DNA of 64,000 nt, taken from NCBI RefSeq assembly GCF_009873495.1, contig NZ_CP046704.1, positions 248,001 through 312,000 on the forward strand, given 5' to 3'. The first letter of the stretch is position 1. Each line of letters starts with the position of its first letter. A program made the position numbers and the translations under genes. The notes below the pieces were generated by a model. That model searched no databases. It was not told the DNA's origin and saw only the letters and a program-made list of their open reading frames with translations. Shown piece by piece: positions 1 through 64,000 of this stretch. The stretch comes from Nostoc sp. ATCC 53789. GTDB lineage: Bacteria; Cyanobacteriota; Cyanobacteriia; Cyanobacteriales; Nostocaceae.

Positions 1-1
1 T

Positions 2-1648
2 AAAGGTAGTGTAGTAGTGCATACCGCAGTTGTTTTTCTCGTCCACCGCCCAACCCCACGGGAATTAGACGAAGCTTGCCGCTACCTTGCCAGCTATTTC
101 TTGCGTCCGGCGGTAGTTGACCGAGAAATAGAATACGCTTGGAAACTATGGTTGCAGTGTTGCCCATTTGTTTGGGAACCACTATTAACCAAGCCTTTTA
201 ACCGCCGACTGCCATATTTTAGTTCGGAAGCACCAGGGCTGATGCCATTGATCAGGACTGCCACAGGCGATCGCAGTGGGTTTGAGTTGATTGCAGAAGA
301 AGGCGGCACACCAGTACATTTAGACTTGTACCAAAACCACAAGAATTTGGCAGTCTTCGGCGCAACTCGTTCAGGTAAATCTGTACTGGTGGCAGGTATT
401 CTTACCCCGGCACTAGCACAAGATATTCCGGTGGTGGCGCTAGACTATCCCAAACCAGATGGTACTTCTACATTCACCGACTACACAAATCTACTGGGTG
501 AAGATGGGGCATACTTTGACATCTCCAAAGAATCAAACAATCTTTTTGAACTACCTGATTTGCGCTCTTTGGATGCAGAACTGAGAAATGAGCGATTGAA
601 CGATTTTAAGGAATTTCTGAAATCAGTGCTGATGACAATGGTGATAGGGACGAGCATGATTGGTGTCAGCCCAACGATTACCACCAATATTGAGTCAATC
701 ATTGCTTTAGCTTTAAAAACATTTTTTAATGATGATGAAATTAAATCACGCTACAAGTCAGCAATACAAAATGGATTTGGAACTCAATATTGGAACGAGA
801 CTCCGACACTCAAAGATTTTTATAATTTTTGTTCTCCAGCTTTCATACAATTAGATTCTATTGCTAGTAAGAGTCAAGAGATTTCCGAAGCCTTAGAGCA
901 AATCAGGCTGAGAATAAATTATTGGTTGAGTACCAGGGTAGGGCAATCCATCTCACGCCCATCCAGTTTTAGAACTAATGCCAAATTGTTAGTATTCGCT
1001 TTACGTAATTTATCGAGTGAAGCTGATGCTGCCATACTCGCTCTTAGTGCATACTCTGCTGCATTACGTCGCGCATTATCATCAAAAGCTTCGATATTCT
1101 TCCTTGATGAAGCACCAATTTTATTCCAATTTGATGCTATCGCCTCGTTAATTGGGCGATTGTGTGCCAATGGTGCGAAGTCTGGTATCCGCGTTATTAT
1201 TTCTGCCCAAGAACCAGAGACTATATATCAGAGCGCATCTGCACAGAAGATATTTGCCAATATCACTACACGTTTAGTAGGCAGGATTCAATCATCAGCC
1301 GTTGACCCGTTTATTGTTCGCTTTAAATATCCAACCGAAATCATCAGGGTCAATAGTACAGAAGCTTTTTATCCAAAAAAGTCGGGGATTTACTCTCAGT
1401 GGTTGCTTGATAATAACGGCAAGCTAACTTTCTGTCGCTATTATCCCGCTTACTGTTTATTAGCCTCAGTTGCTAATAATCCCGATGAGCAAGAATTACG
1501 CAGTTTGTTTCTCAAATACTATCAAGATAATCCTCTGCTTGGGTTAGTCAAATTTAGTGAGGATTATATCAGAATGATTCGGGGGGAAGAGTTATCAGAC
1601 TTGGCTAAACATTTGATTTCCCGCTCCAATATCAAACAGGTTGCCTAA
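2..1648 (+). CDS. VirB4/TraC-like conjugation ATPase (5' end outside window)
   Basis: This is the motor ATPase of a type IV secretion (conjugation) channel and acts at the inner membrane. The reading frame is open to the left edge, and the first start-like codon (GTG at 17) lies inside a continuing frame, so the N-terminal part is missing. About 115 codons after that GTG there is a Walker A motif (GATRSGKS), and near residue 360 a hydrophobic strand ending in LDEA (Walker B). A late 'ISAQEPE' segment fits the sensor region of VirB4/TraC proteins. It leads a same-strand series of VirB-like genes with tight spacing, which supports the call. HerA/FtsK-type ATPases share these motifs, but the neighbourhood favours VirB4. 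Confidence 0.85.
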   Translation, partial: KGSVVVHTAVVFLVHRPTPRELDEACRYLASYFLRPAVVDREIEYAWKLWLQCCPFVWEPLLTKPFNRRLPYFSSEAPGLMPLIRTATGDRSGFELIAEEGGTPVHLDLYQNHKNLAVFGATRSGKSVLVAGILTPALAQDIPVVALDYPKPDGTSTFTDYTNLLGEDGAYFDISKESNNLFELPDLRSLDAELRNERLNDFKEFLKSVLMTMVIGTSMIGVSPTITTNIESIIALALKTFFNDDEIKSRYKSAIQNGFGTQYWNETPTLKDFYNFCSPAFIQLDSIASKSQEISEALEQIRLRINYWLSTRVGQSISRPSSFRTNAKLLVFALRNLSSEADAAILALSAYSAALRRALSSKASIFFLDEAPILFQFDAIASLIGRLCANGAKSGIRVIISAQEPETIYQSASAQKIFANITTRLVGRIQSSAVDPFIVRFKYPTEIIRVNSTEAFYPKKSGIYSQWLLDNNGKLTFCRYYPAYCLLASVANNPDEQELRSLFLKYYQDNPLLGLVKFSEDYIRMIRGEELSDLAKHLISRSNIKQVA

Positions 1649-1649
1649 T

Positions 1650-2369
1650 ATGAAACCAATCATGAAGAAATTGACTATTGGTGCGATAGCTGCTGCTACT
1701 TTTGGCAGTTTACTTATTGCTGCACCTAGCTATGGCATCAGCATTAACGATTTTTTTAGTTCTATTGTTTCGGATCTTCAAAGTGAAGTTGGTGAAATTC
1801 AAACCTGGGCATCTGATGAGATTAACAGTGCTTGGGCTGACATCAAAGAAAACGCTAATGCGGCAATTGATAGTTCTATCGGACAATTGGGTGCGCCTGA
1901 CCCAATTGCTTCGGCTGATCAATTGAAGGATTCACTTAAGGACGATTATTCTTATCCTGTCGCCCAAGAAAAAGCACAGAAGCTCTCACGTGACCTAGCT
2001 TTGGCTTCTGTCGCTAGCGTGGTCAGCGAAAAAGGACAGCAGCAAACTCAAGAAAAAATTGATACTACTGCACAAATTGCCCAGCAAGCAAAAGATATTT
2101 CTGATCAAGCTCAGGACATGGATGCCTCTCAAAACGTTCTCAAAGCGATCGCTGCTCAGAACGGCTTAATTGTGTCGATGTTAGCAGAACAACGTACTGA
2201 TTCGCTGTTAGCCCGACAGGACAATGCTTACTCTAACCTGATGCTGACCCAAGTGGCGGAGCATCTTGACTCCCAACGGAAAAAGGAGAACTCCGAAGAA
2301 GATGGCAGATTGTCTCTACTACATGAAGTCGTACTTAATGCACGGCTAGATCCTACTTCTGCTGACTGA
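1650..2369 (+). CDS. Secreted helical protein, VirB5/TrbJ-like candidate
   Basis: The product is about 239 residues. A Sec signal peptide is visible (MKPIMKKLTIGAIAAA, hydrophobic to about residue 25, then APSYG). The mature part is helical and rich in Gln, Asp and Ala with no Cys, as in the minor pilin VirB5/TrbJ group. I prefer ATG 1650 to the upstream TTG 1641, because an AGG lies nine bases before the ATG and the TTG would overlap the previous stop region. The gene starts one base after the VirB4-like gene ends and precedes the VirB6-like gene, the place where VirB5/TrbJ proteins often sit. Assignment is by position and architecture only; no diagnostic motif is seen. Confidence 0.6.
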   Translation: MKPIMKKLTIGAIAAATFGSLLIAAPSYGISINDFFSSIVSDLQSEVGEIQTWASDEINSAWADIKENANAAIDSSIGQLGAPDPIASADQLKDSLKDDYSYPVAQEKAQKLSRDLALASVASVVSEKGQQQTQEKIDTTAQIAQQAKDISDQAQDMDASQNVLKAIAAQNGLIVSMLAEQRTDSLLARQDNAYSNLMLTQVAEHLDSQRKKENSEEDGRLSLLHEVVLNARLDPTSAD

Positions 2370-2421
2370 TGTAGCGTTCAAATATCTTTCAAAATTACTG
2401 TATTGAGCAAGGATTCAAATC

Positions 2422-3522
2422 ATGTTTTTACTAGCGCAATTAGATGGTGGCGATTTAGCTGATTTAGCAAGAGAAAATGCAGCTTCAGTAGCACAAGGAT
2501 TTGATGAGCTTTGGAACGAAACTATTACAGGTGGTGTTTATTCAGCAATTTGTACAGTCGGAGCTTTATTCGCTATAGCAACACTAACTTTCTTCGTCGT
2601 TGAATGGACAAAAAAAATGATGGCGGGGGAAGAACAAAGAGCTTATACTGATTTTATTTGGCCGTTAATAGTTGTCTATCTCCTAAGTAATAGCGGAGAT
2701 GCTTTAGGAAAATCAACTTTGGGGATTAGAAACTATATTAATAATGTAAATAATATAGTTCTTAGCAAGGCTGCTGCGGGAATTGACCTCAAGCAAGCGT
2801 ATGAAAGTGCATTGGGAACTGAAGCAGCACGTAGCGCTATTGGTATTGCTGTAAATAAATGTAGAAATTCATCTTTAAGTCAACAAGAAGAAATCAACTG
2901 TTTGAATCAAGCTAAAGAAGATTTAACCAAAAAATATCCAGATAAGTTTAACAAAAATAATGGAGTTTTTTCTTGGTTTGTAGATGCAATTGATGGCGCT
3001 ATCGATGCTTTTAATGATGTGAAAGATGGTAAAGCAAATGGAATTGATTTAATTTTATCTCCTATTAATGCTTTTGTTGGGTCTGCTGTTACTGACATAG
3101 TTACGATAATTTTAGTCGGAATGAATGGGGCTTACCAATGGGGAATTGAACTGACTATGCTCGTAACAGCACTGCTGGGGCCTATAGCTGTTGGTGGCTC
3201 TCTGCTACCTTACGGAGCTAAATCAATCTACAGTTGGTTAGTCGGATATTTCAGTATAGGTTTTGGCAAACTTTGCTTCAATATCATTGTTGGTTTCGCC
3301 GGGCAATTAGTCGCTGATTCTAAATCTTATCAGCCAATGTTTTTCCTATTTACAATTGGTATAATTGCGCCATTCTTAGCTACAGGTTTAGCGGCTGGTG
3401 GTGGCGTTTCTGTTTTACTTCAAATTAATAAAGCTACTGAAACTTACAGTGGCATTGCCATTGAGGTTGCTAAAGGTGTTGCTACTAAAGGTGGTAGTTT
3501 AGTCGGAAAATTAGCTAAATAA
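2422..3522 (+). CDS. VirB6/TrbL-like polytopic membrane protein
   Basis: The 366-residue product has hydrophobic segments at about residues 40-62, 75-95, 225-245, 250-275 and 305-330, the last including a Gly/Ala-rich stretch (LATGLAAGGGVSVLL). This layout, with a long polar region between the second and third segments, fits the VirB6/TrbL inner-membrane channel component. AAGGA lies eight bases before the ATG. It sits between the VirB5-like and VirB8-like genes. The call rests on topology and gene order, since VirB6 proteins share little sequence. Confidence 0.7.
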   Translation: MFLLAQLDGGDLADLARENAASVAQGFDELWNETITGGVYSAICTVGALFAIATLTFFVVEWTKKMMAGEEQRAYTDFIWPLIVVYLLSNSGDALGKSTLGIRNYINNVNNIVLSKAAAGIDLKQAYESALGTEAARSAIGIAVNKCRNSSLSQQEEINCLNQAKEDLTKKYPDKFNKNNGVFSWFVDAIDGAIDAFNDVKDGKANGIDLILSPINAFVGSAVTDIVTIILVGMNGAYQWGIELTMLVTALLGPIAVGGSLLPYGAKSIYSWLVGYFSIGFGKLCFNIIVGFAGQLVADSKSYQPMFFLFTIGIIAPFLATGLAAGGGVSVLLQINKATETYSGIAIEVAKGVATKGGSLVGKLAK

Positions 3523-3669
3523 AACGTAAGAATTCAGCACTCAGGATTCAGAAGCCAGAATTTAAAAGCAATGAGCGGATAACTCTTCTATTGATTGAAA
3601 AGGATTCACTCTTCTTCTCCAACATTCTGACTCCTGGATTCTGACTCCTGGATTCTGACAATAAAATCT
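3523..3669. repeat. Intergenic inverted and direct repeat
   Basis: Between the VirB6-like and VirB8-like genes, the sequence ATTCTGACTCCTGG occurs twice in tandem at about 3625-3655. The motif CAGGATTCAGAAGCCAGAAT at about 3541 pairs with these in inverted orientation. A transcript could fold into a long hairpin. This is the ordinary Nostocales type of intergenic repeat and need not be regulatory. Confidence 0.6.
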
Positions 3670-4461
3670 ATGCTAAATCATCAAAATAAACCTCAACCAA
3701 AAGAACCATTACAATTACTTAGTTACAACAAATATGTAACAACAAGAGTTGGAATAATTTCTCTGGCTGGGTTTTCAATGGCTGCACTTTCTCTGCTATT
3801 ACAATTCCTAAATTATGGAGTAATTAGTGTTTTAAATAAAAAACAATTGGCATTAGTACAACTTTCATCAGGAGAGACAATTACCGCTAGAGCAGTAGAC
3901 CCAAAAGAACGGTCTGATGAAGTAATTAAAAAATTTGTATCTGATACGTTTATTACTACGTTTAATTGGGATGGATTAGTAAAAATATTTAATGAGAAAG
4001 GAGAACCTATCACTAAGCAAGATACTGGGGTAGAAGTAGGTAGACTTAATAAAAAATCTAATAGTAAGGTTACGACTAGAGCCTATGATGCTGCATTTGC
4101 TTTAAGTGAAAATGAAGGATTTCGCCCCGCCTTTCTCAAGAAATTAGCATCAATCACTCCGACGGGTGTATTCAATGGTGATACTCAAGTATCTTTAATC
4201 CCCAGATTCATATCTCAACCACGCCAAATTAAAGCAGGGAAATGGGAAATAGATTTTATTGGGACGCTGGTAACTTTTGAGCGTGAGAATAACTTAGGTA
4301 AAGGAATTGCTTTCAACAAAACCGTTACAGTTTCTTCAATTTCTAATCCAGAATATATCCCAGCTAATACCACTGATTTAGCCAAGAAGATTTATGCAGC
4401 CCGTCGCGCCGGATTAGAAATTACCGAAATTGTAGATTTAAACTTCGGGAGAAGGAAATGA
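3670..4461 (+). CDS. VirB8/TraE-like assembly protein
   Basis: The 263-residue product has one transmembrane segment at about residues 30-52 after a short cytoplasmic tail, then a periplasmic domain, the topology of VirB8/TraE, which nucleates T4SS assembly. No strong ribosome-binding site is visible before the ATG. Its stop codon overlaps the start of the next gene by four bases (ATGA), indicating translational coupling with the VirB10-like gene. The identification comes from topology, size and position between the VirB6-like and VirB10-like genes. Confidence 0.65.
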   Translation: MLNHQNKPQPKEPLQLLSYNKYVTTRVGIISLAGFSMAALSLLLQFLNYGVISVLNKKQLALVQLSSGETITARAVDPKERSDEVIKKFVSDTFITTFNWDGLVKIFNEKGEPITKQDTGVEVGRLNKKSNSKVTTRAYDAAFALSENEGFRPAFLKKLASITPTGVFNGDTQVSLIPRFISQPRQIKAGKWEIDFIGTLVTFERENNLGKGIAFNKTVTVSSISNPEYIPANTTDLAKKIYAARRAGLEITEIVDLNFGRRK

Positions 4462-6011
4462 GTGAAGAGAATAATAAAAATGGATCTGTATCGACTTTAG
4501 AGGATTTGCTTAAAATAGATGATGTTAATAAAACTAATGGTAATAAAGCACCAGAACCAGAAAGTTTATTAGTACCAACTAAGCACACATTTGTTACTTC
4601 TCCTTGGTCAAGACTAGCAATAATTGCTGTCCCTTTTGGAGTTGGATTTTTAGCGATATTTTTGATGCTCAATGGTGTTTTCAATCCCGCACCATCACCA
4701 AAGATTGGTCTGAAAACGCAGGAAATACCGACCACTGAACAAGCCCAAGAAAGTGATGATGGAGACGGTGATGCGCGTGCAAAACTCGCTCTGTCGGATC
4801 AAGAAGATGAGTTAGGTCGCATTAACAAAAATAGATTTGACCAACCAGCGCCAGTACCAGTTTCAGTAGACCAAAAGGTTGTGCCATCTAACCCACCATC
4901 TCCACGACCTGCGCCACGGAGTGTTCAAAATACACAATCACGTCGCGTAACTCAGACTACTCCACAAGCGATTAGAACCTACACTCCGCCACCAACACGC
5001 ACGAGTTTTTCTCCAAGATCCTCTATATCTGCACGGACAGTAACGCCCCTAGATCCCCTTGAGCAATTGAACAAACTCCGTGGCATCGGTTCTTACGGCA
5101 AAATCGCATACGCCGAAACTAGCACCAGCAAACAATCTTTATTAGATCCGGATCTTTCTCAAGCAGTTCAAAATCAACCGAATGAACAAACAGATACAAA
5201 TAATTTTGACCAAACCACGCCGCAAAACTCAAGCGACTCGATTGAAAAGATCCGCCCCAGGTGGCAAGCAACTTCTAAAGTTAACAAGATTACTTTAGCT
5301 AACAATTATTTACCTCAAGAAAGCCAAATTCTCCAAGGCAAACAAACTCGCTACCTTACCGTTGGCACTTTTGCTAGTGGTGTCCTTGTTACATCTTTAA
5401 TTCAAGCCACAGTTAATAATTCAGGGCAGACACAGACACAAACACCAACCTCTAATAACACTAGGTCTGTCGCTAGACTGCAAGAGGATTTACGCGATAA
5501 CTATGGGCAAGTGGCAATTCCTTCGGGAACAATGCTAGCAGTCGAGTTAGCTTCAGTTGATGGCGGCAGTTACGCTGTCGCTTATGTCAGAGCGATCATA
5601 TTAGATAATACAGAATATCCTATTTCTGCGGGTGCGATTTCCGTGACAGGAGTTGGTGGTACACCCCTAATAGCTCGAAGATTTCAGGACAGGGGTGGCG
5701 AGATTGCCCGTAGTGACTTGTTTGGTGGTGCTGTGTCTGCATTGGGGAAGGTTGGGGAGATTATGAACCAACCGGATAGTGAAGAAGAAATTTCTGATGA
5801 ATTCACAGGCAGGATTCGCAGACGTAGTAGTGGCAATCAGCGCAATCTCACTGGTGCGTTAGTAGAAGGTTTTTTTGGTCAAGTTAGCCAAAACATCAGC
5901 CAACGTAATCAACGTAATACTCAAGAAATTACTTCTCGCCCTAATACTTGGTTTATTCCACAGGGAACCAAAGTTACCTTTAATGTAAATCGCTCTTTAG
6001 AGTTGCCATGA
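4458..6011 (+). CDS. VirB10/TrbI-like channel scaffold protein
   Basis: The 517-residue product has the classic VirB10/TrbI plan: a cytoplasmic N-terminus, a single transmembrane helix at about residues 52-75, a Pro/Ser/Thr-rich periplasmic linker (about 120-190) and a beta-rich C-terminal domain (about 285-517) with the characteristic 'IPSGTMLAVEL' strand and 'FIPQGTKVTF' near the end. In this family the protein bridges the inner and outer membranes. It overlaps its neighbours on both sides by four bases. The order VirB8-VirB10-VirB9 differs from the VirB8-VirB9-VirB10 order of Agrobacterium. Confidence 0.85.
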   Translation: MSEENNKNGSVSTLEDLLKIDDVNKTNGNKAPEPESLLVPTKHTFVTSPWSRLAIIAVPFGVGFLAIFLMLNGVFNPAPSPKIGLKTQEIPTTEQAQESDDGDGDARAKLALSDQEDELGRINKNRFDQPAPVPVSVDQKVVPSNPPSPRPAPRSVQNTQSRRVTQTTPQAIRTYTPPPTRTSFSPRSSISARTVTPLDPLEQLNKLRGIGSYGKIAYAETSTSKQSLLDPDLSQAVQNQPNEQTDTNNFDQTTPQNSSDSIEKIRPRWQATSKVNKITLANNYLPQESQILQGKQTRYLTVGTFASGVLVTSLIQATVNNSGQTQTQTPTSNNTRSVARLQEDLRDNYGQVAIPSGTMLAVELASVDGGSYAVAYVRAIILDNTEYPISAGAISVTGVGGTPLIARRFQDRGGEIARSDLFGGAVSALGKVGEIMNQPDSEEEISDEFTGRIRRRSSGNQRNLTGALVEGFFGQVSQNISQRNQRNTQEITSRPNTWFIPQGTKVTFNVNRSLELP

Positions 6012-6763
6012 AAAGCATAATTAACATAGTTACAAGCGGCACTCTAGCGTTGGCTCTCGCCGCGACTCCACTATCCACAATTGCCGCACCAGTCGTTCGC
6101 ATCATCAAACAAACTCAAGCTAGTGGGACGCAGGCCAAACTACAAACTATCAACGTTTGGAATGGTCACGGTGTGGCAATTTCTTTCTATGAAATTGGCG
6201 AGACTATCAAAAAAGTCTGGTTAGACGATCCGTCGCAAATTCTGCTTGACACAGATGGTTGCTTAGAGGGGCTGGATCAGAATTGCTCTAGCCCCGGCGC
6301 GGGACTGATTCATCTGCGACGGATCAAAAGAGTAAACATTCCCGGAATACCGCAAACATCTACCACTTTGTTAACAGTAATTACGCAGTCATCCTCTGGG
6401 GAGCGTAAGGCTTACAGTTTTCGGCTAGCAACAAGTAATGGCACTCCTAAATATAGTCAGGTAACGATCCAGAATGATGTCGCACGAGGACAAACAGCCC
6501 CGAAACCTCAATTGCAATCATTAGTTAAAACACAGCAAACAATTAATCAAATTCGAGGCGGTATTGTTGTCGCTATTAGAAGTGGATGGATTAATCAGCA
6601 AGATGAACTACATCAACGATTGCAAAAGTTAATCGGTTATTTACAAGCAGGTGATGACATTTCTACTGCTACTAATAAGGCTTCTGTCTCTCAAGACTTA
6701 GTTAATAAATTAATTGCTTTGAATAATAATTCTGATAATTTAAGACAAGGTAATAGTTTATGA
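6008..6763 (+). CDS. VirB9/TraK-like exported protein
   Basis: The 251-residue product begins with a signal peptide (hydrophobic 8-25, cleavage likely after TIAAP). It contains 'INVWNGHGVAISFYEIGETIKKVWLDDP', a pattern like the N-terminal strand region of VirB9/TrbG/TraK proteins, which form the outer-membrane part of the T4SS core with VirB10. It overlaps both neighbouring genes by four bases (ATGA). A Cys pair (DGCLEGLDQNC) near residues 80-90 may form a disulfide. VirB9 is the best family-level guess; a cyanobacterium-specific channel protein is the alternative. Confidence 0.6.
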   Translation: MKSIINIVTSGTLALALAATPLSTIAAPVVRIIKQTQASGTQAKLQTINVWNGHGVAISFYEIGETIKKVWLDDPSQILLDTDGCLEGLDQNCSSPGAGLIHLRRIKRVNIPGIPQTSTTLLTVITQSSSGERKAYSFRLATSNGTPKYSQVTIQNDVARGQTAPKPQLQSLVKTQQTINQIRGGIVVAIRSGWINQQDELHQRLQKLIGYLQAGDDISTATNKASVSQDLVNKLIALNNNSDNLRQGNSL

Positions 6764-7950
6764 AATCATCTTTTCGCCTCAATGATAACGCCTTACGTTA
6801 CTTCATTTGTTTTGGTTTATTAGGTAGCTTATTTCTTCATAGTTTTATAAAATATGGGCTATTGAACTCTTTAGTAGGCTTTTTGCTGCCCAAGGCTTCA
6901 GCACAAGTACCCATTGTAAATTCTCCTAATGGGTTTACTCCTGATTGGTCGCGCTTGCGTTTTAGCGACATGATTATTTCTGAAAGTAACAGTGTTACCT
7001 ACCCAGGCACAAGAGGTACAGAAACTAGAACCTGGACGGCAGGACAAAGCATTAGCGAGTTTATGGAACTGGGAGATTTTGAAACACCTCAATTAGCAAT
7101 AGAAAATTTAAATCTCTCAACCATAGCTTCAGTACAAGGAATCAATTTAAGTAGGTTAACATTAGATGATTTTCAATTAACTCAATGGCAGACCTTACCA
7201 AATTTGGTCAAAGCCGTTCCTAATTTGGGTAATAGAAATGTTAATAGTGTTATACCTATCCGTGATTTTGCTAGAAGATTTGGCATTAATGGCAGCACAA
7301 TTGCTAATCTCAGCCGCTATGAGAATTTAAGTAATGTTCAACTTGGTCGAGTAATTAATTTAAAAAATTATCCTTTGACATCCATTCCTAATATCCAGAA
7401 CACATCTATTAATCGATTTGGGAATTGGCAAGACTCCAGAATTGATGGTGTACCAGGATTATCAACACTCACCTGGGATAATTTACCGGGGTTGAGAACA
7501 CTTGACCTTTCATTTGTTGCTTCATTTGATCTGCCATTGGGAGATATTGAGGCTAACCGTACCCGTTCCATATCTGGTAGCTATCAAGATGGCTTTAATG
7601 TTCCCTGTCTACAAAGCAATTGCGCTCATGCGGAAATGTCCGGCATTGGTGAGACTACTGGAACACAGTGGATATCCGGGAAATTCCAAAAGGTTAATGG
7701 TGGATTTGGCATTTTAAAAGCTCTCAATGATGGTCAAGAGCCTACTGGCAGGAACCCCTTTGGCTCTAGTTTTAAGCAAGTTGTTTGGAATATTGATGAA
7801 GGCAGTGGAAAGGTGGAGACTACTATGTTCTTCCGCATCTGCAAAACTATACCCTTCATTGGTCGCACTTGCAGTCCATACTTCATTGGGCCTGTACCTT
7901 TTATTGAGTACCGAGAGAAAGACCCTATCGTTCTTGGTCAACCAGAATAG
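6760..7950 (+). CDS. Exported protein of unknown function in the conjugation operon
   Basis: I do not recognise this family. The 396-residue product has a hydrophobic N-terminal region (about 15-50) ending in ASAQ, so it is probably exported or membrane-anchored. The middle (about 100-260) repeats short Leu/Asn-rich units such as 'NLSTIASVQGINLSRL' and 'PGLSTLTWDNLPGLRTL', suggesting a repetitive solenoid. The C-terminal third carries several Cys (CLQSNC, CKTIPFIGRTC) that could form disulfides outside the cytoplasm. The start overlaps the VirB9-like gene by four bases and the coupling protein gene follows, so it is very likely part of the transfer machinery, perhaps a surface or pilus component (inference). 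Confidence 0.55.
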   Translation: MKSSFRLNDNALRYFICFGLLGSLFLHSFIKYGLLNSLVGFLLPKASAQVPIVNSPNGFTPDWSRLRFSDMIISESNSVTYPGTRGTETRTWTAGQSISEFMELGDFETPQLAIENLNLSTIASVQGINLSRLTLDDFQLTQWQTLPNLVKAVPNLGNRNVNSVIPIRDFARRFGINGSTIANLSRYENLSNVQLGRVINLKNYPLTSIPNIQNTSINRFGNWQDSRIDGVPGLSTLTWDNLPGLRTLDLSFVASFDLPLGDIEANRTRSISGSYQDGFNVPCLQSNCAHAEMSGIGETTGTQWISGKFQKVNGGFGILKALNDGQEPTGRNPFGSSFKQVVWNIDEGSGKVETTMFFRICKTIPFIGRTCSPYFIGPVPFIEYREKDPIVLGQPE

Positions 7951-8085
7951 GGTGTTGGGGGTAGGGTGTTGGGTGTAGGGAAGACGGTATTGGTGGGGGC
8001 AAGTGACCCACTGGTTATTGAGGCTAATTCTTCCCCTATACCCCACACCCCACACCCAACACCCTGCCCCTTTGGGGCTTGGTGA
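7950..8085. repeat. Long G-rich/C-rich inverted repeat
   Basis: A G-rich arm at 7950-7980 (repeats of GGGTGTTGGG and GTAGGG) pairs with a C-rich arm at about 8034-8071 (CCCCACACCC, CCAACACCC). It lies between the last exported-protein gene and the coupling-protein gene. It could act as a terminator-like hairpin or RNA processing site, but such repeats are scattered through Nostocales genomes. Confidence 0.7.
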
Positions 8086-8106
8086 ACCCAATTCTCTACC
8101 TTAAAT

Positions 8107-9876
8107 ATGAGCAAATCTTTCAAAATAAATAGCGCTAATCCTCAAACATTTCAGTTTGAGCAATTACAAAATCCTTCAGACGCAATTGGCAAGTACACTC
8201 ACTCTCTTTTCACCCCCAATGGACTAACAGTTTTATCCTTGCTTGGCGCTTACATTTTGCTCAGGGTATTTTTTGGCGACTCTAACAAGAAGAAAATTGC
8301 TACCTCTTATTGGGGTGGAGCTAAAGAAACTGCTACTGCTCAGAAAAAAGCCATCTTGCAAATCGCCAATCCCCAATGTGATAGTGCGGCACTTTACATT
8401 GGTAAGCATCAGGGAAAAGGTGCTAATACTACTTTTTATATTCCTGATGTGCAAAGAGGTACGGCAGTCATTGGCGCTCCCGGTAGCGGTAAAACATTCA
8501 GCGCCATTAACCCGATGATTTACTCGGCAATTGATCAGGAATTTCCATGTATAGTTTATGACTTCAAATACCCTTCTCAAGCGAAAGTTGCTGCTTATGC
8601 TAAATATAAGGGCTATGATGTTCACATCTTTGCACCGGGATTTCCTGAATCTGAAGTTTGCAATCCTTTAGATTTTCTTCGGGATAGTAGTGATGCCGAA
8701 TCGTCCCGACAAATTTCCACTGTGATCAATAAGAATTTCCGACTTTTGGGCAATTCAACTGAAGATGGTTTCTTTGGCCCGTCGGGGGATCAGCTGACTC
8801 AGGCAATTCTGATGTTAGCTAAAGAGTTCGGTCAATTCGCAGATGTTATGACTTGCGCCGCGATACTTTCTAGCGAACAAATGGTCAAACGCCTGATGGC
8901 TGCTTCTCTCAATCCTTGGGTAAAAATTGCTTTTGGGCAACTGTTCAGTTCTGCTGCATCTGAAAAAACTGTTGCAGGCATTGTTGCTACCGCCAGTATT
9001 ATGTTCACTCGCTTTATGGCGAAAAACACCTTGGGCTGTTTCATCGGTAAGACAACTTTACCTTTGGAAATTAAAGGTAAGCAGATGATTATTTTTGGGT
9101 TGGACAGAGAACGCCGAGATGCAGTAGGGCCTCTCATGACCAGCATTTTACACATGACCATCGCCCGTAACATTGCCAAAAAACGGAAAGATCCACTGAT
9201 CGTTGCACTGGATGAATTACCGTCTATTTATCTGCCTGATTTATATAGATGGCTGAATGAATCTCGTTCTGAGGGCTTCTGCGGTCTTATCGGCTTCCAA
9301 AATATGGGGCAGCTTGAGAAGAACTACGGTAAGGATATTGCTAAGGCGATCCTGGGGGCTTGCAGCACTAAGTTTATATTCAATCCTGGTGAGAACGAGT
9401 CAGCCCAATTATTCTCCAACTTCTTGGGTGATGAAGAGATTAAGTACAAGCAAAAAAGCCGTTCTACTGGTAGTAAAAATAATAGCACTAGTATTAGTGA
9501 CCAAGAGAAAACTAGAAAGCTTTTTGAATCGGCTCAATTTCTCAAACTAATTGCTGGCAAATGTGTTTTTATTAATCCGGCTTATGCCAATCAAAAGGAG
9601 GGGTCTGTTCCTTTACTCAAAACTATCAAAATTAATGAGTCACTCAAAAATATTGAGAAATACAATCAACTTAAATGGGCAAGAATTGTCAGTTTATTAG
9701 CTAGAAAGAGTACACAGAAATTTCCCTCACAGCAAGATTTAGCTTTGCGAGTTAAGCAAGTTGATTCACGCTTTCCGCTTCCCGAAAACCCTCAAGCTAT
9801 TTCTAATAATTCGGGACTAACATTCAAAGAAGTCGGCAGCATGATTAATCAAAACAAATCTAACAGTGGAATTTGA
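8107..9876 (+). CDS. VirD4/TraG-type coupling protein (T4CP)
   Basis: This ATPase brings the relaxase-DNA complex to the conjugation channel. The 589-residue product has a hydrophobic segment near residues 37-56, Walker A GAPGSGKT at about 123-130, 'IVYDFKYPSQAKVAAYA' after it as in TraG/VirD4 proteins, and a Walker B strand ending in LDELP at about 365-374 followed by an 'RSEGFCGLIGFQNMGQLEK' sensor segment. Length is normal for the family. Only five bases separate it from the small relaxase-like gene downstream. No separate promoter is evident. Confidence 0.9.
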   Translation: MSKSFKINSANPQTFQFEQLQNPSDAIGKYTHSLFTPNGLTVLSLLGAYILLRVFFGDSNKKKIATSYWGGAKETATAQKKAILQIANPQCDSAALYIGKHQGKGANTTFYIPDVQRGTAVIGAPGSGKTFSAINPMIYSAIDQEFPCIVYDFKYPSQAKVAAYAKYKGYDVHIFAPGFPESEVCNPLDFLRDSSDAESSRQISTVINKNFRLLGNSTEDGFFGPSGDQLTQAILMLAKEFGQFADVMTCAAILSSEQMVKRLMAASLNPWVKIAFGQLFSSAASEKTVAGIVATASIMFTRFMAKNTLGCFIGKTTLPLEIKGKQMIIFGLDRERRDAVGPLMTSILHMTIARNIAKKRKDPLIVALDELPSIYLPDLYRWLNESRSEGFCGLIGFQNMGQLEKNYGKDIAKAILGACSTKFIFNPGENESAQLFSNFLGDEEIKYKQKSRSTGSKNNSTSISDQEKTRKLFESAQFLKLIAGKCVFINPAYANQKEGSVPLLKTIKINESLKNIEKYNQLKWARIVSLLARKSTQKFPSQQDLALRVKQVDSRFPLPENPQAISNNSGLTFKEVGSMINQNKSNSGI

Positions 9877-9881
9877 TTATT

Positions 9882-10373
9882 ATGAAAATGATTATTGAAG
9901 AATTAAAAATTAGCAGTTTTGAACTAATTCAGACACTATCTCAAGAGAAAATTTTAGCAAATGGTAGTTTTATTGATATTAGTCTGCCTCCCCTGCAAAT
10001 TATTCAGGAGTTTAAGACTTTATCTAAAACTAGACGAAAGCTGAGGAATTTGGGCATATATACTATCATCAACCTAAAAAACACTTACATCCAACTAAAT
10101 CAAGAATCTTGTCTGAAAATTGTTAACCGATATATTCACGGTATCGGCTGGCATGATTTGCAGTATATCTGTTTTTTAGATATTCAAAAGGGCAATATTT
10201 ATATTCATATTATTTTTAATCGCATTACGCCCCAAGGTAAACTCATCGATATCAAATGCTTGGGGGCTAACTGGCAACAATATGAGGTTCTACGCCAATC
10301 TTGTTCTCTCATCATCGACAACCCTGTTCATAACAAATATTTGCAAAGACGATTCTGTAACTGTTGTGGTTAG
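9882..10373 (+). CDS. Short, degenerate relaxase-like protein
   Basis: The 163-residue product contains 'IYIHIIFNRITPQGKLID' at about residues 106-123. This resembles the third motif of VirD2/MobA-type relaxases, where a His-x-His pair is followed by hydrophobic residues and Asn-Arg, but here the first His is Tyr (Y-I-H). Around it are 'LQYICFLDI' and a final Cys-rich tail (CNCCG). Relaxases are normally over 300 residues, so this is either a minimal or decayed relaxase or a non-catalytic accessory protein. I prefer ATG 9882 over TTG 9873, which would overlap the coupling-protein stop. Position directly after the T4CP supports a DNA-transfer role. Confidence 0.5.
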   Translation: MKMIIEELKISSFELIQTLSQEKILANGSFIDISLPPLQIIQEFKTLSKTRRKLRNLGIYTIINLKNTYIQLNQESCLKIVNRYIHGIGWHDLQYICFLDIQKGNIYIHIIFNRITPQGKLIDIKCLGANWQQYEVLRQSCSLIIDNPVHNKYLQRRFCNCCG

Positions 10374-10684
10374 ACAAGAATGTAGAAAGAAAAGCTGTTC
10401 TTGAGCAGGGAGAGAATTAACCCTATTCTATTCTTCACTCTCGGAAAACAATAATCGAAGCAAGAGTCTGAAACTTTGATTGAGCTAAGGTTTGAACCTT
10501 TATTTTCTAACAGTAACTAAAATTTCTTGCCAAAATCTGAAAACTAAAGCTGCAAAAGCCTTACAGGGATTAGCTTTCCCCAGATTGACAAAACAGGGTT
10601 AAATTTTTCTCATTCCTCCCCTGCTCCCCTGCTCAAGTGCCTCTTTTGACCCTTTATCCTTTACTCTGCTACACCCAAATAAAT
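10374..10684. other. Intergenic region with inverted repeat
   Basis: No gene is seen in these 311 bases. A GAGCAGGGAGAG stretch at about 10405 pairs with CTCCCCTGCTCCCCTGCTC at 10616-10634, bracketing the region as a long imperfect hairpin. Because it follows the relaxase-like gene, it is a place to look for an oriT, but no nick-site motif is recognisable by eye. Confidence 0.4.
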
Positions 10685-13600
10685 ATGTTTGATGAACGAC
10701 ATTTGCAACTCACTTCCGCTTACGCTAGAGCTAGTCAGCATTTTATTAGAGATTTTATTTATCCTTTGGGAGAGTTTATTTATAAATCAATCGAATCAGC
10801 TATTGATTTAAAATGTCGAATTCAAATAGGAGAAGAAACTTATTTTCTTACTCCTGATGAGGATGGTGGTTGGAAATGGTCTAAAGGTAACTTTGAAGGT
10901 GTAACAGATGAGGAAATAGAACAAGTAGAAGAGACGATGGCATATTTATTGCCTAAACTTCTCCCCGGTAGTAATGATATAACACCACCGAATTTTCCTC
11001 CTGATCCTGATTTACCTCCAGTTTTACCCAACCCGAATTTTCCTAAAAACCTTCCTCCTTCGGGTACAGTCGTTGACTTTTTAAGTATACAAGTCGAAAG
11101 CAATAATACTCTGGAATATCAATATTTTACAAACAGAAATGATTACGTCACGGATGCAGGTGAAATCAAAGATATATCATTTGCTCAAATTGTAGATAAT
11201 TCCTCCATTTTAGAAAAAGATGTTGTACAAAAGAATGATATTCATGAAGACTATGAGCAGAGTGAAGTGACTAATTTTCATGAAGTTGGCGATGAGCATT
11301 TAACAGTAGAGTTGATTAGCAACCACACAATTCCTATAACTAGTGAAAAACTCGAGCCAAAAAATACTCAACATATCCCTCATCACCCAGAACATATTGA
11401 TCCGCAACATTGGCACGAACTCGTAGTAGGAAGTGCGATCGCACCAGAAATTGCACATCTCAACTTCTCTAGTCTTCATTTTAGCTATGTCGGTGGCGAA
11501 CATGAAGCTTGGGAACGGCTCATGATCAGCGACAAACTCTCACGTACAAATACAGGTAGCCTCTCTACTAGGCTTTTAGAACTCTATTCCCACTTAGATG
11601 CAGGTGGCTGGTGGTGTAATTCAGGAGTAGACCCGCGCACATTTGCTAATCTTACCCCTGGTGAGCAACCTCAAGTTAAAGAATGGGGATGCTATAAGCC
11701 AAACCGCCCCAGACTCAAAACCGTAAAAAAAGATGGGTTCACTGTTGCGGTTGAAGGCAAGTTCATCAAATATGAGCATCCACCATCAGTTGATTTGAGT
11801 ATTTTCTTGCTAGATGTCCCAGGCGTGATTGCCCAAAATATTTACTCAAAAGCTGGAGTAAACCCCAGCGATAGCGATCGCTTGAGTGGTTTTTGGTATT
11901 GTGTGTATAAACACAATATCCCACTTGTCATTACAGAGGGCGCGAAGAAGGCGGCTAGTCTACTATCGCATGGTCACGCAGCCATCGGACTACCGGGAAT
12001 TTCCTCCGGCTATCGCTCACCTAAAAACGAGTGGGGCAAGAAAATTGGTGATTCTTATCTGGCTGATGAGTTAGCTGTTTTCGCAACTTCGAGTAGAGAA
12101 ATCAAAATCTGCTTTGATTATGAAACTAAGCCTGAAACTAAGCTCAATATCCAAAGAGATATTTGGAAAACAGGAAGCTTATTACAAGAATTTGGTGCTG
12201 TCGTTAAAGTAGTAACGCTGCCAGGGCCAGATAAGGGTGTAGATGATTTTATAGTCACGCAGGGAGGAGAAAGTTTTGAAAAGCTATCTGCCGGGGCTAT
12301 AGCTCTAGAAGAATGGCATCAAAATCAACTTGATAGCTTACGTTTTACTATCAAGCTCAAAGATGGCACAGTCAAAACAATTGAAGACGAGGCAGGAGGC
12401 AGGAGGCAGAAGGCAGAAGGGAAGAATTTGGTGGGGGATTTAGACCCCCACTTTAGGAGTGCCACTGAAATCTCTGATTCAGTGGGGGACTCAAACCCAA
12501 GCTCACTCTGGTCGCGGCAGGAGGCAGAAAGCAGTTTTCCTTCTCCCAAGGGGAGACGCGTTCGCGGAGCGTCTCGCAGAGAAGCGCGATCTGCCTCCTG
12601 CCCTCTGCCTCCTGCCTCCCTTGTTGATCAACAAAAAGGAGACTCTACTGTGACAGATGCTCCCGAATTAGAAGCAAACATTGGTGTATTTCACAAGAAT
12701 CGTCGTCAACCATTTATTGACCCTGGTTCACAAATTATAGATATAAAAGTTATTGATTCAGACATTATTCATTTAGATGTTGCCCTTGAGCCAGCCCAGC
12801 CAACTGAAACTCCTGTAATTCCACAAAACACAAAAAGCATTAGTTCCTGGGCTAAAAAAGAAAATGTTACACTTTATGAGCCTAATTTTTTTAGAAAGCG
12901 CCTAGAAGCTAGCGAGAATAAACAAATAGCTTTTGCTGCTTATACTTTGTTAAAAAAATATGGTGTTGAGGCTAAAGATGAACAACAGCAGACCAGTGGC
13001 AAAATCTACCATGCTGATGCTTTTGTAATCAAGAATCATGGTGCTGATAAATACAGTATCTATCGTCGTCATGATGATGTAGAGTTAATGACTTTTCAAG
13101 CTGATAAATGGGGACACGTAGGCAATATTAAACTTTCCTACACAGAAATAGAGCCTGAACAAAAAATTTGGAGAGAAAAACAAATTAACATTCTGCCTAT
13201 TGAAAGGCAGGAGTTTTTGTTAGTGGCTGACTACCTCAAAGCTGGTAAAGAATTGCCCTCTGTTGATGAAGACCCTCGCAAAATAGCTTCTGTCTTGAGT
13301 TCGGTTTCACCTAGTGGCACACACAATATTTTAGAAAGCTTCAAAGAAAACGAGGTATTAAAAATACTCACACAAAGTATTAATAGGTTCGAGAAAGACG
13401 ATTTAACCTTGGGCAATTACCGGATTCTTTTTCGACAAACCACTGACCATACATCTACTCTGCAATTACTCAAAACTGAACACAATGGTACAAATCGGGA
13501 GGCTGTTCGCTTTCAGTTTGAGAAAACTGACACTGGTATGACTCATCAAGTCCAAGCGATGGCTATCACTGAAGCTGATTTAGAGAAGTTAAGACTGTTG

Positions 13601-14173
13601 GCTCAAAAACTGCATATTAATTACAAAGATTTGTTTGGCAACCCGACAGACACCCGTGACATCGACCTGCCCGTTCATCCCGAAATTACCCGTAATTTAG
13701 ACGAGGAGCAGTCACACCAATCTACTCAACCTACACCCAACGTACCAGATTGCAAGACACAATCACACCCACAAGAAGCAAGCTTTAATTCTCCAAAACA
13801 AGACAACGGTGTGCTACCACTACATCCAGTTTTAAAACAATATTGGGAGCAGTTAGAAAAAGATGGTTCAAGTCATGAGACTGTAGCGCAAGGACATTTA
13901 GAATTTCAATCTAAAATTCAGCAAACTGGCAAGCTGACTATTGGGGAGCAACGTGAACTTTACCAAAAAATTCTCCTTCAAAGTCAATTCGAGCAGCAGA
14001 ACATTGGGCAAACTGATATTTGTCTTCCTCCTTTGAGTGATGTGATTCAGGATTTGCTCAATACTCGTAGCCAGATTATTAACAATACCTATACGCCCAA
14101 GGTTGAAGTACATTCCCAAAAATCTCACATTCCACAACAACCTACTAATAATTCACAGGAATTAGAATTGTAA
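10685..14173 (+). CDS. Large DUF3854 (Toprim-like) protein of the transfer region
   Basis: The 1162-residue product (ATG 10685; an upstream in-frame GTG at 10637 lies in repeat DNA and is unlikely) has a DUF3854 domain from about residue 240. It begins with 'WHELVVGSAIAPEIAHLNF' and includes the Toprim-like acidic motifs ITEGAKKA (about 415) and ICFDYE (about 475), then 'LPGPDKGVDDF'. The family is cyanobacterial and linked to plasmid replication or primase activity. Unlike the other DUF3854 protein here, it has no Walker motor; its C-terminal half is a different domain (IYHADAFVIKNHG... YSIYRRHDD). Residues 569-645 are encoded by an inserted repeat. A primase acting during transfer is plausible but inferred. 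Confidence 0.7.
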   Translation: MFDERHLQLTSAYARASQHFIRDFIYPLGEFIYKSIESAIDLKCRIQIGEETYFLTPDEDGGWKWSKGNFEGVTDEEIEQVEETMAYLLPKLLPGSNDITPPNFPPDPDLPPVLPNPNFPKNLPPSGTVVDFLSIQVESNNTLEYQYFTNRNDYVTDAGEIKDISFAQIVDNSSILEKDVVQKNDIHEDYEQSEVTNFHEVGDEHLTVELISNHTIPITSEKLEPKNTQHIPHHPEHIDPQHWHELVVGSAIAPEIAHLNFSSLHFSYVGGEHEAWERLMISDKLSRTNTGSLSTRLLELYSHLDAGGWWCNSGVDPRTFANLTPGEQPQVKEWGCYKPNRPRLKTVKKDGFTVAVEGKFIKYEHPPSVDLSIFLLDVPGVIAQNIYSKAGVNPSDSDRLSGFWYCVYKHNIPLVITEGAKKAASLLSHGHAAIGLPGISSGYRSPKNEWGKKIGDSYLADELAVFATSSREIKICFDYETKPETKLNIQRDIWKTGSLLQEFGAVVKVVTLPGPDKGVDDFIVTQGGESFEKLSAGAIALEEWHQNQLDSLRFTIKLKDGTVKTIEDEAGGRRQKAEGKNLVGDLDPHFRSATEISDSVGDSNPSSLWSRQEAESSFPSPKGRRVRGASRREARSASCPLPPASLVDQQKGDSTVTDAPELEANIGVFHKNRRQPFIDPGSQIIDIKVIDSDIIHLDVALEPAQPTETPVIPQNTKSISSWAKKENVTLYEPNFFRKRLEASENKQIAFAAYTLLKKYGVEAKDEQQQTSGKIYHADAFVIKNHGADKYSIYRRHDDVELMTFQADKWGHVGNIKLSYTEIEPEQKIWREKQINILPIERQEFLLVADYLKAGKELPSVDEDPRKIASVLSSVSPSGTHNILESFKENEVLKILTQSINRFEKDDLTLGNYRILFRQTTDHTSTLQLLKTEHNGTNREAVRFQFEKTDTGMTHQVQAMAITEADLEKLRLLAQKLHINYKDLFGNPTDTRDIDLPVHPEITRNLDEEQSHQSTQPTPNVPDCKTQSHPQEASFNSPKQDNGVLPLHPVLKQYWEQLEKDGSSHETVAQGHLEFQSKIQQTGKLTIGEQRELYQKILLQSQFEQQNIGQTDICLPPLSDVIQDLLNTRSQIINNTYTPKVEVHSQKSHIPQQPTNNSQELEL
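12389..12619. repeat. Palindromic repeat inserted in frame inside the DUF3854 gene
   Basis: GAGGCAGGAGGCAGG at the left end pairs with CCTGCCTCCTGCCTC-type sequence at 12591-12618. Inside are further hairpins (GGGGGATTTAGACCCCC near 12433) and the common cyanobacterial palindrome GACGCGTTCGCGGAGCGTC near 12555. The element is about 231 bases, a multiple of three, and contains no stop in the host frame, so it is translated as a low-complexity Arg/Ser/Pro-rich insert. Confidence 0.75.
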
Positions 14174-14178
14174 TACCT

Positions 14179-14949
14179 ATGCAATCTAGCTCAGTAGCCG
14201 AAACCATCACTATCATCAACCGCAACAGTGGCTTTTCTGACAACCAAATGGCCTACAGACTGTCGCTGATGATGGAGAAACACCCACCTTCACCGTCAAT
14301 AACCCCCGCACTAGACCCCACACAGCGCGAAAATATTATTGGTGAGATGAGAAATACTTTAGACCTGTCCCAAAATGCTCAAATTACTGAAGATTACAGG
14401 CAATCCCTTAAGGAAAAATACTACCAAGAGTACGCCCAAAAATTTGGTTTAAATAAATCTGAGGGAACACCTGATATAGATAACTCAACAAGAGTTGAAG
14501 ATTTGATCAATGAAAAGAAAAAGACATTCTTGCAGCAGATATTAGAAACTAAAGGGCGCAAACTGCCTTTTGTTGACAGCCAACAGTCAAAATTGGTTGA
14601 GACTGAAAATAATCAGGTTGTTAAAAAGTCTCTGATTCCTGCACTAATGAATATTATCGTTACAAAGGGACAAGATACTATTGGTGGTCGGGTCTATGAA
14701 GGCATGGCTTATCAATTAAATTTGTTGATGAGAGAAGGTATGCAGCGTCTGACTGTTTGGCGCAAAAGTGATAATCAATCGGCTTTTAGTGCTTATAAAG
14801 TAGATGATAACGAAGAATACAAAGTAATACACAATCACCTTTCACCACAAGAAACACAAAAGCTGATCAACTTTGATATAAGAGTGCAACAGCAACAGCC
14901 ACAGCAACAACAAAACGAGCGTTCTCCTGACGGCCCAGAGTTAGACTAA
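14179..14949 (+). CDS. Small companion of the DUF3854 protein, unknown function
   Basis: The 256-residue product starts five bases after the DUF3854 gene. The first half is helical and charged (ITEDYRQSLKEKYYQEYAQKF). The second half contains 'GGRVYEGMAYQLN... LTVWRKSD... AYK', which resembles a segment of the upstream large protein (GKIYHADAFVIKN ... YSIYRRHDD ... ADK). The C-terminus is polyglutamine-rich. No family is recognised. Shared domain and operon position suggest it works with the large protein, possibly in DNA processing for transfer (inference). Confidence 0.6.
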   Translation: MQSSSVAETITIINRNSGFSDNQMAYRLSLMMEKHPPSPSITPALDPTQRENIIGEMRNTLDLSQNAQITEDYRQSLKEKYYQEYAQKFGLNKSEGTPDIDNSTRVEDLINEKKKTFLQQILETKGRKLPFVDSQQSKLVETENNQVVKKSLIPALMNIIVTKGQDTIGGRVYEGMAYQLNLLMREGMQRLTVWRKSDNQSAFSAYKVDDNEEYKVIHNHLSPQETQKLINFDIRVQQQQPQQQQNERSPDGPELD

Positions 14950-15188
14950 CTAAAATACCCGACAAACAACCCAAGAATGTACGCACTTACTAAGACATAT
15001 CGCTTAGTCACCCGCTCGAATTGTGACCAGGGCGAGATGATAACAGCTAATACTATGTAATACAATGCTTGTAAAAAATCGTTGTGCCCCAGTTTGATGA
15101 TTGCCGCTATCATCAAAGCCGCAAAAATTAGAACTTCCACTCCTGTTTCAATCCTGTCCCAAAGTTTCACATCATACAAGTAACGCAT
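14946..15188 (-). CDS. Small membrane protein
   Basis: The 80-residue product has three hydrophobic stretches (VEVLIFAALMIAAII, ALYYIVLAVII, LVSAYILGLFVGYF) and no recognisable family. ATG 15188 is chosen because a good ribosome-binding site (AGAGGTGAG) stands three bases before it; a longer frame starting at 15245 would overlap the histidine kinase gene. It follows the kinase gene on the same strand, so both may be co-transcribed and it could serve as a membrane partner for the otherwise soluble kinase (inference). Confidence 0.6.
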   Translation of the reverse strand: MRYLYDVKLWDRIETGVEVLIFAALMIAAIIKLGHNDFLQALYYIVLAVIISPWSQFERVTKRYVLVSAYILGLFVGYFS

Positions 15189-15201
15189 CAACTCACCTCT
15201 G

Positions 15202-16002
15202 TTATTTGAGGCACATCCTACCATCAACCCCATATATCTCGTCATCTTTGTAAGGAAATATAATGGTGAATTTGGTTCCTTGTTTGGCTACCGAATCTAC
15301 CCTCATACTCAGTCCGTGAGCAGAAGCCACCATCCAGGCAATATACAACCCCATTCCTCTGCCCGGCTTATCAGATAACTTACTTTGGGGCGCTCTCCAA
15401 AACGGAATAAATATATTTGATAGCTGTTCGGCGGCAATCCCACAGCCGGTATCTTCAATCTCAACAATTAAATCATCATCTTGATTGAGCAGTCTTATAA
15501 ATATATCTCCTCGCAAGGTGTACTTAATAGCATTAGTTATGATATTGCATAACATTCTGTCAATACTTATGCTGTCACCCCGTACTTGCGTTTCATGCTT
15601 GTATGTTACTTGCGTTTCATAGTGGAGATTTAAGGAATGATACTCTGCTATTACCTTGTATTGAAAATATAGCTTTTGTAAAAAATCTAACATATCAAAC
15701 TGCCTTAACGTTGCTAGACTAGGTTCTAAATAAGGCGTTCTTCTATCAACCAAGCCCAGTCCTCGCTCATTCATTTCTTGCAAACCTATCAAAAGAGGTC
15801 TGATTTCTTCTAAAGACTGTCCATAAGCACCATCAATTATCTGATTCAGCACTAATGATGTGGCTCTAAAACTGCTTGATACATCATGTAACAGAGATGA
15901 GAAATCCAATTGCTTGCTTAGAGATTCTTGCTCCATATATGCTTCCCAAGATAGATTGTGATTTTCGCTACTTTTATGAATGCTAATTAAATTTTCTTTC
16001 AT
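15202..16002 (-). CDS. Minimal histidine kinase without sensor domain
   Basis: The 266-residue product has a likely phospho-accepting His39 (SLLHDVSSSF) in a dimerisation helix, an N box (NIITNAIKYT), G1 (DTGCGIA), and G2 (GRGMGLYIA), so the HATPase domain is complete. There is no transmembrane segment and no PAS, GAF or HAMP domain, which points to a cytoplasmic kinase that senses through a partner. It is transcribed divergently from a NarL-type response regulator about 200 bases away, its probable partner. Confidence 0.85.
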   Translation of the reverse strand: MKENLISIHKSSENHNLSWEAYMEQESLSKQLDFSSLLHDVSSSFRATSLVLNQIIDGAYGQSLEEIRPLLIGLQEMNERGLGLVDRRTPYLEPSLATLRQFDMLDFLQKLYFQYKVIAEYHSLNLHYETQVTYKHETQVRGDSISIDRMLCNIITNAIKYTLRGDIFIRLLNQDDDLIVEIEDTGCGIAAEQLSNIFIPFWRAPQSKLSDKPGRGMGLYIAWMVASAHGLSMRVDSVAKQGTKFTIIFPYKDDEIYGVDGRMCLK

Positions 16003-16204
16003 CTAGAATATTTTTATTTTAGACTGAAAAAATTTTTATCCACTCAGACTTTAGTACTAATACTTTTACTTAATTTTGACTGCCATATTTTTCTAAAATA
16101 ACTGTTTCCAGTTTACGTTTATATATATATATTAAAACACTTAGCATCAATAAATGTGATATAAATATTGAAGTATCTAACAATCGAAACAATCAAAGCT
16201 TTAT
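16003..16204. promoter_or_regulatory. Divergent AT-rich intergenic region of the two-component pair
   Basis: The stretch between the two divergent genes is very AT-rich and contains an alternating TATATATATATAT run near 16120-16133. Promoters for both genes must lie here unless readthrough occurs, but I cannot fix -35/-10 boxes with confidence. Confidence 0.4.
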
Positions 16205-16867
16205 ATGATTCGATTAGTACTTATTGAGGATGAAGAGGTATTCAGACTCGGCATCACTACTGCTATTCAACAGCAACCAGATATGGAGATGGTCGCTAAT
16301 GCTTCTACTGGTGAGCAGGGTATTAATATCGTCAAACAGTGGGAGCCTGATGTTGTCCTTGTGGATATCGGTTTACCCGACATTTCTGGAGTCGAGGTCA
16401 TTAAGCAAATCAAGATTTATCGCAGTAACACTAAAGTTGTTGTCCTTTCCTGCAATTCTTCTCAAGAAATTGTCAATGCTGCTATCGGCAGTGGCGCTGA
16501 TTCTTATATTCTCAAAAAAAATAACATTTCTTTGATTTTAGAGGCGATCAGAACCACTCATAATAATAAAAGTTTATTTGATTCCGAAATTATTAAAAGA
16601 GGTTTGTTAAATCTTCTTCACAAGCCCAAAATCAAAGGGAAAATCTTTGATGACCACTTAACCGAGCGAGAAATTAATGTTTTGTCATTAATCGCTGCCG
16701 GATTATCTAATAAGGAGATAGGTCACAAGCTGTTCATTGGTGAAAACACGGTCAAAAATCATGCTAGGAATATTTATTCTAAATTAGGTGTTGATAATCG
16801 CATCAATGCTATTCTAAAAGCCTCTGAACTCGGCTATATCTCAAACACTGTTACCCAAGTTAGTTAA
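16205..16867 (+). CDS. NarL/FixJ-family response regulator
   Basis: The 220-residue product has a receiver domain (IEDEEVF acidic pocket at 8-10, phospho-acceptor Asp54 in VLVDIGLPD, conserved Ser near 85, Lys near 104) and a C-terminal LuxR-type helix-turn-helix at about 155-210 (LTEREINVLSLIAAGLSNKEIG ... TVKNHARNIYSKLGV). It is a DNA-binding transcription regulator. The divergent sensor-less kinase next to it is the obvious cognate. Targets are unknown; the adjacent transfer or partition genes are reasonable candidates. Confidence 0.9.
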   Translation: MIRLVLIEDEEVFRLGITTAIQQQPDMEMVANASTGEQGINIVKQWEPDVVLVDIGLPDISGVEVIKQIKIYRSNTKVVVLSCNSSQEIVNAAIGSGADSYILKKNNISLILEAIRTTHNNKSLFDSEIIKRGLLNLLHKPKIKGKIFDDHLTEREINVLSLIAAGLSNKEIGHKLFIGENTVKNHARNIYSKLGVDNRINAILKASELGYISNTVTQVS

Positions 16868-17050
16868 CCCGTATTTCTCACAAGATTCCCTGCTTTGATG
16901 GAGCAGAGGAGCAGAGGGGCACAGGGGCAGAGGGGAAAGAAAGAACTTGGTATTTTTGTTCTCTCCCACTAGCGAACCTGCTCCCACTAGCGAACCTGCT
17001 CCCCTGCACAAGCGCAGGCTTTGAGAGGTGTGGTGAGAAATCCGGGTTAA
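16862..17050. repeat. Inverted-repeat element with nested purine repeats
   Basis: The outer arms TTAACCCG(T/G)ATTTCTCAC at 16862-16880 and its complement at about 17031-17050 enclose GAGCAGAGGAGCAGAGG repeats and two copies of CTCCCACTAGCGAACCTG. Related ends occur at about 17650 and 17795, so this is a dispersed family in this replicon. Confidence 0.65.
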
Positions 17051-17057
17051 GTGCTTT

Positions 17058-17651
17058 TCACTTACCTACTTGAATTAAACAATAGCCCTGGGTTTTACTC
17101 TGCTGTGTTTGACAGGCTTCAATTGCTGCTTGATTCTTCAAGATTATTTGATACATCTGCTTTCCCTCTTGGGATTTTGCCCATTGGAGAATCTTTATCT
17201 CGTTACGTGAGACTACTACTGACTGATTCGTTCCTACATTCTGCACCAGATTCCATGTGGTCAGCGAACCCAGCAAGGTACTGCCAGCCGCTACTAATCC
17301 ACACACCAGAGATACTGTCCCCAATCCCCAGCCTGCCTGCACTTTCATACCTGCGTCGGTGGGCTTAATTTTTTTCATCTCATCACGCACAGCACTGGAG
17401 ACAACCGTATAGTGCATTGACTCGGCAGATTTACTTGTCTTCTCTAGTTTTTGGTCTATTAATGCTGCCCATGCTTCTATCATTGCCTCCATTCTTGCCT
17501 GGAGGTCTATGATCGTTTCTTCATATCTGCCCAGCGTCGCCATCATCCTAAAAACTGGATCATCTGGTGTAATTCCTAGTTGATATGCCCCTTCAACTAT
17601 GCGTTTTTGTTCTGATGGGGAGTAGCCTTGTAATGTGTCTTGTACTCGCAT
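17058..17651 (-). CDS. Membrane-anchored coiled-coil protein (possibly DUF6753)
   Basis: The 197-residue product has a helical N-terminal half with 'ETIIDLQARMEAMIEAWAALIDQKLEK', one or two hydrophobic segments at about 107-130 (VSLVCGLVAAGSTLLG), and a C-terminal domain with two Cys. I think it resembles the cyanobacterial plasmid family DUF6753 but cannot verify this. A strong AAGGAG precedes the ATG. It is the last gene of the ParA-like operon and could tether or regulate those ATPases (inference). Confidence 0.6.
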   Translation of the reverse strand: MRVQDTLQGYSPSEQKRIVEGAYQLGITPDDPVFRMMATLGRYEETIIDLQARMEAMIEAWAALIDQKLEKTSKSAESMHYTVVSSAVRDEMKKIKPTDAGMKVQAGWGLGTVSLVCGLVAAGSTLLGSLTTWNLVQNVGTNQSVVVSRNEIKILQWAKSQEGKQMYQIILKNQAAIEACQTQQSKTQGYCLIQVGK

Positions 17652-17659
17652 TTCTCACA

Positions 17660-17810
17660 AGCTCCTTTGCGTTTAATGATGAGTAATAAGTAATGGGTAA
17701 TGAGTAAAGAGTAAGAAATAATGAGTAAGATATTAAAGTATTCGCTAATAACTCATTACTCATAACTCATTACTCCTCCATTCGAAGTGGGGTAAGAAAT
17801 CCGGGTTGTA
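17660..17810. repeat. ATGAGTAA / ACTCATTACTC inverted repeat
   Basis: Repeats of AATGAGTAA at about 17670-17730 face ACTCATTACTCATAACTCATTACTC at 17748-17775, forming a long imperfect hairpin between two genes of the ParA-like operon. Confidence 0.6.
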
Positions 17811-17816
17811 GTGTCA

Positions 17817-18524
17817 TCAATCAAGCCCTAAATATTTAATAGCCAAATTGTCATTTATCACTGAATGGCGGAAATTTTTAATCCACTGAAAAATGAAACT
17901 TCTCCAAAACAAAATTATTGAGAAATCCTGGCAAACTTCTGAATATGGCTTGACAGCTTTCTCCATCGCTTGATAGTGATTTCGATGTAAAGCCATCAAA
18001 TTTATTTCTGTTCCTCCTATTGTTAACAGAGTTTTCTGCATTTTTTCGTCATATTCCCTAAACTCTGGTGCAAAATGATAATTCTTCACTATCACATAGT
18101 TGGCATTGTTAGTAGCAGTTTGGATGATTTGAGTTAAGTAGTCTATGCAGTCCGTTCTATGTGATATCGGTTGCAGAAACGTTAGCTTCCATCCATATTC
18201 AGCTAAAGCTTCTAATAGTTCAGACTCAACAATATACTGACAAATTTTGTCTATGTGCTGCCCCGGCATATCCACTAAAATGATATCTATATCATCAGCT
18301 ACCAGATCAATAAACATCCTGTCCGTTTGTTTATTGAAAAAATCTATCTTTTCAATACACACTAAATCTTTGTAAGCCAAAAGTCTATCACGATTATCAT
18401 GGTCATAAACTTTCAATCTTTTACCTTGAATTTGATAAATTTCCAGCAACAGTTTCATAACTGTAGACTTGCCTACACGAGAGTCACCTACAGTCATTAC
18501 CATTCTTTTAGAAGATTTCAACAT
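17817..18524 (-). CDS. Second ParA/MinD-like P-loop ATPase
   Basis: The 235-residue product has a P-loop near the N-terminus (TVGDSRVGKSTVMK, residues 11-24) and a Walker B-like strand (IDIILVDMPG) near residue 85. The P-loop follows the deviant KGG-type layout loosely, lacking the signature first Lys (GDSRVGKS). GGAGAG precedes the ATG by five bases. Its start overlaps the end of the upstream ParA-like gene by 17 bases, indicating coupled translation. It may form a pair with that protein in plasmid partition or positioning (inference). Confidence 0.7.
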   Translation of the reverse strand: MLKSSKRMVMTVGDSRVGKSTVMKLLLEIYQIQGKRLKVYDHDNRDRLLAYKDLVCIEKIDFFNKQTDRMFIDLVADDIDIILVDMPGQHIDKICQYIVESELLEALAEYGWKLTFLQPISHRTDCIDYLTQIIQTATNNANYVIVKNYHFAPEFREYDEKMQKTLLTIGGTEINLMALHRNHYQAMEKAVKPYSEVCQDFSIILFWRSFIFQWIKNFRHSVINDNLAIKYLGLD

Positions 18525-19491
18525 TTATACTCTCCAGCCCTAAGAGATGCTTAACTGGACAAATTTGCTGTTTAAAAGTTTTTAGCCAACTTTTCACCCG
18601 CATTTTCACTCCTGGTAGTTCTTTTTGCTTTATTCCTTCAGAAAAAGTTAGTGACTTTTCATCTAAATAATCATAGGCATATTCAAGCAAATCCGGCATT
18701 GTAATATCGAATAAAGGGATTCCTGCTTTTAATAACTCTTGCTTTATCTCTTGAACTATTGATGAGTTGCTATATCTAGAAAATTCTGACTCCTCACCAT
18801 AAAATAAATTTCTAACGACTATGTAATCTACTTTATTTCCGCAAAAGCTGTATAAATCTATTAATTGCTTTACCGAATCTGATACTCGACTAATTACCAC
18901 GACCATTGTTACTCTAATGTCATAATCATTGGCGGCTGTTTCCAAGAACTCTTGTTCTATAAATTTTTTAAATATTTGTCTTGATTGGGGTGGCAATTCT
19001 AATAAAAACAGCGATTCTGGTGGTGGCAGCTGATTATATGTATCTGGCTCTGGCTCCATCATTCTCTTTACCTGATCAAAAAATCTATCTATACTTCCAT
19101 CTTTAAAAATATTTAACTGCTGTATTTGACAATGCTCACCGTTCTCACCATAATATCTCAACAAATCTGGATTAGAATTATCTGCATCTACTGCCACAAT
19201 TCTTCTTTTCTCATCTATACAAGTTTGTAAAAATCCTCTCGTCCACATCGATTTACCAACTCCACCTTTCCCCCCGTCTACTATTACTAATCTTCTTGGG
19301 GGAGTTTTAGTTACTTCTTCTGCCTCTTTATCTGCATCTGAGTCCATATCCAGGTTTAACTTTAGTTTCTCTAACTCTAACTGCTGCTCTGGTGTTAAAT
19401 CATTTAGCTTTATTTCTTCTGCTTCAATTGCCAATATATCAGCTTTGCCATTAATATTTCCATTTTGACTGTTATTGATAGTTTGTGTCAT
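18508..19491 (-). CDS. ParA/MinD-family ATPase
   Basis: The 327-residue product has an Asn/Gln-rich then acidic N-terminus and a textbook deviant Walker A motif GGKGGVGKSM at about residues 72-81, followed by 'IVAVDADNSNPDLLRYYG' (A' region). These are hallmarks of ParA/MinD ATPases that move plasmids or complexes. ATG 19491 is preferred to 19506 because AGGAG lies seven bases before it. The next gene encodes a second P-loop protein, and no ParB lies directly beside it; the ParB-like candidate at 42.7 kb is far away. Confidence 0.85.
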   Translation of the reverse strand: MTQTINNSQNGNINGKADILAIEAEEIKLNDLTPEQQLELEKLKLNLDMDSDADKEAEEVTKTPPRRLVIVDGGKGGVGKSMWTRGFLQTCIDEKRRIVAVDADNSNPDLLRYYGENGEHCQIQQLNIFKDGSIDRFFDQVKRMMEPEPDTYNQLPPPESLFLLELPPQSRQIFKKFIEQEFLETAANDYDIRVTMVVVISRVSDSVKQLIDLYSFCGNKVDYIVVRNLFYGEESEFSRYSNSSIVQEIKQELLKAGIPLFDITMPDLLEYAYDYLDEKSLTFSEGIKQKELPGVKMRVKSWLKTFKQQICPVKHLLGLESINVEIF

Positions 19492-19529
19492 TCTTCTTCT
19501 CCTCATAATTCAGATTTGTTCTCAATTCT

Positions 19530-19856
19530 CTAAAAGAAATCTTTTTGAAATATCGGTAAGACATTACTCCTTATCCATTGCGTAAAATTATTAATCATTT
19601 GTTCTTCTACTATGCCTTTTAAATTATATATAGCTCCAGAATTTAAAGTTTTTACTATTGTTATTTGCTCACCAAGAACTACATGACGTTCTCTAACTTG
19701 AATATGCAGAGGCACTATTTTTTCATTATTTAATTCTGGTGCAATAATCTGAAATACATCTTCAGCAAATATCTCTAGCCCTAATGGAGTTGATATTACT
19801 CGAACCGCGCTACCCAATGTATGGTCAAATTCCCAAAATGTCCATATTTTTTTCAT
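19530..19856 (-). CDS. Small protein heading the ParA-like operon
   Basis: The 108-residue product is soluble and not confidently assigned. 'AVRVISTPLGLEIFAEDVFQIIA' is reminiscent of the start of BRO-N domains (VRV...G...F...DV...L), which bind DNA, but the match is only by eye. It lies 38 bases upstream of the ParA-like ATPase on the same strand, the position where a small partition regulator could sit. Confidence 0.5.
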   Translation of the reverse strand: MKKIWTFWEFDHTLGSAVRVISTPLGLEIFAEDVFQIIAPELNNEKIVPLHIQVRERHVVLGEQITIVKTLNSGAIYNLKGIVEEQMINNFTQWIRSNVLPIFQKDFF

Positions 19857-20495
19857 TGCTGATTTAGATGTTACTTATGCCAATTATGCTCACGCACAAA
19901 TTCTTTCTCAACTTTGCTCTTTTATCTATGACATATTCCTACTTAAAAGATGAAGAAACTTTAGTGCTATTTTTTTCCGTACTCAAGTGACTTGTTCTTT
20001 TTTCATAATTGTTGTACTATTTTTTATTTACTTTTTAACAAGTAGCAACACAAAATCATCCTGCGCTATAGGAAGATCCAGAGGTCGCTATCACCTCACC
20101 TACCATTAGGGCTGTGAACTGTATCAGACAGTACTGTGACGATATATCTGGACGCTCTGTGCGCCATTAGACCTCTTGCAAAAGTGACTTTTGCACTCTT
20201 GTGGAAAAGGGTTCATGTTAAAGGGTAAAGGTTTTTTCTTACCCCTTTCCCCCTTCCCCTTTCCCCTTTAACCCACTTCTGCAAGAAGTCCATTGCCTCT
20301 ATGTGATTTCAGTTGCCGATGGCTGTGGAAGGGTAGTAGTCTGCCAACCCAAAAATGCGTTTTTTCAGACTGGGGAAAGGGAAAAGGGGACTGGTTTTGG
20401 GATTTAAACCCTTTCCCCTTCCCCATTGCCCTTTACCCCGCTTTCGTTACGAAAGCGAACTAGTAGAACTATGACTAAAAACTGTTAAAAATTGA
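19857..20495. other. Intergenic region with nested hairpin repeats
   Basis: No gene is seen. CCTCTTGCAAAAGTG at about 20169 and its imperfect complement (CACTTCTGCAAGAAG) at about 20274-20289 enclose facing G-rich and C-rich tracts (AAGGGTAAAGG / CCCCTTTCCCC). A second repeat follows at 20334-20466. The region separates the minus-strand ParA operon from the plus-strand lipoprotein gene. Confidence 0.5.
20334..20466. repeat. TAGTAGTCTGCCAA-bounded repeat, copy 1
   Basis: It starts with TAGTAGTCTGCCAACCC and ends with GCGAACTAGTAG, with facing purine/pyrimidine tracts inside. A second element with the same outer sequences lies at 47532-47669, so this looks like a MITE-like family. Confidence 0.55.
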
Positions 20496-20523
20496 TTGCA
20501 TATATGCAACAAATATGTATAAT
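20496..20523 (+). promoter_or_regulatory. Promoter with overlapping 14-bp palindrome
   Basis: TTGCAT (20496-20501) and TATAAT (20518-20523) are separated by 16 bases, a good sigma-70-type promoter facing the lipoprotein gene. The -35 box lies inside the perfect palindrome TTGCATATATGCAA (20496-20509), a likely operator. The transcript would have a leader of roughly 90 bases. Confidence 0.6.
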
Positions 20524-20619
20524 ATTTGCAGCTTGTAGTCAAGCATTCTAAGAAGTAGATATTGCTTAAACAAGAAAATCGGTAATTAATTTCGCGTATT
20601 AATTGTTGGAGTTTTTTTT

Positions 20620-21279
20620 ATGAATAAAATAGGTTTACTCATAGCCCTTGTTTTGATAGGTGCGGGTACTGGCGCTTGCCAGTCTGAAGGAGACAAGGTG
20701 GCTCAGGCAGATAATGATTATGCGGCTAAGTTAACTGATGTGCAAAGCCAAAAAGATAAGGAAGTACAGGAGCAAATAAGGCAATATGTAGAAGAGACAC
20801 CTAACTTATATAGAATAACCTGGAAGGTATGCGGAGACTGGAACGCTCCATACAAAAACGGAACAAGGTGCAACGAAACCAAAATCCCTCGAACTAAGGG
20901 ATATTTCCAGCCTGTTTATGTTTGGGGAGCGGATAGAGTTCAGTTTGTTAACAAACAGGATTTTGTAAGTAATTTTTGGACTACAGGACTATTTGTGAAA
21001 TCAAGAGGATGCTTAAATTTAGGGAAGCCGCGAGAAGAAGGCTTATACAATGTGAAAAATTTCATGCTCAAGAAGACAGGCACTACTCCTACGCCAGAGA
21101 ATGTGAAAGTTGAACCTCTGTCAAAACAAGAGAAGCAAACAGTAGTAGAACTTGCCTTCAAGGACGCAGAAGTAGAAAATTATGCGCTGACAAAGTTCGG
21201 TGTGTCAGCAACCACAGGATTAATACCCACTGGGAAAACTTGCTTGACTCTTGAAGAATGGAAGAAGACGCAATCGTAA
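20620..21279 (+). CDS. Predicted lipoprotein of unknown function
   Basis: The 219-residue product has a lipoprotein signal peptide: Lys-containing start, hydrophobic stretch, then GTGAC with Cys20 as the acylation site. The mature part starts with a charged helix (AAKLTDVQSQKDKEVQEQ) and then a compact domain with paired Cys (CGDWNAPYKNGTRC, and single Cys near 135 and 210). The family is not recognised. TTGGAG precedes the ATG by about eight bases. It has its own promoter and lies between the partition and replication genes. Confidence 0.65.
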   Translation: MNKIGLLIALVLIGAGTGACQSEGDKVAQADNDYAAKLTDVQSQKDKEVQEQIRQYVEETPNLYRITWKVCGDWNAPYKNGTRCNETKIPRTKGYFQPVYVWGADRVQFVNKQDFVSNFWTTGLFVKSRGCLNLGKPREEGLYNVKNFMLKKTGTTPTPENVKVEPLSKQEKQTVVELAFKDAEVENYALTKFGVSATTGLIPTGKTCLTLEEWKKTQS

Positions 21280-22570
21280 AAATCAGGCATAGTCGCTTCC
21301 TTGGATCGCAGTTCTGTCGCGCCGACTTCCTCCATCTCCAGCGCAACCAACTAATTGGTTGATCGGCATCGCAATTTGCCGACCATTGGTCGGCAAAAAC
21401 TTAATTATGATTCTGAAAAACTAATCCTTTATATGAGCCAAGATCGAGGGTGTTAAAAGGAGCGGGAATTTGCAGACCACCATGCCAAACAATGTCTGTG
21501 CCTTCCCTTATGCCCTGTGTATAAATGTTTTTGTAATATAAAAACCTTGATTTACGCAATTATAATTACTGTAAGCATCGCTATGCAGTAAAATTTCCTG
21601 CATTATACTCATCTAGGTAAATAGGCTAAATGAACCTAACATAAGCTTATTCGTTTACCTAGACAAGTATCATGATACAGCACGGGGATTTCGTTCGATG
21701 TTAAAGTTGTATTTTTGACTGTATAATTTACGACCTCATAAACTAACTCGCAATCAGCTAAAGTCCCTTCAGCCATCAGGGAGCATCTTGGCGTTCACCC
21801 TGAAAATTGATTCAGGACAAGTTCGGAATCAATTGCAGAACAGTTTGAGTTTTTGGCACGCAAGTTTTACCCATTTCTTGAAGAATTTTTTATAAGCAAT
21901 CACACCACTCTCAAAAATAAACTAAAAATGACTCTATAGTTTTATGGCGTGATAGCGATTAAAAAACAGGCTATTCCGATAAGCTTGATTTGGCATGAAA
22001 GCAACAGAAGCAGGGAAGAATTTTGTACAAGTTTCTTTAAATAAGCACCTTTGCCCGTTTTCTTTAACCCAAACCTACACCTGTAATATTTGTGTAGTTA
22101 ACTGTTAAGAGTATGCTCTTTAATTTTTTATATCACTTATTAACTATAAAGCCATTTTTAGTTTATTTTTTTCATCTATCTTTAGGTTTTTCAATATAGG
22201 AGCATTGGCTATAGCCCAATGGCATGAAGAAAGGTAGTGGCTAGGTAAACTGGGACGAAGAGTGATTGAGTCAACCGATCGCTCATCATGATAAATAAAG
22301 GTGATTATTGCTTGTGCAGCACGAGCGATGGCAGTCCCAAATGGCAATCGGCTTTTTCTCCAGTGCGCTTAAATGGCAGGGGAATAGTACAGCATTAGTA
22401 CACCGTTCTGGCTACAGGTGACGGGGGTATTCTGTTGCTGACAAACTGCCACAATTTTCACTTTGTCCGTGAACAGGGAAAGGGAAACGGTAGAGAAACT
22501 AGTACACATTGCAGTACAGTTCCACACTTTTTTCACCGAAATAAATCCTGGGACGGGAGCATCGGCGATA
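21280..22570. other. Large intergenic region before the recombinase gene
   Basis: I see no convincing gene here. Notable sites are the 23-bp palindrome at 21375-21397 and an inverted repeat TCTAGGTAAA / TTTACCTAGA at 21612-21621 and 21654-21663 (32-base spacer). A short minus-strand frame at 22144-22347 has no start signal or family resemblance. Confidence 0.4.
21375..21397. promoter_or_regulatory. 23-bp perfect palindrome, copy 1
   Basis: Arms TTTGCCGACCA and TGGTCGGCAAA flank a single central T. The same 23-mer, with central A, recurs at 43054-43076 inside the ParB-like gene. It could be a protein-binding site (partition or regulator) or a short mobile repeat. Confidence 0.55.
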
Positions 22571-23245
22571 ATGATTAACTATCGGGGGTTCGGGGCTGTG
22601 AAAATTGACCGTCACGGGAAGGCAAAGGTTTTGTCGGCAGAAGAAATCCAGCGTCTGTTTACTTTGGGGTTAACCACAGAGCGAGACAGAACCCTAATAG
22701 GCGTGATGCTGTATACGGGTTGCCGCGTCAATGAAGCAGTTACCCTAAAAATTAAAGATGTTTATAACAGCAAGGGACGGATCAGAGCAGAGCTGATCAT
22801 CCGTAAAGGGAATACAAAGGGAAAGTTAGCTACCCGCAGCATTCCGATTTTGTCAGAACTAAGGTGCTTCCTAGCTACTTACAAACCGACAAACTCCCGT
22901 GACGGTTTTTTGTTTCCTGGTAGATGGGGGCGGGGTCACTTGCACTCAGAATATGCAAGCCTAATCTTTCGAGAAGCTTGCGAACGTGCGGACATCGAAG
23001 GAGCAAGCACACACAGTTGCCGCAGAACCGCACTTACTTTCATGAGCAATGCCGGAATTCCATTGCGGGTCATCCAAGAAATTAGCGGACATCGCAACTT
23101 AGAGCAACTGCAAAATTATCTGGAGGTGGAACCATCCCAAGTCCGGGGTGCGATCGCGGCGTTATCGATGCTATCACCGCCATCAATTAGCAGCAACAAT
23201 CAAGACATGCAAAATGCGGATAACACGAGGTTATCATCGGAGTGA
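22571..23245 (+). CDS. Tyrosine recombinase (phage integrase family)
   Basis: The 224-residue product is a catalytic-domain-only recombinase. The family residues are visible: Arg in TGCRVNEA, Lys in IRKGNTKGKL, HSCRRT (His-x-x-Arg), GH in ISGHRN, and the Tyr nucleophile in LQNYLEV. It lacks a full N-terminal core-binding domain. I chose ATG 22571, fifteen residues before the conserved KIDRHGKAK start region; a TTG at 22463 would add 36 residues with atypical content. Such proteins resolve dimers or integrate elements; here it precedes the replication gene, so multimer resolution of the plasmid is reasonable (inference). Confidence 0.85.
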   Translation: MINYRGFGAVKIDRHGKAKVLSAEEIQRLFTLGLTTERDRTLIGVMLYTGCRVNEAVTLKIKDVYNSKGRIRAELIIRKGNTKGKLATRSIPILSELRCFLATYKPTNSRDGFLFPGRWGRGHLHSEYASLIFREACERADIEGASTHSCRRTALTFMSNAGIPLRVIQEISGHRNLEQLQNYLEVEPSQVRGAIAALSMLSPPSISSNNQDMQNADNTRLSSE

Positions 23246-23419
23246 TAGATCAGGAAATACCTATTAGTTGATCTAGACAGGACTAATAGCCAATAAAGGC
23301 TATAAGGATTTTTCCAAAAAGCCATTTACAATTCCATAGGCAACATTTCAAGCCAAAGCCACTGATAAAAATGAGGCACAGATTGCTCTAGGTTACGTAG
23401 CTCAGTCGCGGCGTAGGCT

Positions 23420-26400
23420 TTATCCCTCCATCGGCAACACCTCTTCATTCAGCAAGGCATAAAATTCCGGTACTGCTGCCTCGACAAGTCGCAGTTCATT
23501 TGCCGCGATCGCTTCAAGTTCCAGCACCGTATCCCAGCGCAAATCCTCAACCCATCGCTTAAGGATGCCTTTAATCGCGTCAACCCCTTGCTTAATACCA
23601 GAGCGAAGTATTTCTACGCAGTGGAGTAGCGTAATCCGATCGGTCGGAGGCGACTCAAATTCGGTAGTATCCTCCCCTTGGCAATGGGAGTTCCCTATAG
23701 CATCAAGGGGGGGTGTGGATACGGCCTGCTGATTAGGGTTTACACTATACACAGTAGGGGTTTGGGGAGCATAACAGGTTCGGTTTTCTTTTTGATTACG
23801 CTTTTCCACGCGATGAGCAATTACCTGGAGAGCAAATTCCAATTCCTCTTTAGATAAAGAGAAAAGTTTCACCTGTTGACCGCGCTTGCCCTGCTTACGG
23901 AAAGTTAACTTTAACCCCAGCTGCTCTACTAAAGTAGCTAGCAACCAAATAGGTTTACAGTCGCTGGGAATAGTAAACCCAAGAATTGCTTTGACGTGAG
24001 CAGCACAATTTTTGGCGATCGCCGTCATCTTGAGTAAGGTGGAATCGTCGGCAGTAACTTCATCACCCTTCATTAAAGAAGTGAGAATTTGATGCAGTCC
24101 CAGGTTAAATCTAGCAAGCCACCGCGCCGAATAATTGCCCCAGTCGATGCACAAAGGTAAATTATCCCGCTCATTGCGGTCTTTTTGGGTGACAATTGTT
24201 GGTGGGGTAGGATAAGTTTGCCCAGTTTTGGGGTCAGTAAACGATTCTTCGGGTGGGGCTAAAATGGCTTCAAGTCCAGCTAAGGCTCTAATTAAGCGAC
24301 CACCTTTATCCATTTCTACGAGTGATTCGGTTACTTCGATGCCGTAAGAATCAGAAATGCGGAATTTTTCGCATTCAAAAATTTCATTAGGGTCAAGGTA
24401 ATCTTTGCTCTGACGGGCACGGTACTCGCTCAAAGTAATATTCTTGGCCTTGGCAACAGCCGAATTGTGGGCACGATCCAAAGCTTGTGCTGCTGCTTTT
24501 AGACTTTCAAGAGATTGAGGATCTGAATCACTGCCCACATATATAAATGTATTGCCCATTTCGGTGAGAAGCGATCGCAAATCATCACGCAGATTATTGA
24601 GAGAATAGTGGCGGTTAGCCATAATTTGGCAGTAAGCCTCAAGCGCCCAATCTTTCTCTGCGCCCCGCTTGCCTGTTTGACGGTCAATCCGCAACAGAAA
24701 AGCGGTCATTTCATTGGTTTGGAGCAAGCGCTCTTTAATCTTGGTAGCATTGGTATCCTTGTAACCAAAGGGGGGACGTGGGGCCACCCAAATATGAAAC
24801 GGGACTTTTGGACGATAACGGTAAAGCTGTTGGGCACACTCAGTAGCAGTTTGGGAAACGCCGTGAAAAACACCAAACACCAAATCGAAATGATACTGGG
24901 AAATATCGACACCAGTACCCAGGCTGGGAGAGGTGAACAAGGCATCAAAGTTTTTGACGGCGTTGGTGATATCTTTAATGAAAGCGACGTTTTCATCACT
25001 GCCGGAATTATCGGAGTGGACAGACCAGATGCGCCATTTTTGGGGTGTATGGGATTGGTCAGAGTTAGGATCTTCGTACTTAATAGTAAAAGACTTTTCG
25101 AGTTTTTTGATGAAACGCTTGGAGTCACTTGCAACCATGACTTTCAGACCTTGCATCAGGGCTGCCGAGATTTGGGCAACTAGGGCGCTTGAATTACTGC
25201 CTTCGTACCAATATATAGTGCGTGAGCCATTTTTCCATTCATTTTTGACGATGTAAGGTACTTCACCTACTGGTCGCATTGCCCGAAAGAAGTCCACGGT
25301 TAAATCATCCATGTGTGCGTCGGCAAGGACGACTAGTGGCGCGTTGTATACTATATATTCCAGTACCTCCAAGATTGCTGCACGGTGCTGTTTACACGTA
25401 TTACTGTGTAGTAGGTGGGTAAGGTATTGGCAAGCTTCATCTATAAATATGCAGCCATAAATCAGCGCTTGCGTATTGAGTTTGTGCAAGCTGTCAATGG
25501 TAATACTAAGGGCTTGGGCTTGAGCTAAACCTGTGTAACCCAAGTCTGAATACATCGCAGTTCTCAGGCGATCGCTTAAATTCTTCAGCAGGTTGACGCG
25601 ATGCCCGTTGTTGAGGAACCGAGCATCGGGGTTTTGCTCACGCCACCAGCGCATAAGTTCAGTTTTGCCTGTACCCATGTCGCTCCAGAGTACGACTAGT
25701 CCTTTGTCTGGAAAACGGAAAGACTTTTTGGGATTTTGGGTACAAGGTTTAGGGTCAGGGCAGTCAGAAATTATTAACTCTTGTTTTCTTTCTCCCTCCC
25801 CACAGCTTATAGAGCTAACACTTGGGGTGAACAATTGCTCTTGTGAAATATCGTAAAGCGGCTGAACTGATGAACATTTTTCCTCCAGATCAGGAATACA
25901 GAGTGCTTGGGTCAAATATTTAATATTGACTGTCACATCCGGTTTGTACTTAGAGAGTCCCCATTTCTTAGCTCGATAGGAGCGCTGGTAGTCGGCAAGT
26001 GATTTGGCATCGTCTATGATTGCAGTTAGTAAGACATTGGCATCTTCACCCCTAGCTACCACGAAATCATCAACGCCTTTTTCTGGCCCCGGCAGTAATG
26101 CAACTTCACATAAGCAACCTGCCGCTAAGATTGCTTTTGCAGTGCGAACAGTGGCTTGAAACACCGACCACCTAGTTTTAGAAGAAGTTTCGTAGTCAAA
26201 TAATATAATGAACTTGCGTCCCGCCTGAGCCATCGGTACTAAGTCAGGATGCAATCGTTCATCAAAATCCCGTCTTCCGACCCGCCCGTTCCAAATTCCC
26301 GGAAGTGCGATCGCTACAAAACCCAGACTCAGCAAGCAAGCAGCCTTTTTTTCCCCTTCGCATAAGATAATCGGAATCTCTGGGTGTTGCTTTATCCACT

Positions 26401-27004
26401 CCCAAAATATTAGTGGATTGAGTTGATCCAGTAAGCGCAATGCTAAAAGTGAATGATAGCGCTTAATTAAATAACGCTTTGCAACTTTGTCCCAGATGGG
26501 GTTAGCGACATCAAAGTAGGTAACGCGGTTGGGGGTTTTGGGGGGCGACTCGTATTTGACGGGTTTCCCTTTTTGCCAATCAATACGAGGAAAGTTGGGC
26601 TTGATCCTTCCCCACTCCATTGGTTGCCAGTTCTTGAATGGGTCAAGTGATTGAATCCACGTCCCACCCAACAGCAAATGCTGATACAGCTTTAAGTATC
26701 CATCGGTGACTCGCCCTGCATTCTTGCGTGGGATTTTATCAGATATGAACAGGAAATCATAAACTGATTCTCCCTCTACATGGAAAAAGTTGCGCTTAAT
26801 CAACGCCGGATGAATGGCGCTACCAGCTAACAACTCATGGTATTCCGCTGCCGTGAGATTGTTTGGATATTCAGTTGGAGAGGCTGCGCCTGGGTCAAGG
26901 GTAAGGGGCAAAGGGGAAGGGGAGGAAGAATTTGTTAACTCTTCTCTATCCCTTTTCCCTTTTCCCTTTAACCTTTCCCCCGTAATATTCGGGGTATGGT
27001 TCAT
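23420..27004 (-). CDS. CyRepA1-like plasmid replication protein (DUF3854 + helicase motor)
   Basis: The 1194-residue product has a DUF3854/Toprim-like domain at about 50-330 (YHELLAGSAIHPALIKRNF, LCEGEKKA at about 213, ILFDYE, then PGPEKGVDDF) and a superfamily-2-like motor at about 430-740: Walker A SDMGTGKTE (about 441), IFIDEAC (about 518), LADAHMDD, SPSLGTGVDI (about 690), QQLYRYRP (about 722). This is the architecture I associate with CyRepA1-type replication proteins of large cyanobacterial plasmids. GGGGAGA precedes the ATG by five bases, so the start is firm. Residues about 10-40 come from an inserted purine/pyrimidine repeat. Confidence 0.8.
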   Translation of the reverse strand: MNHTPNITGERLKGKGKRDREELTNSSSPSPLPLTLDPGAASPTEYPNNLTAAEYHELLAGSAIHPALIKRNFFHVEGESVYDFLFISDKIPRKNAGRVTDGYLKLYQHLLLGGTWIQSLDPFKNWQPMEWGRIKPNFPRIDWQKGKPVKYESPPKTPNRVTYFDVANPIWDKVAKRYLIKRYHSLLALRLLDQLNPLIFWEWIKQHPEIPIILCEGEKKAACLLSLGFVAIALPGIWNGRVGRRDFDERLHPDLVPMAQAGRKFIILFDYETSSKTRWSVFQATVRTAKAILAAGCLCEVALLPGPEKGVDDFVVARGEDANVLLTAIIDDAKSLADYQRSYRAKKWGLSKYKPDVTVNIKYLTQALCIPDLEEKCSSVQPLYDISQEQLFTPSVSSISCGEGERKQELIISDCPDPKPCTQNPKKSFRFPDKGLVVLWSDMGTGKTELMRWWREQNPDARFLNNGHRVNLLKNLSDRLRTAMYSDLGYTGLAQAQALSITIDSLHKLNTQALIYGCIFIDEACQYLTHLLHSNTCKQHRAAILEVLEYIVYNAPLVVLADAHMDDLTVDFFRAMRPVGEVPYIVKNEWKNGSRTIYWYEGSNSSALVAQISAALMQGLKVMVASDSKRFIKKLEKSFTIKYEDPNSDQSHTPQKWRIWSVHSDNSGSDENVAFIKDITNAVKNFDALFTSPSLGTGVDISQYHFDLVFGVFHGVSQTATECAQQLYRYRPKVPFHIWVAPRPPFGYKDTNATKIKERLLQTNEMTAFLLRIDRQTGKRGAEKDWALEAYCQIMANRHYSLNNLRDDLRSLLTEMGNTFIYVGSDSDPQSLESLKAAAQALDRAHNSAVAKAKNITLSEYRARQSKDYLDPNEIFECEKFRISDSYGIEVTESLVEMDKGGRLIRALAGLEAILAPPEESFTDPKTGQTYPTPPTIVTQKDRNERDNLPLCIDWGNYSARWLARFNLGLHQILTSLMKGDEVTADDSTLLKMTAIAKNCAAHVKAILGFTIPSDCKPIWLLATLVEQLGLKLTFRKQGKRGQQVKLFSLSKEELEFALQVIAHRVEKRNQKENRTCYAPQTPTVYSVNPNQQAVSTPPLDAIGNSHCQGEDTTEFESPPTDRITLLHCVEILRSGIKQGVDAIKGILKRWVEDLRWDTVLELEAIAANELRLVEAAVPEFYALLNEEVLPMEG
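26892..26980. repeat. Inverted repeat within the N-terminal codons of the replication gene
   Basis: GGGTCAAGGGTAAGGGG at 26892 and following faces CCCTTTTCCCTTTTCCC at 26950-26980. It is translated in frame on the minus strand as a Lys/Gly/Ser/Pro-rich stretch near the protein start. Confidence 0.65.
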
Positions 27005-27349
27005 CGGTTCTCCCCTCGGAATTCCTTAGAGAGAACTCTTTCAAGCTGCGAAACTCTTGCTCTAGCCTGGATATTCCGAAAATTTCCCTTCGTCACAGCA
27101 CAAAATTGCCGTGCGAAAGCTGTACTCGACCCCATGCGCTCTAACACTGCGCTCTTGGGGCGTTCTCTGTTTTTCACGATATTTTCCCTGATAACTTGGT
27201 TTACAAGCTTCAGAGGGGGCTGCATCAGTTATCAGTCAACAGTTATCAAAGACTCTGACTGATAACTGGTAACTGTTATTCGCGCTACTACTGCTTTTTG
27301 CTATAAAATTCGCAATTTTTCTTCATTAGACTTAACTTTATAAAAACTT
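27005..27349. promoter_or_regulatory. Upstream region of the replication gene
   Basis: The region holds a hairpin with 12-base arms AGTTATCAGTCA (27227-27238) and TGACTGATAACT (27256-27267), plus further related AGTTATC / GATAACT units (27190, 27241, 27265). They may be Rep-binding iterons or an origin element, but this motif is also common in dispersed Nostoc repeats. No clear promoter boxes are identified. Confidence 0.4.
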
Positions 27350-27451
27350 ATGAATTTCGACAGCCAAAACTTACCGCAAGGAATGGACTTTCCAAGCGGC
27401 AGACCCTATAATGGATCTGGTAGCGCGGATTATACTCTCGGACAAATTTAG
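27350..27451 (+). CDS. Possible 33-residue peptide or small RNA gene
   Basis: An ATG opens a 33-codon frame (MNFDSQNLPQGMDFPSGRPY and 13 more, ending LGQI) that is rich in Gly, Ser and Pro. No ribosome-binding site is seen. A terminator follows about 90 bases later, so a short transcript of roughly 200-250 bases diverging from the replication gene is plausible. It may be an RNA rather than a protein gene. Confidence 0.3.
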   Translation: MNFDSQNLPQGMDFPSGRPYNGSGSADYTLGQI

Positions 27452-27541
27452 TAGTCGTCTTGGTCGCCAAACTTCAACGACAATTTATTTTGTTCCTTCG
27501 AGATCAGCCCCGCTCTTTTAAACGATGAATTTTACAAACAG

Positions 27542-27587
27542 ACAAAGCGCCTACTCCTTAGTGGCGCTTTGTGCTTTAGGCTTTTTG
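27542..27587 (+). terminator. Rho-independent-like terminator
   Basis: ACAAAGCGCC (27542-27551) and GGCGCTTTGT (27563-27572) form a perfect 10-bp stem with an 11-base loop, followed by a T-rich tail (CTTTAGGCTTTTTG). Confidence 0.65.
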
Positions 27588-28063
27588 ATGGTTTCATATT
27601 TTCCTCCATATTTTCCTCCAATTAGCTTGATCTTACAGAAGTTCTAGTCACTTGGTATCGACGCTATCTTCTTTTTTTGTTTTGAGTTTTCAATATCTCC
27701 GTAGTCCATAAGTGTTTTTGGAGTATCTAAGGACTTGTGATAACCTTAGATAATGTTTAATAGAAAAAGACTTTTGCTCAGACGGTACTTACCGCAGATT
27801 TTGCCTCTACTATTACCTTCCAAAATTTGCACCTGATCGTCTGCCTCCTTGAGTTTTTGTACTTAAAGGTCAATGTAGCTTTAGGGACACTTTTAGAGAG
27901 CGTGTTATTATTTATGCAATGTAGCACTCTAAACTTATATCCTGTAAAAGTAATGATAGCAAGTAGCTTTTTATTAAAAATTGTAAAAAAGCTATATAAA
28001 AGTTTTAGGTGGAATTTGAATAGGTATTATGGTAATGCTAGTAACGTACTATTGTAGGTAAGT
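27588..28063. other. AT-rich intergenic region upstream of the STAND operon
   Basis: No credible gene. TATTTTCCTCCA occurs twice in tandem near 27597-27620. The promoter of the downstream STAND gene should be here but is not defined by eye. Confidence 0.35.
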
Positions 28064-29509
28064 ATGTCTTCAAATAAAAATTTAGACCTAGAAGCAGTAC
28101 TAGAGATTTTGGAAGAGCGTGTGCTTCAGCATACCGGAAGATATTTGTTGCCCTCTGAAATGGTTTTAATCAAAGGGTCTTGGGATGGTAAAGACTATAA
28201 GGAAATAGCAAACGATTCGGGGTACAATGTGCATTATTTGCAGACTGGTGTAGGTACTCCGTTGTGGACAATGCTTACACAAGTTGTTGGAGAAGGAGTG
28301 CAAGTAAAAAAATTAACTTTAAGAAATATTTTGCTTAAACTAGCAAAAAAAGAATATTTGAAAAAGCTAGAAGCGTCATACCAAAATGTTGATCGTTTAA
28401 TAGGCACAACTAGGTTATATGGGGAAATTCCAAAAATAACATCCTTTTATGGACGACAAGATGAAATAAGTTTTTTAAAAAGGGAAGTCAATATTTTTAA
28501 AAAAAGGTGTATAGCATTAATTGGAATTGCTGGAATTGGGAAAACTATACTAGCGTCAAAGTTAATCGAAGAAATACTATTAGAAGATTCAAGCAATTAT
28601 GAATATGTTATTTGGAAAACAATAAAGCGTTCTTCAACGATTGATAATTTAGTTACCGATCTAATTAATACTTTTAATATAGAACAAGCAGAATATATAA
28701 CTCTTCAGACCAAGCTATCTTTATTGTTAAATTATTTGCAATCACATCGTTGTCTATTAGTTTTAGATGGTTTTGAAGCCATAGCACCAGTAAATATTTT
28801 TGAAAAAAGATTAGAATACGAAGATTTTTTTGTTGGGATCACACAAGAAAAACATCAGAGTTGTGTAATTGTAACAAGCCAAGTGCCTTTAAAAGAAATT
28901 GCTTATGTGAATTTAAACTCATCTATTGTATCTATTCAAATAGAAGGTTTAGAAGAAGATGCAGCAATCCAGTTAATGCGTGAAAAGGGCATAGCTGGAG
29001 AAAAATGTAAAGAGTTGATTGAAACATATCGTGGAAATCCGTCAGAACTAGAGGCTGTTTCTGACCGAATAAATCGCATTTTTGGGGGGAACCTAGAAAA
29101 ATTTTTCGATTATAGGACTACTGTAATTGGGCCACGAGTTGAGGCAATGTTAAATCTTCAATTTGGACAAAATGGTCTTTTAACTGATCTTCAAAAGCAA
29201 GTAATGGTTTACTTAGCTGAGGAAATGGCAAAAAGTTCTGCTTTAATCCCTTTCTCAAAGCTTATTAATGATTTAAAAGAGCGATTAAAATTAGAAGTAA
29301 TGTCAATTTCAAAGGTAATATCAGCTTTGGAAGGTTTAGAGCAACGCTCGTTAATTGAAGCCAGTAAAAAATCAAGTAAGCATGAACTCAGCTATGGTAT
29401 GGAACCAGTTATTAAAAAATATATTTTAGTAGATCCATACGGTTTAGTATATAAATCATCAAATAAGAAAGAATTAACCAGTTATATACAGGGGCAAAAC
29501 TCTCTGTGA
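28064..29509 (+). CDS. STAND NTPase with vWA-MoxR-associated N-terminal domain
   Basis: The 481-residue product begins with a winged-helix-like domain typical of cyanobacterial NB-ARC proteins (LEAVLEILEERVLQHTGRYL ... IKGSWDGKDYKEIA). It continues into an ATPase with Walker A GIAGIGKT at about 154-161, Walker B CLLVLDGFE at about 230-238, and 'CVIVTSQVP' (sensor). The C-terminal part is a helical/winged-helix arm without visible WD40 or TPR repeats, so the sensing domain is short. STAND proteins act as ligand-triggered switches. The stop overlaps the GTG start of the kinase gene by four bases. The gene is AT-rich compared with the transfer region. Confidence 0.8.
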   Translation: MSSNKNLDLEAVLEILEERVLQHTGRYLLPSEMVLIKGSWDGKDYKEIANDSGYNVHYLQTGVGTPLWTMLTQVVGEGVQVKKLTLRNILLKLAKKEYLKKLEASYQNVDRLIGTTRLYGEIPKITSFYGRQDEISFLKREVNIFKKRCIALIGIAGIGKTILASKLIEEILLEDSSNYEYVIWKTIKRSSTIDNLVTDLINTFNIEQAEYITLQTKLSLLLNYLQSHRCLLVLDGFEAIAPVNIFEKRLEYEDFFVGITQEKHQSCVIVTSQVPLKEIAYVNLNSSIVSIQIEGLEEDAAIQLMREKGIAGEKCKELIETYRGNPSELEAVSDRINRIFGGNLEKFFDYRTTVIGPRVEAMLNLQFGQNGLLTDLQKQVMVYLAEEMAKSSALIPFSKLINDLKERLKLEVMSISKVISALEGLEQRSLIEASKKSSKHELSYGMEPVIKKYILVDPYGLVYKSSNKKELTSYIQGQNSL

Positions 29510-31245
29510 GCTACTGTATAAATCCCTTGTGTAGTAGGCGGCATAATCCTGAAGATACTGAAAATTGTTTAGCTTGTGGTAATCCTTTACTAATAGATGG
29601 GCGCATTCGTTTACTGCGCCCATTGCGTTCTTTGGATGAAGATCCATCTACCTATACAGATGTTTTTGAGGTTGAAGACGTTGAGCCGTCATGGGGGACA
29701 AAATCTAGAATCAGAGTATTGAAAGTACTTAGGTGGAGTGATCCTAAATTAGTTCGTCTGGTTCAGAGAGAATCACTTATATTACAGACGTTATATCATC
29801 CAGGAGTTCCTAAGTGTGGTGTGGATGACTATTTCACTTTTATACTGAAGGACGGTCGTTTAGTATTGCACTGTTTAGTAATGGAAAAAATTGAAGGAGA
29901 AAATTTACAACAGTGGTTAATATCTTATGGAAGAATTCCTCAAAAACTAGCACTGGATTGGTTAGCACAACTAGTTGATATTCTTGAATCGGTACACCGC
30001 TCTGGCTTTTTTCATAGAGATATTAAACCAGAGAATATTATTTATCAACCTGATGGTCAACTGGCACTTGTTGATTTTGGAGCAGCCAGACAGATTACCA
30101 CAACATATTTAGCAAAAGTTGGTGCTAGTGGAGTAAATAAAAGAACACGCTTCAGTAGTGGATATGAAGTAACAGTTGTTAGAACGATTCGATTTTCTCC
30201 ACTTGAACAACTTAACGGTCAAGCATTGCCTCAATCAGACTTTTATGCTTTGGGGCGAACCTTTGTGAATTTGTTAACAGGGATATCACTATTGGAATTA
30301 CCAATAGATCAAAACACAGGAAGACTAATCTGGAGAGATAAAGCACCACATATTGATAAGCCTCTTGCTGATTTAATTGATGACATGATGGCTCCTTTTC
30401 CAGGACAACGCCCACAGACAACTCAAGTCATATTGGAACGTTTGCAGCGTTTACCATTTAAATTAAAACTTAATCGTTTTTTGGTATCAAATATATTTAA
30501 ATGCTTTTTGGTAAGCTCATTAATAGTAAGTATTAATAGTAGTTATAATCAAATTAATCTTGCTGTATCTGCTTACTATTTTAATCAAGCTGGACATTAT
30601 ATGAATGAGCCTAAAATAGCTAAAAAATATTATGAATTAGCATTAATTTACAATCCAAAAGATGATGAAATATATAATAATTTGGCAGTAGCTTGCCAGG
30701 TAACTCAGGACTTAAACTGTGCAATTGAAAACTACCAAAAAGCTTTCAAACTCAAGCCTAACGCTTGGGAACTGCACTATAATCTTGGCAATTTTTACGA
30801 TGAACAAGGTCAATATGACCAAGCAGAGCAGCAATACAAGTTATCGATTAAGTACGGGAAGAATCAACCGATGAATGCTGTCAACAATTTATCACGGCTC
30901 AAAAATATACAAAAAAAATACTCTGAGGCAGCACAACTAGCACTTGAAGGATTGAAACGCACTTCAGATCCAGTATGGCAAGCAGCCTTGTATAAAAATT
31001 TAGGCTGGGCAAGATTCAAACAACAGCGTTATGCAGAGGCGAAAGATTACTTGCAAAAATCGGTGGATTTAGATTCTCGAAGAGTAGATGCTCACTGCTT
31101 GCTAGCAAAAACACAAGAAGCGTTAGGTGACTTGGATAATGCTAGAACACATTGGGAAGTTTGCTTAATATCAAATAATTCTGGTTTACCAGAAATATCA
31201 GATTGGAAACAACAAATTATACAGCGCATTTTTCCAACGAATTGA
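29506..31245 (+). CDS. Serine/threonine kinase with zinc ribbon, one TM helix and TPRs
   Basis: The 579-residue product (GTG start, coupled to the STAND gene) has a four-Cys zinc-ribbon-like N-terminus (C4, C9, C21, C24), a protein kinase domain at about 40-310 with HRDIKPEN at 170, DFGAA at about 190 and SDFYALGRTF, a transmembrane helix near 325-345, and TPR units from about 360 to 570 outside or across the membrane. The Lys in VLKVLRW fits the ATP-binding Lys. This combination is standard for cyanobacterial Ser/Thr kinases. Operon context suggests it signals together with the STAND protein and the exported protein downstream. Confidence 0.85.
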   Translation: MSYCINPLCSRRHNPEDTENCLACGNPLLIDGRIRLLRPLRSLDEDPSTYTDVFEVEDVEPSWGTKSRIRVLKVLRWSDPKLVRLVQRESLILQTLYHPGVPKCGVDDYFTFILKDGRLVLHCLVMEKIEGENLQQWLISYGRIPQKLALDWLAQLVDILESVHRSGFFHRDIKPENIIYQPDGQLALVDFGAARQITTTYLAKVGASGVNKRTRFSSGYEVTVVRTIRFSPLEQLNGQALPQSDFYALGRTFVNLLTGISLLELPIDQNTGRLIWRDKAPHIDKPLADLIDDMMAPFPGQRPQTTQVILERLQRLPFKLKLNRFLVSNIFKCFLVSSLIVSINSSYNQINLAVSAYYFNQAGHYMNEPKIAKKYYELALIYNPKDDEIYNNLAVACQVTQDLNCAIENYQKAFKLKPNAWELHYNLGNFYDEQGQYDQAEQQYKLSIKYGKNQPMNAVNNLSRLKNIQKKYSEAAQLALEGLKRTSDPVWQAALYKNLGWARFKQQRYAEAKDYLQKSVDLDSRRVDAHCLLAKTQEALGDLDNARTHWEVCLISNNSGLPEISDWKQQIIQRIFPTN

Positions 31246-31304
31246 CTAAGGTGCGTCAATTTCGATAAGCTATCAAATAGATAGCAAATTACTAAATAAT
31301 AGGA

Positions 31305-32336
31305 ATGCTGATTGTAGCAAAGTCAACAGCCAAAATAAAAAAAGTTTCAAACTCTCAATTCGTAGCCATTGCATTAATACTGTTGTTTTCAAGCTTTAGC
31401 AGTGCAGGGGGACAAGCTCAATCAGCAAGTAGAAGCGATTCACATCAGCGAGACTGTGAAGTTGTAGCAAAAGTTATTAGTGGCGATATCAATTGGACAC
31501 CCCAGAGTAAGCTTTGTAAAGATGACAAAATTCATCCAGTTCGTGGGCGTAAGGTTGAGATTTTTTGTTATTCACATGGAAAGCTTTTATACCTCACAGA
31601 TAGTACTGTAAGTGAACATTGTTTACCTGTTTCCCAGCGTAGATTTGAGAATTGTACTTTGAAAAATGGGTATACCTGTGTGACACCCAAAGGGGCAGAG
31701 GAAGATGAAAATATACCTACATTAATCACTCCCTACGGTGTCGTCATTTTAAATACCAATCCAATACTATCTTGGTCTGCCACTCCTTCAGCTACTAGCT
31801 ATATGGTGCAAATCGAAGGCAAAGGAGTTAACTGGTCAGTTGAAGTTAAGGCAACTCAACTGCCATACCCGAAAGATCAGCCAGCTATGGAGCCGGGGAA
31901 TGTTTACAATGTAAACGTCATTGCTAATCGTGGAGATGAGCCTATTGCTGCTAGTGCCTCTATTCTTTTGATAGTCCCTATTGATAAGGCACAAGAGATA
32001 GCGACGACAATCAATCGTCTTCAAAGTCTCAATCAGTTCCAAGATGAATTAGCTATTGATTTAGATAGTGTATACGAAGCAGAGAACTTGTTGAACGAAT
32101 CGATTCTGGTGTTAAAGGCAAGAGCCAAAGCAGGTAGTACAAATCCCACTATCTATCGATTATTAGGCGATCGCTACCTAGAGACATACTTGCCATCTGC
32201 GGCCATATCTGCATATGCAACTGCAAGCAAATTAGCTCGAAAAGAGAATAATACTGATGAATTAGTCAAAGCAGAAGCAGGAGCGAAAATTGCAGATCAG
32301 AGCCAGAAAAGACTAGAAAGAGTAAGGGGTGGTTAG
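31305..32336 (+). CDS. Exported protein with possible beta-sandwich domain
   Basis: The 343-residue product has an N-terminal signal or anchor (about residues 18-40, QFVAIALILLFSSF). It has Cys pairs in the first part (CEVVAK, CKDDK, CYSHG, CLPVSQ), then 'TNPILSWSATPSATSYMVQI', a fibronectin-III-like strand pattern, and a helical C-terminus of TPR type. The function is not known; similar proteins accompany kinase/CHAT clusters in cyanobacteria. It lies 59 bases after the kinase gene and probably belongs to the same transcript. Confidence 0.6.
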   Translation: MLIVAKSTAKIKKVSNSQFVAIALILLFSSFSSAGGQAQSASRSDSHQRDCEVVAKVISGDINWTPQSKLCKDDKIHPVRGRKVEIFCYSHGKLLYLTDSTVSEHCLPVSQRRFENCTLKNGYTCVTPKGAEEDENIPTLITPYGVVILNTNPILSWSATPSATSYMVQIEGKGVNWSVEVKATQLPYPKDQPAMEPGNVYNVNVIANRGDEPIAASASILLIVPIDKAQEIATTINRLQSLNQFQDELAIDLDSVYEAENLLNESILVLKARAKAGSTNPTIYRLLGDRYLETYLPSAAISAYATASKLARKENNTDELVKAEAGAKIADQSQKRLERVRGG

Positions 32337-32478
32337 ATTGAACCAGTGCTGACTCGTTGTAGACGACATCATAAGTTTTTGCACAGTGCTTTGTCAGTGG
32401 GACGATAACTGTCACTTAATGGGAAGCTAAATCGCATCTTGACGGCAAACTTATGCTTCCACTGACATCCTTTTTGGC

Positions 32479-35022
32479 TTAGTTGCCAACAAGAATAAAG
32501 CCAGCCCAGTAATAGGGATGGAAGTATTTTTCACTAGACAACAAACTCAGTTTTGCAAGTCTTAGTGCTTCTGGTAAGGCAAGTCCATTTTTCAATCCTT
32601 TGTAGAACTCCTCCATCAATAGGGCAGTAGAATCAGCATCAACTAGCCACAAACTAGCTAATGTACTGCGTGCTCCGGCTTGTACAGCTATTCCAGCAAT
32701 TCCAAGGGCAGAGCGTTTATCGCCCTTTGCAGTTTGACAAGCACTTAAAACAAGTAAATTAATTGTCTCGCCTTCATTTTTGAGCAAAAATTTCAAATCT
32801 TTGATATGTAAAGGTTTGTCCCAAGTCAAGACAAAGGTTTGTTCAGGATCAGAACTGAATTGAGCATGAGTACTCAAATGAATTAAAGAAAATGAATTTT
32901 TTTCAATTTTTTGTTGAAAGCTGTGACTAGTAAAATCACTATCAATTAAAGTTAAAATGGAAGCGGTACTTTTTTTGATATTTTCGATTTCTGCTTTAAC
33001 TTCTGGCAAAACTGGTAAATTTTTAGGAACTGAGGGATCGTTAAGACTAGGACTAGGTTGAGAAATACCGCCAATTAAAATGTTAGAAATTTTAAACTTA
33101 GCCGAATTATTCTGCAATTGTTGAGAACTTGAAGCTGTGATAATGCTATATGAATCAGTCAAATATTTTTTTCCATCATGTAACATATCGATAGGTAAAT
33201 TCTGAAAATAGCTATCTAGAACAAATCCTAAACTTCCTGAATTAGGAAGATACTGCTTAATGGGAGAAAACAAGAGATTATAAATAGTTTGAGAATAGAT
33301 AAAATAGTTAACACTTTCAGTTCTAATAAATTGCTTTTGTTGAACAATTTTAAGTAAATTATCAATTGGATCAGCTATTTGCTTTAACTCTACCGTATGT
33401 CTATAGAAATTTTTTGGTGTTCTAACAACTACTTCTACTTGCTTTCTCAATTTAATTAAATAAATAATTGGAAATAATTCTTTTGGGCTTTGTTCATTAC
33501 TTGAAGAAGATAAATTCAATCTACCACATTGTAAAAAGTTTTCTATTTCAGCGAGTTTTAGCTTCTCTTGAATTTCAACTGCTCTTTTTGACTTTACCTC
33601 ATCTTGGGAAAATAATAACTCCATATATTCATGGTAAATAGGTTCAACTTTATCCTTAAAATTAAACTGAATTTCAGGGTTTACCCCTAGAAGATTACCT
33701 CGAACTTGCTCAAGACTGTTAATAGCAGATTCATATACTTTATTAGCTTTATTAACTTTTCTTAGGACTCGATATAAACGTCCTAATTGCCATTGCCACT
33801 CGTAAGCAATATCCCAAGCTTGTACTGATTGAGCTAGTCCCATAGCTTTTTCAAAATATTGTGTTGCTTCAAGTGTTTTACCTAAAGAGTAGTAGATGGT
33901 AGCAATCGTTCCTAATGCATAAGACTCGGCTCGGTTATTATTCAGCTTTTGGGCTAAAGTATTAGCTTTATTCGCTAATTTTAATGAAATTGATAATGGG
34001 TTATCTTTTTTGGAGAAAAAAAGTTGCTTCAACTGGATATTTTGGTCAATTTGCACTAAACTCTGAGCGATATTAAGTTGAGCATAGATAGATTCGATTG
34101 CAGGGAATGATTCAAATCTATCCAAATTATTTAATAATTTATTAAGTAATGTCTTAAGGTGTTCATTTGTAATTGGATTTTCTAAAATTCCTATGTTCTT
34201 CCACTTTTGCATCTCTAAGATTAAACTTAACTGGTTGATTTTTGCTTGCATGGGAAGTACATTTTGTTTGCTGCTTGCTAACTCTTGATAAAAATTCAAA
34301 GCATTTTGAAATTTTGAGCTAGCTATTTTAAGTGCTTTCTGTTTAGTAAACACATCATCAGTTAGCTGATATTTTCCTTTTGCTTGGATATAAAGGGCGC
34401 GTTCTGTATTACCTAAACTCAATAATATTTGATTATAAATATCTGATTCTTTTGACTCTATAGTTTTAGCTATTGCCATAGCATTGAATAATATAATCGA
34501 AGATGCTTCTGGATTACCAATCAGCCGCAGCACATCACCTAGATTGCGGAGTCCAATAACTCTTACTCTTGAAAAATCCTGTTTTTCTAAAGTAAACTTT
34601 AACTTTTCTAGATAAGCTTGTTGAGAAATTTCTTGTAATTCAATCGGGCTAGAGCAAATCCAATCCTCTAGTTCTAGAGTCTTGCTTAGGGTTTGACAAG
34701 CACTAAGATATGAACCACTGGCTTGTAGTGCTAAACTTTGATTAATTAAACTACCAGTAATACCATCAGAATCTTTTAATTTATAATAAATATTGTAAGC
34801 TCCTTGCCATGTTTGTAGTGCGGCTTGAGGCTGTCCTTTATTTAACTCTTCAAATCCTTGTTGATTGAGAAGTTGTGCTTGAGACTGTTCTAAAATTGTA
34901 GAAGTCTGGGATTTTGCTTTGACTTGGCATAAAACTATCACTACCGTTAAACATAGTCCTAATATTAGATACTTTAAAGCAGTCGGTAATTGATAGAAAA
35001 ATAAAATCCGTTTTCTTGCCAT
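32479..35022 (-). CDS. TPR-CHAT caspase-like protease
   Basis: The 847-residue product has an N-terminal transmembrane or signal segment (about 17-34), helical TPR-like repeats from about 50 to 460, and a C-terminal CHAT domain with the catalytic His in HLSTHAQF (about 713) and Cys in LSACQTA (about 758), followed by the 'LGIAGIAVQAGARSTLASLW' signature. CHAT proteins are caspase-like cysteine proteases. The start overlaps the end of the TpsB gene by 49 bases, so it is translated from the same transcript. It converges on the STAND-kinase operon. Localisation is probably at or outside the inner membrane. Confidence 0.9.
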   Translation of the reverse strand: MARKRILFFYQLPTALKYLILGLCLTVVIVLCQVKAKSQTSTILEQSQAQLLNQQGFEELNKGQPQAALQTWQGAYNIYYKLKDSDGITGSLINQSLALQASGSYLSACQTLSKTLELEDWICSSPIELQEISQQAYLEKLKFTLEKQDFSRVRVIGLRNLGDVLRLIGNPEASSIILFNAMAIAKTIESKESDIYNQILLSLGNTERALYIQAKGKYQLTDDVFTKQKALKIASSKFQNALNFYQELASSKQNVLPMQAKINQLSLILEMQKWKNIGILENPITNEHLKTLLNKLLNNLDRFESFPAIESIYAQLNIAQSLVQIDQNIQLKQLFFSKKDNPLSISLKLANKANTLAQKLNNNRAESYALGTIATIYYSLGKTLEATQYFEKAMGLAQSVQAWDIAYEWQWQLGRLYRVLRKVNKANKVYESAINSLEQVRGNLLGVNPEIQFNFKDKVEPIYHEYMELLFSQDEVKSKRAVEIQEKLKLAEIENFLQCGRLNLSSSSNEQSPKELFPIIYLIKLRKQVEVVVRTPKNFYRHTVELKQIADPIDNLLKIVQQKQFIRTESVNYFIYSQTIYNLLFSPIKQYLPNSGSLGFVLDSYFQNLPIDMLHDGKKYLTDSYSIITASSSQQLQNNSAKFKISNILIGGISQPSPSLNDPSVPKNLPVLPEVKAEIENIKKSTASILTLIDSDFTSHSFQQKIEKNSFSLIHLSTHAQFSSDPEQTFVLTWDKPLHIKDLKFLLKNEGETINLLVLSACQTAKGDKRSALGIAGIAVQAGARSTLASLWLVDADSTALLMEEFYKGLKNGLALPEALRLAKLSLLSSEKYFHPYYWAGFILVGN

Positions 35023-36725
35023 GTTTCTAAATTTGAGTTAGTGTCAGCAGGTATCAAAGGAACACCCCAATCAAGACGAGCATTAAGGCGATCTTCTAAC
35101 TGGTACTGTATACCAAGCCCTATAGATGCCAGTGTTCCTGTAAATACTGTTATCCCAGTATCTTTAGCAGTAGTATTATTCCAGGAAATTCCCACATCAA
35201 AAAAGGGAATGATCTGTAATTGTTCAGTGTCTGTTATCCAAGCGGGAACACGTGCTTCAATTGATAGTAAAGCTCCGTTATCAGACAAAAATGTATCCTG
35301 TCTGTAACCTCTGACCGAATTTATACCACCATTAGCAAATTGTTCTAATGGCACAAGAGGGCGAGAAGCTAGTTGAATATCTGCTCTAACAAGCAAGGAT
35401 GTACCGTTTGCTGCTAAACGCTGTAGCCATGAAGTCTGTCCTCGCCAAGAGAAGAAGCGACTGTCAGGAGCGAAATCGTTAACTGTGGCATCAATTGCAC
35501 CAACTCCAAAATTGAACTGGGAGCGTGCCAATAATGCTCCTTGTCTTGTGCGTTGTGTCCACTCTTGAAAAAATCTAAGAGCGGAAATTCGCGTTCGCCC
35601 TTTAGAATCTGCGCCAGCACTTAAAGGAAAAGGAGTGTTGAGTAATGATGAATCGCTCTCTAGTCGGGAAGCTGTCAATCCTAAAGCAAATTCTTGAGTT
35701 GAATTAGAGCTAGCTTGTCGTAGTATTGGCTGACGCAAAGTCAGTTCATAAGCGCGAGCATCAGAAAGAATATCTAGCCTGCTAAAAGGACGCTCAATAA
35801 CATTGGCAGAAGAATTTGCATAAAAAAACTGCACAGTCCCGTTTTGGGAATTGAGAGGAATAGAATAATCAGCTGTTAAAGTATTACTGCCGTCAGTGTT
35901 TCTATATCCCAGACTCAACCGATCTCCTAGCCCGAAGAGGTTAGCATTGCTTAACTCAACTCGTCTCTGAAAACTGCCAATGGCAGGTGAACGAGAGTTA
36001 TCTAAGAAAGCTTCAATTCTAAAGGGTTGACGTGCTTTGACTGTAACGTTTAAAACAGAAGTACTTGATTGAGAGCCTTTATCTATAACCGAAGAAATTT
36101 TCTCAATCAAAGGATCTGTTTGCAGTAGTTGTAAAGCTGTCAGCAAATGTTTGCTATTAAATACTTCAGTCGTGTTTGTGCGTAAGCGTTCACGAATATA
36201 ATTTTGTAATCGTGCGCTACCCATAATATTGATTTTCTCTAACTTGCCTTCAACAATTTGTATAGTTACGACTCCTCCACTGGATGTAATGGCTTGATTT
36301 TCTTTAACAGGAAAGAAGGCCCCTGAAGTTAGATATCCTTGTTCAGTATATAGCCTCGTGACTGCTGTACGAGCTTCAAGCAATTCTGAAAATGTAATTT
36401 CTCTGCCTGTGTAAGAAGCAACTATTGATTCTAGTTGTTGAGTTGATAAGACAGTATTGCCTTTGAATATGAACCTTTCAACTTTGATTTTTTCTCGATT
36501 TATTTTGGGAATTTCAGGCGTAGGCACTGAAACAGGAGGTATTTGCTCTTCTTCTCTTCTTTCTATTGGAGAAGGAACTTGTGGACTCTGAGGAATTGTT
36601 GGTATTTGCTGTGTAAAAAGTCTTGGAGGTACTGTTTTTGCTAAGAGCGGGTTAGTTGTTGATATCGGAATTACCCAAAGAAAAGTTGCTCCTAACACAT
36701 CTAAGTATCGATATTTAGACAACAT
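34974..36725 (-). CDS. TpsB/ShlB/FhaC-type outer-membrane transporter
   Basis: The 583-residue product starts with a signal region, then a proline-rich stretch, two POTRA-like domains (about 85-235, e.g. KVERFIFKGNTVLS and VVTIQIVEGKLEKINIMGSA), and a beta-barrel ending with 'LEDRLNARLDWGVPLI' and a C-terminal aromatic/hydrophobic strand. It exports the partner TpsA protein in two-partner secretion. The TpsA gene lies directly upstream on the same strand (36961-39498) and the CHAT gene is coupled downstream, so secretion and the CHAT protease may be linked. Confidence 0.9.
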   Translation of the reverse strand: MLSKYRYLDVLGATFLWVIPISTTNPLLAKTVPPRLFTQQIPTIPQSPQVPSPIERREEEQIPPVSVPTPEIPKINREKIKVERFIFKGNTVLSTQQLESIVASYTGREITFSELLEARTAVTRLYTEQGYLTSGAFFPVKENQAITSSGGVVTIQIVEGKLEKINIMGSARLQNYIRERLRTNTTEVFNSKHLLTALQLLQTDPLIEKISSVIDKGSQSSTSVLNVTVKARQPFRIEAFLDNSRSPAIGSFQRRVELSNANLFGLGDRLSLGYRNTDGSNTLTADYSIPLNSQNGTVQFFYANSSANVIERPFSRLDILSDARAYELTLRQPILRQASSNSTQEFALGLTASRLESDSSLLNTPFPLSAGADSKGRTRISALRFFQEWTQRTRQGALLARSQFNFGVGAIDATVNDFAPDSRFFSWRGQTSWLQRLAANGTSLLVRADIQLASRPLVPLEQFANGGINSVRGYRQDTFLSDNGALLSIEARVPAWITDTEQLQIIPFFDVGISWNNTTAKDTGITVFTGTLASIGLGIQYQLEDRLNARLDWGVPLIPADTNSNLETWQENGFYFSINYRLL

Positions 36726-36960
36726 AGCATTTTCTTAACATAGAAGCAAATTTTTAAACTTTTTCATTCTCTAATAAAAGCAGCTAATAGATGAAAAAAA
36801 ATATTTACAGCCCTCTCGTTTCTCGTTTGCCTTGATAGTAATTGCAAGGACTGGCTTGCTAGCCTTGAGAAGGCTTCGCTACATTCGCAATAAAATTAGG
36901 TAATTAATTATGTGTAGCTACATATATCTGCTGTTTTATTCCAATTGTCTTTGTATTATT

Positions 36961-39498
36961 CTATTTATATTTTTTAGAATTATGACAAGGTGAATCTGAT
37001 AAAGAACCATAAGCAATCACTTCTTTTGGTTTAGTTGTAAAACTTACTGTACCATTTCCATTGTCTTTCCATCCTTGTGCTTCTATATATTCTTGATCTA
37101 CTTCGATCTGTATTGGCTGTTGTGATTGTTTCGTGGAAATAGGTTGTCGCTCATCTCTCCAGCCATAATTGCTGTTGAGAGGATCGCTTGGGCTTTGTGG
37201 AATACCCCCAGATCCTCTGTCTACAAACTCATTAGGTGCTTTACCCGATCGCGTAGCGCAAACCTGAGCAACTGTAGGAATATTAATTACTGGTGGAACG
37301 AAGGCTGCTTTAATAAAATCAAATTGCAAGGTATTTATTTGAACTATACCGTCAATTCCTCTGTCTGAAGTAGCTGTAATTTTACTATCAAAAGAAGGGA
37401 AGATTCCTTGAGTATTGATAGTGACATTACCACCACGCCCCTCAAAGGCATTTGCTGTAATTTTGCTATTCTCTAAGAGAAGCAATAGTTCAGTATTAAT
37501 ATTAATGTTCCCACCGTTTCCCTTACTTTCTTGCTGTCCAGCAGATGTAGAGATATTGCTATTGCGTAATAGAACATTGTTCGCATTGAAGATAATGTTA
37601 CCTCCCTCACCTATGGAAGTGGTTGCGGTAACGCCTCCATTGTTTGTGATGTTAATGTCTTTAGCTGTAATTTCAAGAATTCCTGCATTGCCTGAGCCAT
37701 TATTTCTAACACTCACTTGAGCATTGGTATCAATATTCACTAGTTCAGCATTAATAATTAATTTGCCTCCATCTCCAGTAGGGATAATAGGCACTCTATT
37801 AAATCTAATCCTCAAACTATTATCTAAAATAGTTCCTGATGAATCTATAAAACTAGGAAGTTTGGAATTTGAATCTACTCCTGAAATATCTACTGAGCCA
37901 GAAGCGTTAATATTAATATTCCCAGCATTTCCAAACGATACAGTACTTGTAGAGATACCCGCACCATCTCTGATTATTAGCTTTGAGGTATTAATTTCCA
38001 AATTTCCAGCATTCCCACTACCAAAAGTAGCAGCATTAATTGTACTAGGTCCAATAATAGGCGACCTACCTATAATATTTATGGTATTATTCGCGTTTAT
38101 TAAAACATTACCTCCTTTCCCACTATTAAAAGTTGTAGCTCCTAAACTGCTTCCATTCTGGAGTGTAATATTTTGTGTACTTAATTTTAAATTTCCAGTA
38201 TTACCAAAAGAACTAGAAGCTGTAGTTATATTACCCCCATCTTCTAATATCAAATTTTTGATTACTCCAGTAATATTTCCACTATCTCCATAATTAAGAT
38301 AACTGAAACTATTAATAGCACCATATCCAAATTGATTAACAGAAGATGGAGTAGAGCCAGTAATTTTTAAATAATCATTGGCATTTATTATTATTTCACC
38401 ACCAGGAGCATTACTAAAAGTAGTAGTAGCTATCTGCGCTCCACCAATAGTTATTTTATTTGAATTAAGTTCAATATTTTCTCCAGGCGTATTTCCAAAG
38501 TTGCTAGTATAGATACCACTAATACCAAATTCTGATGCATCTTTAACTTCCAAAAAATCAGATTTAATACTAATTTCTCCATTTTGCTTAAATCCCTGAT
38601 TTTGGCTCATAATTAGCGCACCATTTAATACTTTTACATTATTTCCATGTATATTAATAGTGTTTCCTTTACCTTCTGTACTATTAACATAAACTAAAGC
38701 ATTTTTTAAAAAACTTATACCTCTAAAAATTATTTTATTTCCGTAATTTAAGAATAACCTGTTACTTTCGGCCTTAATATTAACTTCTCCTTGCTCTATA
38801 CCTGCTAAATCAATTCTTCCATTTTTGTTACTAAGGACTCCTCCATCCAATAATATTTTTCCTCCTATTAAAGCTAAGGTATTACCAGGTTTTACTTGTA
38901 AACCCGTAGAAATTATACTTGCATCTATAGGGGATCTCAAGATAGAGTTCTGAATGGGAAAACCATTACCTTGTACATTAATTTCTCCAGAGGTATCATA
39001 AAACTGCAATCCAACAGGTACATTTAATGTTAACAAAGGAGAATGTTGAGTTTCCGTAGCACTAAATTCTATACCATCAGTAAATTTAATACTATTTGCT
39101 GTAGTTGCCAAAAAAGAACCACCAACGTCTAATCGCGCATTTGCTCCAAAAGTGATTCCACTTGGATTCATCAGATATAAGTTAGCTGTTCCATTGGACT
39201 TTATCAGTCCATCAATATTAGAAATAGATCCACCAGTAACTCTAGTAATAATATTTTGAATATTTAAAGGATTATTAAATATAGCTGTGTTATCGATAGG
39301 TATCGAAAAGTATTGAAAACTATGGAAAAGGTTGTTCCCTACCTGAGTGCCCTCTTCAATAATTCGATTATTTCCTTCTATTCTAATATCAGTGTTATTA
39401 GGTAAAGTAATATCTGGAGTAATTTGAGCTTCAGAAGGAAAGATGGCTGCAAAAGAAATAAAAACTGTAATTACAAGCGTATTGATTATAGTCTGCAT
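36961..39498 (-). CDS. TpsA: filamentous-haemagglutinin-type secreted protein 1
   Basis: The 845-residue product has a signal peptide (MQTIINTLVITVFISFAA) followed by the FHA/TPS secretion domain with NNLFHSFQYF, ANLYLMNPSG and FLATTANSIKF signatures (about 20-200). A long beta-helix of Gly/Asn/Ile/Thr repeats follows, then a C-terminal tail with a Cys pair. I start at ATG 39498, because the 36-codon upstream extension to 39606 runs into a repeat that recurs at 51 kb. The TpsB gene follows, so it is the likely transporter. Role: surface adhesin or secreted structure. Confidence 0.85.
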   Translation of the reverse strand: MQTIINTLVITVFISFAAIFPSEAQITPDITLPNNTDIRIEGNNRIIEEGTQVGNNLFHSFQYFSIPIDNTAIFNNPLNIQNIITRVTGGSISNIDGLIKSNGTANLYLMNPSGITFGANARLDVGGSFLATTANSIKFTDGIEFSATETQHSPLLTLNVPVGLQFYDTSGEINVQGNGFPIQNSILRSPIDASIISTGLQVKPGNTLALIGGKILLDGGVLSNKNGRIDLAGIEQGEVNIKAESNRLFLNYGNKIIFRGISFLKNALVYVNSTEGKGNTINIHGNNVKVLNGALIMSQNQGFKQNGEISIKSDFLEVKDASEFGISGIYTSNFGNTPGENIELNSNKITIGGAQIATTTFSNAPGGEIIINANDYLKITGSTPSSVNQFGYGAINSFSYLNYGDSGNITGVIKNLILEDGGNITTASSSFGNTGNLKLSTQNITLQNGSSLGATTFNSGKGGNVLINANNTINIIGRSPIIGPSTINAATFGSGNAGNLEINTSKLIIRDGAGISTSTVSFGNAGNININASGSVDISGVDSNSKLPSFIDSSGTILDNSLRIRFNRVPIIPTGDGGKLIINAELVNIDTNAQVSVRNNGSGNAGILEITAKDINITNNGGVTATTSIGEGGNIIFNANNVLLRNSNISTSAGQQESKGNGGNININTELLLLLENSKITANAFEGRGGNVTINTQGIFPSFDSKITATSDRGIDGIVQINTLQFDFIKAAFVPPVINIPTVAQVCATRSGKAPNEFVDRGSGGIPQSPSDPLNSNYGWRDERQPISTKQSQQPIQIEVDQEYIEAQGWKDNGNGTVSFTTKPKEVIAYGSLSDSPCHNSKKYK

Positions 39499-39564
39499 TT
39501 TTTTAATTAAAGATGCAAGTTTTGATTGATAGACAAAAGTAGCTCTTAGATCAGTATTAGAGAT

Positions 39565-39606
39565 CAGGGCAAACGCATCTAAAGTATAAGAATCCTTTAA
39601 TAGCAA
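39565..39606. repeat. 42-base repeat, copy 1
   Basis: Starts CAGGGCAAAC and ends CCTTTAATAGCAA. It matches 51003-51044 at 40 of 42 positions. On the minus strand it contains TTATACTTTAGAT, which could be a promoter -10 region about 75 bases before the TpsA start. Confidence 0.65.
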
Positions 39607-39913
39607 GGGTTTCTGCGTTTTTGAATTTAGCTTATTTTTCCGTCAATATCCTTATCCAGCAAGGGTTTCAGAAATCCCGTGCGTTCGCCCTGTATTAGAG
39701 ATAGGAAATATTATTAAATTTATTCATGAATAAACTTTGAAGAACTTCTGCTTAAAGATTCAATGAGGTTAAAGTGATAGCTAAGTAGGTAGATACAAAT
39801 AAACCTAACTATGTAAGAAAATGTAAAAAGCTCAAAACCTTTATGATTGCTTCACTCTTGTAATGACATAGTTATAAATTTTCTTGCCTACCTACTTGTT
39901 TTATTTAAAGATG
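39607..39913. other. Intergenic region between TpsA and the ferritin-like gene
   Basis: No gene is seen. AGCAAGGGTTTC occurs at about 39602 and again near 39658, a short direct repeat continuing from the 42-base repeat. Confidence 0.35.
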
Positions 39914-40606
39914 TTATGCTGCTTCTATCGTGTCAGTATCTTTAAGGACATAATCAATTACTTTAAATACTGCCTGAACTTTACGGGTGCGCCATTCATC
40001 AACTAACTTTTGCACTTGCCTCGCAGTCATTCGTCGCATCATTGCTTCATAAAGGTAGGCAGCATGACCTGTTTCATCTTTAGCGATGCTTAACATGCCC
40101 AACTTTAAGTTATGAGTGGCACGCTCATCATCAGGCAATACGTTCGCCATTCGCATATAGTCTTTACCAGCATCCAACTCCATAATATAGGTACTGGCCA
40201 TAAAGATATCCCAGTCAATCACGGCAGGGCTAAGTTGTTCTTTGCTATAGCCTTCATAGTATGCGGCAAAGAGAGGACTACGCCCTTGTCTTGATTGACT
40301 TTTAGGTGGAGTTTCAGGCTCTGAATTTATGGAATTTTTATCTATTTGCTTTAACGCATGAGCAAAAATTTGGCTATGTTTAGTTTCATCCAACGCGTGT
40401 TGTTTTAATTTTTCTGCGAGCCATGTATCGCCTTCATTAGCTGCACGCTCACTAAGTGCAGACAGAAATCCAACGGAACCAGCCTCTGATAGATGTAAAC
40501 CCTTAAGTACAATAGGGCGAGTTTTAGAGTCACGGATTTGAGAAGCAGTATAGTAAGCAACAGCTCCTGAGCTTGCTAGATGCATGAGATAAGTCAAAAA
40601 ATTCAT
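39914..40606 (-). CDS. Ferritin-like diiron protein
   Basis: The 230-residue product is helical and carries two ExxH-type metal-binding motifs, DETKH at about residue 72 and DETGH at about 178, plus Glu in SEAG (about 41) and MELDAG (about 143), which is the ligand set of a four-helix-bundle diiron site. Enzymes such as MiaE-type hydroxylases and rubrerythrin-like proteins share this layout; the substrate cannot be told. It stands alone on its strand between the TpsA gene and a long intergenic region. Confidence 0.75.
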   Translation of the reverse strand: MNFLTYLMHLASSGAVAYYTASQIRDSKTRPIVLKGLHLSEAGSVGFLSALSERAANEGDTWLAEKLKQHALDETKHSQIFAHALKQIDKNSINSEPETPPKSQSRQGRSPLFAAYYEGYSKEQLSPAVIDWDIFMASTYIMELDAGKDYMRMANVLPDDERATHNLKLGMLSIAKDETGHAAYLYEAMMRRMTARQVQKLVDEWRTRKVQAVFKVIDYVLKDTDTIEAA

Positions 40607-41323
40607 AAGGTATTTATGCTAGGTTTTGTAAGCTACATTTCTTATGGTAGTACTCGAAATACATTTTAAAAGCCTTTTAGAACGACTTTTCTCATGCTAA
40701 TGGTGATAGCAAAAATTATCTCAATTTTTAACTTGGGCATCTGTTGCATCTTCTAGTAAGTTATCTAGATTAATTTAAATCAGTTTTTATACTATGTTGC
40801 TAGTTACTGATAATTACAGTTTTTTACATTAAACCTTTCTTTTAAGATTGCTAATTTAAGACTATTTTTACAAGTTAAAATCATGATTTTAATCTTGAAT
40901 TTAAGCAAATAACATTTATATGCTTGATATTAGATGGTTAAAAACTAAAAAAACTTTGAGATTGCGATCGCGCTTTAAGAGTTCAATAAATACTATGCAG
41001 ATCCAAAGGGAGGAGCTAGCAGCAAAGTAGAAGACCGCGTTTGCCTCTTTGTCTCAATGAGATTTTGGCTACTATCAAGTCCTTTGGCTACATAAAAACT
41101 CTCCTTTACTACTAAAGAATGATAAAAGCCAGGGTAATTTTGTGCTTTGGACTCATTTTAGCCTGATAAAAAAGGGTTAATAGTTTCGCTTTGGAGGAGC
41201 ATTAAAAAATTTGCCTGTGTTTGCAGGTGGATAGGCGAAACGTTCTACCTCCGGTTCTTGTTTCAGCAACCCTAAATTTATGTATAGGGTTTCTCGCGCT
41301 AGCGAACCATCCCCTCTCCGCCT
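40607..41323. other. Long AT-rich intergenic region
   Basis: No gene is supported. There is a HIP1-like GCGATCGCGC near 40963 and a hairpin-prone stretch near 41190-41310 containing GGCGAAACG and CTCGCGCTAGCGAACC. Confidence 0.35.
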
Positions 41324-41368
41324 GTGCTTCTTGTTGATCAAAACTTTACTATTAGTATTAGACGGTTA

Positions 41369-41530
41369 ATGTTGCATTTACTTCTGACTTTTCTTGGTAT
41401 CATCGTTTATCTAGCATTGGCAAGGTGTTTATTTAGCCAATGGTTATTTTTCTTGAAGAGTGATAGAGAAATGAGTCGAGAACAGCGCTTTTTGTCTAGG
41501 ATAATTTTAGTCTTAATCACTATTTTCTAG
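41369..41530 (+). CDS. Possible small membrane protein
   Basis: A 53-codon frame (from ATG 41369; a longer frame begins at 41324) encodes a hydrophobic helix (LLLTFLGIIVYLALARCLF) followed by a charged segment (KSDREMSREQRF) and a hydrophobic end. No ribosome-binding site is clear. It is a plausible small membrane protein but could be chance. Confidence 0.3.
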   Translation: MLHLLLTFLGIIVYLALARCLFSQWLFFLKSDREMSREQRFLSRIILVLITIF

Positions 41531-41665
41531 TACCTTATAGTACTATGTGCTTATCTAAAATTACTGAAGTTTTATCGCAAATATAACAAAGAAATAAATT
41601 TATTGAGAAATCAAACAGATATCTAATCGCAAATCTAGTTTAACGTGTAAATTGATACTTAAATA

Positions 41666-42385
41666 TTATTCTTCATCATCTTCATCCTCATAATCATCAT
41701 TACCATGTTCTTCGTACCACTTTTTCTCTTCAGCTAAGGTCATTTCTCTCTCAATCATTTTTCTTTCTAGGGCTTCCCTTTCAAGCTTTTCCGCCTCAAG
41801 CTTTTTTCTTGAAAGTATTTCTCTTTCTATTCTTTCTCTATCTCTGGTTTCTCTTACTATCCTGTCTCTCTCAAGTTGAATTAAGCGCCGCTCTACTCGC
41901 TTACAGTATAAATCCAAAGCTTTACCTGTGGCTGCTCCGTTAATTGCACCACCAGCTAAAAATATTATTACAGTTTTCCAGCCTTGAATGAAATTACCGC
42001 TCCACTCTAAACTACCCTCATTGAGCCACACCAGTAGGAAGTAGACGAGAATTCCAATAACAGTATTGATCAGTGCAAAGACTCTTGGTGTCATCTCGGA
42101 TTGACGGAGTATCAGCCATTGCGCTAGGGTGAGAATCAAACTAAAGATTACCGCAGCAATTCCTGAGAGAATCACATTACCTGGGAAAGTGAATGGATTT
42201 ATTGTCAAGTTAATGATTAGTGGCACAATAACCAGAGCCGAGAGGAAAAAGCTGATAAATAAGCTAGCACTAATCGCAATAAACCAGTAACGACCGAGAT
42301 AACCCAGGCGAAATTCTAACAACGACTCTTGTACTCCAAACAAAGTCATCCAAAATGCAATACCTGCTGTCAAATAATCAAGCAT
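41666..42385 (-). CDS. Membrane protein with charged coiled-coil tail
   Basis: The 239-residue product has about four to five transmembrane segments (residues 3-17, 30-60, 68-95, 100-122, 135-150) and then a strongly charged, continuous helix rich in Arg/Glu (about 160-220: KRVERRLIQLERDRIVRE and so on) ending in an acidic tail (DDYEDEDDEE). AAGGG precedes the ATG. No family is recognised with certainty. The tail is likely a cytoplasmic coiled coil for oligomerisation or docking. Confidence 0.6.
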   Translation of the reverse strand: MLDYLTAGIAFWMTLFGVQESLLEFRLGYLGRYWFIAISASLFISFFLSALVIVPLIINLTINPFTFPGNVILSGIAAVIFSLILTLAQWLILRQSEMTPRVFALINTVIGILVYFLLVWLNEGSLEWSGNFIQGWKTVIIFLAGGAINGAATGKALDLYCKRVERRLIQLERDRIVRETRDRERIEREILSRKKLEAEKLEREALERKMIEREMTLAEEKKWYEEHGNDDYEDEDDEE

Positions 42386-42682
42386 TAGCCCTTGTTTTAC
42401 TCGTATGTTAAAGAGGGTATTTCTAGAATAAGCTGAAATTGAATTCAGTTGGCAGAAGTTAGAAGTCAGAATTGAATTCAGGTTCCTGACTTCTGAAGTT
42501 TTTCTTGTTAACTGTGGTATTCGGCTGATTTTCGTTAAAGTATTCTTTCATCGGTGCAAAATATAAAAAGCAATGAAAAACCCCAACCTGTTTAAAGGAT
42601 GGGGGCATAAATAAAAACTCTATATTTCCATGATGACACAACTCAATATTTGTTCGACTGCTGTCAGCCTAGAGGTGGGGCA
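42386..42682. other. Intergenic region with short inverted repeats
   Basis: GAATTGAATTCAG occurs at about 42437 and again near 42470. AGAAGTTAGAAGTCAG and CCTGACTTCTGAAG at about 42453-42500 face each other as an imperfect hairpin. No gene is seen. Confidence 0.4.
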
Positions 42683-43624
42683 ATGAACAAACCACCATCC
42701 AGACGCAAGAAAATTACCCCTGCGACATCTGAGGAACCAAAGCTAGCAACCGACTCTGTGAAGGACAATACTTTTGAGCAAGATAACCCAGCCTCAGCAA
42801 CGATTACGGTGACGGCTGTTGAAGTAAAAGAGTTGACCGACCAAGAACAAAGCTTACGCTTGCAATTGGAACGTCAGGTAGAAAGGGCATTTTTGTCAGC
42901 AGGTCAGGCGCTGATGGAGTTGAGAGACAGACGGCTATACCGTTCCACGCACCAGACTTTTGAAGAATACTGCCGCGAACGCTTCAATTATAGTCGTGAC
43001 GCGGCTTACTTGAAGATTTCAGCGACTGTGGTTTATGAGAATCTTCAAAAGTTTTTGCCGACCAATGGTCGGCAAATTCCAATGCCAACCAGCGAACGAC
43101 AATTGCGCTTTTTGGCGAAAGCCGAGTTGGAACCGGCTGTGCAAGCGGATGTCTGGCAGCAGGCAGTAGAGCAAGCTGGTAATAAGATTCCATCCGGTCG
43201 CATAGTGAAAGACGTGGTGGACAGGATACGCGAAAGTCCGAAAGTACCCAATCCTTATCATATTGGGGAAATATGCCTTCTGTTGCCGAAGGATAACCCG
43301 GAATTGAGAGGTAAAGCAGGTTATTGGGGCGTGGTAACTCATGTTGGGCAATACAGTTGTACAGTCCAGACCTGGGACGGTGACTATACCGTAAAAATCG
43401 AACACCTGAAATCACTGGAATTGCTTGATGAAGATTGCCAATTCATGCAGCAGTTATGTGTGAGATTACGGCAGTTGCATCAAGTGGCGACCCGTGACGA
43501 GGCTGTGGATTGGCTGTTGCAGGGTTTGGGGAAACAAGCTAAACCGTATCTGTCATCCTTGCAAGCAAAGCTGCTGGCGGCTGTGGAACGGGAGTACAAC
43601 CTGGTTTGGAAGCAGCAGAAGTGA
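42683..43624 (+). CDS. ParB/DUF3102-like DNA-binding protein
   Basis: The 313-residue product (ATG 42683, preceded by GAGGTGGGG; a TTG-started frame from 42650 is less likely) has a basic N-terminal tail. It has a helical region 'ALMELRDRRLYRSTHQTFEEYCRERF' followed by a helix-turn-helix-like part (YSRDAAYLKISATVVYENL) and 'SERQLRFLAKAELEP', similar to DUF3102/ParB-like chromosomal or plasmid proteins. A small beta domain follows (HIGEICLLLP ... YWGVVTHVG), then a helical end. It contains one copy of the 23-bp palindrome within its coding DNA. It may be a partition or regulatory DNA-binding protein; this is inferred from pattern only. Confidence 0.55.
   Translation: MNKPPSRRKKITPATSEEPKLATDSVKDNTFEQDNPASATITVTAVEVKELTDQEQSLRLQLERQVERAFLSAGQALMELRDRRLYRSTHQTFEEYCRERFNYSRDAAYLKISATVVYENLQKFLPTNGRQIPMPTSERQLRFLAKAELEPAVQADVWQQAVEQAGNKIPSGRIVKDVVDRIRESPKVPNPYHIGEICLLLPKDNPELRGKAGYWGVVTHVGQYSCTVQTWDGDYTVKIEHLKSLELLDEDCQFMQQLCVRLRQLHQVATRDEAVDWLLQGLGKQAKPYLSSLQAKLLAAVEREYNLVWKQQK
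43054..43076. promoter_or_regulatory. 23-bp perfect palindrome, copy 2
   Basis: TTTGCCGACCA and TGGTCGGCAAA flank a central A, the same sequence as at 21375-21397 with the other centre base. It lies inside the ParB-like gene and encodes PTNGRQ there. Confidence 0.6.
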
Positions 43625-43637
43625 CGAGACAGCTAGT

Positions 43638-44059
43638 TGTGACTTGAAGAAGATTTTGGACACGTTGTCCATCTTTACCTTCCAAAAATGGATGTCCAAG
43701 TTTACCTTCCAAGAACGTCAAAAAAATAGCATAAAGGAAAACTAAACTGCTCAAACTCTATGCCTGTATGGAAGATAAAGGTTTTGGTAATAGCGATACT
43801 TACTGCTGCAAGCGATCGCAAAGCTTGTGAAAAATCCTAAGAGTTGGGGAAAAAGTTGGACAGGAGCCGTATTCAAGCGGATTTGTGTCCATTTTCTTCT
43901 TCCATTTCTGTTATTCTGTCCATTTTCTTTTTCCAAAAGAGCGTAGCTTGCCGCCGAAGGCATCGCTTGCTTAATGCCTTAACGAAGTTATAGGTATTTC
44001 AGCTTGCAAATTGTCCAATTTCTTCTTCCAAACCTGTCCAAAATCTTCTTCAAGTCACA
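43638..44059. mobile_element. 422-bp non-autonomous transposon (Tn7/Tn5053-like ends)
   Basis: Perfect 25-bp terminal inverted repeats begin TGTGACTTGAAG at 43638-43662 and end CTTCAAGTCACA at 44035-44059. They are flanked by the 5-bp direct duplication CTAGT (43633-43637 and 44060-44064). Inside are 19-bp repeats of the form TGTCCAnnTTnnnnTTCCA at 43666, 43693, 43886, 43917 and 44012, with the right terminus (44035) a sixth copy and the left terminus an inverted one; a diverged inverted copy (14 of 19) lies at 43844-43862. TGT...ACA ends, 5-bp duplication and multiple end repeats fit TnsB/TniA-type transposases. No transposase gene is present, so it must be moved in trans. Confidence 0.85.
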
Positions 44060-44064
44060 CTAGT

Positions 44065-44398
44065 AAATAATAGGTTAATCCAACAAATACACAATGCAAC
44101 AGTGCAATAAATAACTCGTTGTATGGAAGCGGTAATTGGAAATGAGTGTCTTTGCTCAATACTTACTAATGATAATGCAAAGAAAGATAGTCTTGATATT
44201 GGCTTACTTACAAGGCTAGAAAAGAATCTATCCAACCCATAAGTTTTTTTACCCTACTACGGCAGCCCTATCTATTCAAAGTTTGCGATCGCACGCAGGG
44301 AAATTTATGCGAAGACAATAACTTTATTACATCGGCCCTCTCTTCATCCTCTTATTTTGGCTAAGGTATTGCCATTCAGGGCATTATTTATAACATCA
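44065..44398. other. Intergenic region downstream of the mini-transposon
   Basis: No gene is supported. A HIP1-like GCGATCGCACGC is at about 44286. The direct repeat CTCTTATTTTGGCTAAGG starts at 44349 (see the repeat entry). Confidence 0.35.
44349..44371. repeat. 23-base direct repeat flanking TpsA 2, left copy
   Basis: CTCTTATTTTGGCTAAGG and five more bases match 47142-47164 at 22 of 23 positions. The two copies bracket the second TpsA gene. Confidence 0.6.
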
Positions 44399-46852
44399 TT
44401 AACTTTTAGGAACCGCAGCACAGGTTAATGGTTGTTGCGCCTGAGTAGGAGATTTATCTGCAATTAATTCGATTTTGCCTTGGGCATTACGATGCCAAGA
44501 AGTAGCTTGGATCAGAACTTCTGAAGATTGGGTTATTTGTGGTGTAATAGAACTATTTTTGCGATATGTAGAGAGATCGCGGATATCAGACCAAGTGCGA
44601 TCGCTCGTCACTTCCTGTGTAGGATTTTGCGGTACACCACCGCGACCCGTTGCTACAAATTTACTGCCTTGATCATTGGCGCAGCCTGTAGCAATTTGCT
44701 GTGATGGATCGGTGACATTTGCTGGCAGCCCAATTAAGCCAGAATTCGGATCCACGCCGAGGTTGTTAATTTGAACTGTGCCACTAATACCAAATTGAGA
44801 ACTAGCGGTGATGTCATTTTCCAGGGTGAGTTCGGGACGAAACTGCAATCCGATCTTTCCCTGAGTGGTGATTTGAATATTGCCACCCCTACCTTGAACT
44901 GCATTAGCAATAATGTCGCTGTTTTCTAATCCAACAACGAGCGGTGCATTGATATTAATATTACCGCCATTACCATTACCGCCTGCTGTGGCTACGATCG
45001 CGCTATTGCCACGTAGTATTAACAACTTTCCAACTTCTAACGCGATATTACCGCCATTACCTGATTCTGTTGCTGCCTGGATGCTGGTTTGACGGTCTAA
45101 TTTAATGGTATTAGCTGTGATGTTGAGGCTGCCACCATTGCCCCTACCTTGGCTAGTAACACTCACTGTTCCGCCATCCATTAATGTCAGGTTGGGTGTA
45201 GTAATGTTCACATTACCCGCATTAGCTATTAGTATGTCTGGCAAACCAAATAGCTGCTGAAATTGTGGGTCTAATCGTAAGACAGATGAGTTGATGCTGC
45301 TGTTATTGCTGCGGCTGCGGCCACTGATCTCAATTGATTCTGTAGCGTTAATACTCAAATCTCCACCATTACCTATAAAGAATGTAGTTGCAGCCACTAC
45401 TCCACCATCGAGAATTTGTAACTTAGCTGTATCTAGCGTCAGGATTTTGGCATTTCCCATTGCAAACGTAGTTGAGCTAATGCTGCTATATAGTCCGAAG
45501 GGGTTTTCTCCCATGACAGTGGTGTGATTGTTGCGAATTGTCACCTTACCGCTAGAGCCACTGCCAAACGTAGCTGAACTCAATGAAGCTCCACCTGATA
45601 CTACTAAACTATTGCCATTGACAAAGATGTCGCCAGCGTTCCCCGAACTATAATAGCTAGAAGTGCTAAGAGTACTGATGCCTGTAGGATTGATTGGTGA
45701 AAAGCCAGACAGTTCAATTGCAGTTGCCTGAACTTCGATATTGCCACTCGCAGCTGTTCCCACAGTTGAACTATTCAACCCTGCTCCCTCTTGGAGTGTC
45801 AGTTTGGGAGTAATGACGCGGATGTTGCCGCCAGCTGCGCTACCAAAAGTTTCACTGCGAATCCCACTCCAAATTGCCGCATCGGTTCTACCAATCATGT
45901 CTATCGCTGCGGATGCCTGAAGGTGAATTTCTCCACCTGCTAAATAACCAAAATTTTGCGCTAGTACCACTGAACCATCGATGAATTTAATGTGTCGCCC
46001 CTGAACCTGTACAGAACCTGCATTTACCCCACTAACATCCAATAGCGATCGCTGTGCTAATTGAATATCGCCAAAGCTTTGCCCATTCTCATATCCCAAG
46101 GTATAGCCCTGTGCAGTGGGTATGAGGCTAACCAGTCCTGTACCACTCACACTCCCTAATTCTACTTGCCCTTGTTGGGCAGTCAGAGTTGCGCCATTCA
46201 GATGCAAATTGCCACCAACCAAAGCTAGGGTTTGTTCTGGCTGTACTCGCAGTTCGCTAGCACTAGGAGCCACAATTATCGGAGGCAGCCCACTGGGATT
46301 AGGATTGCTCAAGGAGTGTCCTGTACCTTGAACGTTGATGGGTGCAGGATTGCTACCTAGTTGCAAACCAATGGGAGCATTGATAGTTAACAATGGGGTA
46401 ATTTGGGGATTAATTGCGCTAAATTCAACACCATCTGCAAATTTGATACTTTCGGCAGTTGTGCCAATAAATGATCCGCCAATGTTTAATTGAGCGTTTG
46501 AACCGAAAATAATTCCACTGGGATTAAGCAGAAATAAATTAGCGCTACCGTTCGCCTGAATTAAGCCATCAATGTTGGAAACACTCCCGGCAGTTACACG
46601 ACTAAAGATATTTTGTACATCTGCGGCATTGTTGAAGATTGCCGTACTACCTGCGGGTATAGAGAAATTACTGAAACTATGAAATAAATTATTACCTTTT
46701 TGTATCCCATTAAAAATATTAAAATTATTACCACTTTGGTTGACAACGGTGTTAGTTGTACCATCTGATATTACCTGAGCCATTGCAGGCAGTATCAGGG
46801 TAAAACTGAAGAACCCAATTGTGAATGCTCCCAGTTTGGTGATCGCTCTCAT
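44399..46852 (-). CDS. TpsA: filamentous-haemagglutinin-type secreted protein 2
   Basis: The 817-residue product has a signal peptide (MRAITKLGAFTIGFFSFTLI, cleavage near PAMAQ), then the TPS domain with NNLFHSFSNF, ANLFLLNPSG and FIGTTAESIKF (about 20-200), and a beta-helix of Gly/Asn-rich repeats. The C-terminal part holds one Cys (ATGCANDQG) and a second near the end (LTCAAVPKS). I start at ATG 46852; the upstream extension to 47029 looks non-coding. No TpsB gene is adjacent, so it may use the transporter at 34974-36725 (inference). The sequence is clearly paralogous to TpsA 1 but GC-richer. Confidence 0.85.
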   Translation of the reverse strand: MRAITKLGAFTIGFFSFTLILPAMAQVISDGTTNTVVNQSGNNFNIFNGIQKGNNLFHSFSNFSIPAGSTAIFNNAADVQNIFSRVTAGSVSNIDGLIQANGSANLFLLNPSGIIFGSNAQLNIGGSFIGTTAESIKFADGVEFSAINPQITPLLTINAPIGLQLGSNPAPINVQGTGHSLSNPNPSGLPPIIVAPSASELRVQPEQTLALVGGNLHLNGATLTAQQGQVELGSVSGTGLVSLIPTAQGYTLGYENGQSFGDIQLAQRSLLDVSGVNAGSVQVQGRHIKFIDGSVVLAQNFGYLAGGEIHLQASAAIDMIGRTDAAIWSGIRSETFGSAAGGNIRVITPKLTLQEGAGLNSSTVGTAASGNIEVQATAIELSGFSPINPTGISTLSTSSYYSSGNAGDIFVNGNSLVVSGGASLSSATFGSGSSGKVTIRNNHTTVMGENPFGLYSSISSTTFAMGNAKILTLDTAKLQILDGGVVAATTFFIGNGGDLSINATESIEISGRSRSNNSSINSSVLRLDPQFQQLFGLPDILIANAGNVNITTPNLTLMDGGTVSVTSQGRGNGGSLNITANTIKLDRQTSIQAATESGNGGNIALEVGKLLILRGNSAIVATAGGNGNGGNININAPLVVGLENSDIIANAVQGRGGNIQITTQGKIGLQFRPELTLENDITASSQFGISGTVQINNLGVDPNSGLIGLPANVTDPSQQIATGCANDQGSKFVATGRGGVPQNPTQEVTSDRTWSDIRDLSTYRKNSSITPQITQSSEVLIQATSWHRNAQGKIELIADKSPTQAQQPLTCAAVPKS

Positions 46853-47141
46853 AAGATTAAGAATCTCTTGACATATAGTACTAGGGTTCCCAATCAAGGT
46901 AGTAGTTTTAACTATCAATACCTTCGCCAATTTACGAGGGTGAGATGATGATACTTTAACCATTAACTCCCATTTCTTTGAGGGTTGGCAAAAACAATCA
47001 GTCCTAAAAATTCCTTTAAGGTTTCCCACAAGAGTTTTTTAACGTATTGACGGCAGGATAGGGTTTTAGATTCCAAATCACATTTTCATCAAGCCGCTTA
47101 TATATGCTTAGTTTTGCCATTTTTGCCATAATTTATCTAGG

Positions 47142-47164
47142 CTCTTATTTTGGCAAAGGTATTG
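47142..47164. repeat. 23-base direct repeat flanking TpsA 2, right copy
   Basis: Matches 44349-44371 at 22 of 23 positions. It overlaps the stop codon of the broken gene fragment described separately. Confidence 0.6.
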
Positions 47165-47312
47165 TAATAATAGATTGCTTCAATAACTGCTTGAGTCTGT
47201 CAAGATCATAAATTTTCTTTAGTTGCTCAATTAATTCAAGGGGAACGTTATTAAATCGAGTTTCTAGAACTTCGCCAATGGATTCCACATCTGGCTTTTC
47301 CCGTTAAGTCTC
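47145..47312 (-). pseudogene. 3' fragment of a broken gene
   Basis: On the minus strand an open stretch of about 50 codons ends at TAA 47145-47147 and reads DVESIGEVLETRFNNVPLEL then a helical tail ending IPLPK. An in-frame stop lies just upstream and there is no start, so this is the end of a decayed gene. The helical end resembles the C-terminus of Rpn/DUF4351-type transposase-like proteins common in cyanobacteria, by eye only. Confidence 0.4.
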
Positions 47313-47531
47313 TTTTGCAAGCTGCCAGCCCTCTCTACGAGACGCTACGCGAACACAGAGGTCGTGTAATTTTAACCAACCTCGCCACAGTACCTGAATA
47401 CCAATGGGTGTTTTACTTCGATGTTCTAAGTTCTTGATTTTGATTTGTAGCCCCTTAAGAGCGTTAGCGGAGTTTATCGTAGATATCGCAAGCAGGACTC
47501 CCCTTATATGGCGAATGTATTGTTATTGGTA
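47165..47531. other. Intergenic DNA around the gene fragment
   Basis: Besides the fragment, the region holds the common palindrome-like CTCTACGAGACGCTACGCGAACAC at about 47332-47355 and no supported gene. Confidence 0.35.
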
Positions 47532-47669
47532 CTAGTAGTCTGCCAAGGTAATTTTGCGTGGTGGCAAGCAGAGGGGCAGGGGGGAAAGAACTTGTATAAA
47601 TCTCTCCTCTGCTCCCCTGCTCCTCTGCCGACCTCCACAAGCGCAATTTTGGGTTGGCGAACTACTAGG
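47532..47669. repeat. CTAGTAGTCTGCCAA-bounded repeat, copy 2
   Basis: Starts CTAGTAGTCTGCCAAGG and ends GGCGAACTACTAG, with facing GCAGAGGGGCAGGGG and CCCCTGCTCCTCTGC tracts. It shares its outer sequences with 20334-20466. Its right end overlaps the first bases beyond the stop of the next gene. Confidence 0.6.
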
Positions 47670-48336
47670 AAGGAGAGCTTTTCACCCAGACATTATGGTT
47701 GTGATAAAAATCACCACGCTGTTCTAATGTAAACCCACCCAGCAATAATCCCAACCATACTTCTACCACCGGCATTTGCAACACACGTTGCAGTTTAACT
47801 AAAGAAATCTCATCTTTGACATTTATCAGATGGTTAGCGATTGCACTCTGCCATTTTTGGACATCCTCATCTGATGCCAAATTGCGAACATCTTCTAAAG
47901 TTGTCACCTCATCGAGCATTGCCAAAACATTCGCTTTTTCAACAGGTGCTGCTACAGAATTGTCCTCCTCAGTAGGAGATGAAAATTGGTGTGGGCCATG
48001 TGGTCTAAAGGTTTGTGGTATTTGCGGTTCAATCAAATCATCTAAATCTAGGTGCATTGTTGTCCGCACTAGACCAGCAAAGAGATCGGTGCTAACAACA
48101 GGCCCCAAAAGACTATTGCGATCGCGGGTATCTTGCAACAGCATTTCGGCACGAGACTTGAGAATATCTGCAACTTGACTGAAGGCAAGCGCTGCGGTTA
48201 ATAACTGTGCCTCCAAGGGTAATTTTTCAAGCTCCGCATCCAAACAATCCCACATAGCATCAAGGGAAGAAGTTGGTGGAGATTCAGACAACTCATCTAA
48301 TACATCCCAGATGGTTAATTGGCGGTATGTGATCAT
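47665..48336 (-). CDS. Accessory protein of a recombinase cassette
   Basis: The 223-residue product is mostly helical and acidic ('LDAELEKLPLEAQLLTAALAFSQVADILKSRAEMLLQDT', then a linker with 'RPHGPHQFSSP', then 'VWLGLLLGGFTLEQRGDFYHN'). No family is recognised. It is separated by two bases from the zinc-finger-like gene upstream, which itself is three bases from the recombinase gene, so the three are one operon. It could be a DNA-binding or directionality partner of the recombinase (inference). Confidence 0.6.
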   Translation of the reverse strand: MITYRQLTIWDVLDELSESPPTSSLDAMWDCLDAELEKLPLEAQLLTAALAFSQVADILKSRAEMLLQDTRDRNSLLGPVVSTDLFAGLVRTTMHLDLDDLIEPQIPQTFRPHGPHQFSSPTEEDNSVAAPVEKANVLAMLDEVTTLEDVRNLASDEDVQKWQSAIANHLINVKDEISLVKLQRVLQMPVVEVWLGLLLGGFTLEQRGDFYHNHNVWVKSSPS

Positions 48337-48338
48337 TG

Positions 48339-48806
48339 CTACAATTCAGGATTTAACGGGCAGGGTCGCACTGGGCAGTAGCTTGAGCTAATCTCAAACA
48401 TATCCTTATATTGATATAGTGAAACACTGTATTGTTTTGCAAAAGCCTGCAACACCTGATCTGTATAGGCGCGGATCTTGCCAGCCGTTAGCCCAAAGCA
48501 GTGAATTGGTTCCAGGCGACAAATAGGCTTTTGCCCCAGCCAGAGTTCTGCCGACATCGCGTGTAATGGTTTATCCCCTGGTTCTTTATACAAATACAGC
48601 ACTGCAAAATATGTTGCTGGTGGTTCGACTGTTACTGAATCAATTTCTGCTGAATTATTCTGCGAACGGTGGCGGTAAAACGAACGGCGATTATGACAGA
48701 CTTTGGGATTCCAACACCCGTCCCCTGCTGTTCCATGCAGCACTTTAGCTTGGGTTGTTGGTAACTTGGCGCATAACTGACACTTGGGATCAAGTGGCTT
48801 GGGCAT
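48339..48806 (-). CDS. Zinc-binding-like protein of a recombinase cassette
   Basis: The 155-residue product has an N-terminal Cys/His cluster (CQLCAK ... HGTAGDGC ... KVCHNRRSFYRHR) that looks like a zinc-finger site, followed by an alpha/beta part ('YFAVLYLYKEPGDKPLHAM') with 'QVLQAFAKQYSVSLYQY' and Cys near the end. It is tightly coupled between the recombinase (start 49841) and the acidic accessory gene. No known family is assigned. Confidence 0.6.
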   Translation of the reverse strand: MPKPLDPKCQLCAKLPTTQAKVLHGTAGDGCWNPKVCHNRRSFYRHRSQNNSAEIDSVTVEPPATYFAVLYLYKEPGDKPLHAMSAELWLGQKPICRLEPIHCFGLTAGKIRAYTDQVLQAFAKQYSVSLYQYKDMFEISSSYCPVRPCPLNPEL

Positions 48807-48809
48807 ACC

Positions 48810-49841
48810 TTACTCCACTTCCTCTCCGATTGCACGATAGTAAGCAGCGATCGCTGCTTCTTGTTCGCTGCGAAGCGTATAGCGCCGAAACGCTTTCTCG
48901 CTTTGATGTCCAGTTAGCTTTCGTGCATGGCTGGGGTCAACTCCCAATAGCAATAAGTCAGTAGCGTAAGTATGTCGAAATGAATGAGGGTGCAAATCCT
49001 CAATATGAGCTATTTCACCGATTTTTTCTACAGCGAAGTAAATCCCGTGATAACTCAAGCGTTCACCCTTGTATGAAGCATGGTGTGAAATCATCAGTGG
49101 ACTAAGGCTGGACAACACCTCTCCTTGCTGTTCGCGCAATTGTAAATAATCTGCCACGACTTCCCGACTCTCTTTTCGCAGTGGAACTAAGCGTGGTTCA
49201 TTGGTTTTGGTGTCTGGTAAAAATAGCAGCTTGCCATCAAATGAGCCAACATTTAACTGCACAACTTCCCCAGCCCGGAGTCCATGACTAAGAATGTGAA
49301 CGAGTGCTGTATCCCGTTGCTTTGTTTCTCCCAGCAATTCCAACGCTGACCAAACCTGTTCCATTTGTTCTGGGGTTAAACTCTGGGCTGGTGGTAGTGG
49401 CACTTTTTCCAGTTTTATCCCCAGTGTCGGATTAGTAGCAATAATTTCAGGATACGTGTAGCACATCCATTTGAAAAAGCTTTTGAGTGCCGCAATTCCG
49501 GCATTGATGCTGCTTTTTGAAAGGGGATTACCTGCATCAGTCCGTATTTCATCACGGAGATATTCTTTATATAGCGCAAGATGACGCGGGCGTAGCTCAT
49601 GATAATGCAGCTCACTCCATGCCAAAAACCGCTTTAGTTCTCGTTCGTAAAGCTTGCGGCTGTTGGGTGCGAGATTGTTGCTGCGTAAAAATTCCAGTAC
49701 TTTTACCCACCGTATATCTGTGGGTGCAGCTATTTTTTCTGCCCTGCTTCTAGATTCTCCCTGTAGGGTTGATGGTGCTTGATCCTGTATGTGGATCAAC
49801 TTGATTGGCGGTAGGTTGTCAAACTGAGGATTATTTACCAT
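48810..49841 (-). CDS. Tyrosine recombinase/XerC-like integrase
   Basis: The 343-residue product has a SAM-like core-binding domain (about 45-140, with 'RSNNLAPNSRKLYERELKRF') and a catalytic domain with Arg in HGLRAGE, Lys in DTKTNEPRLVP, HSFRHT (His-x-x-Arg), GHQ and the Tyr nucleophile in RRYTLR. Length is normal. It leads a three-gene minus-strand cassette with two small accessory proteins, a combination seen in mobile cyanobacterial elements. Its att site is not identified. Confidence 0.9.
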   Translation of the reverse strand: MVNNPQFDNLPPIKLIHIQDQAPSTLQGESRSRAEKIAAPTDIRWVKVLEFLRSNNLAPNSRKLYERELKRFLAWSELHYHELRPRHLALYKEYLRDEIRTDAGNPLSKSSINAGIAALKSFFKWMCYTYPEIIATNPTLGIKLEKVPLPPAQSLTPEQMEQVWSALELLGETKQRDTALVHILSHGLRAGEVVQLNVGSFDGKLLFLPDTKTNEPRLVPLRKESREVVADYLQLREQQGEVLSSLSPLMISHHASYKGERLSYHGIYFAVEKIGEIAHIEDLHPHSFRHTYATDLLLLGVDPSHARKLTGHQSEKAFRRYTLRSEQEAAIAAYYRAIGEEVE

Positions 49842-50072
49842 CTTGATCGCGATCGCCTAGAAGCAGTGTGGAACTAACACCCAAAATTGTATGTGACTTT
49901 AGGGAAAATCTGGCTATCGTGTCACTAGAATGCTTCTCAATCTTGGTACTGAGGTGAATTGTTGAAGATGTTTACAAATCTTGGGTAAGTGAACTAACTG
50001 TCCTTAAAAAGCCGCCATAACCGGACAGTTGCCATTTTTCCCTCATGATATAGCACTAACCTATTAGCGTCC

Positions 50073-50306
50073 TTGTCTGCGCTCACAGATTTATATCCTC
50101 ATGAAGCGGCTCAAGAATTGTCCAAATTGGAAGTTGTTTGGGTAGATCAGGGCTATTCGGGAAAAAACTTCGCTCAAGCCGTCAAACAGGTTTGCGAAAA
50201 CCAAGTTCGTGTTGAGGTGGTTGAGGTGATTGAAAGGATATCAAAAACATTTGAGCGATTGCCGAAACGATGGATTGTGGAAGGGACGTTTGGTCTCAAA
50301 AATTAA
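50073..50306 (+). pseudogene. IS5-type transposase remnant
   Basis: A 77-codon frame contains 'VVWVDQGYSGKNFAQAVKQV' and 'ISKTFERLPKRWIVEGTFG', typical of the DDE catalytic end of IS5-family (ISL2/IS1031-like) transposases. There the final part is normally RWIVERTFGW followed by about 40 more residues. The start region and the end are missing, and the Arg of ERTFG is Gly, so this is a decayed fragment. Confidence 0.7.
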
Positions 50307-51002
50307 TTATGTAATATTTGAAAATAAAAATGCTTGGGCAGAAAAAGCTAGTAATTAAATGAATTTTAAAGAAATTTATATTTTAGCTAGAAAGAAGCTA
50401 AAAATTTCTATTGATATTTTCTATATTGAACCTAAAAGAACTAGTAACACGCTTAGATTTAGATTTCAGGATTAACTAATTAAAATCCAAAAACAAATAA
50501 CCTATATTTAGGAATATAAAAAATTCGCTTATTTATATCTCAAGTAAGACAGTAAACTTAATTTGTATATTGAGATACCAAACATTATCTAACTCAAGGT
50601 AGAGGATTGCTGTTTTTTTATAAACTAAATTCGTACTAAGTTCATATAGATAGCTTCAACTATCTTAGAACTAATTACTAGTTAACAAGAGTTGCAATTT
50701 TATTACTACCTGCTTGATTATCTATTTGGTTAGCAGATTTAAATTGGTATCTGATAAGGAATCTGCGAAGATAAATTAAGGGTTTGCAATTTAAGGGTAT
50801 GTAATTAACAGAGATTTTGCATTTACCTAGATACTTATGAATATGAAGTCAGACCTAAAAATTATTTTTGATAACTGCGCTTCATTGGACTGATTTTTTT
50901 GAAACAAGATTTTGATTTACTGGTTTAATATTTGTTGGCATTTAGACATAGATATAGAATATATTGCCAACTTAGACAATAGCCGTAATCTTGAATATTT
51001 AG
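50307..51002. other. AT-rich leader region before the metabolic operon
   Basis: No gene is seen. The DNA is strongly AT-rich. The promoter of the 51-64 kb operon should lie here or in the following 190 bases; I cannot define its boxes. Confidence 0.35.
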
Positions 51003-51044
51003 CAGGGCAAACCAATCTAAAGTATAAGAATCCTTTAATAGCAA
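51003..51044. repeat. 42-base repeat, copy 2
   Basis: Matches 39565-39606 at 40 of 42 positions. Here it is about 150 bases upstream of the first gene of the metabolic operon, in the orientation opposite (relative to its gene) to copy 1. Confidence 0.65.
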
Positions 51045-51193
51045 TATTTGGTAAATATTAGAATTTACAGAGATTAAAATTTACATTCTATCTTTCTTTA
51101 CGCAAATTTAATTTGCGGACGGATCTATTAATGAGGTTTCAAGCGAGCTAATTTAAGCAAAGAATTTTAATACAAAATTACAGGAAGGGATTT

Positions 51194-53209
51194 ATGAAGC
51201 AATTTACTGTGAACACAACCCTAATGGGCAAAGTTACTGATATTGCACAGGAGCAAGGAAAATTTAGTATTAAATGCCGTAGTGGAGATGAATTCCTGGT
51301 TGCAGTTAGTACGGAAACACGATTTCAATTTTTACAAAATTTGGATGGTATAAACCGCGATCGCGTCCCAACTCCTGAAGATTTTCATCAGTCCTCACCA
51401 GCTGATTTAGTGAGAAAATACATCCAGTCGGATAGCTTAGTAGTTTTGCAAGGGGTGTATCTAGAAAATAATGGTAGCCGCCAATATGATGCCCGCATTG
51501 TTAACTTACTAAATTCATATAGAGGTCAAGACGAATTAGTTTTTGAGCAAACTCACTGGTGGCTGACCCAAATTGCCCGTCTAGCAGATAGTTGGTTAGG
51601 TTTTTTATTTCCAAATAAACAAACCTATGAAATAGATGATTTTGCTCTTTACCGAACTAACCTAAATATCATCGGTTTACCAACAGATGATGAGATTCAA
51701 GAATCTGCTACTCTTTCCAGACTGATCTATGGTCTTTCCTCTGCTTACTTGCTAACTGGAAGTGAACGCTATCTTTCAGCGGCTCGTGCTGGAGTTCAAT
51801 ACCAACGTGAAACTTTTCGCAGTTTGACATCTGATGGCAAACATTGTTTTTGGGCATTTGGCAAGCGCAAGACAAAGTACAGTTATCAGTTGTATATACG
51901 TTCTCTCAATGAGGATGATAGAGATACAATCCCACTTTACGAACAAATTTACGCCTTAGCTGGATTAGCTCAGTACTATCGAATCACTTTAGATTGGGAA
52001 GTACTTGATGATATCAAGCGGACTGTTCGTGTCTTTAATGATTTCTTCACTGATCCAGAATCACAGTACGGTAAACATGCTTACGGTGATTATTTTTCAC
52101 ACCTTGATTATGTGACGTTAAATTGGGATAGTCCTGCTCTTGGTGATAACCAAGCCAGAAAAAATTGGAACTCGATTGGGGATCATATACCGGCTTATTT
52201 AATTAACGTGATTTTGGCATTAGAACCTTTGCCATTAACTGATCATGGTCATGAAGAAATTGGGAAATTTTTAGAAACCTGCAAAAAGATTCTCAAAACA
52301 GTCTCCACAATCATTGCCGATAGATTTACCGATCCAGATCCTAACGTTCCATTTGTGAATGAGCGATTTTTGCGAGATTGGAAACCAGACCATAATTGGC
52401 GATGGCAACAAAATCGTGCCGTTGTTGGGCACAATTTGAAGATAGCCTGGAACCTGACTCGTGTTGCTAACTATTATTACTCCTTAGCCGTCCAATCTGC
52501 CGCTGGTAACGCGCAAGAAGCCGAAGAATTACAACGTTTAGCTGATAAGTTGATGAAGCTAACAGACAATTTAGGCATGAAGATGGCAGAGATTGGCGTA
52601 GATTTATTTAGGGGTGGAATCTTTGATACTTTAGAACGTAATCCTCAAAATGGAACGCCACTAGAATTTCCTTGGTTCAACACTAAAGACTTTTGGCAAC
52701 AAGAACAAGCTCTATTAGCCTACTTAATTCTTCATGGTTGCAGTAATGAGATTCATGAACAAAAACAAGAGTATTTGCGGTTAGCACGAGAAACAGCCGC
52801 ATTTTGGAATCTATTCTTTCTTGACCAAGATAATAAAGGTATTTTCTTCCGAGTCAGCGAGAGTGGAGATGCAATTACTTCAGGACAGTATGCACAAAAA
52901 GGCGGACATGCAATTTCTGGATACCATGCCTTTGAGCTAAATTATTTGGCTCATATCTATATCAGTAGCTATGTGACAAAAGAACCCTTCTGTTTGTATT
53001 TCAAACCTGACAAACATTGTCGCCAGCGCTCTCTCAATGTTTTACCAGATTTTTTTAGACCCAATACTTTGGAAGTGAGCAGAGTCAGCATTAATGGTAG
53101 CGATCGTACCACAATCGATCCTGATAATTTTCAAATTGAACTGGGAGAGAAAGAATTTGAACTTGGTTCAGAAGCAGAAATCATTGTGGAATTTACACCC
53201 AAGACTTAG
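51194..53209 (+). CDS. AGE-family (epimerase-fold) protein
   Basis: The 671-residue product has an N-terminal extension (1-110), then an (alpha/alpha)6-type barrel region with 'HWWLTQIARLADSWLGFLF', 'LYEQIYALAGLAQYY', 'NWRWQQNRAVVGHNLKIAWNL' and a late 'HAISGYHAFELNYLAHIY', the pattern of N-acylglucosamine 2-epimerase/cellobiose 2-epimerase-like proteins (GH...W). A short C-terminal beta part follows. The substrate is unknown. GGAAGGG precedes the ATG by six bases. As the first gene of the operon it may process a sugar or scaffold for the pathway (inference). Confidence 0.6.
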   Translation: MKQFTVNTTLMGKVTDIAQEQGKFSIKCRSGDEFLVAVSTETRFQFLQNLDGINRDRVPTPEDFHQSSPADLVRKYIQSDSLVVLQGVYLENNGSRQYDARIVNLLNSYRGQDELVFEQTHWWLTQIARLADSWLGFLFPNKQTYEIDDFALYRTNLNIIGLPTDDEIQESATLSRLIYGLSSAYLLTGSERYLSAARAGVQYQRETFRSLTSDGKHCFWAFGKRKTKYSYQLYIRSLNEDDRDTIPLYEQIYALAGLAQYYRITLDWEVLDDIKRTVRVFNDFFTDPESQYGKHAYGDYFSHLDYVTLNWDSPALGDNQARKNWNSIGDHIPAYLINVILALEPLPLTDHGHEEIGKFLETCKKILKTVSTIIADRFTDPDPNVPFVNERFLRDWKPDHNWRWQQNRAVVGHNLKIAWNLTRVANYYYSLAVQSAAGNAQEAEELQRLADKLMKLTDNLGMKMAEIGVDLFRGGIFDTLERNPQNGTPLEFPWFNTKDFWQQEQALLAYLILHGCSNEIHEQKQEYLRLARETAAFWNLFFLDQDNKGIFFRVSESGDAITSGQYAQKGGHAISGYHAFELNYLAHIYISSYVTKEPFCLYFKPDKHCRQRSLNVLPDFFRPNTLEVSRVSINGSDRTTIDPDNFQIELGEKEFELGSEAEIIVEFTPKT

Positions 53210-53219
53210 GAGATAAGTT

Positions 53220-53891
53220 ATGGTGACCCAAATGCTAGAAGGAAAGAAAGTCGCCATCCTTGTAGAAACGGAGTTCATTCCTCAGGAAATTGCAGCTTAT
53301 CGGCAACACTTTCAGGAACTTGGGGCGACTGTGCATTTCATGTCTCGGCTTTGGGGAAATGAAAGTGTACGATTTGTCAGTGATGTGGATGAAGTTGGTG
53401 AATCTCTGCAATATCTTGATGTAAACATTGACTTTCAGAAAGTAGATATTAATGAATATGCTGCTGTAATTATGGCTGCTAACTACACCAGTGTACGTCT
53501 GCGCTACTTTGAACCACCATCAGGACAGGAGATTAGTCCAGAGCAAACTCGTACTGCACCAGCAGTTCAGTTTTTTGCTCAAGCAATGGCAAATCACAAG
53601 ATTATCAAAGCTTTACTCTGTCATGGATTGTGGTTACTGACTCCAATGCCAGAACTACTCCGAGGACGAAGAGTAATCTGTCATGAAGTGGTGCTGGCCG
53701 ATATTACTAATGCTGGTGCTGTTTACGTACCACCACCTGTAAATTCTCAACCAAATGATCCTGGAAATATTGTGGTTGATCAAGACCTAGTAACAGGACG
53801 AGCTGGACATGATGTGTATGCTTTTATTGATGCGATCGCTCACCAAATCGCATCTCAAGAACAATGTTGCGTAGAAACACAAAGGAGATGA
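53220..53891 (+). CDS. DJ-1/PfpI superfamily protein 1
   Basis: The 223-residue product has the DJ-1 alpha/beta fold pattern: 'KKVAILVETEFIPQEI', 'AAVIMAANYTSV', nucleophile-elbow 'KALLCHGLWLL' with Cys at about 134, and 'DLVTGRAGHDVYAF'. DJ-1 proteins act as hydrolases, glyoxalases or hydratases. It follows the AGE gene by ten bases and the second DJ-1 gene by four, so it is part of one transcript. Confidence 0.8.
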   Translation: MVTQMLEGKKVAILVETEFIPQEIAAYRQHFQELGATVHFMSRLWGNESVRFVSDVDEVGESLQYLDVNIDFQKVDINEYAAVIMAANYTSVRLRYFEPPSGQEISPEQTRTAPAVQFFAQAMANHKIIKALLCHGLWLLTPMPELLRGRRVICHEVVLADITNAGAVYVPPPVNSQPNDPGNIVVDQDLVTGRAGHDVYAFIDAIAHQIASQEQCCVETQRR

Positions 53892-53895
53892 TCCG

Positions 53896-54747
53896 ATGAC
53901 CAAAATTCTGATTGTGCTATCAGAGTGGGGTTACTGGGGAGAAGAACTAGTAGGCCCCCTAGAAACCTTTGATGCAACTGGGTATCAAGTTGACTTCGCT
54001 ACCCCAAATGGCAAAAGACCTGTAGCACTCGGGGTAAGCATGGACCCTACTTTTGTTGACCCACCATTAGGGAGACCAGTCACTACACAAGATATGGCTG
54101 ATAAGGTCAGACAATTAGATGACACCAACAATCCACGGTTAAACAACCCAAAAAATCTTAGAGAGTGGCTCCCAGAAAGACCTTATTGGAGTTCACCAAA
54201 ATTCTTACGGGAAATGGAGGAATATTACAGACAACTAGATGAAGTGCAACAAAGAGATTTGCAGTCATACGATGCCATTCTTATTGTCGGTGGTAGTGGT
54301 CCGATGGTTGATTTAGCTGACAACCAGAGAGTACACGATCTCATCCTCAGTTTTTACCAAATGGGTAAGCCAGTCGCCGCAGAATGTTACGGCGTTTCAT
54401 GTCTGGCATTTGCCCGTGACATTGGCGATCGCAAGAGCATTATTTGGGGTAAACACGTCACAGGCCATTGCCTGGAATATGACTACAAAAATGGTACGGG
54501 ATTTAACGGTACTAACATCGACCCATGTCTGAACAATATTAACTTTGGCACGCCATTCTATCCTCTAGAATACATACTCCGTGATGCTACAGGGCCAGAC
54601 GGACAGTATCATGGCAATGTCGGTAGACCAACATCAGTGATTGTTGACTATCCGTTTATTACGGGGCGCTCTACGCCAGACTCTTATCTCACTGGTCAGA
54701 AATTGGTGGAAGTCCTAGAAAAAGGACTCAAGCGCTATGGCTGGTAA
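53896..54747 (+). CDS. DJ-1/PfpI superfamily protein 2
   Basis: The 283-residue product is a longer DJ-1/Hsp31-like protein: 'KILIVLSEWGYWGEEL', 'YDAILIVGGSGPMVDL', nucleophile-elbow 'AAECYGVSCLAF' with Cys at about 164, and a distinct insertion (about 70-115, rich in Arg/Pro). The pair of related genes suggests sequential or heteromeric activity in the same pathway. A ribosome-binding site (AGGAGATG) lies just before it. Confidence 0.8.
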   Translation: MTKILIVLSEWGYWGEELVGPLETFDATGYQVDFATPNGKRPVALGVSMDPTFVDPPLGRPVTTQDMADKVRQLDDTNNPRLNNPKNLREWLPERPYWSSPKFLREMEEYYRQLDEVQQRDLQSYDAILIVGGSGPMVDLADNQRVHDLILSFYQMGKPVAAECYGVSCLAFARDIGDRKSIIWGKHVTGHCLEYDYKNGTGFNGTNIDPCLNNINFGTPFYPLEYILRDATGPDGQYHGNVGRPTSVIVDYPFITGRSTPDSYLTGQKLVEVLEKGLKRYGW

Positions 54748-54823
54748 AGTCGGATTTTAAATATCTGGATGGTACTGCACGATAAACACTGTATGCAATT
54801 AATAGTTGCAGAAGGTAAAATCC

Positions 54824-56530
54824 ATGACTAACAAAACAGGCCGCTTTGCAATTCTCGAACAATTTTTGGCAGATGGCATCCATTACATATTTGGTAACCC
54901 TGGCACATCAGAAGAAGGATTTTTGGATGCTATTCGGGAATATCCAGACCTGAAATACATCTTGACATTGCAAGAATCCGTCGCTGTGATGGCAGCAGAT
55001 GGTTATGCTAGAGCAACTAAAAAGCCTGCTTTGGTGCAAATTCATAGTACCCCTGGTTTAGGAAATGCGATCGGCGCACTTTACCAAGCATACCGAGGTC
55101 ACTCACCACTGGTAGTGATTGGTGGTGATGCAGGCATCAAATATCAGGCGATGGACGCTCAGATGGCAGGAGACTTAGTAGCTTTTGCCGAGCCAGTTAC
55201 CAAGTGGTCAACAATGGTGATGGAACCATCTTCGTTGCTGCGGGTTTTGCGACGGGCTATTAAGATTGCTGCCACTCCACCAATGGGGCCTGTATATGTT
55301 TGCCTACCTATGGATATTTTGGATGCGCCTGTAGTGGAAGAAGTCAGACCAACCTCATTTCCATCGACCAGAGTTGTGCCAGATGAAGAATCTCTCAAAA
55401 CTGTAGCAGCAATGTTAGCATCTGCTCAAAAGCCGATGTTTTTTGTAGGAGATGGCGTGGCTTATTCTGGCGCACAGAATGAGCTAACCTACGTTGCTGA
55501 AATTTTAGGTGCAGAGGTGTGGGAAGCTGATGCTGGCGAGTTGAATATGAACTATGTCCATCCTCTTTATCAAGGTATGACAGGACATATGTTTGGCTCT
55601 CAAAGCCGACTTATCACCTCTAAAGGTGATGTCAGCTTAGTTTGTGGAACCTACCTCTTACCAGAGGTATTCGCCGAGCTGGGCAATATCTTTACACCTG
55701 GAGCAAAAGTCATTCATATCGATCTCAATGCCTACGAGATTGCTAAAAATCACCTAGTAAACTTGGGTTTGGTCAGCGATCCGAAACTTACCCTCGCTAA
55801 ACTAGCGGCTATCTTGGACGCAGTTATGACATCTAAGCAGAAAGAAGCTGCTAGGGCGAGAATTGCAGAAATTGGACAAGCCAAAGAAGCGCAACGCAAA
55901 CGCGAGCTAGAACAAGATCGTAGTGTGAGGGATAGTGTACCCATACATTTCTCCCGCTTTGCAGAAGAACTGGCAACTCACTTACCAGAAGATGCAATTA
56001 TCTTCGATGAAGCTCTCACTTGTTCCCCCCAGCTTACACGCTATTTACCTCCAAGCAAGCCAGAGCAATATTTTCTTACTCGTGGTGGTTCGTTAGGTGT
56101 GGGAATTCCAGGGGCGATCGGTGCTAAACTTGCTAATCCGGACAAAATGGTGATTGGCGTGACGGGAGATGGTGGTGCCATGTATACAATTCAAGCTCTG
56201 TGGTCAGCGGCTCGTTACAATGTTGATGCCAAGTTTGTTATCTGTAATAACCGTTCTTACAGGTTGTTGCAGTTAAATATCCAAGCCTACTGGCAACAGC
56301 AGGGTCTACCAAACTATGCTTATCCCCTAAGTTTTGATTTGTCTAAGCCAGATCTTCGCTTTGACGAAATGGCTCGTTCGATGGGTGTCCAGGGGATTCG
56401 GGTTGAAAAAACTGAAGAGATAGCCCCAGCTATCCAAAAGGCATTAGCCCACAAGGGACCATTCCTTATCGATGTGGTTTTAGAAGCAGATGTTCACCCT
56501 GAAATGATTGGTGTTCCGTGCGGACAGTAA
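54824..56530 (+). CDS. Thiamine-diphosphate-dependent enzyme (benzoylformate decarboxylase/acetolactate synthase-like)
   Basis: The 568-residue product has the three-domain ThDP-enzyme plan: catalytic Glu51 in TLQESVAV, a middle domain, and a ThDP motif starting GDGG (about 447) and ending in NN about 27 residues later (FVICNNRSY). It is of normal length for this family, which decarboxylates 2-keto acids or joins them to acyloins. ATG 54824 is preferred (AGAAGG 8 bases before) to TTG 54806. It is a likely carbon-carbon bond step of the operon. ScyA of scytonemin synthesis is also in this superfamily, but the other Scy genes are not here. Confidence 0.85.
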   Translation: MTNKTGRFAILEQFLADGIHYIFGNPGTSEEGFLDAIREYPDLKYILTLQESVAVMAADGYARATKKPALVQIHSTPGLGNAIGALYQAYRGHSPLVVIGGDAGIKYQAMDAQMAGDLVAFAEPVTKWSTMVMEPSSLLRVLRRAIKIAATPPMGPVYVCLPMDILDAPVVEEVRPTSFPSTRVVPDEESLKTVAAMLASAQKPMFFVGDGVAYSGAQNELTYVAEILGAEVWEADAGELNMNYVHPLYQGMTGHMFGSQSRLITSKGDVSLVCGTYLLPEVFAELGNIFTPGAKVIHIDLNAYEIAKNHLVNLGLVSDPKLTLAKLAAILDAVMTSKQKEAARARIAEIGQAKEAQRKRELEQDRSVRDSVPIHFSRFAEELATHLPEDAIIFDEALTCSPQLTRYLPPSKPEQYFLTRGGSLGVGIPGAIGAKLANPDKMVIGVTGDGGAMYTIQALWSAARYNVDAKFVICNNRSYRLLQLNIQAYWQQQGLPNYAYPLSFDLSKPDLRFDEMARSMGVQGIRVEKTEEIAPAIQKALAHKGPFLIDVVLEADVHPEMIGVPCGQ

Positions 56531-56652
56531 TTACGTAAGTTGCTAGCGGAATTGGAGTTAACAGATTTTCGAAGCCGTAGTCTTTCGCAGAACTAGAAAC
56601 AATAAATCAAAAAATTGAACAAAATTAGTACTAACTGAAAAAGAGTTATGTC

Positions 56653-57351
56653 ATGATCCATCAATTAATATTTGCTCATCCTAAACCAAGCATGAGTGAG
56701 AAAGACTTCCAAGACTATTGGATTAATGTTCATGCTGTTAATTACGCCAGCCAAATTCCTCAAATTAGAAGATATTTAATTGATTTGAGAATTCCCTTTG
56801 GACCAGAACCAGAAGATCCTCTTTTCAGTGGCGTTGCTGAAATTTGGTTAGAAAATGAAGCAGAACAAATCGCTTCATTGCAATCTAAAGAGTTTCTAGA
56901 AGGAGCGCGGAGAGATGAACCTAATTGGGCAGCCTTCTGGCGCACAGTTGGACTAGATACAACTGCTCACGTTTTGATGGTAGGAGAACCGTTACAAAGA
57001 GACTTTAATACAATCAAGGTTTTGATAATGGTTAAGCGAAAAGCTGGGATGTCATTAGCTGAATTTCGCCAAACCATGTTGAATAGTCATGCTGCTAAAG
57101 TCATGAAACTTCCAGGTCTACGGCGCTATCTTCAATGTCACGTCCGCGATAATTTTTATACGATTGGTGAATCTATTCTCGATTGCGTATCGCAGCTTTG
57201 GTTTAACGATTTGCCATCTCTTGAGACAGCTTTCAATTCACCAGAATATCAAAATCTAATTTTGCCAGAATTTGGGCATCTGTTTGAAGCTAAGTATGTT
57301 CATACTATGGTGACAACTGAAACTTGGATTATTGGCCCAGAATTTCGCTAA
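56653..57351 (+). CDS. Tandem EthD-domain protein
   Basis: The 232-residue product has two copies of the EthD-like ferredoxin-like alpha/beta unit: 'HQLIFAHPKPSMSEKDFQDYW' (1-100) and 'IKVLIMVKRKAGMSLAEFRQ' (about 120-225), each with its own His in 'NVHAVN' and 'NSHAAK'. EthD proteins are small dimeric monooxygenase- or cyclase-like helpers in catabolic and polyketide pathways. It precedes the Nif11-like genes by 14 bases. Confidence 0.8.
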   Translation: MIHQLIFAHPKPSMSEKDFQDYWINVHAVNYASQIPQIRRYLIDLRIPFGPEPEDPLFSGVAEIWLENEAEQIASLQSKEFLEGARRDEPNWAAFWRTVGLDTTAHVLMVGEPLQRDFNTIKVLIMVKRKAGMSLAEFRQTMLNSHAAKVMKLPGLRRYLQCHVRDNFYTIGESILDCVSQLWFNDLPSLETAFNSPEYQNLILPEFGHLFEAKYVHTMVTTETWIIGPEFR

Positions 57352-57365
57352 AGGGGATTCGATTT

Positions 57366-57680
57366 ATGTCTAAGGAAAACGTAATTAATTTTTTAAGAGC
57401 CTGTACTAACGATACTGCTCTGCTAGAAAAATTTGAGCAGAAGAACTTACCTGAAGTTATTTTACATGCTAAAAGTTTGGGTTATGGCTTTAGCAGTGAG
57501 GAATTATCTGCTGTTATTGGAAGCATGGAAGCTCAGATTATTACAGAGAAAATGGGCGAGGAAATCAATGCTTACAGTAGTTTGTGGCAGCGTATGTGGG
57601 GCAAATATCGTCTGCAATATGTTGTTGAGGAATTATTTCGTACTTTTTCTAATATGGAACTAAAACAGTTTCTTAGTTAG
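57366..57680 (+). CDS. Nif11-like small protein 1
   Basis: The 104-residue product starts with the Nif11 pattern (MSKENVINFLRACTNDTALL ... AKSLGYGFSSEEL). Its second half is not a Cys- or Ser-rich core but a helical, Trp-containing segment (SLWQRMWGKYRLQYVVEELF) shared with the next gene. Classical Nif11 proteins are precursors of ribosomal peptides; here no obvious cleavage site or core is seen, so it may be a carrier or scaffold. ATG 57366 is chosen by a GGGGATTCG upstream and by the usual MS start; a longer frame from 57324 overlaps the EthD gene. Confidence 0.75.
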   Translation: MSKENVINFLRACTNDTALLEKFEQKNLPEVILHAKSLGYGFSSEELSAVIGSMEAQIITEKMGEEINAYSSLWQRMWGKYRLQYVVEELFRTFSNMELKQFLS

Positions 57681-57690
57681 TGAAAATCCT

Positions 57691-58026
57691 ATGGCGAGAA
57701 TAGAAGTAGTTAATTTTTTGCAAAGTCTTGTTCGACAACCTGAGTTACAAAATCAATTGAAAGCTCTCTCCAAACCTGATGTTTTGGTATATGCAGAGCG
57801 AGCGGGTTATAAGTTTACCGAGCAAGAGTTTGACGATACTGTTTGGGGAGTCGAGATTTTTTTAGCAGATAAGCTAGGAGAGAATTTCGATCTAACGTTT
57901 AGTTTGTGGGAAACAATGTGGGGCAAGTACTACCTTGAATATCTTGCTGTTAATGTAATTGATAGTTTGTCCCAAGAAGAAATAAATGCGTTTCTAAACC
58001 AGGGCAAAAGGTGGATTAGTAAATGA
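57691..58026 (+). CDS. Nif11-like small protein 2
   Basis: The 111-residue product is a paralogue of the previous protein, with 'MARIEVVNFLQSLVRQPELQ' and 'AERAGYKFTEQEF' as a diverged Nif11 part and 'SLWETMWGKYYLEYLAVNVI' as its C-terminal segment. Sequence similarity to protein 1 is clearest in the C-terminal half (SLWxxMWGKYxLxY). The stop overlaps the start of the first GMC gene by four bases, so production is coupled. Confidence 0.75.
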   Translation: MARIEVVNFLQSLVRQPELQNQLKALSKPDVLVYAERAGYKFTEQEFDDTVWGVEIFLADKLGENFDLTFSLWETMWGKYYLEYLAVNVIDSLSQEEINAFLNQGKRWISK

Positions 58027-59570
58027 ATTTCGAACATACATTTGATTACATTATTGTAGGCGCTGGTGCGGCTGGTTGTGTTATTGCTTACCGACTGATT
58101 AAAAATTTGGGTTGTAGCGTTTTGTTACTGGAAGCAGGTAATCCAGATAATAACCCTGCCATCCACAATACAGATATGCAATCGATGACTTCTCTGTGGG
58201 GTTCTAATGCAGATTGGGGGTATTCAACTGAACCAGAACCAAGTTTAGGTGATCGCCGCATCTCGATTGCTCAAGGCAAGGTTTTGGGTGGCGGGACTTC
58301 GATCAATGCCATGATGTATATTCGGGGCAATCGTCGCGATTATGATCGCTGGAAATATTTGGGAAATGAAGGTTGGAGTTACCAAGAAGTTTTATCATAT
58401 TTCAAGAAGTCGGAAGATTATGAAGGCGGAGAATCTGCCTACCACGGAGTAGGTGGTCCTTTACACGTCATTAACTATCGCAATCCTGCACCTGTATCTC
58501 AGGCTTTCGTATCAGCAGCGATGGAATTAGGTTATGCGGGTAATGGGTGGGACTGCAACGGCGAACAACAGGAAAATGGCGCATTTTTCTATCAATCCAC
58601 TCGCACTCAAGACAATCGGCGTTGCAGTACGGCTGTTGCTTTTCTCAGACCAATTTTCGGACACCCTACTTTTACAGTAGCAACTAACGCGCAAGTCACT
58701 CGGCTTTTATTCGCTAAACAACGAGCTATTGGAGTGGAATATCTGCAAGACGGCAACTTTCACCAAGTTAAAGCTGAATCGGAAGTCATTCTGAGTTGTG
58801 GTGCATTTGAATCTCCTAAACTGCTGATGCTTTCCGGTGTTGGATCTGCTGAACATTTGCAAGCTCATGGTATTCCCCTGATAGTAGATTTACCAGGAGT
58901 TGGCAAAAATCTGCAAGATCATTTACTATTTGGAGTCGGATATAGGTGCAAGCAAGAACAACCCGTACCTAACCTTCTTTCTGAAGCAGGTTTGTTTACT
59001 TACACCAACAGTAACATCGATTTAAGTACAAACTCACCTAATCTGCAATTCTTTTTTGGTCCTGTACAATTTGTAGAACCCCAGTATCGAGTAGATAGCC
59101 CTGGTTTTACTTTCGCACCAATTTTAGTCCAACCGCAAAGCCGAGGTACTGTCTCTTTAATATCTAACAATCCCAAAGATTTAGCCGTCCTGCGTCCTAA
59201 TTATTTACAATCTGAAGCCGATCTCGATGTTTTAATTCGAGGAGTTGAATTATCTAGAGAATTAGTCAATACCCGTCCCTTTGATGAATTTCGAGGTGAA
59301 GAATTAGCCCCAGGAATTGCTGTAACTGGCAAAGCGGAATTAAGGGCATATATCTGTCAAGTTGCTTCCACTGTTTGGCATCCAGTTGGGACTTGCAAAA
59401 TGGGAGGCGATAACGATGCTGTTGTCAATCCTTTGCTTCAGGTTTATGGAGTAGAAGGACTGCGAGTTGCAGATGCTTCAATTATGCCGACGATTACTAG
59501 CGGTAACACTAATGCTCCTACCATCGCGATCGCTGAAAAAGCAGCGGATATGATTATTGCCGCTCGGTAG
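58023..59570 (+). CDS. GMC-family flavin oxidoreductase 1
   Basis: The 515-residue product has an N-terminal Rossmann FAD motif (DYIIVGAGAAGCV), the GMC signatures 'KVLGGGTSINAMMYIRGN' and 'CGAFESPKLLMLSG', and the C-terminal catalytic 'WHPVGTCKMGG' with His. It is a normal-length FAD-dependent alcohol (or choline-like) dehydrogenase/oxidase. The substrate is unknown. Confidence 0.9.
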   Translation: MNFEHTFDYIIVGAGAAGCVIAYRLIKNLGCSVLLLEAGNPDNNPAIHNTDMQSMTSLWGSNADWGYSTEPEPSLGDRRISIAQGKVLGGGTSINAMMYIRGNRRDYDRWKYLGNEGWSYQEVLSYFKKSEDYEGGESAYHGVGGPLHVINYRNPAPVSQAFVSAAMELGYAGNGWDCNGEQQENGAFFYQSTRTQDNRRCSTAVAFLRPIFGHPTFTVATNAQVTRLLFAKQRAIGVEYLQDGNFHQVKAESEVILSCGAFESPKLLMLSGVGSAEHLQAHGIPLIVDLPGVGKNLQDHLLFGVGYRCKQEQPVPNLLSEAGLFTYTNSNIDLSTNSPNLQFFFGPVQFVEPQYRVDSPGFTFAPILVQPQSRGTVSLISNNPKDLAVLRPNYLQSEADLDVLIRGVELSRELVNTRPFDEFRGEELAPGIAVTGKAELRAYICQVASTVWHPVGTCKMGGDNDAVVNPLLQVYGVEGLRVADASIMPTITSGNTNAPTIAIAEKAADMIIAAR

Positions 59571-59619
59571 TTCGGTGAAACCAAAACCAAAAATTAGTTA
59601 ATGGGGTAAGAAGCGATCG

Positions 59620-61196
59620 TGACAGATAATTTTGATTTTATTATTGTCGGTTCGGGTGCAGCAGGTGCAACTGTTGGCTATCGTTTGAGTGAATTTCCTG
59701 ATGCCAAAATCTTAATTTTAGAAGCTGGCGGCACTCAGATGTTGGAAGCAATTGAGGTTCCCTATCGCTGGAATGAGTTATTATTAACCGAAATTGATTG
59801 GGCTTACATGAGCGTTCCCCAGCCAGGGCTTGCTAACAGACAAATCTATTCTGCGGCTGGCAAACTTATCGGTGGAACTTCCAATATTTATCACATGATT
59901 CATACCAGAGGTAAAGCCTCTGATTTCGCTGATTGGGCTTACAATGGTTGTTCTGGTTGGTCTTTTAAAGAAGTACTTCCCTATTTTCAAAAACTAGAAA
60001 ATCAGGAAGACGACACCAACCCTACTGCGGGTAGAGGTGGTCCAATTAATGTCATTGATGCCAAATACGAAGGCAACCCAACTTCACAAGCTTTCATCGA
60101 TGCCTGTGTAGAACTGGGATATCCTTACGTCAAAGATTTTAATGCCGAGGATTTTGGCGTTGGTTGGCATCATGTAGATATTAAAAACGGCAGACGCGCT
60201 GGAGTCAGAACTGCATATTTAGAACCAGCTTTAACTCGACCTAACGTAAGTTTAAGTAGCAGTTCCCAAGCTACAAAACTGTTGATAGAAAAAAATCGTT
60301 GTGTGGGAGTCGAGTATCAGCAGGATGGAGTTTTAAAAACTGCTAGAGCCAGTCAAGAAGTGATTGTTTGTGCTGGTGCAATTCAATCGCCAAAATTATT
60401 GCTGCTTTCTGGTATCGGCAATCCAGAACAGCTCCAACAATTCAATATACCCACCGTAGTAAATCTACCAGGTGTAGGAGAAAATTTTCACGACCATCCA
60501 CTAATTATCGGTCCTATGGGCATGATGTCTGAACCAGGAGCAGATCCCAAGGGTAACATGACTGAGGTTGCCTTATTTTGGAAATCTGAAGCATCAATGC
60601 TGGTTCCCGATTTAGAAATTTGTCTGGTTCATCGCGCCCCATTTGGTGAATCATTTTTCGGTAACGTGATCCAGCGTCTTCAAACTAATCAACCAATTGC
60701 GTCAGTGAGTCAGTTAGTCGATCCGAGAATCATTTTGGCACTACCTGGTTTAGTACGCCCGTTATCACGTGGGTGGGTGCGTTTGGCAAGTAGCGATCCT
60801 ATGGCTAATCCTCTGATTAATGCCAATTATGGAGCAGAAAGATCGGATATTGATCGCATGGTAACTATGGTGAAAATAGCACGCGAGATTTATCAAACTA
60901 AAGCCTTTGCTAAATTGGGTTTGACAGAAATAAACCCAGGTCCAGAAGTCAACAACAAAGAAGCACTAAGAAATTGGGTTATTAACAATATAGGTTCTTA
61001 CTACCACTACGTAGGGTCTTGCAAAATGGGTATTGACCGTATGGCAGTTGTAGACTCGCAACTGAAAGTTTACGGTGTAGAAGGATTGCGTGTAGCTGAT
61101 GCTTCAGTAATGCCCTCTATACCCTCATCCAACCCCCACACATCAATCGTCATGATTGGCGAGAGAGTAGCAGATTTTATCAAACAGCAATTTTAA
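59620..61196 (+). CDS. GMC-family flavin oxidoreductase 2
   Basis: The product of about 525 residues (GTG start in GATCGTGACA) carries FDFIIVGSGAAGATVGY, 'GKLIGGTSNIYHMIHTRG', 'CAGAIQSPKLLLLSG' and 'YHYVGSCKMGI' near the C-terminus. It is a paralogue of the first GMC protein, with Tyr instead of Trp before the catalytic-region His. The pair may oxidise successive intermediates or act on alternative substrates. Confidence 0.9.
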
Positions 61197-61238
61197 GAAT
61201 AATTCCAACAACAAATTTTTATCAACAGAGTTAGAAAT

Positions 61239-62255
61239 ATGCCGGAACAAACAGAAATCTTCGATCTAGGGAACTTCCAACTATCAACCGGATTCATCCT
61301 TCCAAATGCCAAATTGGCGTACAAAACCCACGGAAACTTGAACGCAGCGAAAGACAATGCAATTCTATTTCCACATTTTTTAGGTGGTGCGCCAGAAGCT
61401 CTAGAAATCTTTATTGGCGAGAACCGTCCGTTAGATCCGCGCCAATACTTCATCATCTTACCTGGGCTGCTCGGCAACGGTGTCTCGTCCTCACCCAGCA
61501 ACACAGCACCACCATTCGATAGAGGAGCCTTCCCACAAACTCATATCGCTGATGACGTAATCGCTCAACAGCGGCTCGTAACTGAGAAATTCGGAATTGA
61601 CGAACTGTATTTAGTTCTCGGCTGGTCTGTAGGCGCACTTCAAACTTATGAGTGGGCAGTCCGCTTTCCCCATATGGTCAAGCGTGCTGCTTCGATCGCA
61701 GGCGCTCCCAAGCCTTCACCTTGGACTGTTCTGTGGTTGCGTACGGCAATTGAGGAGCCGCTCTTATCCGATCTAGCTTGGAACAACGGCTTCTACACCG
61801 ATCCCCAGGCTGTGCAAGCCGGATTGCGCCGTCAAGCACACGTCATGGCCCTGACACTACCACCGCTCGGATTCTACCGTGAAGGCGAGGAAGTCTGGCG
61901 TACTATTGGCTTTGCTTCCCTGGACGACTTTGTTTCTCGCTTCTGGGAAGCTTTTATGCTCCCCCAAGACCCCAACAATTTGATTAATCAATCGCGCAAG
62001 ACTCGTGCCGCAGACCCCAGCGCTGGCAGCGATTTGTCCGCCGCACTGAGCCAAATCAAAGCACAAATGTTCGTGGTTGCTTTCACTGGTGATCGGATGT
62101 TTCCGCCTGAAGAATGCAAGCGAGATGCTGACAGGATTCCCAACGCCAAATATTGGGAAGTTAACAGCATCGGCGGTCACTTGACAACATTCGCCCTGAC
62201 CGAGCAAGACAGACAGGCAATGGACGATGTTCTACGGCAAGTGCTAACAGCTTAA
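61239..62255 (+). CDS. Alpha/beta hydrolase (homoserine O-acetyltransferase-like)
   Basis: The 338-residue product has the nucleophile elbow GWSVGA (Ser at about 130), Asp in FTGDRMF (about 283) and His in IGGHLTTF (about 310), a full alpha/beta hydrolase triad. The opening 'FQLSTGFILPNAKLAYKTHG' and 'FLGGAPEALEIFIGENRPLDP' resemble MetX-type acyltransferases, but no methionine genes are nearby, so it is more likely an acyltransferase or hydrolase of this pathway. Confidence 0.8.
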   Translation: MPEQTEIFDLGNFQLSTGFILPNAKLAYKTHGNLNAAKDNAILFPHFLGGAPEALEIFIGENRPLDPRQYFIILPGLLGNGVSSSPSNTAPPFDRGAFPQTHIADDVIAQQRLVTEKFGIDELYLVLGWSVGALQTYEWAVRFPHMVKRAASIAGAPKPSPWTVLWLRTAIEEPLLSDLAWNNGFYTDPQAVQAGLRRQAHVMALTLPPLGFYREGEEVWRTIGFASLDDFVSRFWEAFMLPQDPNNLINQSRKTRAADPSAGSDLSAALSQIKAQMFVVAFTGDRMFPPEECKRDADRIPNAKYWEVNSIGGHLTTFALTEQDRQAMDDVLRQVLTA

Positions 62256-62284
62256 CTTCTTTACTATTTCCATAGGAGACAATA

Positions 62285-63163
62285 ATGTATATCGGTCGAG
62301 ATTGGTCAATTGAGCATAACCAGCGGGCAAAAGTCAAAAACGCCGAACTCAGATACGCAGTGTTGGGCAATGGCGAACCCGTACTGTGCATTCATGGCAC
62401 GAATATTGCTGACAGCCTGATTACACCGCTACAGTTTTGTCCCCAGCTTTTTGAAAAGTACAAATTTATTAGTTACTACAGATCTGGCTACAATGGCAGC
62501 ACTCTAGAGAAAGATAGTTTGAGCATTGAGGAAGGTGTAGAACATTCCAAACAACTGCTGGAGCATCTAGGGATTGAGAAAGCCCATATTCTGGCTTTTT
62601 CGTTTGGTGGCGTAATCGGCTTCCAATTCATGCTTTCCTATCCTGAAATGGTGCATTCTGCCATTCTGCTCGAACCATATCTGCCTAGAGAATCTCCAGA
62701 GGCGGTTGAGGCTAACGTGAATGCTTTCAATCGAGCGATGGATCTGTTTAAAGCTGGCGATCGCCTGGGTGCTGCTCAACGTTACATGGTGGATGTCTGC
62801 GGACTCAGTTTCTTGAGCGCTGTCGATATGACAAATCCACTCGATGTGTGGAATAGAGTTGCTGTTGATGCCAATATAGCTTTCACCGTAGATTTTCCGG
62901 CAATTTCTAATTGGGGATTCAGAATGTCAGAGGCAGATCGGCTAGTAGAGAAAAAACCGACTATGCCAGTCTTAGCTGTGATGGGGCTAGACAGTGAAGC
63001 CGCAATGCCTGGTTTTCGAGAGACTCAGGAGTTTCTCATGAACTGGCTGCCGCAAGCCGAACGGTGCGGCATCATGAATGCCACTCACGGTATGCAAAGC
63101 ATGAATCCCATAGAAGTCGGACAAGCGGCACTGGCTTTTCTGCAAAAGCACCCAATGGTTTAA
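62285..63163 (+). CDS. Alpha/beta hydrolase
   Basis: The 292-residue product has 'LCIHGTNIADSLI' (oxyanion region), nucleophile elbow AFSFGGVIG (Ser at about 105) and His in NATHGMQSM near the end. It starts with a Tyr/Ile-rich N-terminus rather than a signal peptide, so it is cytoplasmic. A GGAGA ribosome-binding site precedes the ATG. It probably hydrolyses or transfers an ester or thioester intermediate. Confidence 0.85.
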   Translation: MYIGRDWSIEHNQRAKVKNAELRYAVLGNGEPVLCIHGTNIADSLITPLQFCPQLFEKYKFISYYRSGYNGSTLEKDSLSIEEGVEHSKQLLEHLGIEKAHILAFSFGGVIGFQFMLSYPEMVHSAILLEPYLPRESPEAVEANVNAFNRAMDLFKAGDRLGAAQRYMVDVCGLSFLSAVDMTNPLDVWNRVAVDANIAFTVDFPAISNWGFRMSEADRLVEKKPTMPVLAVMGLDSEAAMPGFRETQEFLMNWLPQAERCGIMNATHGMQSMNPIEVGQAALAFLQKHPMV

Positions 63164-63189
63164 GCCGACACGACAGGAGAAGTATTCGT

Positions 63190-63615
63190 ATGTCTTTACT
63201 CGCACAGGCAAAGCAGTTCTTCACGGCACTCAACGCACACGAGCTAGATGAGGTAGTTGCCGCGATCGCTCCGTCAGCCAACATCCACACGCCCATAGGG
63301 TCGTTTACTGGAGGCGAAGCCTACCGAGAGTGGATGTTAATGCACTTCCGTGCGATACCGGACTTCACCCACGAAATTCGTGGTATGGCAGTGGAGTCAG
63401 ATCGGACGCTTGCCTTCGAGCTGCACGCTACTGGAACCATGACTGGTCCGCTAGCTATGCCCAGTGGCGACTTGCCCCCTACTGGCAGAAGCATCGATAT
63501 CTCAGCATCTGATTTCTGGCGATTTGAGGACGGGCTAATTGTCGAGTACCACCTCTACTTCGATCGGTTCGACTTCTTCGGGCAGCTCGGACTCACTCCA
63601 CCAGCTGAAGATTGA
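63190..63615 (+). CDS. SnoaL-like polyketide-cyclase-family protein
   Basis: The 141-residue product has the SnoaL/NTF2-like pattern: 'FFTALNAHELDEVVAAIAPSANIHTPIGSF', 'FRAIPDFTHEIRGMAVE', and 'DFWRFEDGLIVEYHLYFDRFDFFGQLG'. Such small cone-shaped proteins catalyse cyclisation or related steps in secondary metabolism. AGGAGA precedes the ATG; a longer upstream frame from 63064 overlaps the hydrolase gene and is not used. Confidence 0.8.
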   Translation: MSLLAQAKQFFTALNAHELDEVVAAIAPSANIHTPIGSFTGGEAYREWMLMHFRAIPDFTHEIRGMAVESDRTLAFELHATGTMTGPLAMPSGDLPPTGRSIDISASDFWRFEDGLIVEYHLYFDRFDFFGQLGLTPPAED

Positions 63616-63667
63616 TTGATGCTACATTACGTTGTGTCCTTTTGTTATCACTTCTTAAAGCAAAGTT

Positions 63668-63925
63668 ATGCAAACATGCACTCTCGGTAAGAACAGTCCA
63701 AACGTCTCTGCTCTCAGTTCAGGACTGATGGGGATGTCGGACTTTTACAGTCTCGCGATCGCCGAAATGGTCGAGGCAGCGGGCTATGTCTGCCATATCG
63801 GATTTTCGGAAGCAGGAACCGAAGCCCAACGTGTTCACCCGATTGGCTGGCTCCAAATCGAATATTCGCTTGATCGCTACGATGCTGGGCAAATGCCTGC
63901 ACTCGACAGCGAAAGAAAAACATAA
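63668..63925 (+). pseudogene. Internally deleted aldo/keto reductase
   Basis: A frame of 85 codons starts like an aldo/keto reductase (MQTCTLGKNSPNVSALSSGL then MGMSDFY) and jumps directly to a later segment (VCHIGFSEAGTEAQRVHPIG then WLQIEYSLDRYD). A full enzyme is about 330 residues; roughly 110 residues containing the catalytic Tyr/Lys/His region are missing, and so is the C-terminus. It is therefore a remnant. Confidence 0.7.
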
Positions 63926-63952
63926 GAGCATTATCACTCAAAGGATTTTACT

Positions 63953-64000
63953 ATGCCTACAATTCCTGTTCAGTTTAACTATATTACAGGTATTAAAAGA
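63953..64000 (+). CDS. Start of the next gene (partial)
   Basis: AAGGA precedes an ATG with an open frame to the window edge (MPTIPVQFNYITGIKR). Sixteen residues are too few for a safe assignment. The short distance from the AKR remnant suggests the operon continues. Confidence 0.5.
   Translation, partial: MPTIPVQFNYITGIKR

Follow-up and report, generated by a model that had tools for sequence, protein, structure and literature searches.

A putatively modular locus of Nostoc sp. ATCC 53789 with constant end genes, an exchanged interior cassette and a Nif11-like protein pair beside two GMC oxidoreductases

The window, a stretch of 64,000 nucleotides from Nostoc sp. ATCC 53789, carries at positions 51194 to 63615 twelve open and intact reading frames (A to L), all on the forward strand. 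Gene A (51194..53209) encodes an AGE-fold (N-acylglucosamine 2-epimerase-like) protein of 671 aa and is followed by the genes for a DJ-1/PfpI protein with a Cys-His pair (B, 53220..53891), a ThiJ-like protein of the DJ-1 superfamily (C, 53896..54747; both by Pfam match) and a ThDP enzyme (D, 54824..56530). The remaining genes encode a protein with two EthD stretches (E, 56653..57351), two Nif11-like proteins of 104 and 111 aa (F, 57366..57680; G, 57691..58026), two GMC oxidoreductases (H or GMC1, 58023..59570, overlapping G by 4 bases; I or GMC2, 59619..61196), a MetX-like alpha/beta hydrolase or acyltransferase scoring above the NF005757 cut-off (J, 61239..62255), an alpha/beta hydrolase (K, 62285..63163) and a SnoaL-like protein (L, 63190..63615), which has an 89% relative in locus L051. 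With starts at 54824 for D, 57366 for F and 63190 for L, preferred because the matches of relatives begin there, the gaps from A to L are 10, 4, 76, 122, 14, 10, −4, 48, 42, 29 and 26 bases. The preliminary description of this DNA, with twelve intact same-strand genes and gaps mostly under about 125 bases, is thus accurate, and its family assignments (DJ-1/PfpI, ThiJ-like, ThDP, EthD, two Nif11, two GMC, two hydrolases, SnoaL) hold. Its operon end at 63615, by contrast, does not stand, since an internally deleted remnant of an aldo/keto reductase (AKR) gene (63668..63925) and the gene for a GH13 alpha-glucan-active enzyme of 840 aa (M, 63953..64000, continuing beyond the window to C2:314475) come after it on the same strand, followed by an SMP-30 gene beyond the window; the GH13 right end and the broken AKR had been missed, as had the mosaic history and the pairing of Nif11 with GMC proteins across phyla described below. 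Counts in a promoter and terminator scan of the locus were within the scatter of shuffles, no tRNA was found in the 20 kb around it, and the A to M set contains no transporter.

Genes A and M are the constant left and right ends of the locus. Taken alone, A had no Pfam match at E 0.001; a profile built from 20 of its relatives matched N-acylglucosamine 2-epimerase structures (8bry, E 1.9e-8), which bears out the earlier AGE-fold call and places A in the AGE superfamily by sequence profile. The GlcNAc_2-epim family was matched by 17 of these 20 relatives (E up to 10; best 9.4e-22), but not by A itself. With the N-acylglucosamine 2-epimerase and cellobiose 2-epimerase family, A shares the barrel profile match and the conserved His of the GHxxxxxW motif; it differs in its length of 671 aa and in that its wider relatives are fused or linked to STAS and GH13. 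The Glu that AGE structures carry in the GHxxE motif is replaced by Lys in A, so that the protein may not be an epimerase. An AlphaFold model built from six close relatives was too poor to use (mean pLDDT 49.7).

Relatives of A at 52-91% occur in 14 distinct loci. GH13 is present in 12 of the 14 close AGE loci, and a DJ-1 gene stands beside AGE in all 10 close AGE loci compared. Within 1.5 kb of wider AGE relatives, GH13 was found in 15, STAS in 16 and DJ-1 in 6 of 19 cases, and GH13 adjoins AGE, with at most one STAS gene between them, on 11 of the 12 AGE-bearing plasmids opened; STAS/SpoIIE genes lie near AGE in several relatives. In the clade of the window GH13 is within 1.5 kb of AGE in none of 10 loci and sits at the far end instead, and the GH13 proteins of wider AGE relatives are of another type (25-29% to M). 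The nucleophilic Cys of the DJ-1 superfamily is present in both B (Cys134, together with His135, in 22/22 loci compared) and C (Cys164, in 30/30).

Gene C lies near D in all 30 loci that contain D. Among plasmid records, all 13 with D (E below 1e-80) fall among the 17 with AGE; the records NBC_01387, 01267, 01014 and 01766 appear to be near-duplicates, and of these 01766 alone was opened. The solved structures closest to D are benzoylformate decarboxylases (6a50, 1bfd); of 64 matching solved sequences, the best 60 include none named as a 2-hydroxyacyl-CoA lyase, so that assignment was rejected. D shares with benzoylformate decarboxylase the three ThDP domains, the Glu and one His. However, its score against the corresponding family (NF005485) is 327.6, far below the cut-off of 493, and at the places of Ser26 and the second catalytic His, which we take to be His281, D has Thr28 and Val282 in 30/30 loci (the latter place is read from the alignment, where the best structure also has Val, the native residue presumably being His). 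By score and at the presumed second catalytic His, D departs from benzoylformate decarboxylase, and it appears to form a distinct subfamily of the benzoylformate-decarboxylase-like group. The pathway proposed in the preliminary description, in which an acyloin or aldehyde is formed, oxidised and cyclised, is unproven in view of these results, and the SnoaL match of L does not in itself imply cyclisation.

Both H and I contain the N and C domains of GMC oxidoreductases, as well as the active-site pair, presumably a His with a second His or an Asn: in H the His is present in 6/6 and the Asn in 5/6 sequences, and in I the His/His pair is found in 11 of 12, the twelfth not covering the site. Domains and active-site pair together assign both proteins to the GMC oxidoreductases. 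J and K display weak similarity to hydrolases of ring-cleavage pathways, and K had no match among solved structures at 1e-8. The AKR remnant retains 85 codons, three pieces of which match an intact 333-aa relative in L051 that is nearest to methylglyoxal reductase, albeit below the cut-off; because the gene is broken, the pathway in the window strain may be altered.

Genes A to K are found in the same order in three other cyanobacterial genomes (G148, G161 and G197), and a plasmid of Gemmobacter aquarius (Alphaproteobacteria) encodes relatives of A (36.5%), B (33%), C (54%), D (58%), EthD (43%), both Nif11 proteins (34 and 40%), both GMC enzymes (54 and 57.5%) and both hydrolases (59 and 58%). 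This conserved co-occurrence, suggested earlier as a check, extends the synteny to a second phylum, and a chance assemblage of genes was rejected on this ground. The AGE/GH13/DJ-1 frame is present in cyanobacteria, Streptomyces, Deinococcus, Runella and Gemmobacter. AGE was not found in the examined stretch of five loci (L085, L086, L087, L089 and L091) and lies approximately 23-29 kb away in three others (L078, L082 and L083). Genome searches covered the phylum of the window, with some steps scoring 3 or up to 12 candidates per genome, so that misses are possible; L053 and L055, which by length and result duplicate the contigs of L013 and L015, were left out of the residue and co-occurrence counts. 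Titles and abstract openings of the papers listed in literature searches contained no description of the gene set and no product for the frame, in line with the earlier statement that no known pathway was recognised, and the locus is apparently undescribed.

At the DNA level, A to D match a relative from the Nostocaceae (84.5% identity), and the match from E through the AKR remnant is to a different family (mostly 85-88%), with steps in identity at the D-E gap (56652/56653) and near 63.9 kb. The dS to L051 is 0.45-0.94 for E to L and approximately 2 or saturated for A to D, and J was detected in only 1 of 217 genomes of the window's own family (E 1e-70). Vertical inheritance of the whole operon was rejected based on this patchy distribution and the dS step. 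Judged from these comparisons, the window copy is a mosaic with a switch in the D-E gap, E being the first gene of the exchanged cassette, and the locus is one version of a widespread modular locus in which the end genes are constant and the interior is swapped between species. A search for an empty site in five same-genus genomes defined no clean one: the stretch upstream of A matches many scattered repeats and downstream the SMP-30 part alone was matched. Surface-polysaccharide loci likewise combine constant flanks with a swapped middle, although the interior here consists of oxidoreductases and small tailoring folds rather than glycosyltransferases.

The reading that we put forward, at even confidence, is that of a modular biosynthetic (tailoring) locus spread by horizontal exchange, with a sugar-fed interior, in which the Nif11 pair would serve as partner subunits of the GMC enzymes. 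The AGE-fold, DJ-1 and GH13 end genes would probably release a reducing sugar from alpha-glucan reserves and modify it, and the interior genes would convert the carbonyl skeleton derived from this sugar into a small product, with the ThiJ and ThDP pair performing C-C bond or carbonyl chemistry and the exchanged cassette (EthD, both GMC oxidoreductases, both alpha/beta hydrolases and SnoaL) acting next. Gene content, conservation, swapping, mosaic boundaries, intact motifs, the association of Nif11 with GMC proteins and the Nif11 fusion of a related locus are observed; the sugar origin, the order of the steps and the role of the Nif11 pair we infer. Alternatively, the operon could break down an exogenous glycoside, aromatic compound or acyloin without making any product, and the GMC, AKR, hydrolase, EthD, SnoaL and SMP-30 classes, the ring-cleavage similarity of J and K and the patchy distribution would fit degradation equally; we nevertheless consider it rather unlikely, given a gene set without a transporter, an interior swapped between constant ends, and relatives that have glycogen genes as neighbours and, in several cases, partner-switch regulators as well. 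Defence against carbonyl stress, with DJ-1, AKR, VOC and ThDP enzymes removing reactive dicarbonyls formed from sugars, appears improbable: the conserved Cys of both DJ-1 superfamily members, the L051 reductase and the STAS/SpoIIE genes near AGE are consistent with it, but it accounts neither for the swapping of whole interior cassettes nor for the GMC and Nif11 pairs.

F and G both match Nif11 in Pfam, yet their TIGR03798 scores (28.2 and 29.0 bits) are below the cut-off of 32.3, and a PHROGs search with both yielded no match. Residues 45-53 of F in the window, EELxxVIG[GS], resemble the N11P leader motif ELSDEELEAVAGG in PMC2887384. The cleavage-type site of F reads GG in L049, L051 and Gemmobacter and GS in the window and L050; no GG-type site is present in any of the five G proteins compared. 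Behind this site, F continues for approximately 51 residues, among which W, MWG, L and Y do not vary between the cyanobacterial and Gemmobacter sequences; the constraint on this tail is similar to that on the Nif11 domain (dN/dS 0.06-0.25 for residues 49-104). Both proteins are under purifying selection with conserved tails, the last 30 residues of which contain 2-5 C/S/T rather than a short variable C/S/T-rich core. The operon proteins and nine flanking proteins scanned include no lanthionine, cyclodehydratase or peptidase-ABC family. The Nif11 pair occurs only where GMC1 and GMC2 are both present (5 of 44 stretches scored, with identity floors, e.g., 50% for GMC, below which weaker genes count as absent, and with reference proteins partly from the listed loci, hence 100% self rows); the association was also checked by profile over 47 loci, and the pair adjoins the two GMC genes in each of two gene arrangements. 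Relatives of GMC1 are found without Nif11 in L086 and L094, and those on two other plasmids have no Nif11-like frame by profile; EthD occurs without Nif11 in L075, L076, L078, L080 and L091.

F and G thus share with the N11P precursors of TIGR03798, as described in PMC2887384, the Nif11 domain and, in F, what may be a GG-like site, and differ in their subthreshold scores and in lacking a variable core and, among the proteins scanned, a modification or export gene. Because they score below the cut-off, have conserved tails and were seen exclusively next to this pair of GMC enzymes, F and G are unlikely to be RiPP precursors, and a RiPP cluster in which they act as leaders and their C-terminal parts, modified by GMC, EthD and further enzymes, are cleaved off is highly improbable, not least since one related locus encodes a Nif11 domain joined to SnoaL and ABM domains. 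We propose instead that F and G serve GMC1 and GMC2 as fixed small subunits with a partner, docking or folding role. The FAD-dependent glucose dehydrogenase complex, as outlined in PMC6719666, similarly consists of a GMC-like catalytic subunit working with a small 'hitchhiker' subunit; here the small proteins are Nif11-like and paired with two GMC enzymes, no haem subunit is present among the operon proteins, and a folding role is putative. If correct, this would provide a non-RiPP working role for a Nif11 subfamily, the function of the family being called unknown in PMC2887384, and would make the exchange of whole cassettes between fixed end genes traceable, with product change tied to cassette change.

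More tentatively, glycogen-linked loci across phyla could possibly combine a constant AGE/DJ-1/GH13 frame with exchangeable cassettes making different sugar-derived small molecules, the Nif11 modules, of a domain type known from peptide leaders, serving tailoring enzymes as partners or docking units, here in the form of a separate pair alongside two GMC enzymes and elsewhere fused to SnoaL/ABM. The fusion lies in the AGE locus of G154 (L092), where the only Nif11 domain found in this genome is joined to one ABM domain and two SnoaL stretches. Nif11 domains are present in 20 of the 24 genomes examined, mostly elsewhere than at the AGE locus, so that its position near AGE in G154 could be due to chance; the fusion itself remains a fact.

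The preliminary description, which proposed an operon of twelve intact, closely spaced same-strand genes at 51194..63615, holds for gene integrity and spacing: all twelve ORFs are open, lie on one strand and are separated by -4 to 122 bases. They encode AGE-fold (A), DJ-1/PfpI (B), ThiJ-like (C), ThDP (D) and EthD (E) proteins, a Nif11-like pair (F and G), two GMC enzymes (H and I), two alpha/beta hydrolases (J and K) and a SnoaL protein (L), with preferred starts at 54824 for D, 57366 for F and 63190 for L. The proposed family names agree with Pfam and NCBIfam for all products but that of A, which taken alone matches no Pfam family. The proposed end of the operon was too short: the SnoaL gene is followed by an aldo/keto reductase (AKR) remnant (63668-63925; 85 codons, retaining three pieces of a 333-residue relative) and by a GH13 gene, M, which starts at 63953 and ends at contig position 314475. 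M carries alpha-amylase domains, with GlgB and trehalohydrolases as the nearest solved structures, and is followed, beyond the window, by an SMP-30 gene. The contig is 337 kb long, in a 13-contig genome.

Relatives of A occur in 76 of 291 genomes of the order, 11 of which (the own genome, G174, G238, G135, G148, G197, G161, G186, G216, G169 and G254) form a close clade (at least 55% identity), the other matches being at 33-48%. A search of genome contigs yielded six AGE loci, two of which, L013 and L015, correspond to G216 and G254. Co-occurrence elsewhere was found by tblastn of the twelve proteins: G148, G161 and G197 hold A-K in identical order, with a relative of L only in G161. In seven loci (L011, L013, L015, L046, L047, L048 and L052), other genes come after A-D; G169 has A-C and a ThDP protein only 32% identical to D; and in Dendronalium, Cylindrospermum and Nostoc B just A and B of the set are left, the interior genes being different. 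Among 386 genomes searched across the phylum, 11 yielded D. GH13 relatives form the locus end in 12 of 14 loci examined; none was found in L054 (G169) or L015, the stretch of which stops short of the expected place. In L015, from a Hyellaceae MAG, the AGE gene is broken across three reading frames (L015:10001-12025), by decay or assembly error.

Comparison of the loci points to a mosaic history. DNA identity to the Amazonocrinis locus (L011) is 84.5% over 51194-56531, corresponding to A-D, and 89.7% from 63967 onward (GH13); identity to the Dendronalium locus (L010) is 86.9% over A-B and 86.6-89% from 63937 onward. The loci of G148, G161 and G197 (L049-L051) match at 85-88% between 56652/56653 and 63.2 kb (extending to 63.8 kb for L051), in short pieces at 76-80% over the AKR remnant, and at 65-76% outside. 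At synonymous sites, E-L diverge from L051 by 0.45-0.94, and A-D by approximately 2 or to saturation, whereas A-D diverge from L011 by 0.39-0.96. Thus, the segment from E through the AKR remnant entered as a cassette between D and GH13. Of 217 genomes in the window's own family, one has J; in the donor-like family, J was found at 94% in 3 of 19 genomes, with a fourth match at 43%; across the order, it is present at 94-100% in 4 of 291 genomes, with three more matches at 40-43%. Just upstream of the operon, a tyrosine-recombinase gene and two unassigned companions (47663-49912) match many places, at approximately 89-97%, in 3 of 5 same-genus genomes, and constitute a repeated mobile element.

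Scoring of 44 stretches together (three genomes or records each being split over two stretches) identified D at no less than 45% in 30, all with C nearby, at midpoint distances of 1.2-1.6 kb (L086: 3.2 kb). Five of the 44 combine the Nif11 pair with GMC1 plus GMC2 (at least 50%) and both hydrolases, namely, the window, L049, L050, L051 and L058, a Gemmobacter aquarius plasmid; the Nif11 pair is absent from the other 39. For eight D loci (L078, L082, L083, L085, L086, L087, L089 and L091), the stretch retrieved showed no AGE gene; in L078, L082 and L083, AGE lies approximately 23-29 kb off on the same record. A plasmid search yielded 17 records with A, including all 13 with D. In 11 of 12 plasmid AGE regions, among them the closely similar NBC_00334 and NBC_01766, a GlgX or alpha-amylase-family gene adjoins AGE with at most one STAS gene between; in the exception, NBC_01022, treS and a maltotransferase-domain gene are at least 3 kb away. 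The most telling case is the Gemmobacter plasmid, where approximately 14.5 kb hold relatives of A-D, of the EthD gene and of both members of the Nif11, GMC and hydrolase pairs, the Nif11 genes being annotated as hypothetical proteins. In several relatives, STAS, SpoIIE and kinase-type genes adjoin AGE and GlgX. L074, L075, L076, L092, L093 and L094 have STAS and SpoIIE genes in the vicinity of AGE and GlgX. Such neighbors raise the possibility that a glucan locus is controlled by partner switching across phyla.

A profile search of six-frame stretches of at least 45 residues in 47 loci recovered two Nif11 genes in each of the same five loci and one extra weak match, in L092. The Nif11 profile (A3) matched just the window's two copies in 386 phylum genomes, a sample without the three related genomes. 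From cyanobacteria to Gemmobacter, the Nif11 proteins can be aligned over their length, and the W, MWG, L and Y that follow the Nif11 domain are invariant; both F and G score below the TIGR03798 cut-off. F has a site resembling the N11P leader motif, reading GS in the window and L050 and GG in three relatives. This site favors kinship with RiPP leaders; none of its kind was found in G. Tail and Nif11 domain are about equally constrained in F (dN/dS of 0.20-0.25 vs 0.20-0.22) and G (0.06-0.07 vs 0.10-0.12). In cyanobacteria, the pair precedes the two GMC genes, and in Gemmobacter it follows them, implying that adjacency survived rearrangement. In FAD glucose dehydrogenase, the GMC-like subunit is described as needing the small subunit in order to fold and be secreted (PMC6719666). 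By analogy with this small subunit, we infer that F and G are probable partner proteins of the GMC enzymes. Another GMC/leader-type pair was observed on a Nostoc C052 plasmid (L072:1-2601), where a GMC gene adjoins one annotated as an NHLP leader peptide family precursor. Of 24 genomes scanned, G148, G161, G197 and G154 have Nif11 within the locus retrieved; the other matches fall elsewhere, and four genomes have none. The G154 locus (L092), a related AGE/DJ-1/GlgX locus with a different interior, encodes a 502-residue protein (L092:6622-8127) in which a Nif11 domain (43.5 bits vs a cut-off of 23.8), the sole one found in that genome, precedes two stretches of SnoaL and one ABM domain.

The scored motif residues are kept: Cys/His of B in 22/22 loci; Cys and Glu163 of C in 30/30 and 28/30; Glu51 and His74 of D in 30/30; His and Asn of H in 6/6 and 5/6; His/His of I in 11/12, the twelfth not being covered at the site; and Ser and His of J and K in 5/5. 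D has Thr28 and Val282 in 30/30 loci, whereas benzoylformate decarboxylase presumably has Ser26 and His281 at these places, and for this reason that name was not adopted. In G169, B and C are fused in one ORF (L054:7044-8627) adjoining the divergent ThDP gene, which supports a probable joint role. For A, a profile built from 20 aligned relatives (A1) matches N-acylglucosamine 2-epimerase structures (8bry, E 1.9e-8), and 17 of the 20 match the Pfam AGE family; on both grounds, the predicted AGE fold is retained. Some AGE proteins have a C-terminal STAS domain.

Gene content, conservation, swapping and motifs of the locus are established. Substrate and step order are what we infer in our best reading: GH13 and AGE would draw a sugar from alpha-glucan and rework it, carbonyl intermediates would be handled by the DJ-1, ThiJ and ThDP proteins, oxidation would fall to the GMC enzymes together with their Nif11 partners, and hydrolases and SnoaL would perform finishing steps. 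Among the matches listed from open-licence PMC papers, no description of this gene set was found. Outside the operon, the minus strand at 44402-47029 encodes a protein of 876 aa that carries a TPS secretion domain. Beyond the window (L009:4985-9270, contig approximately 316-320 kb) lie an asparagine-synthase-like gene and one of PqqD plus transglutaminase-like type; together with a more distant ABC transporter gene, they presumably form a lasso-peptide-like set.
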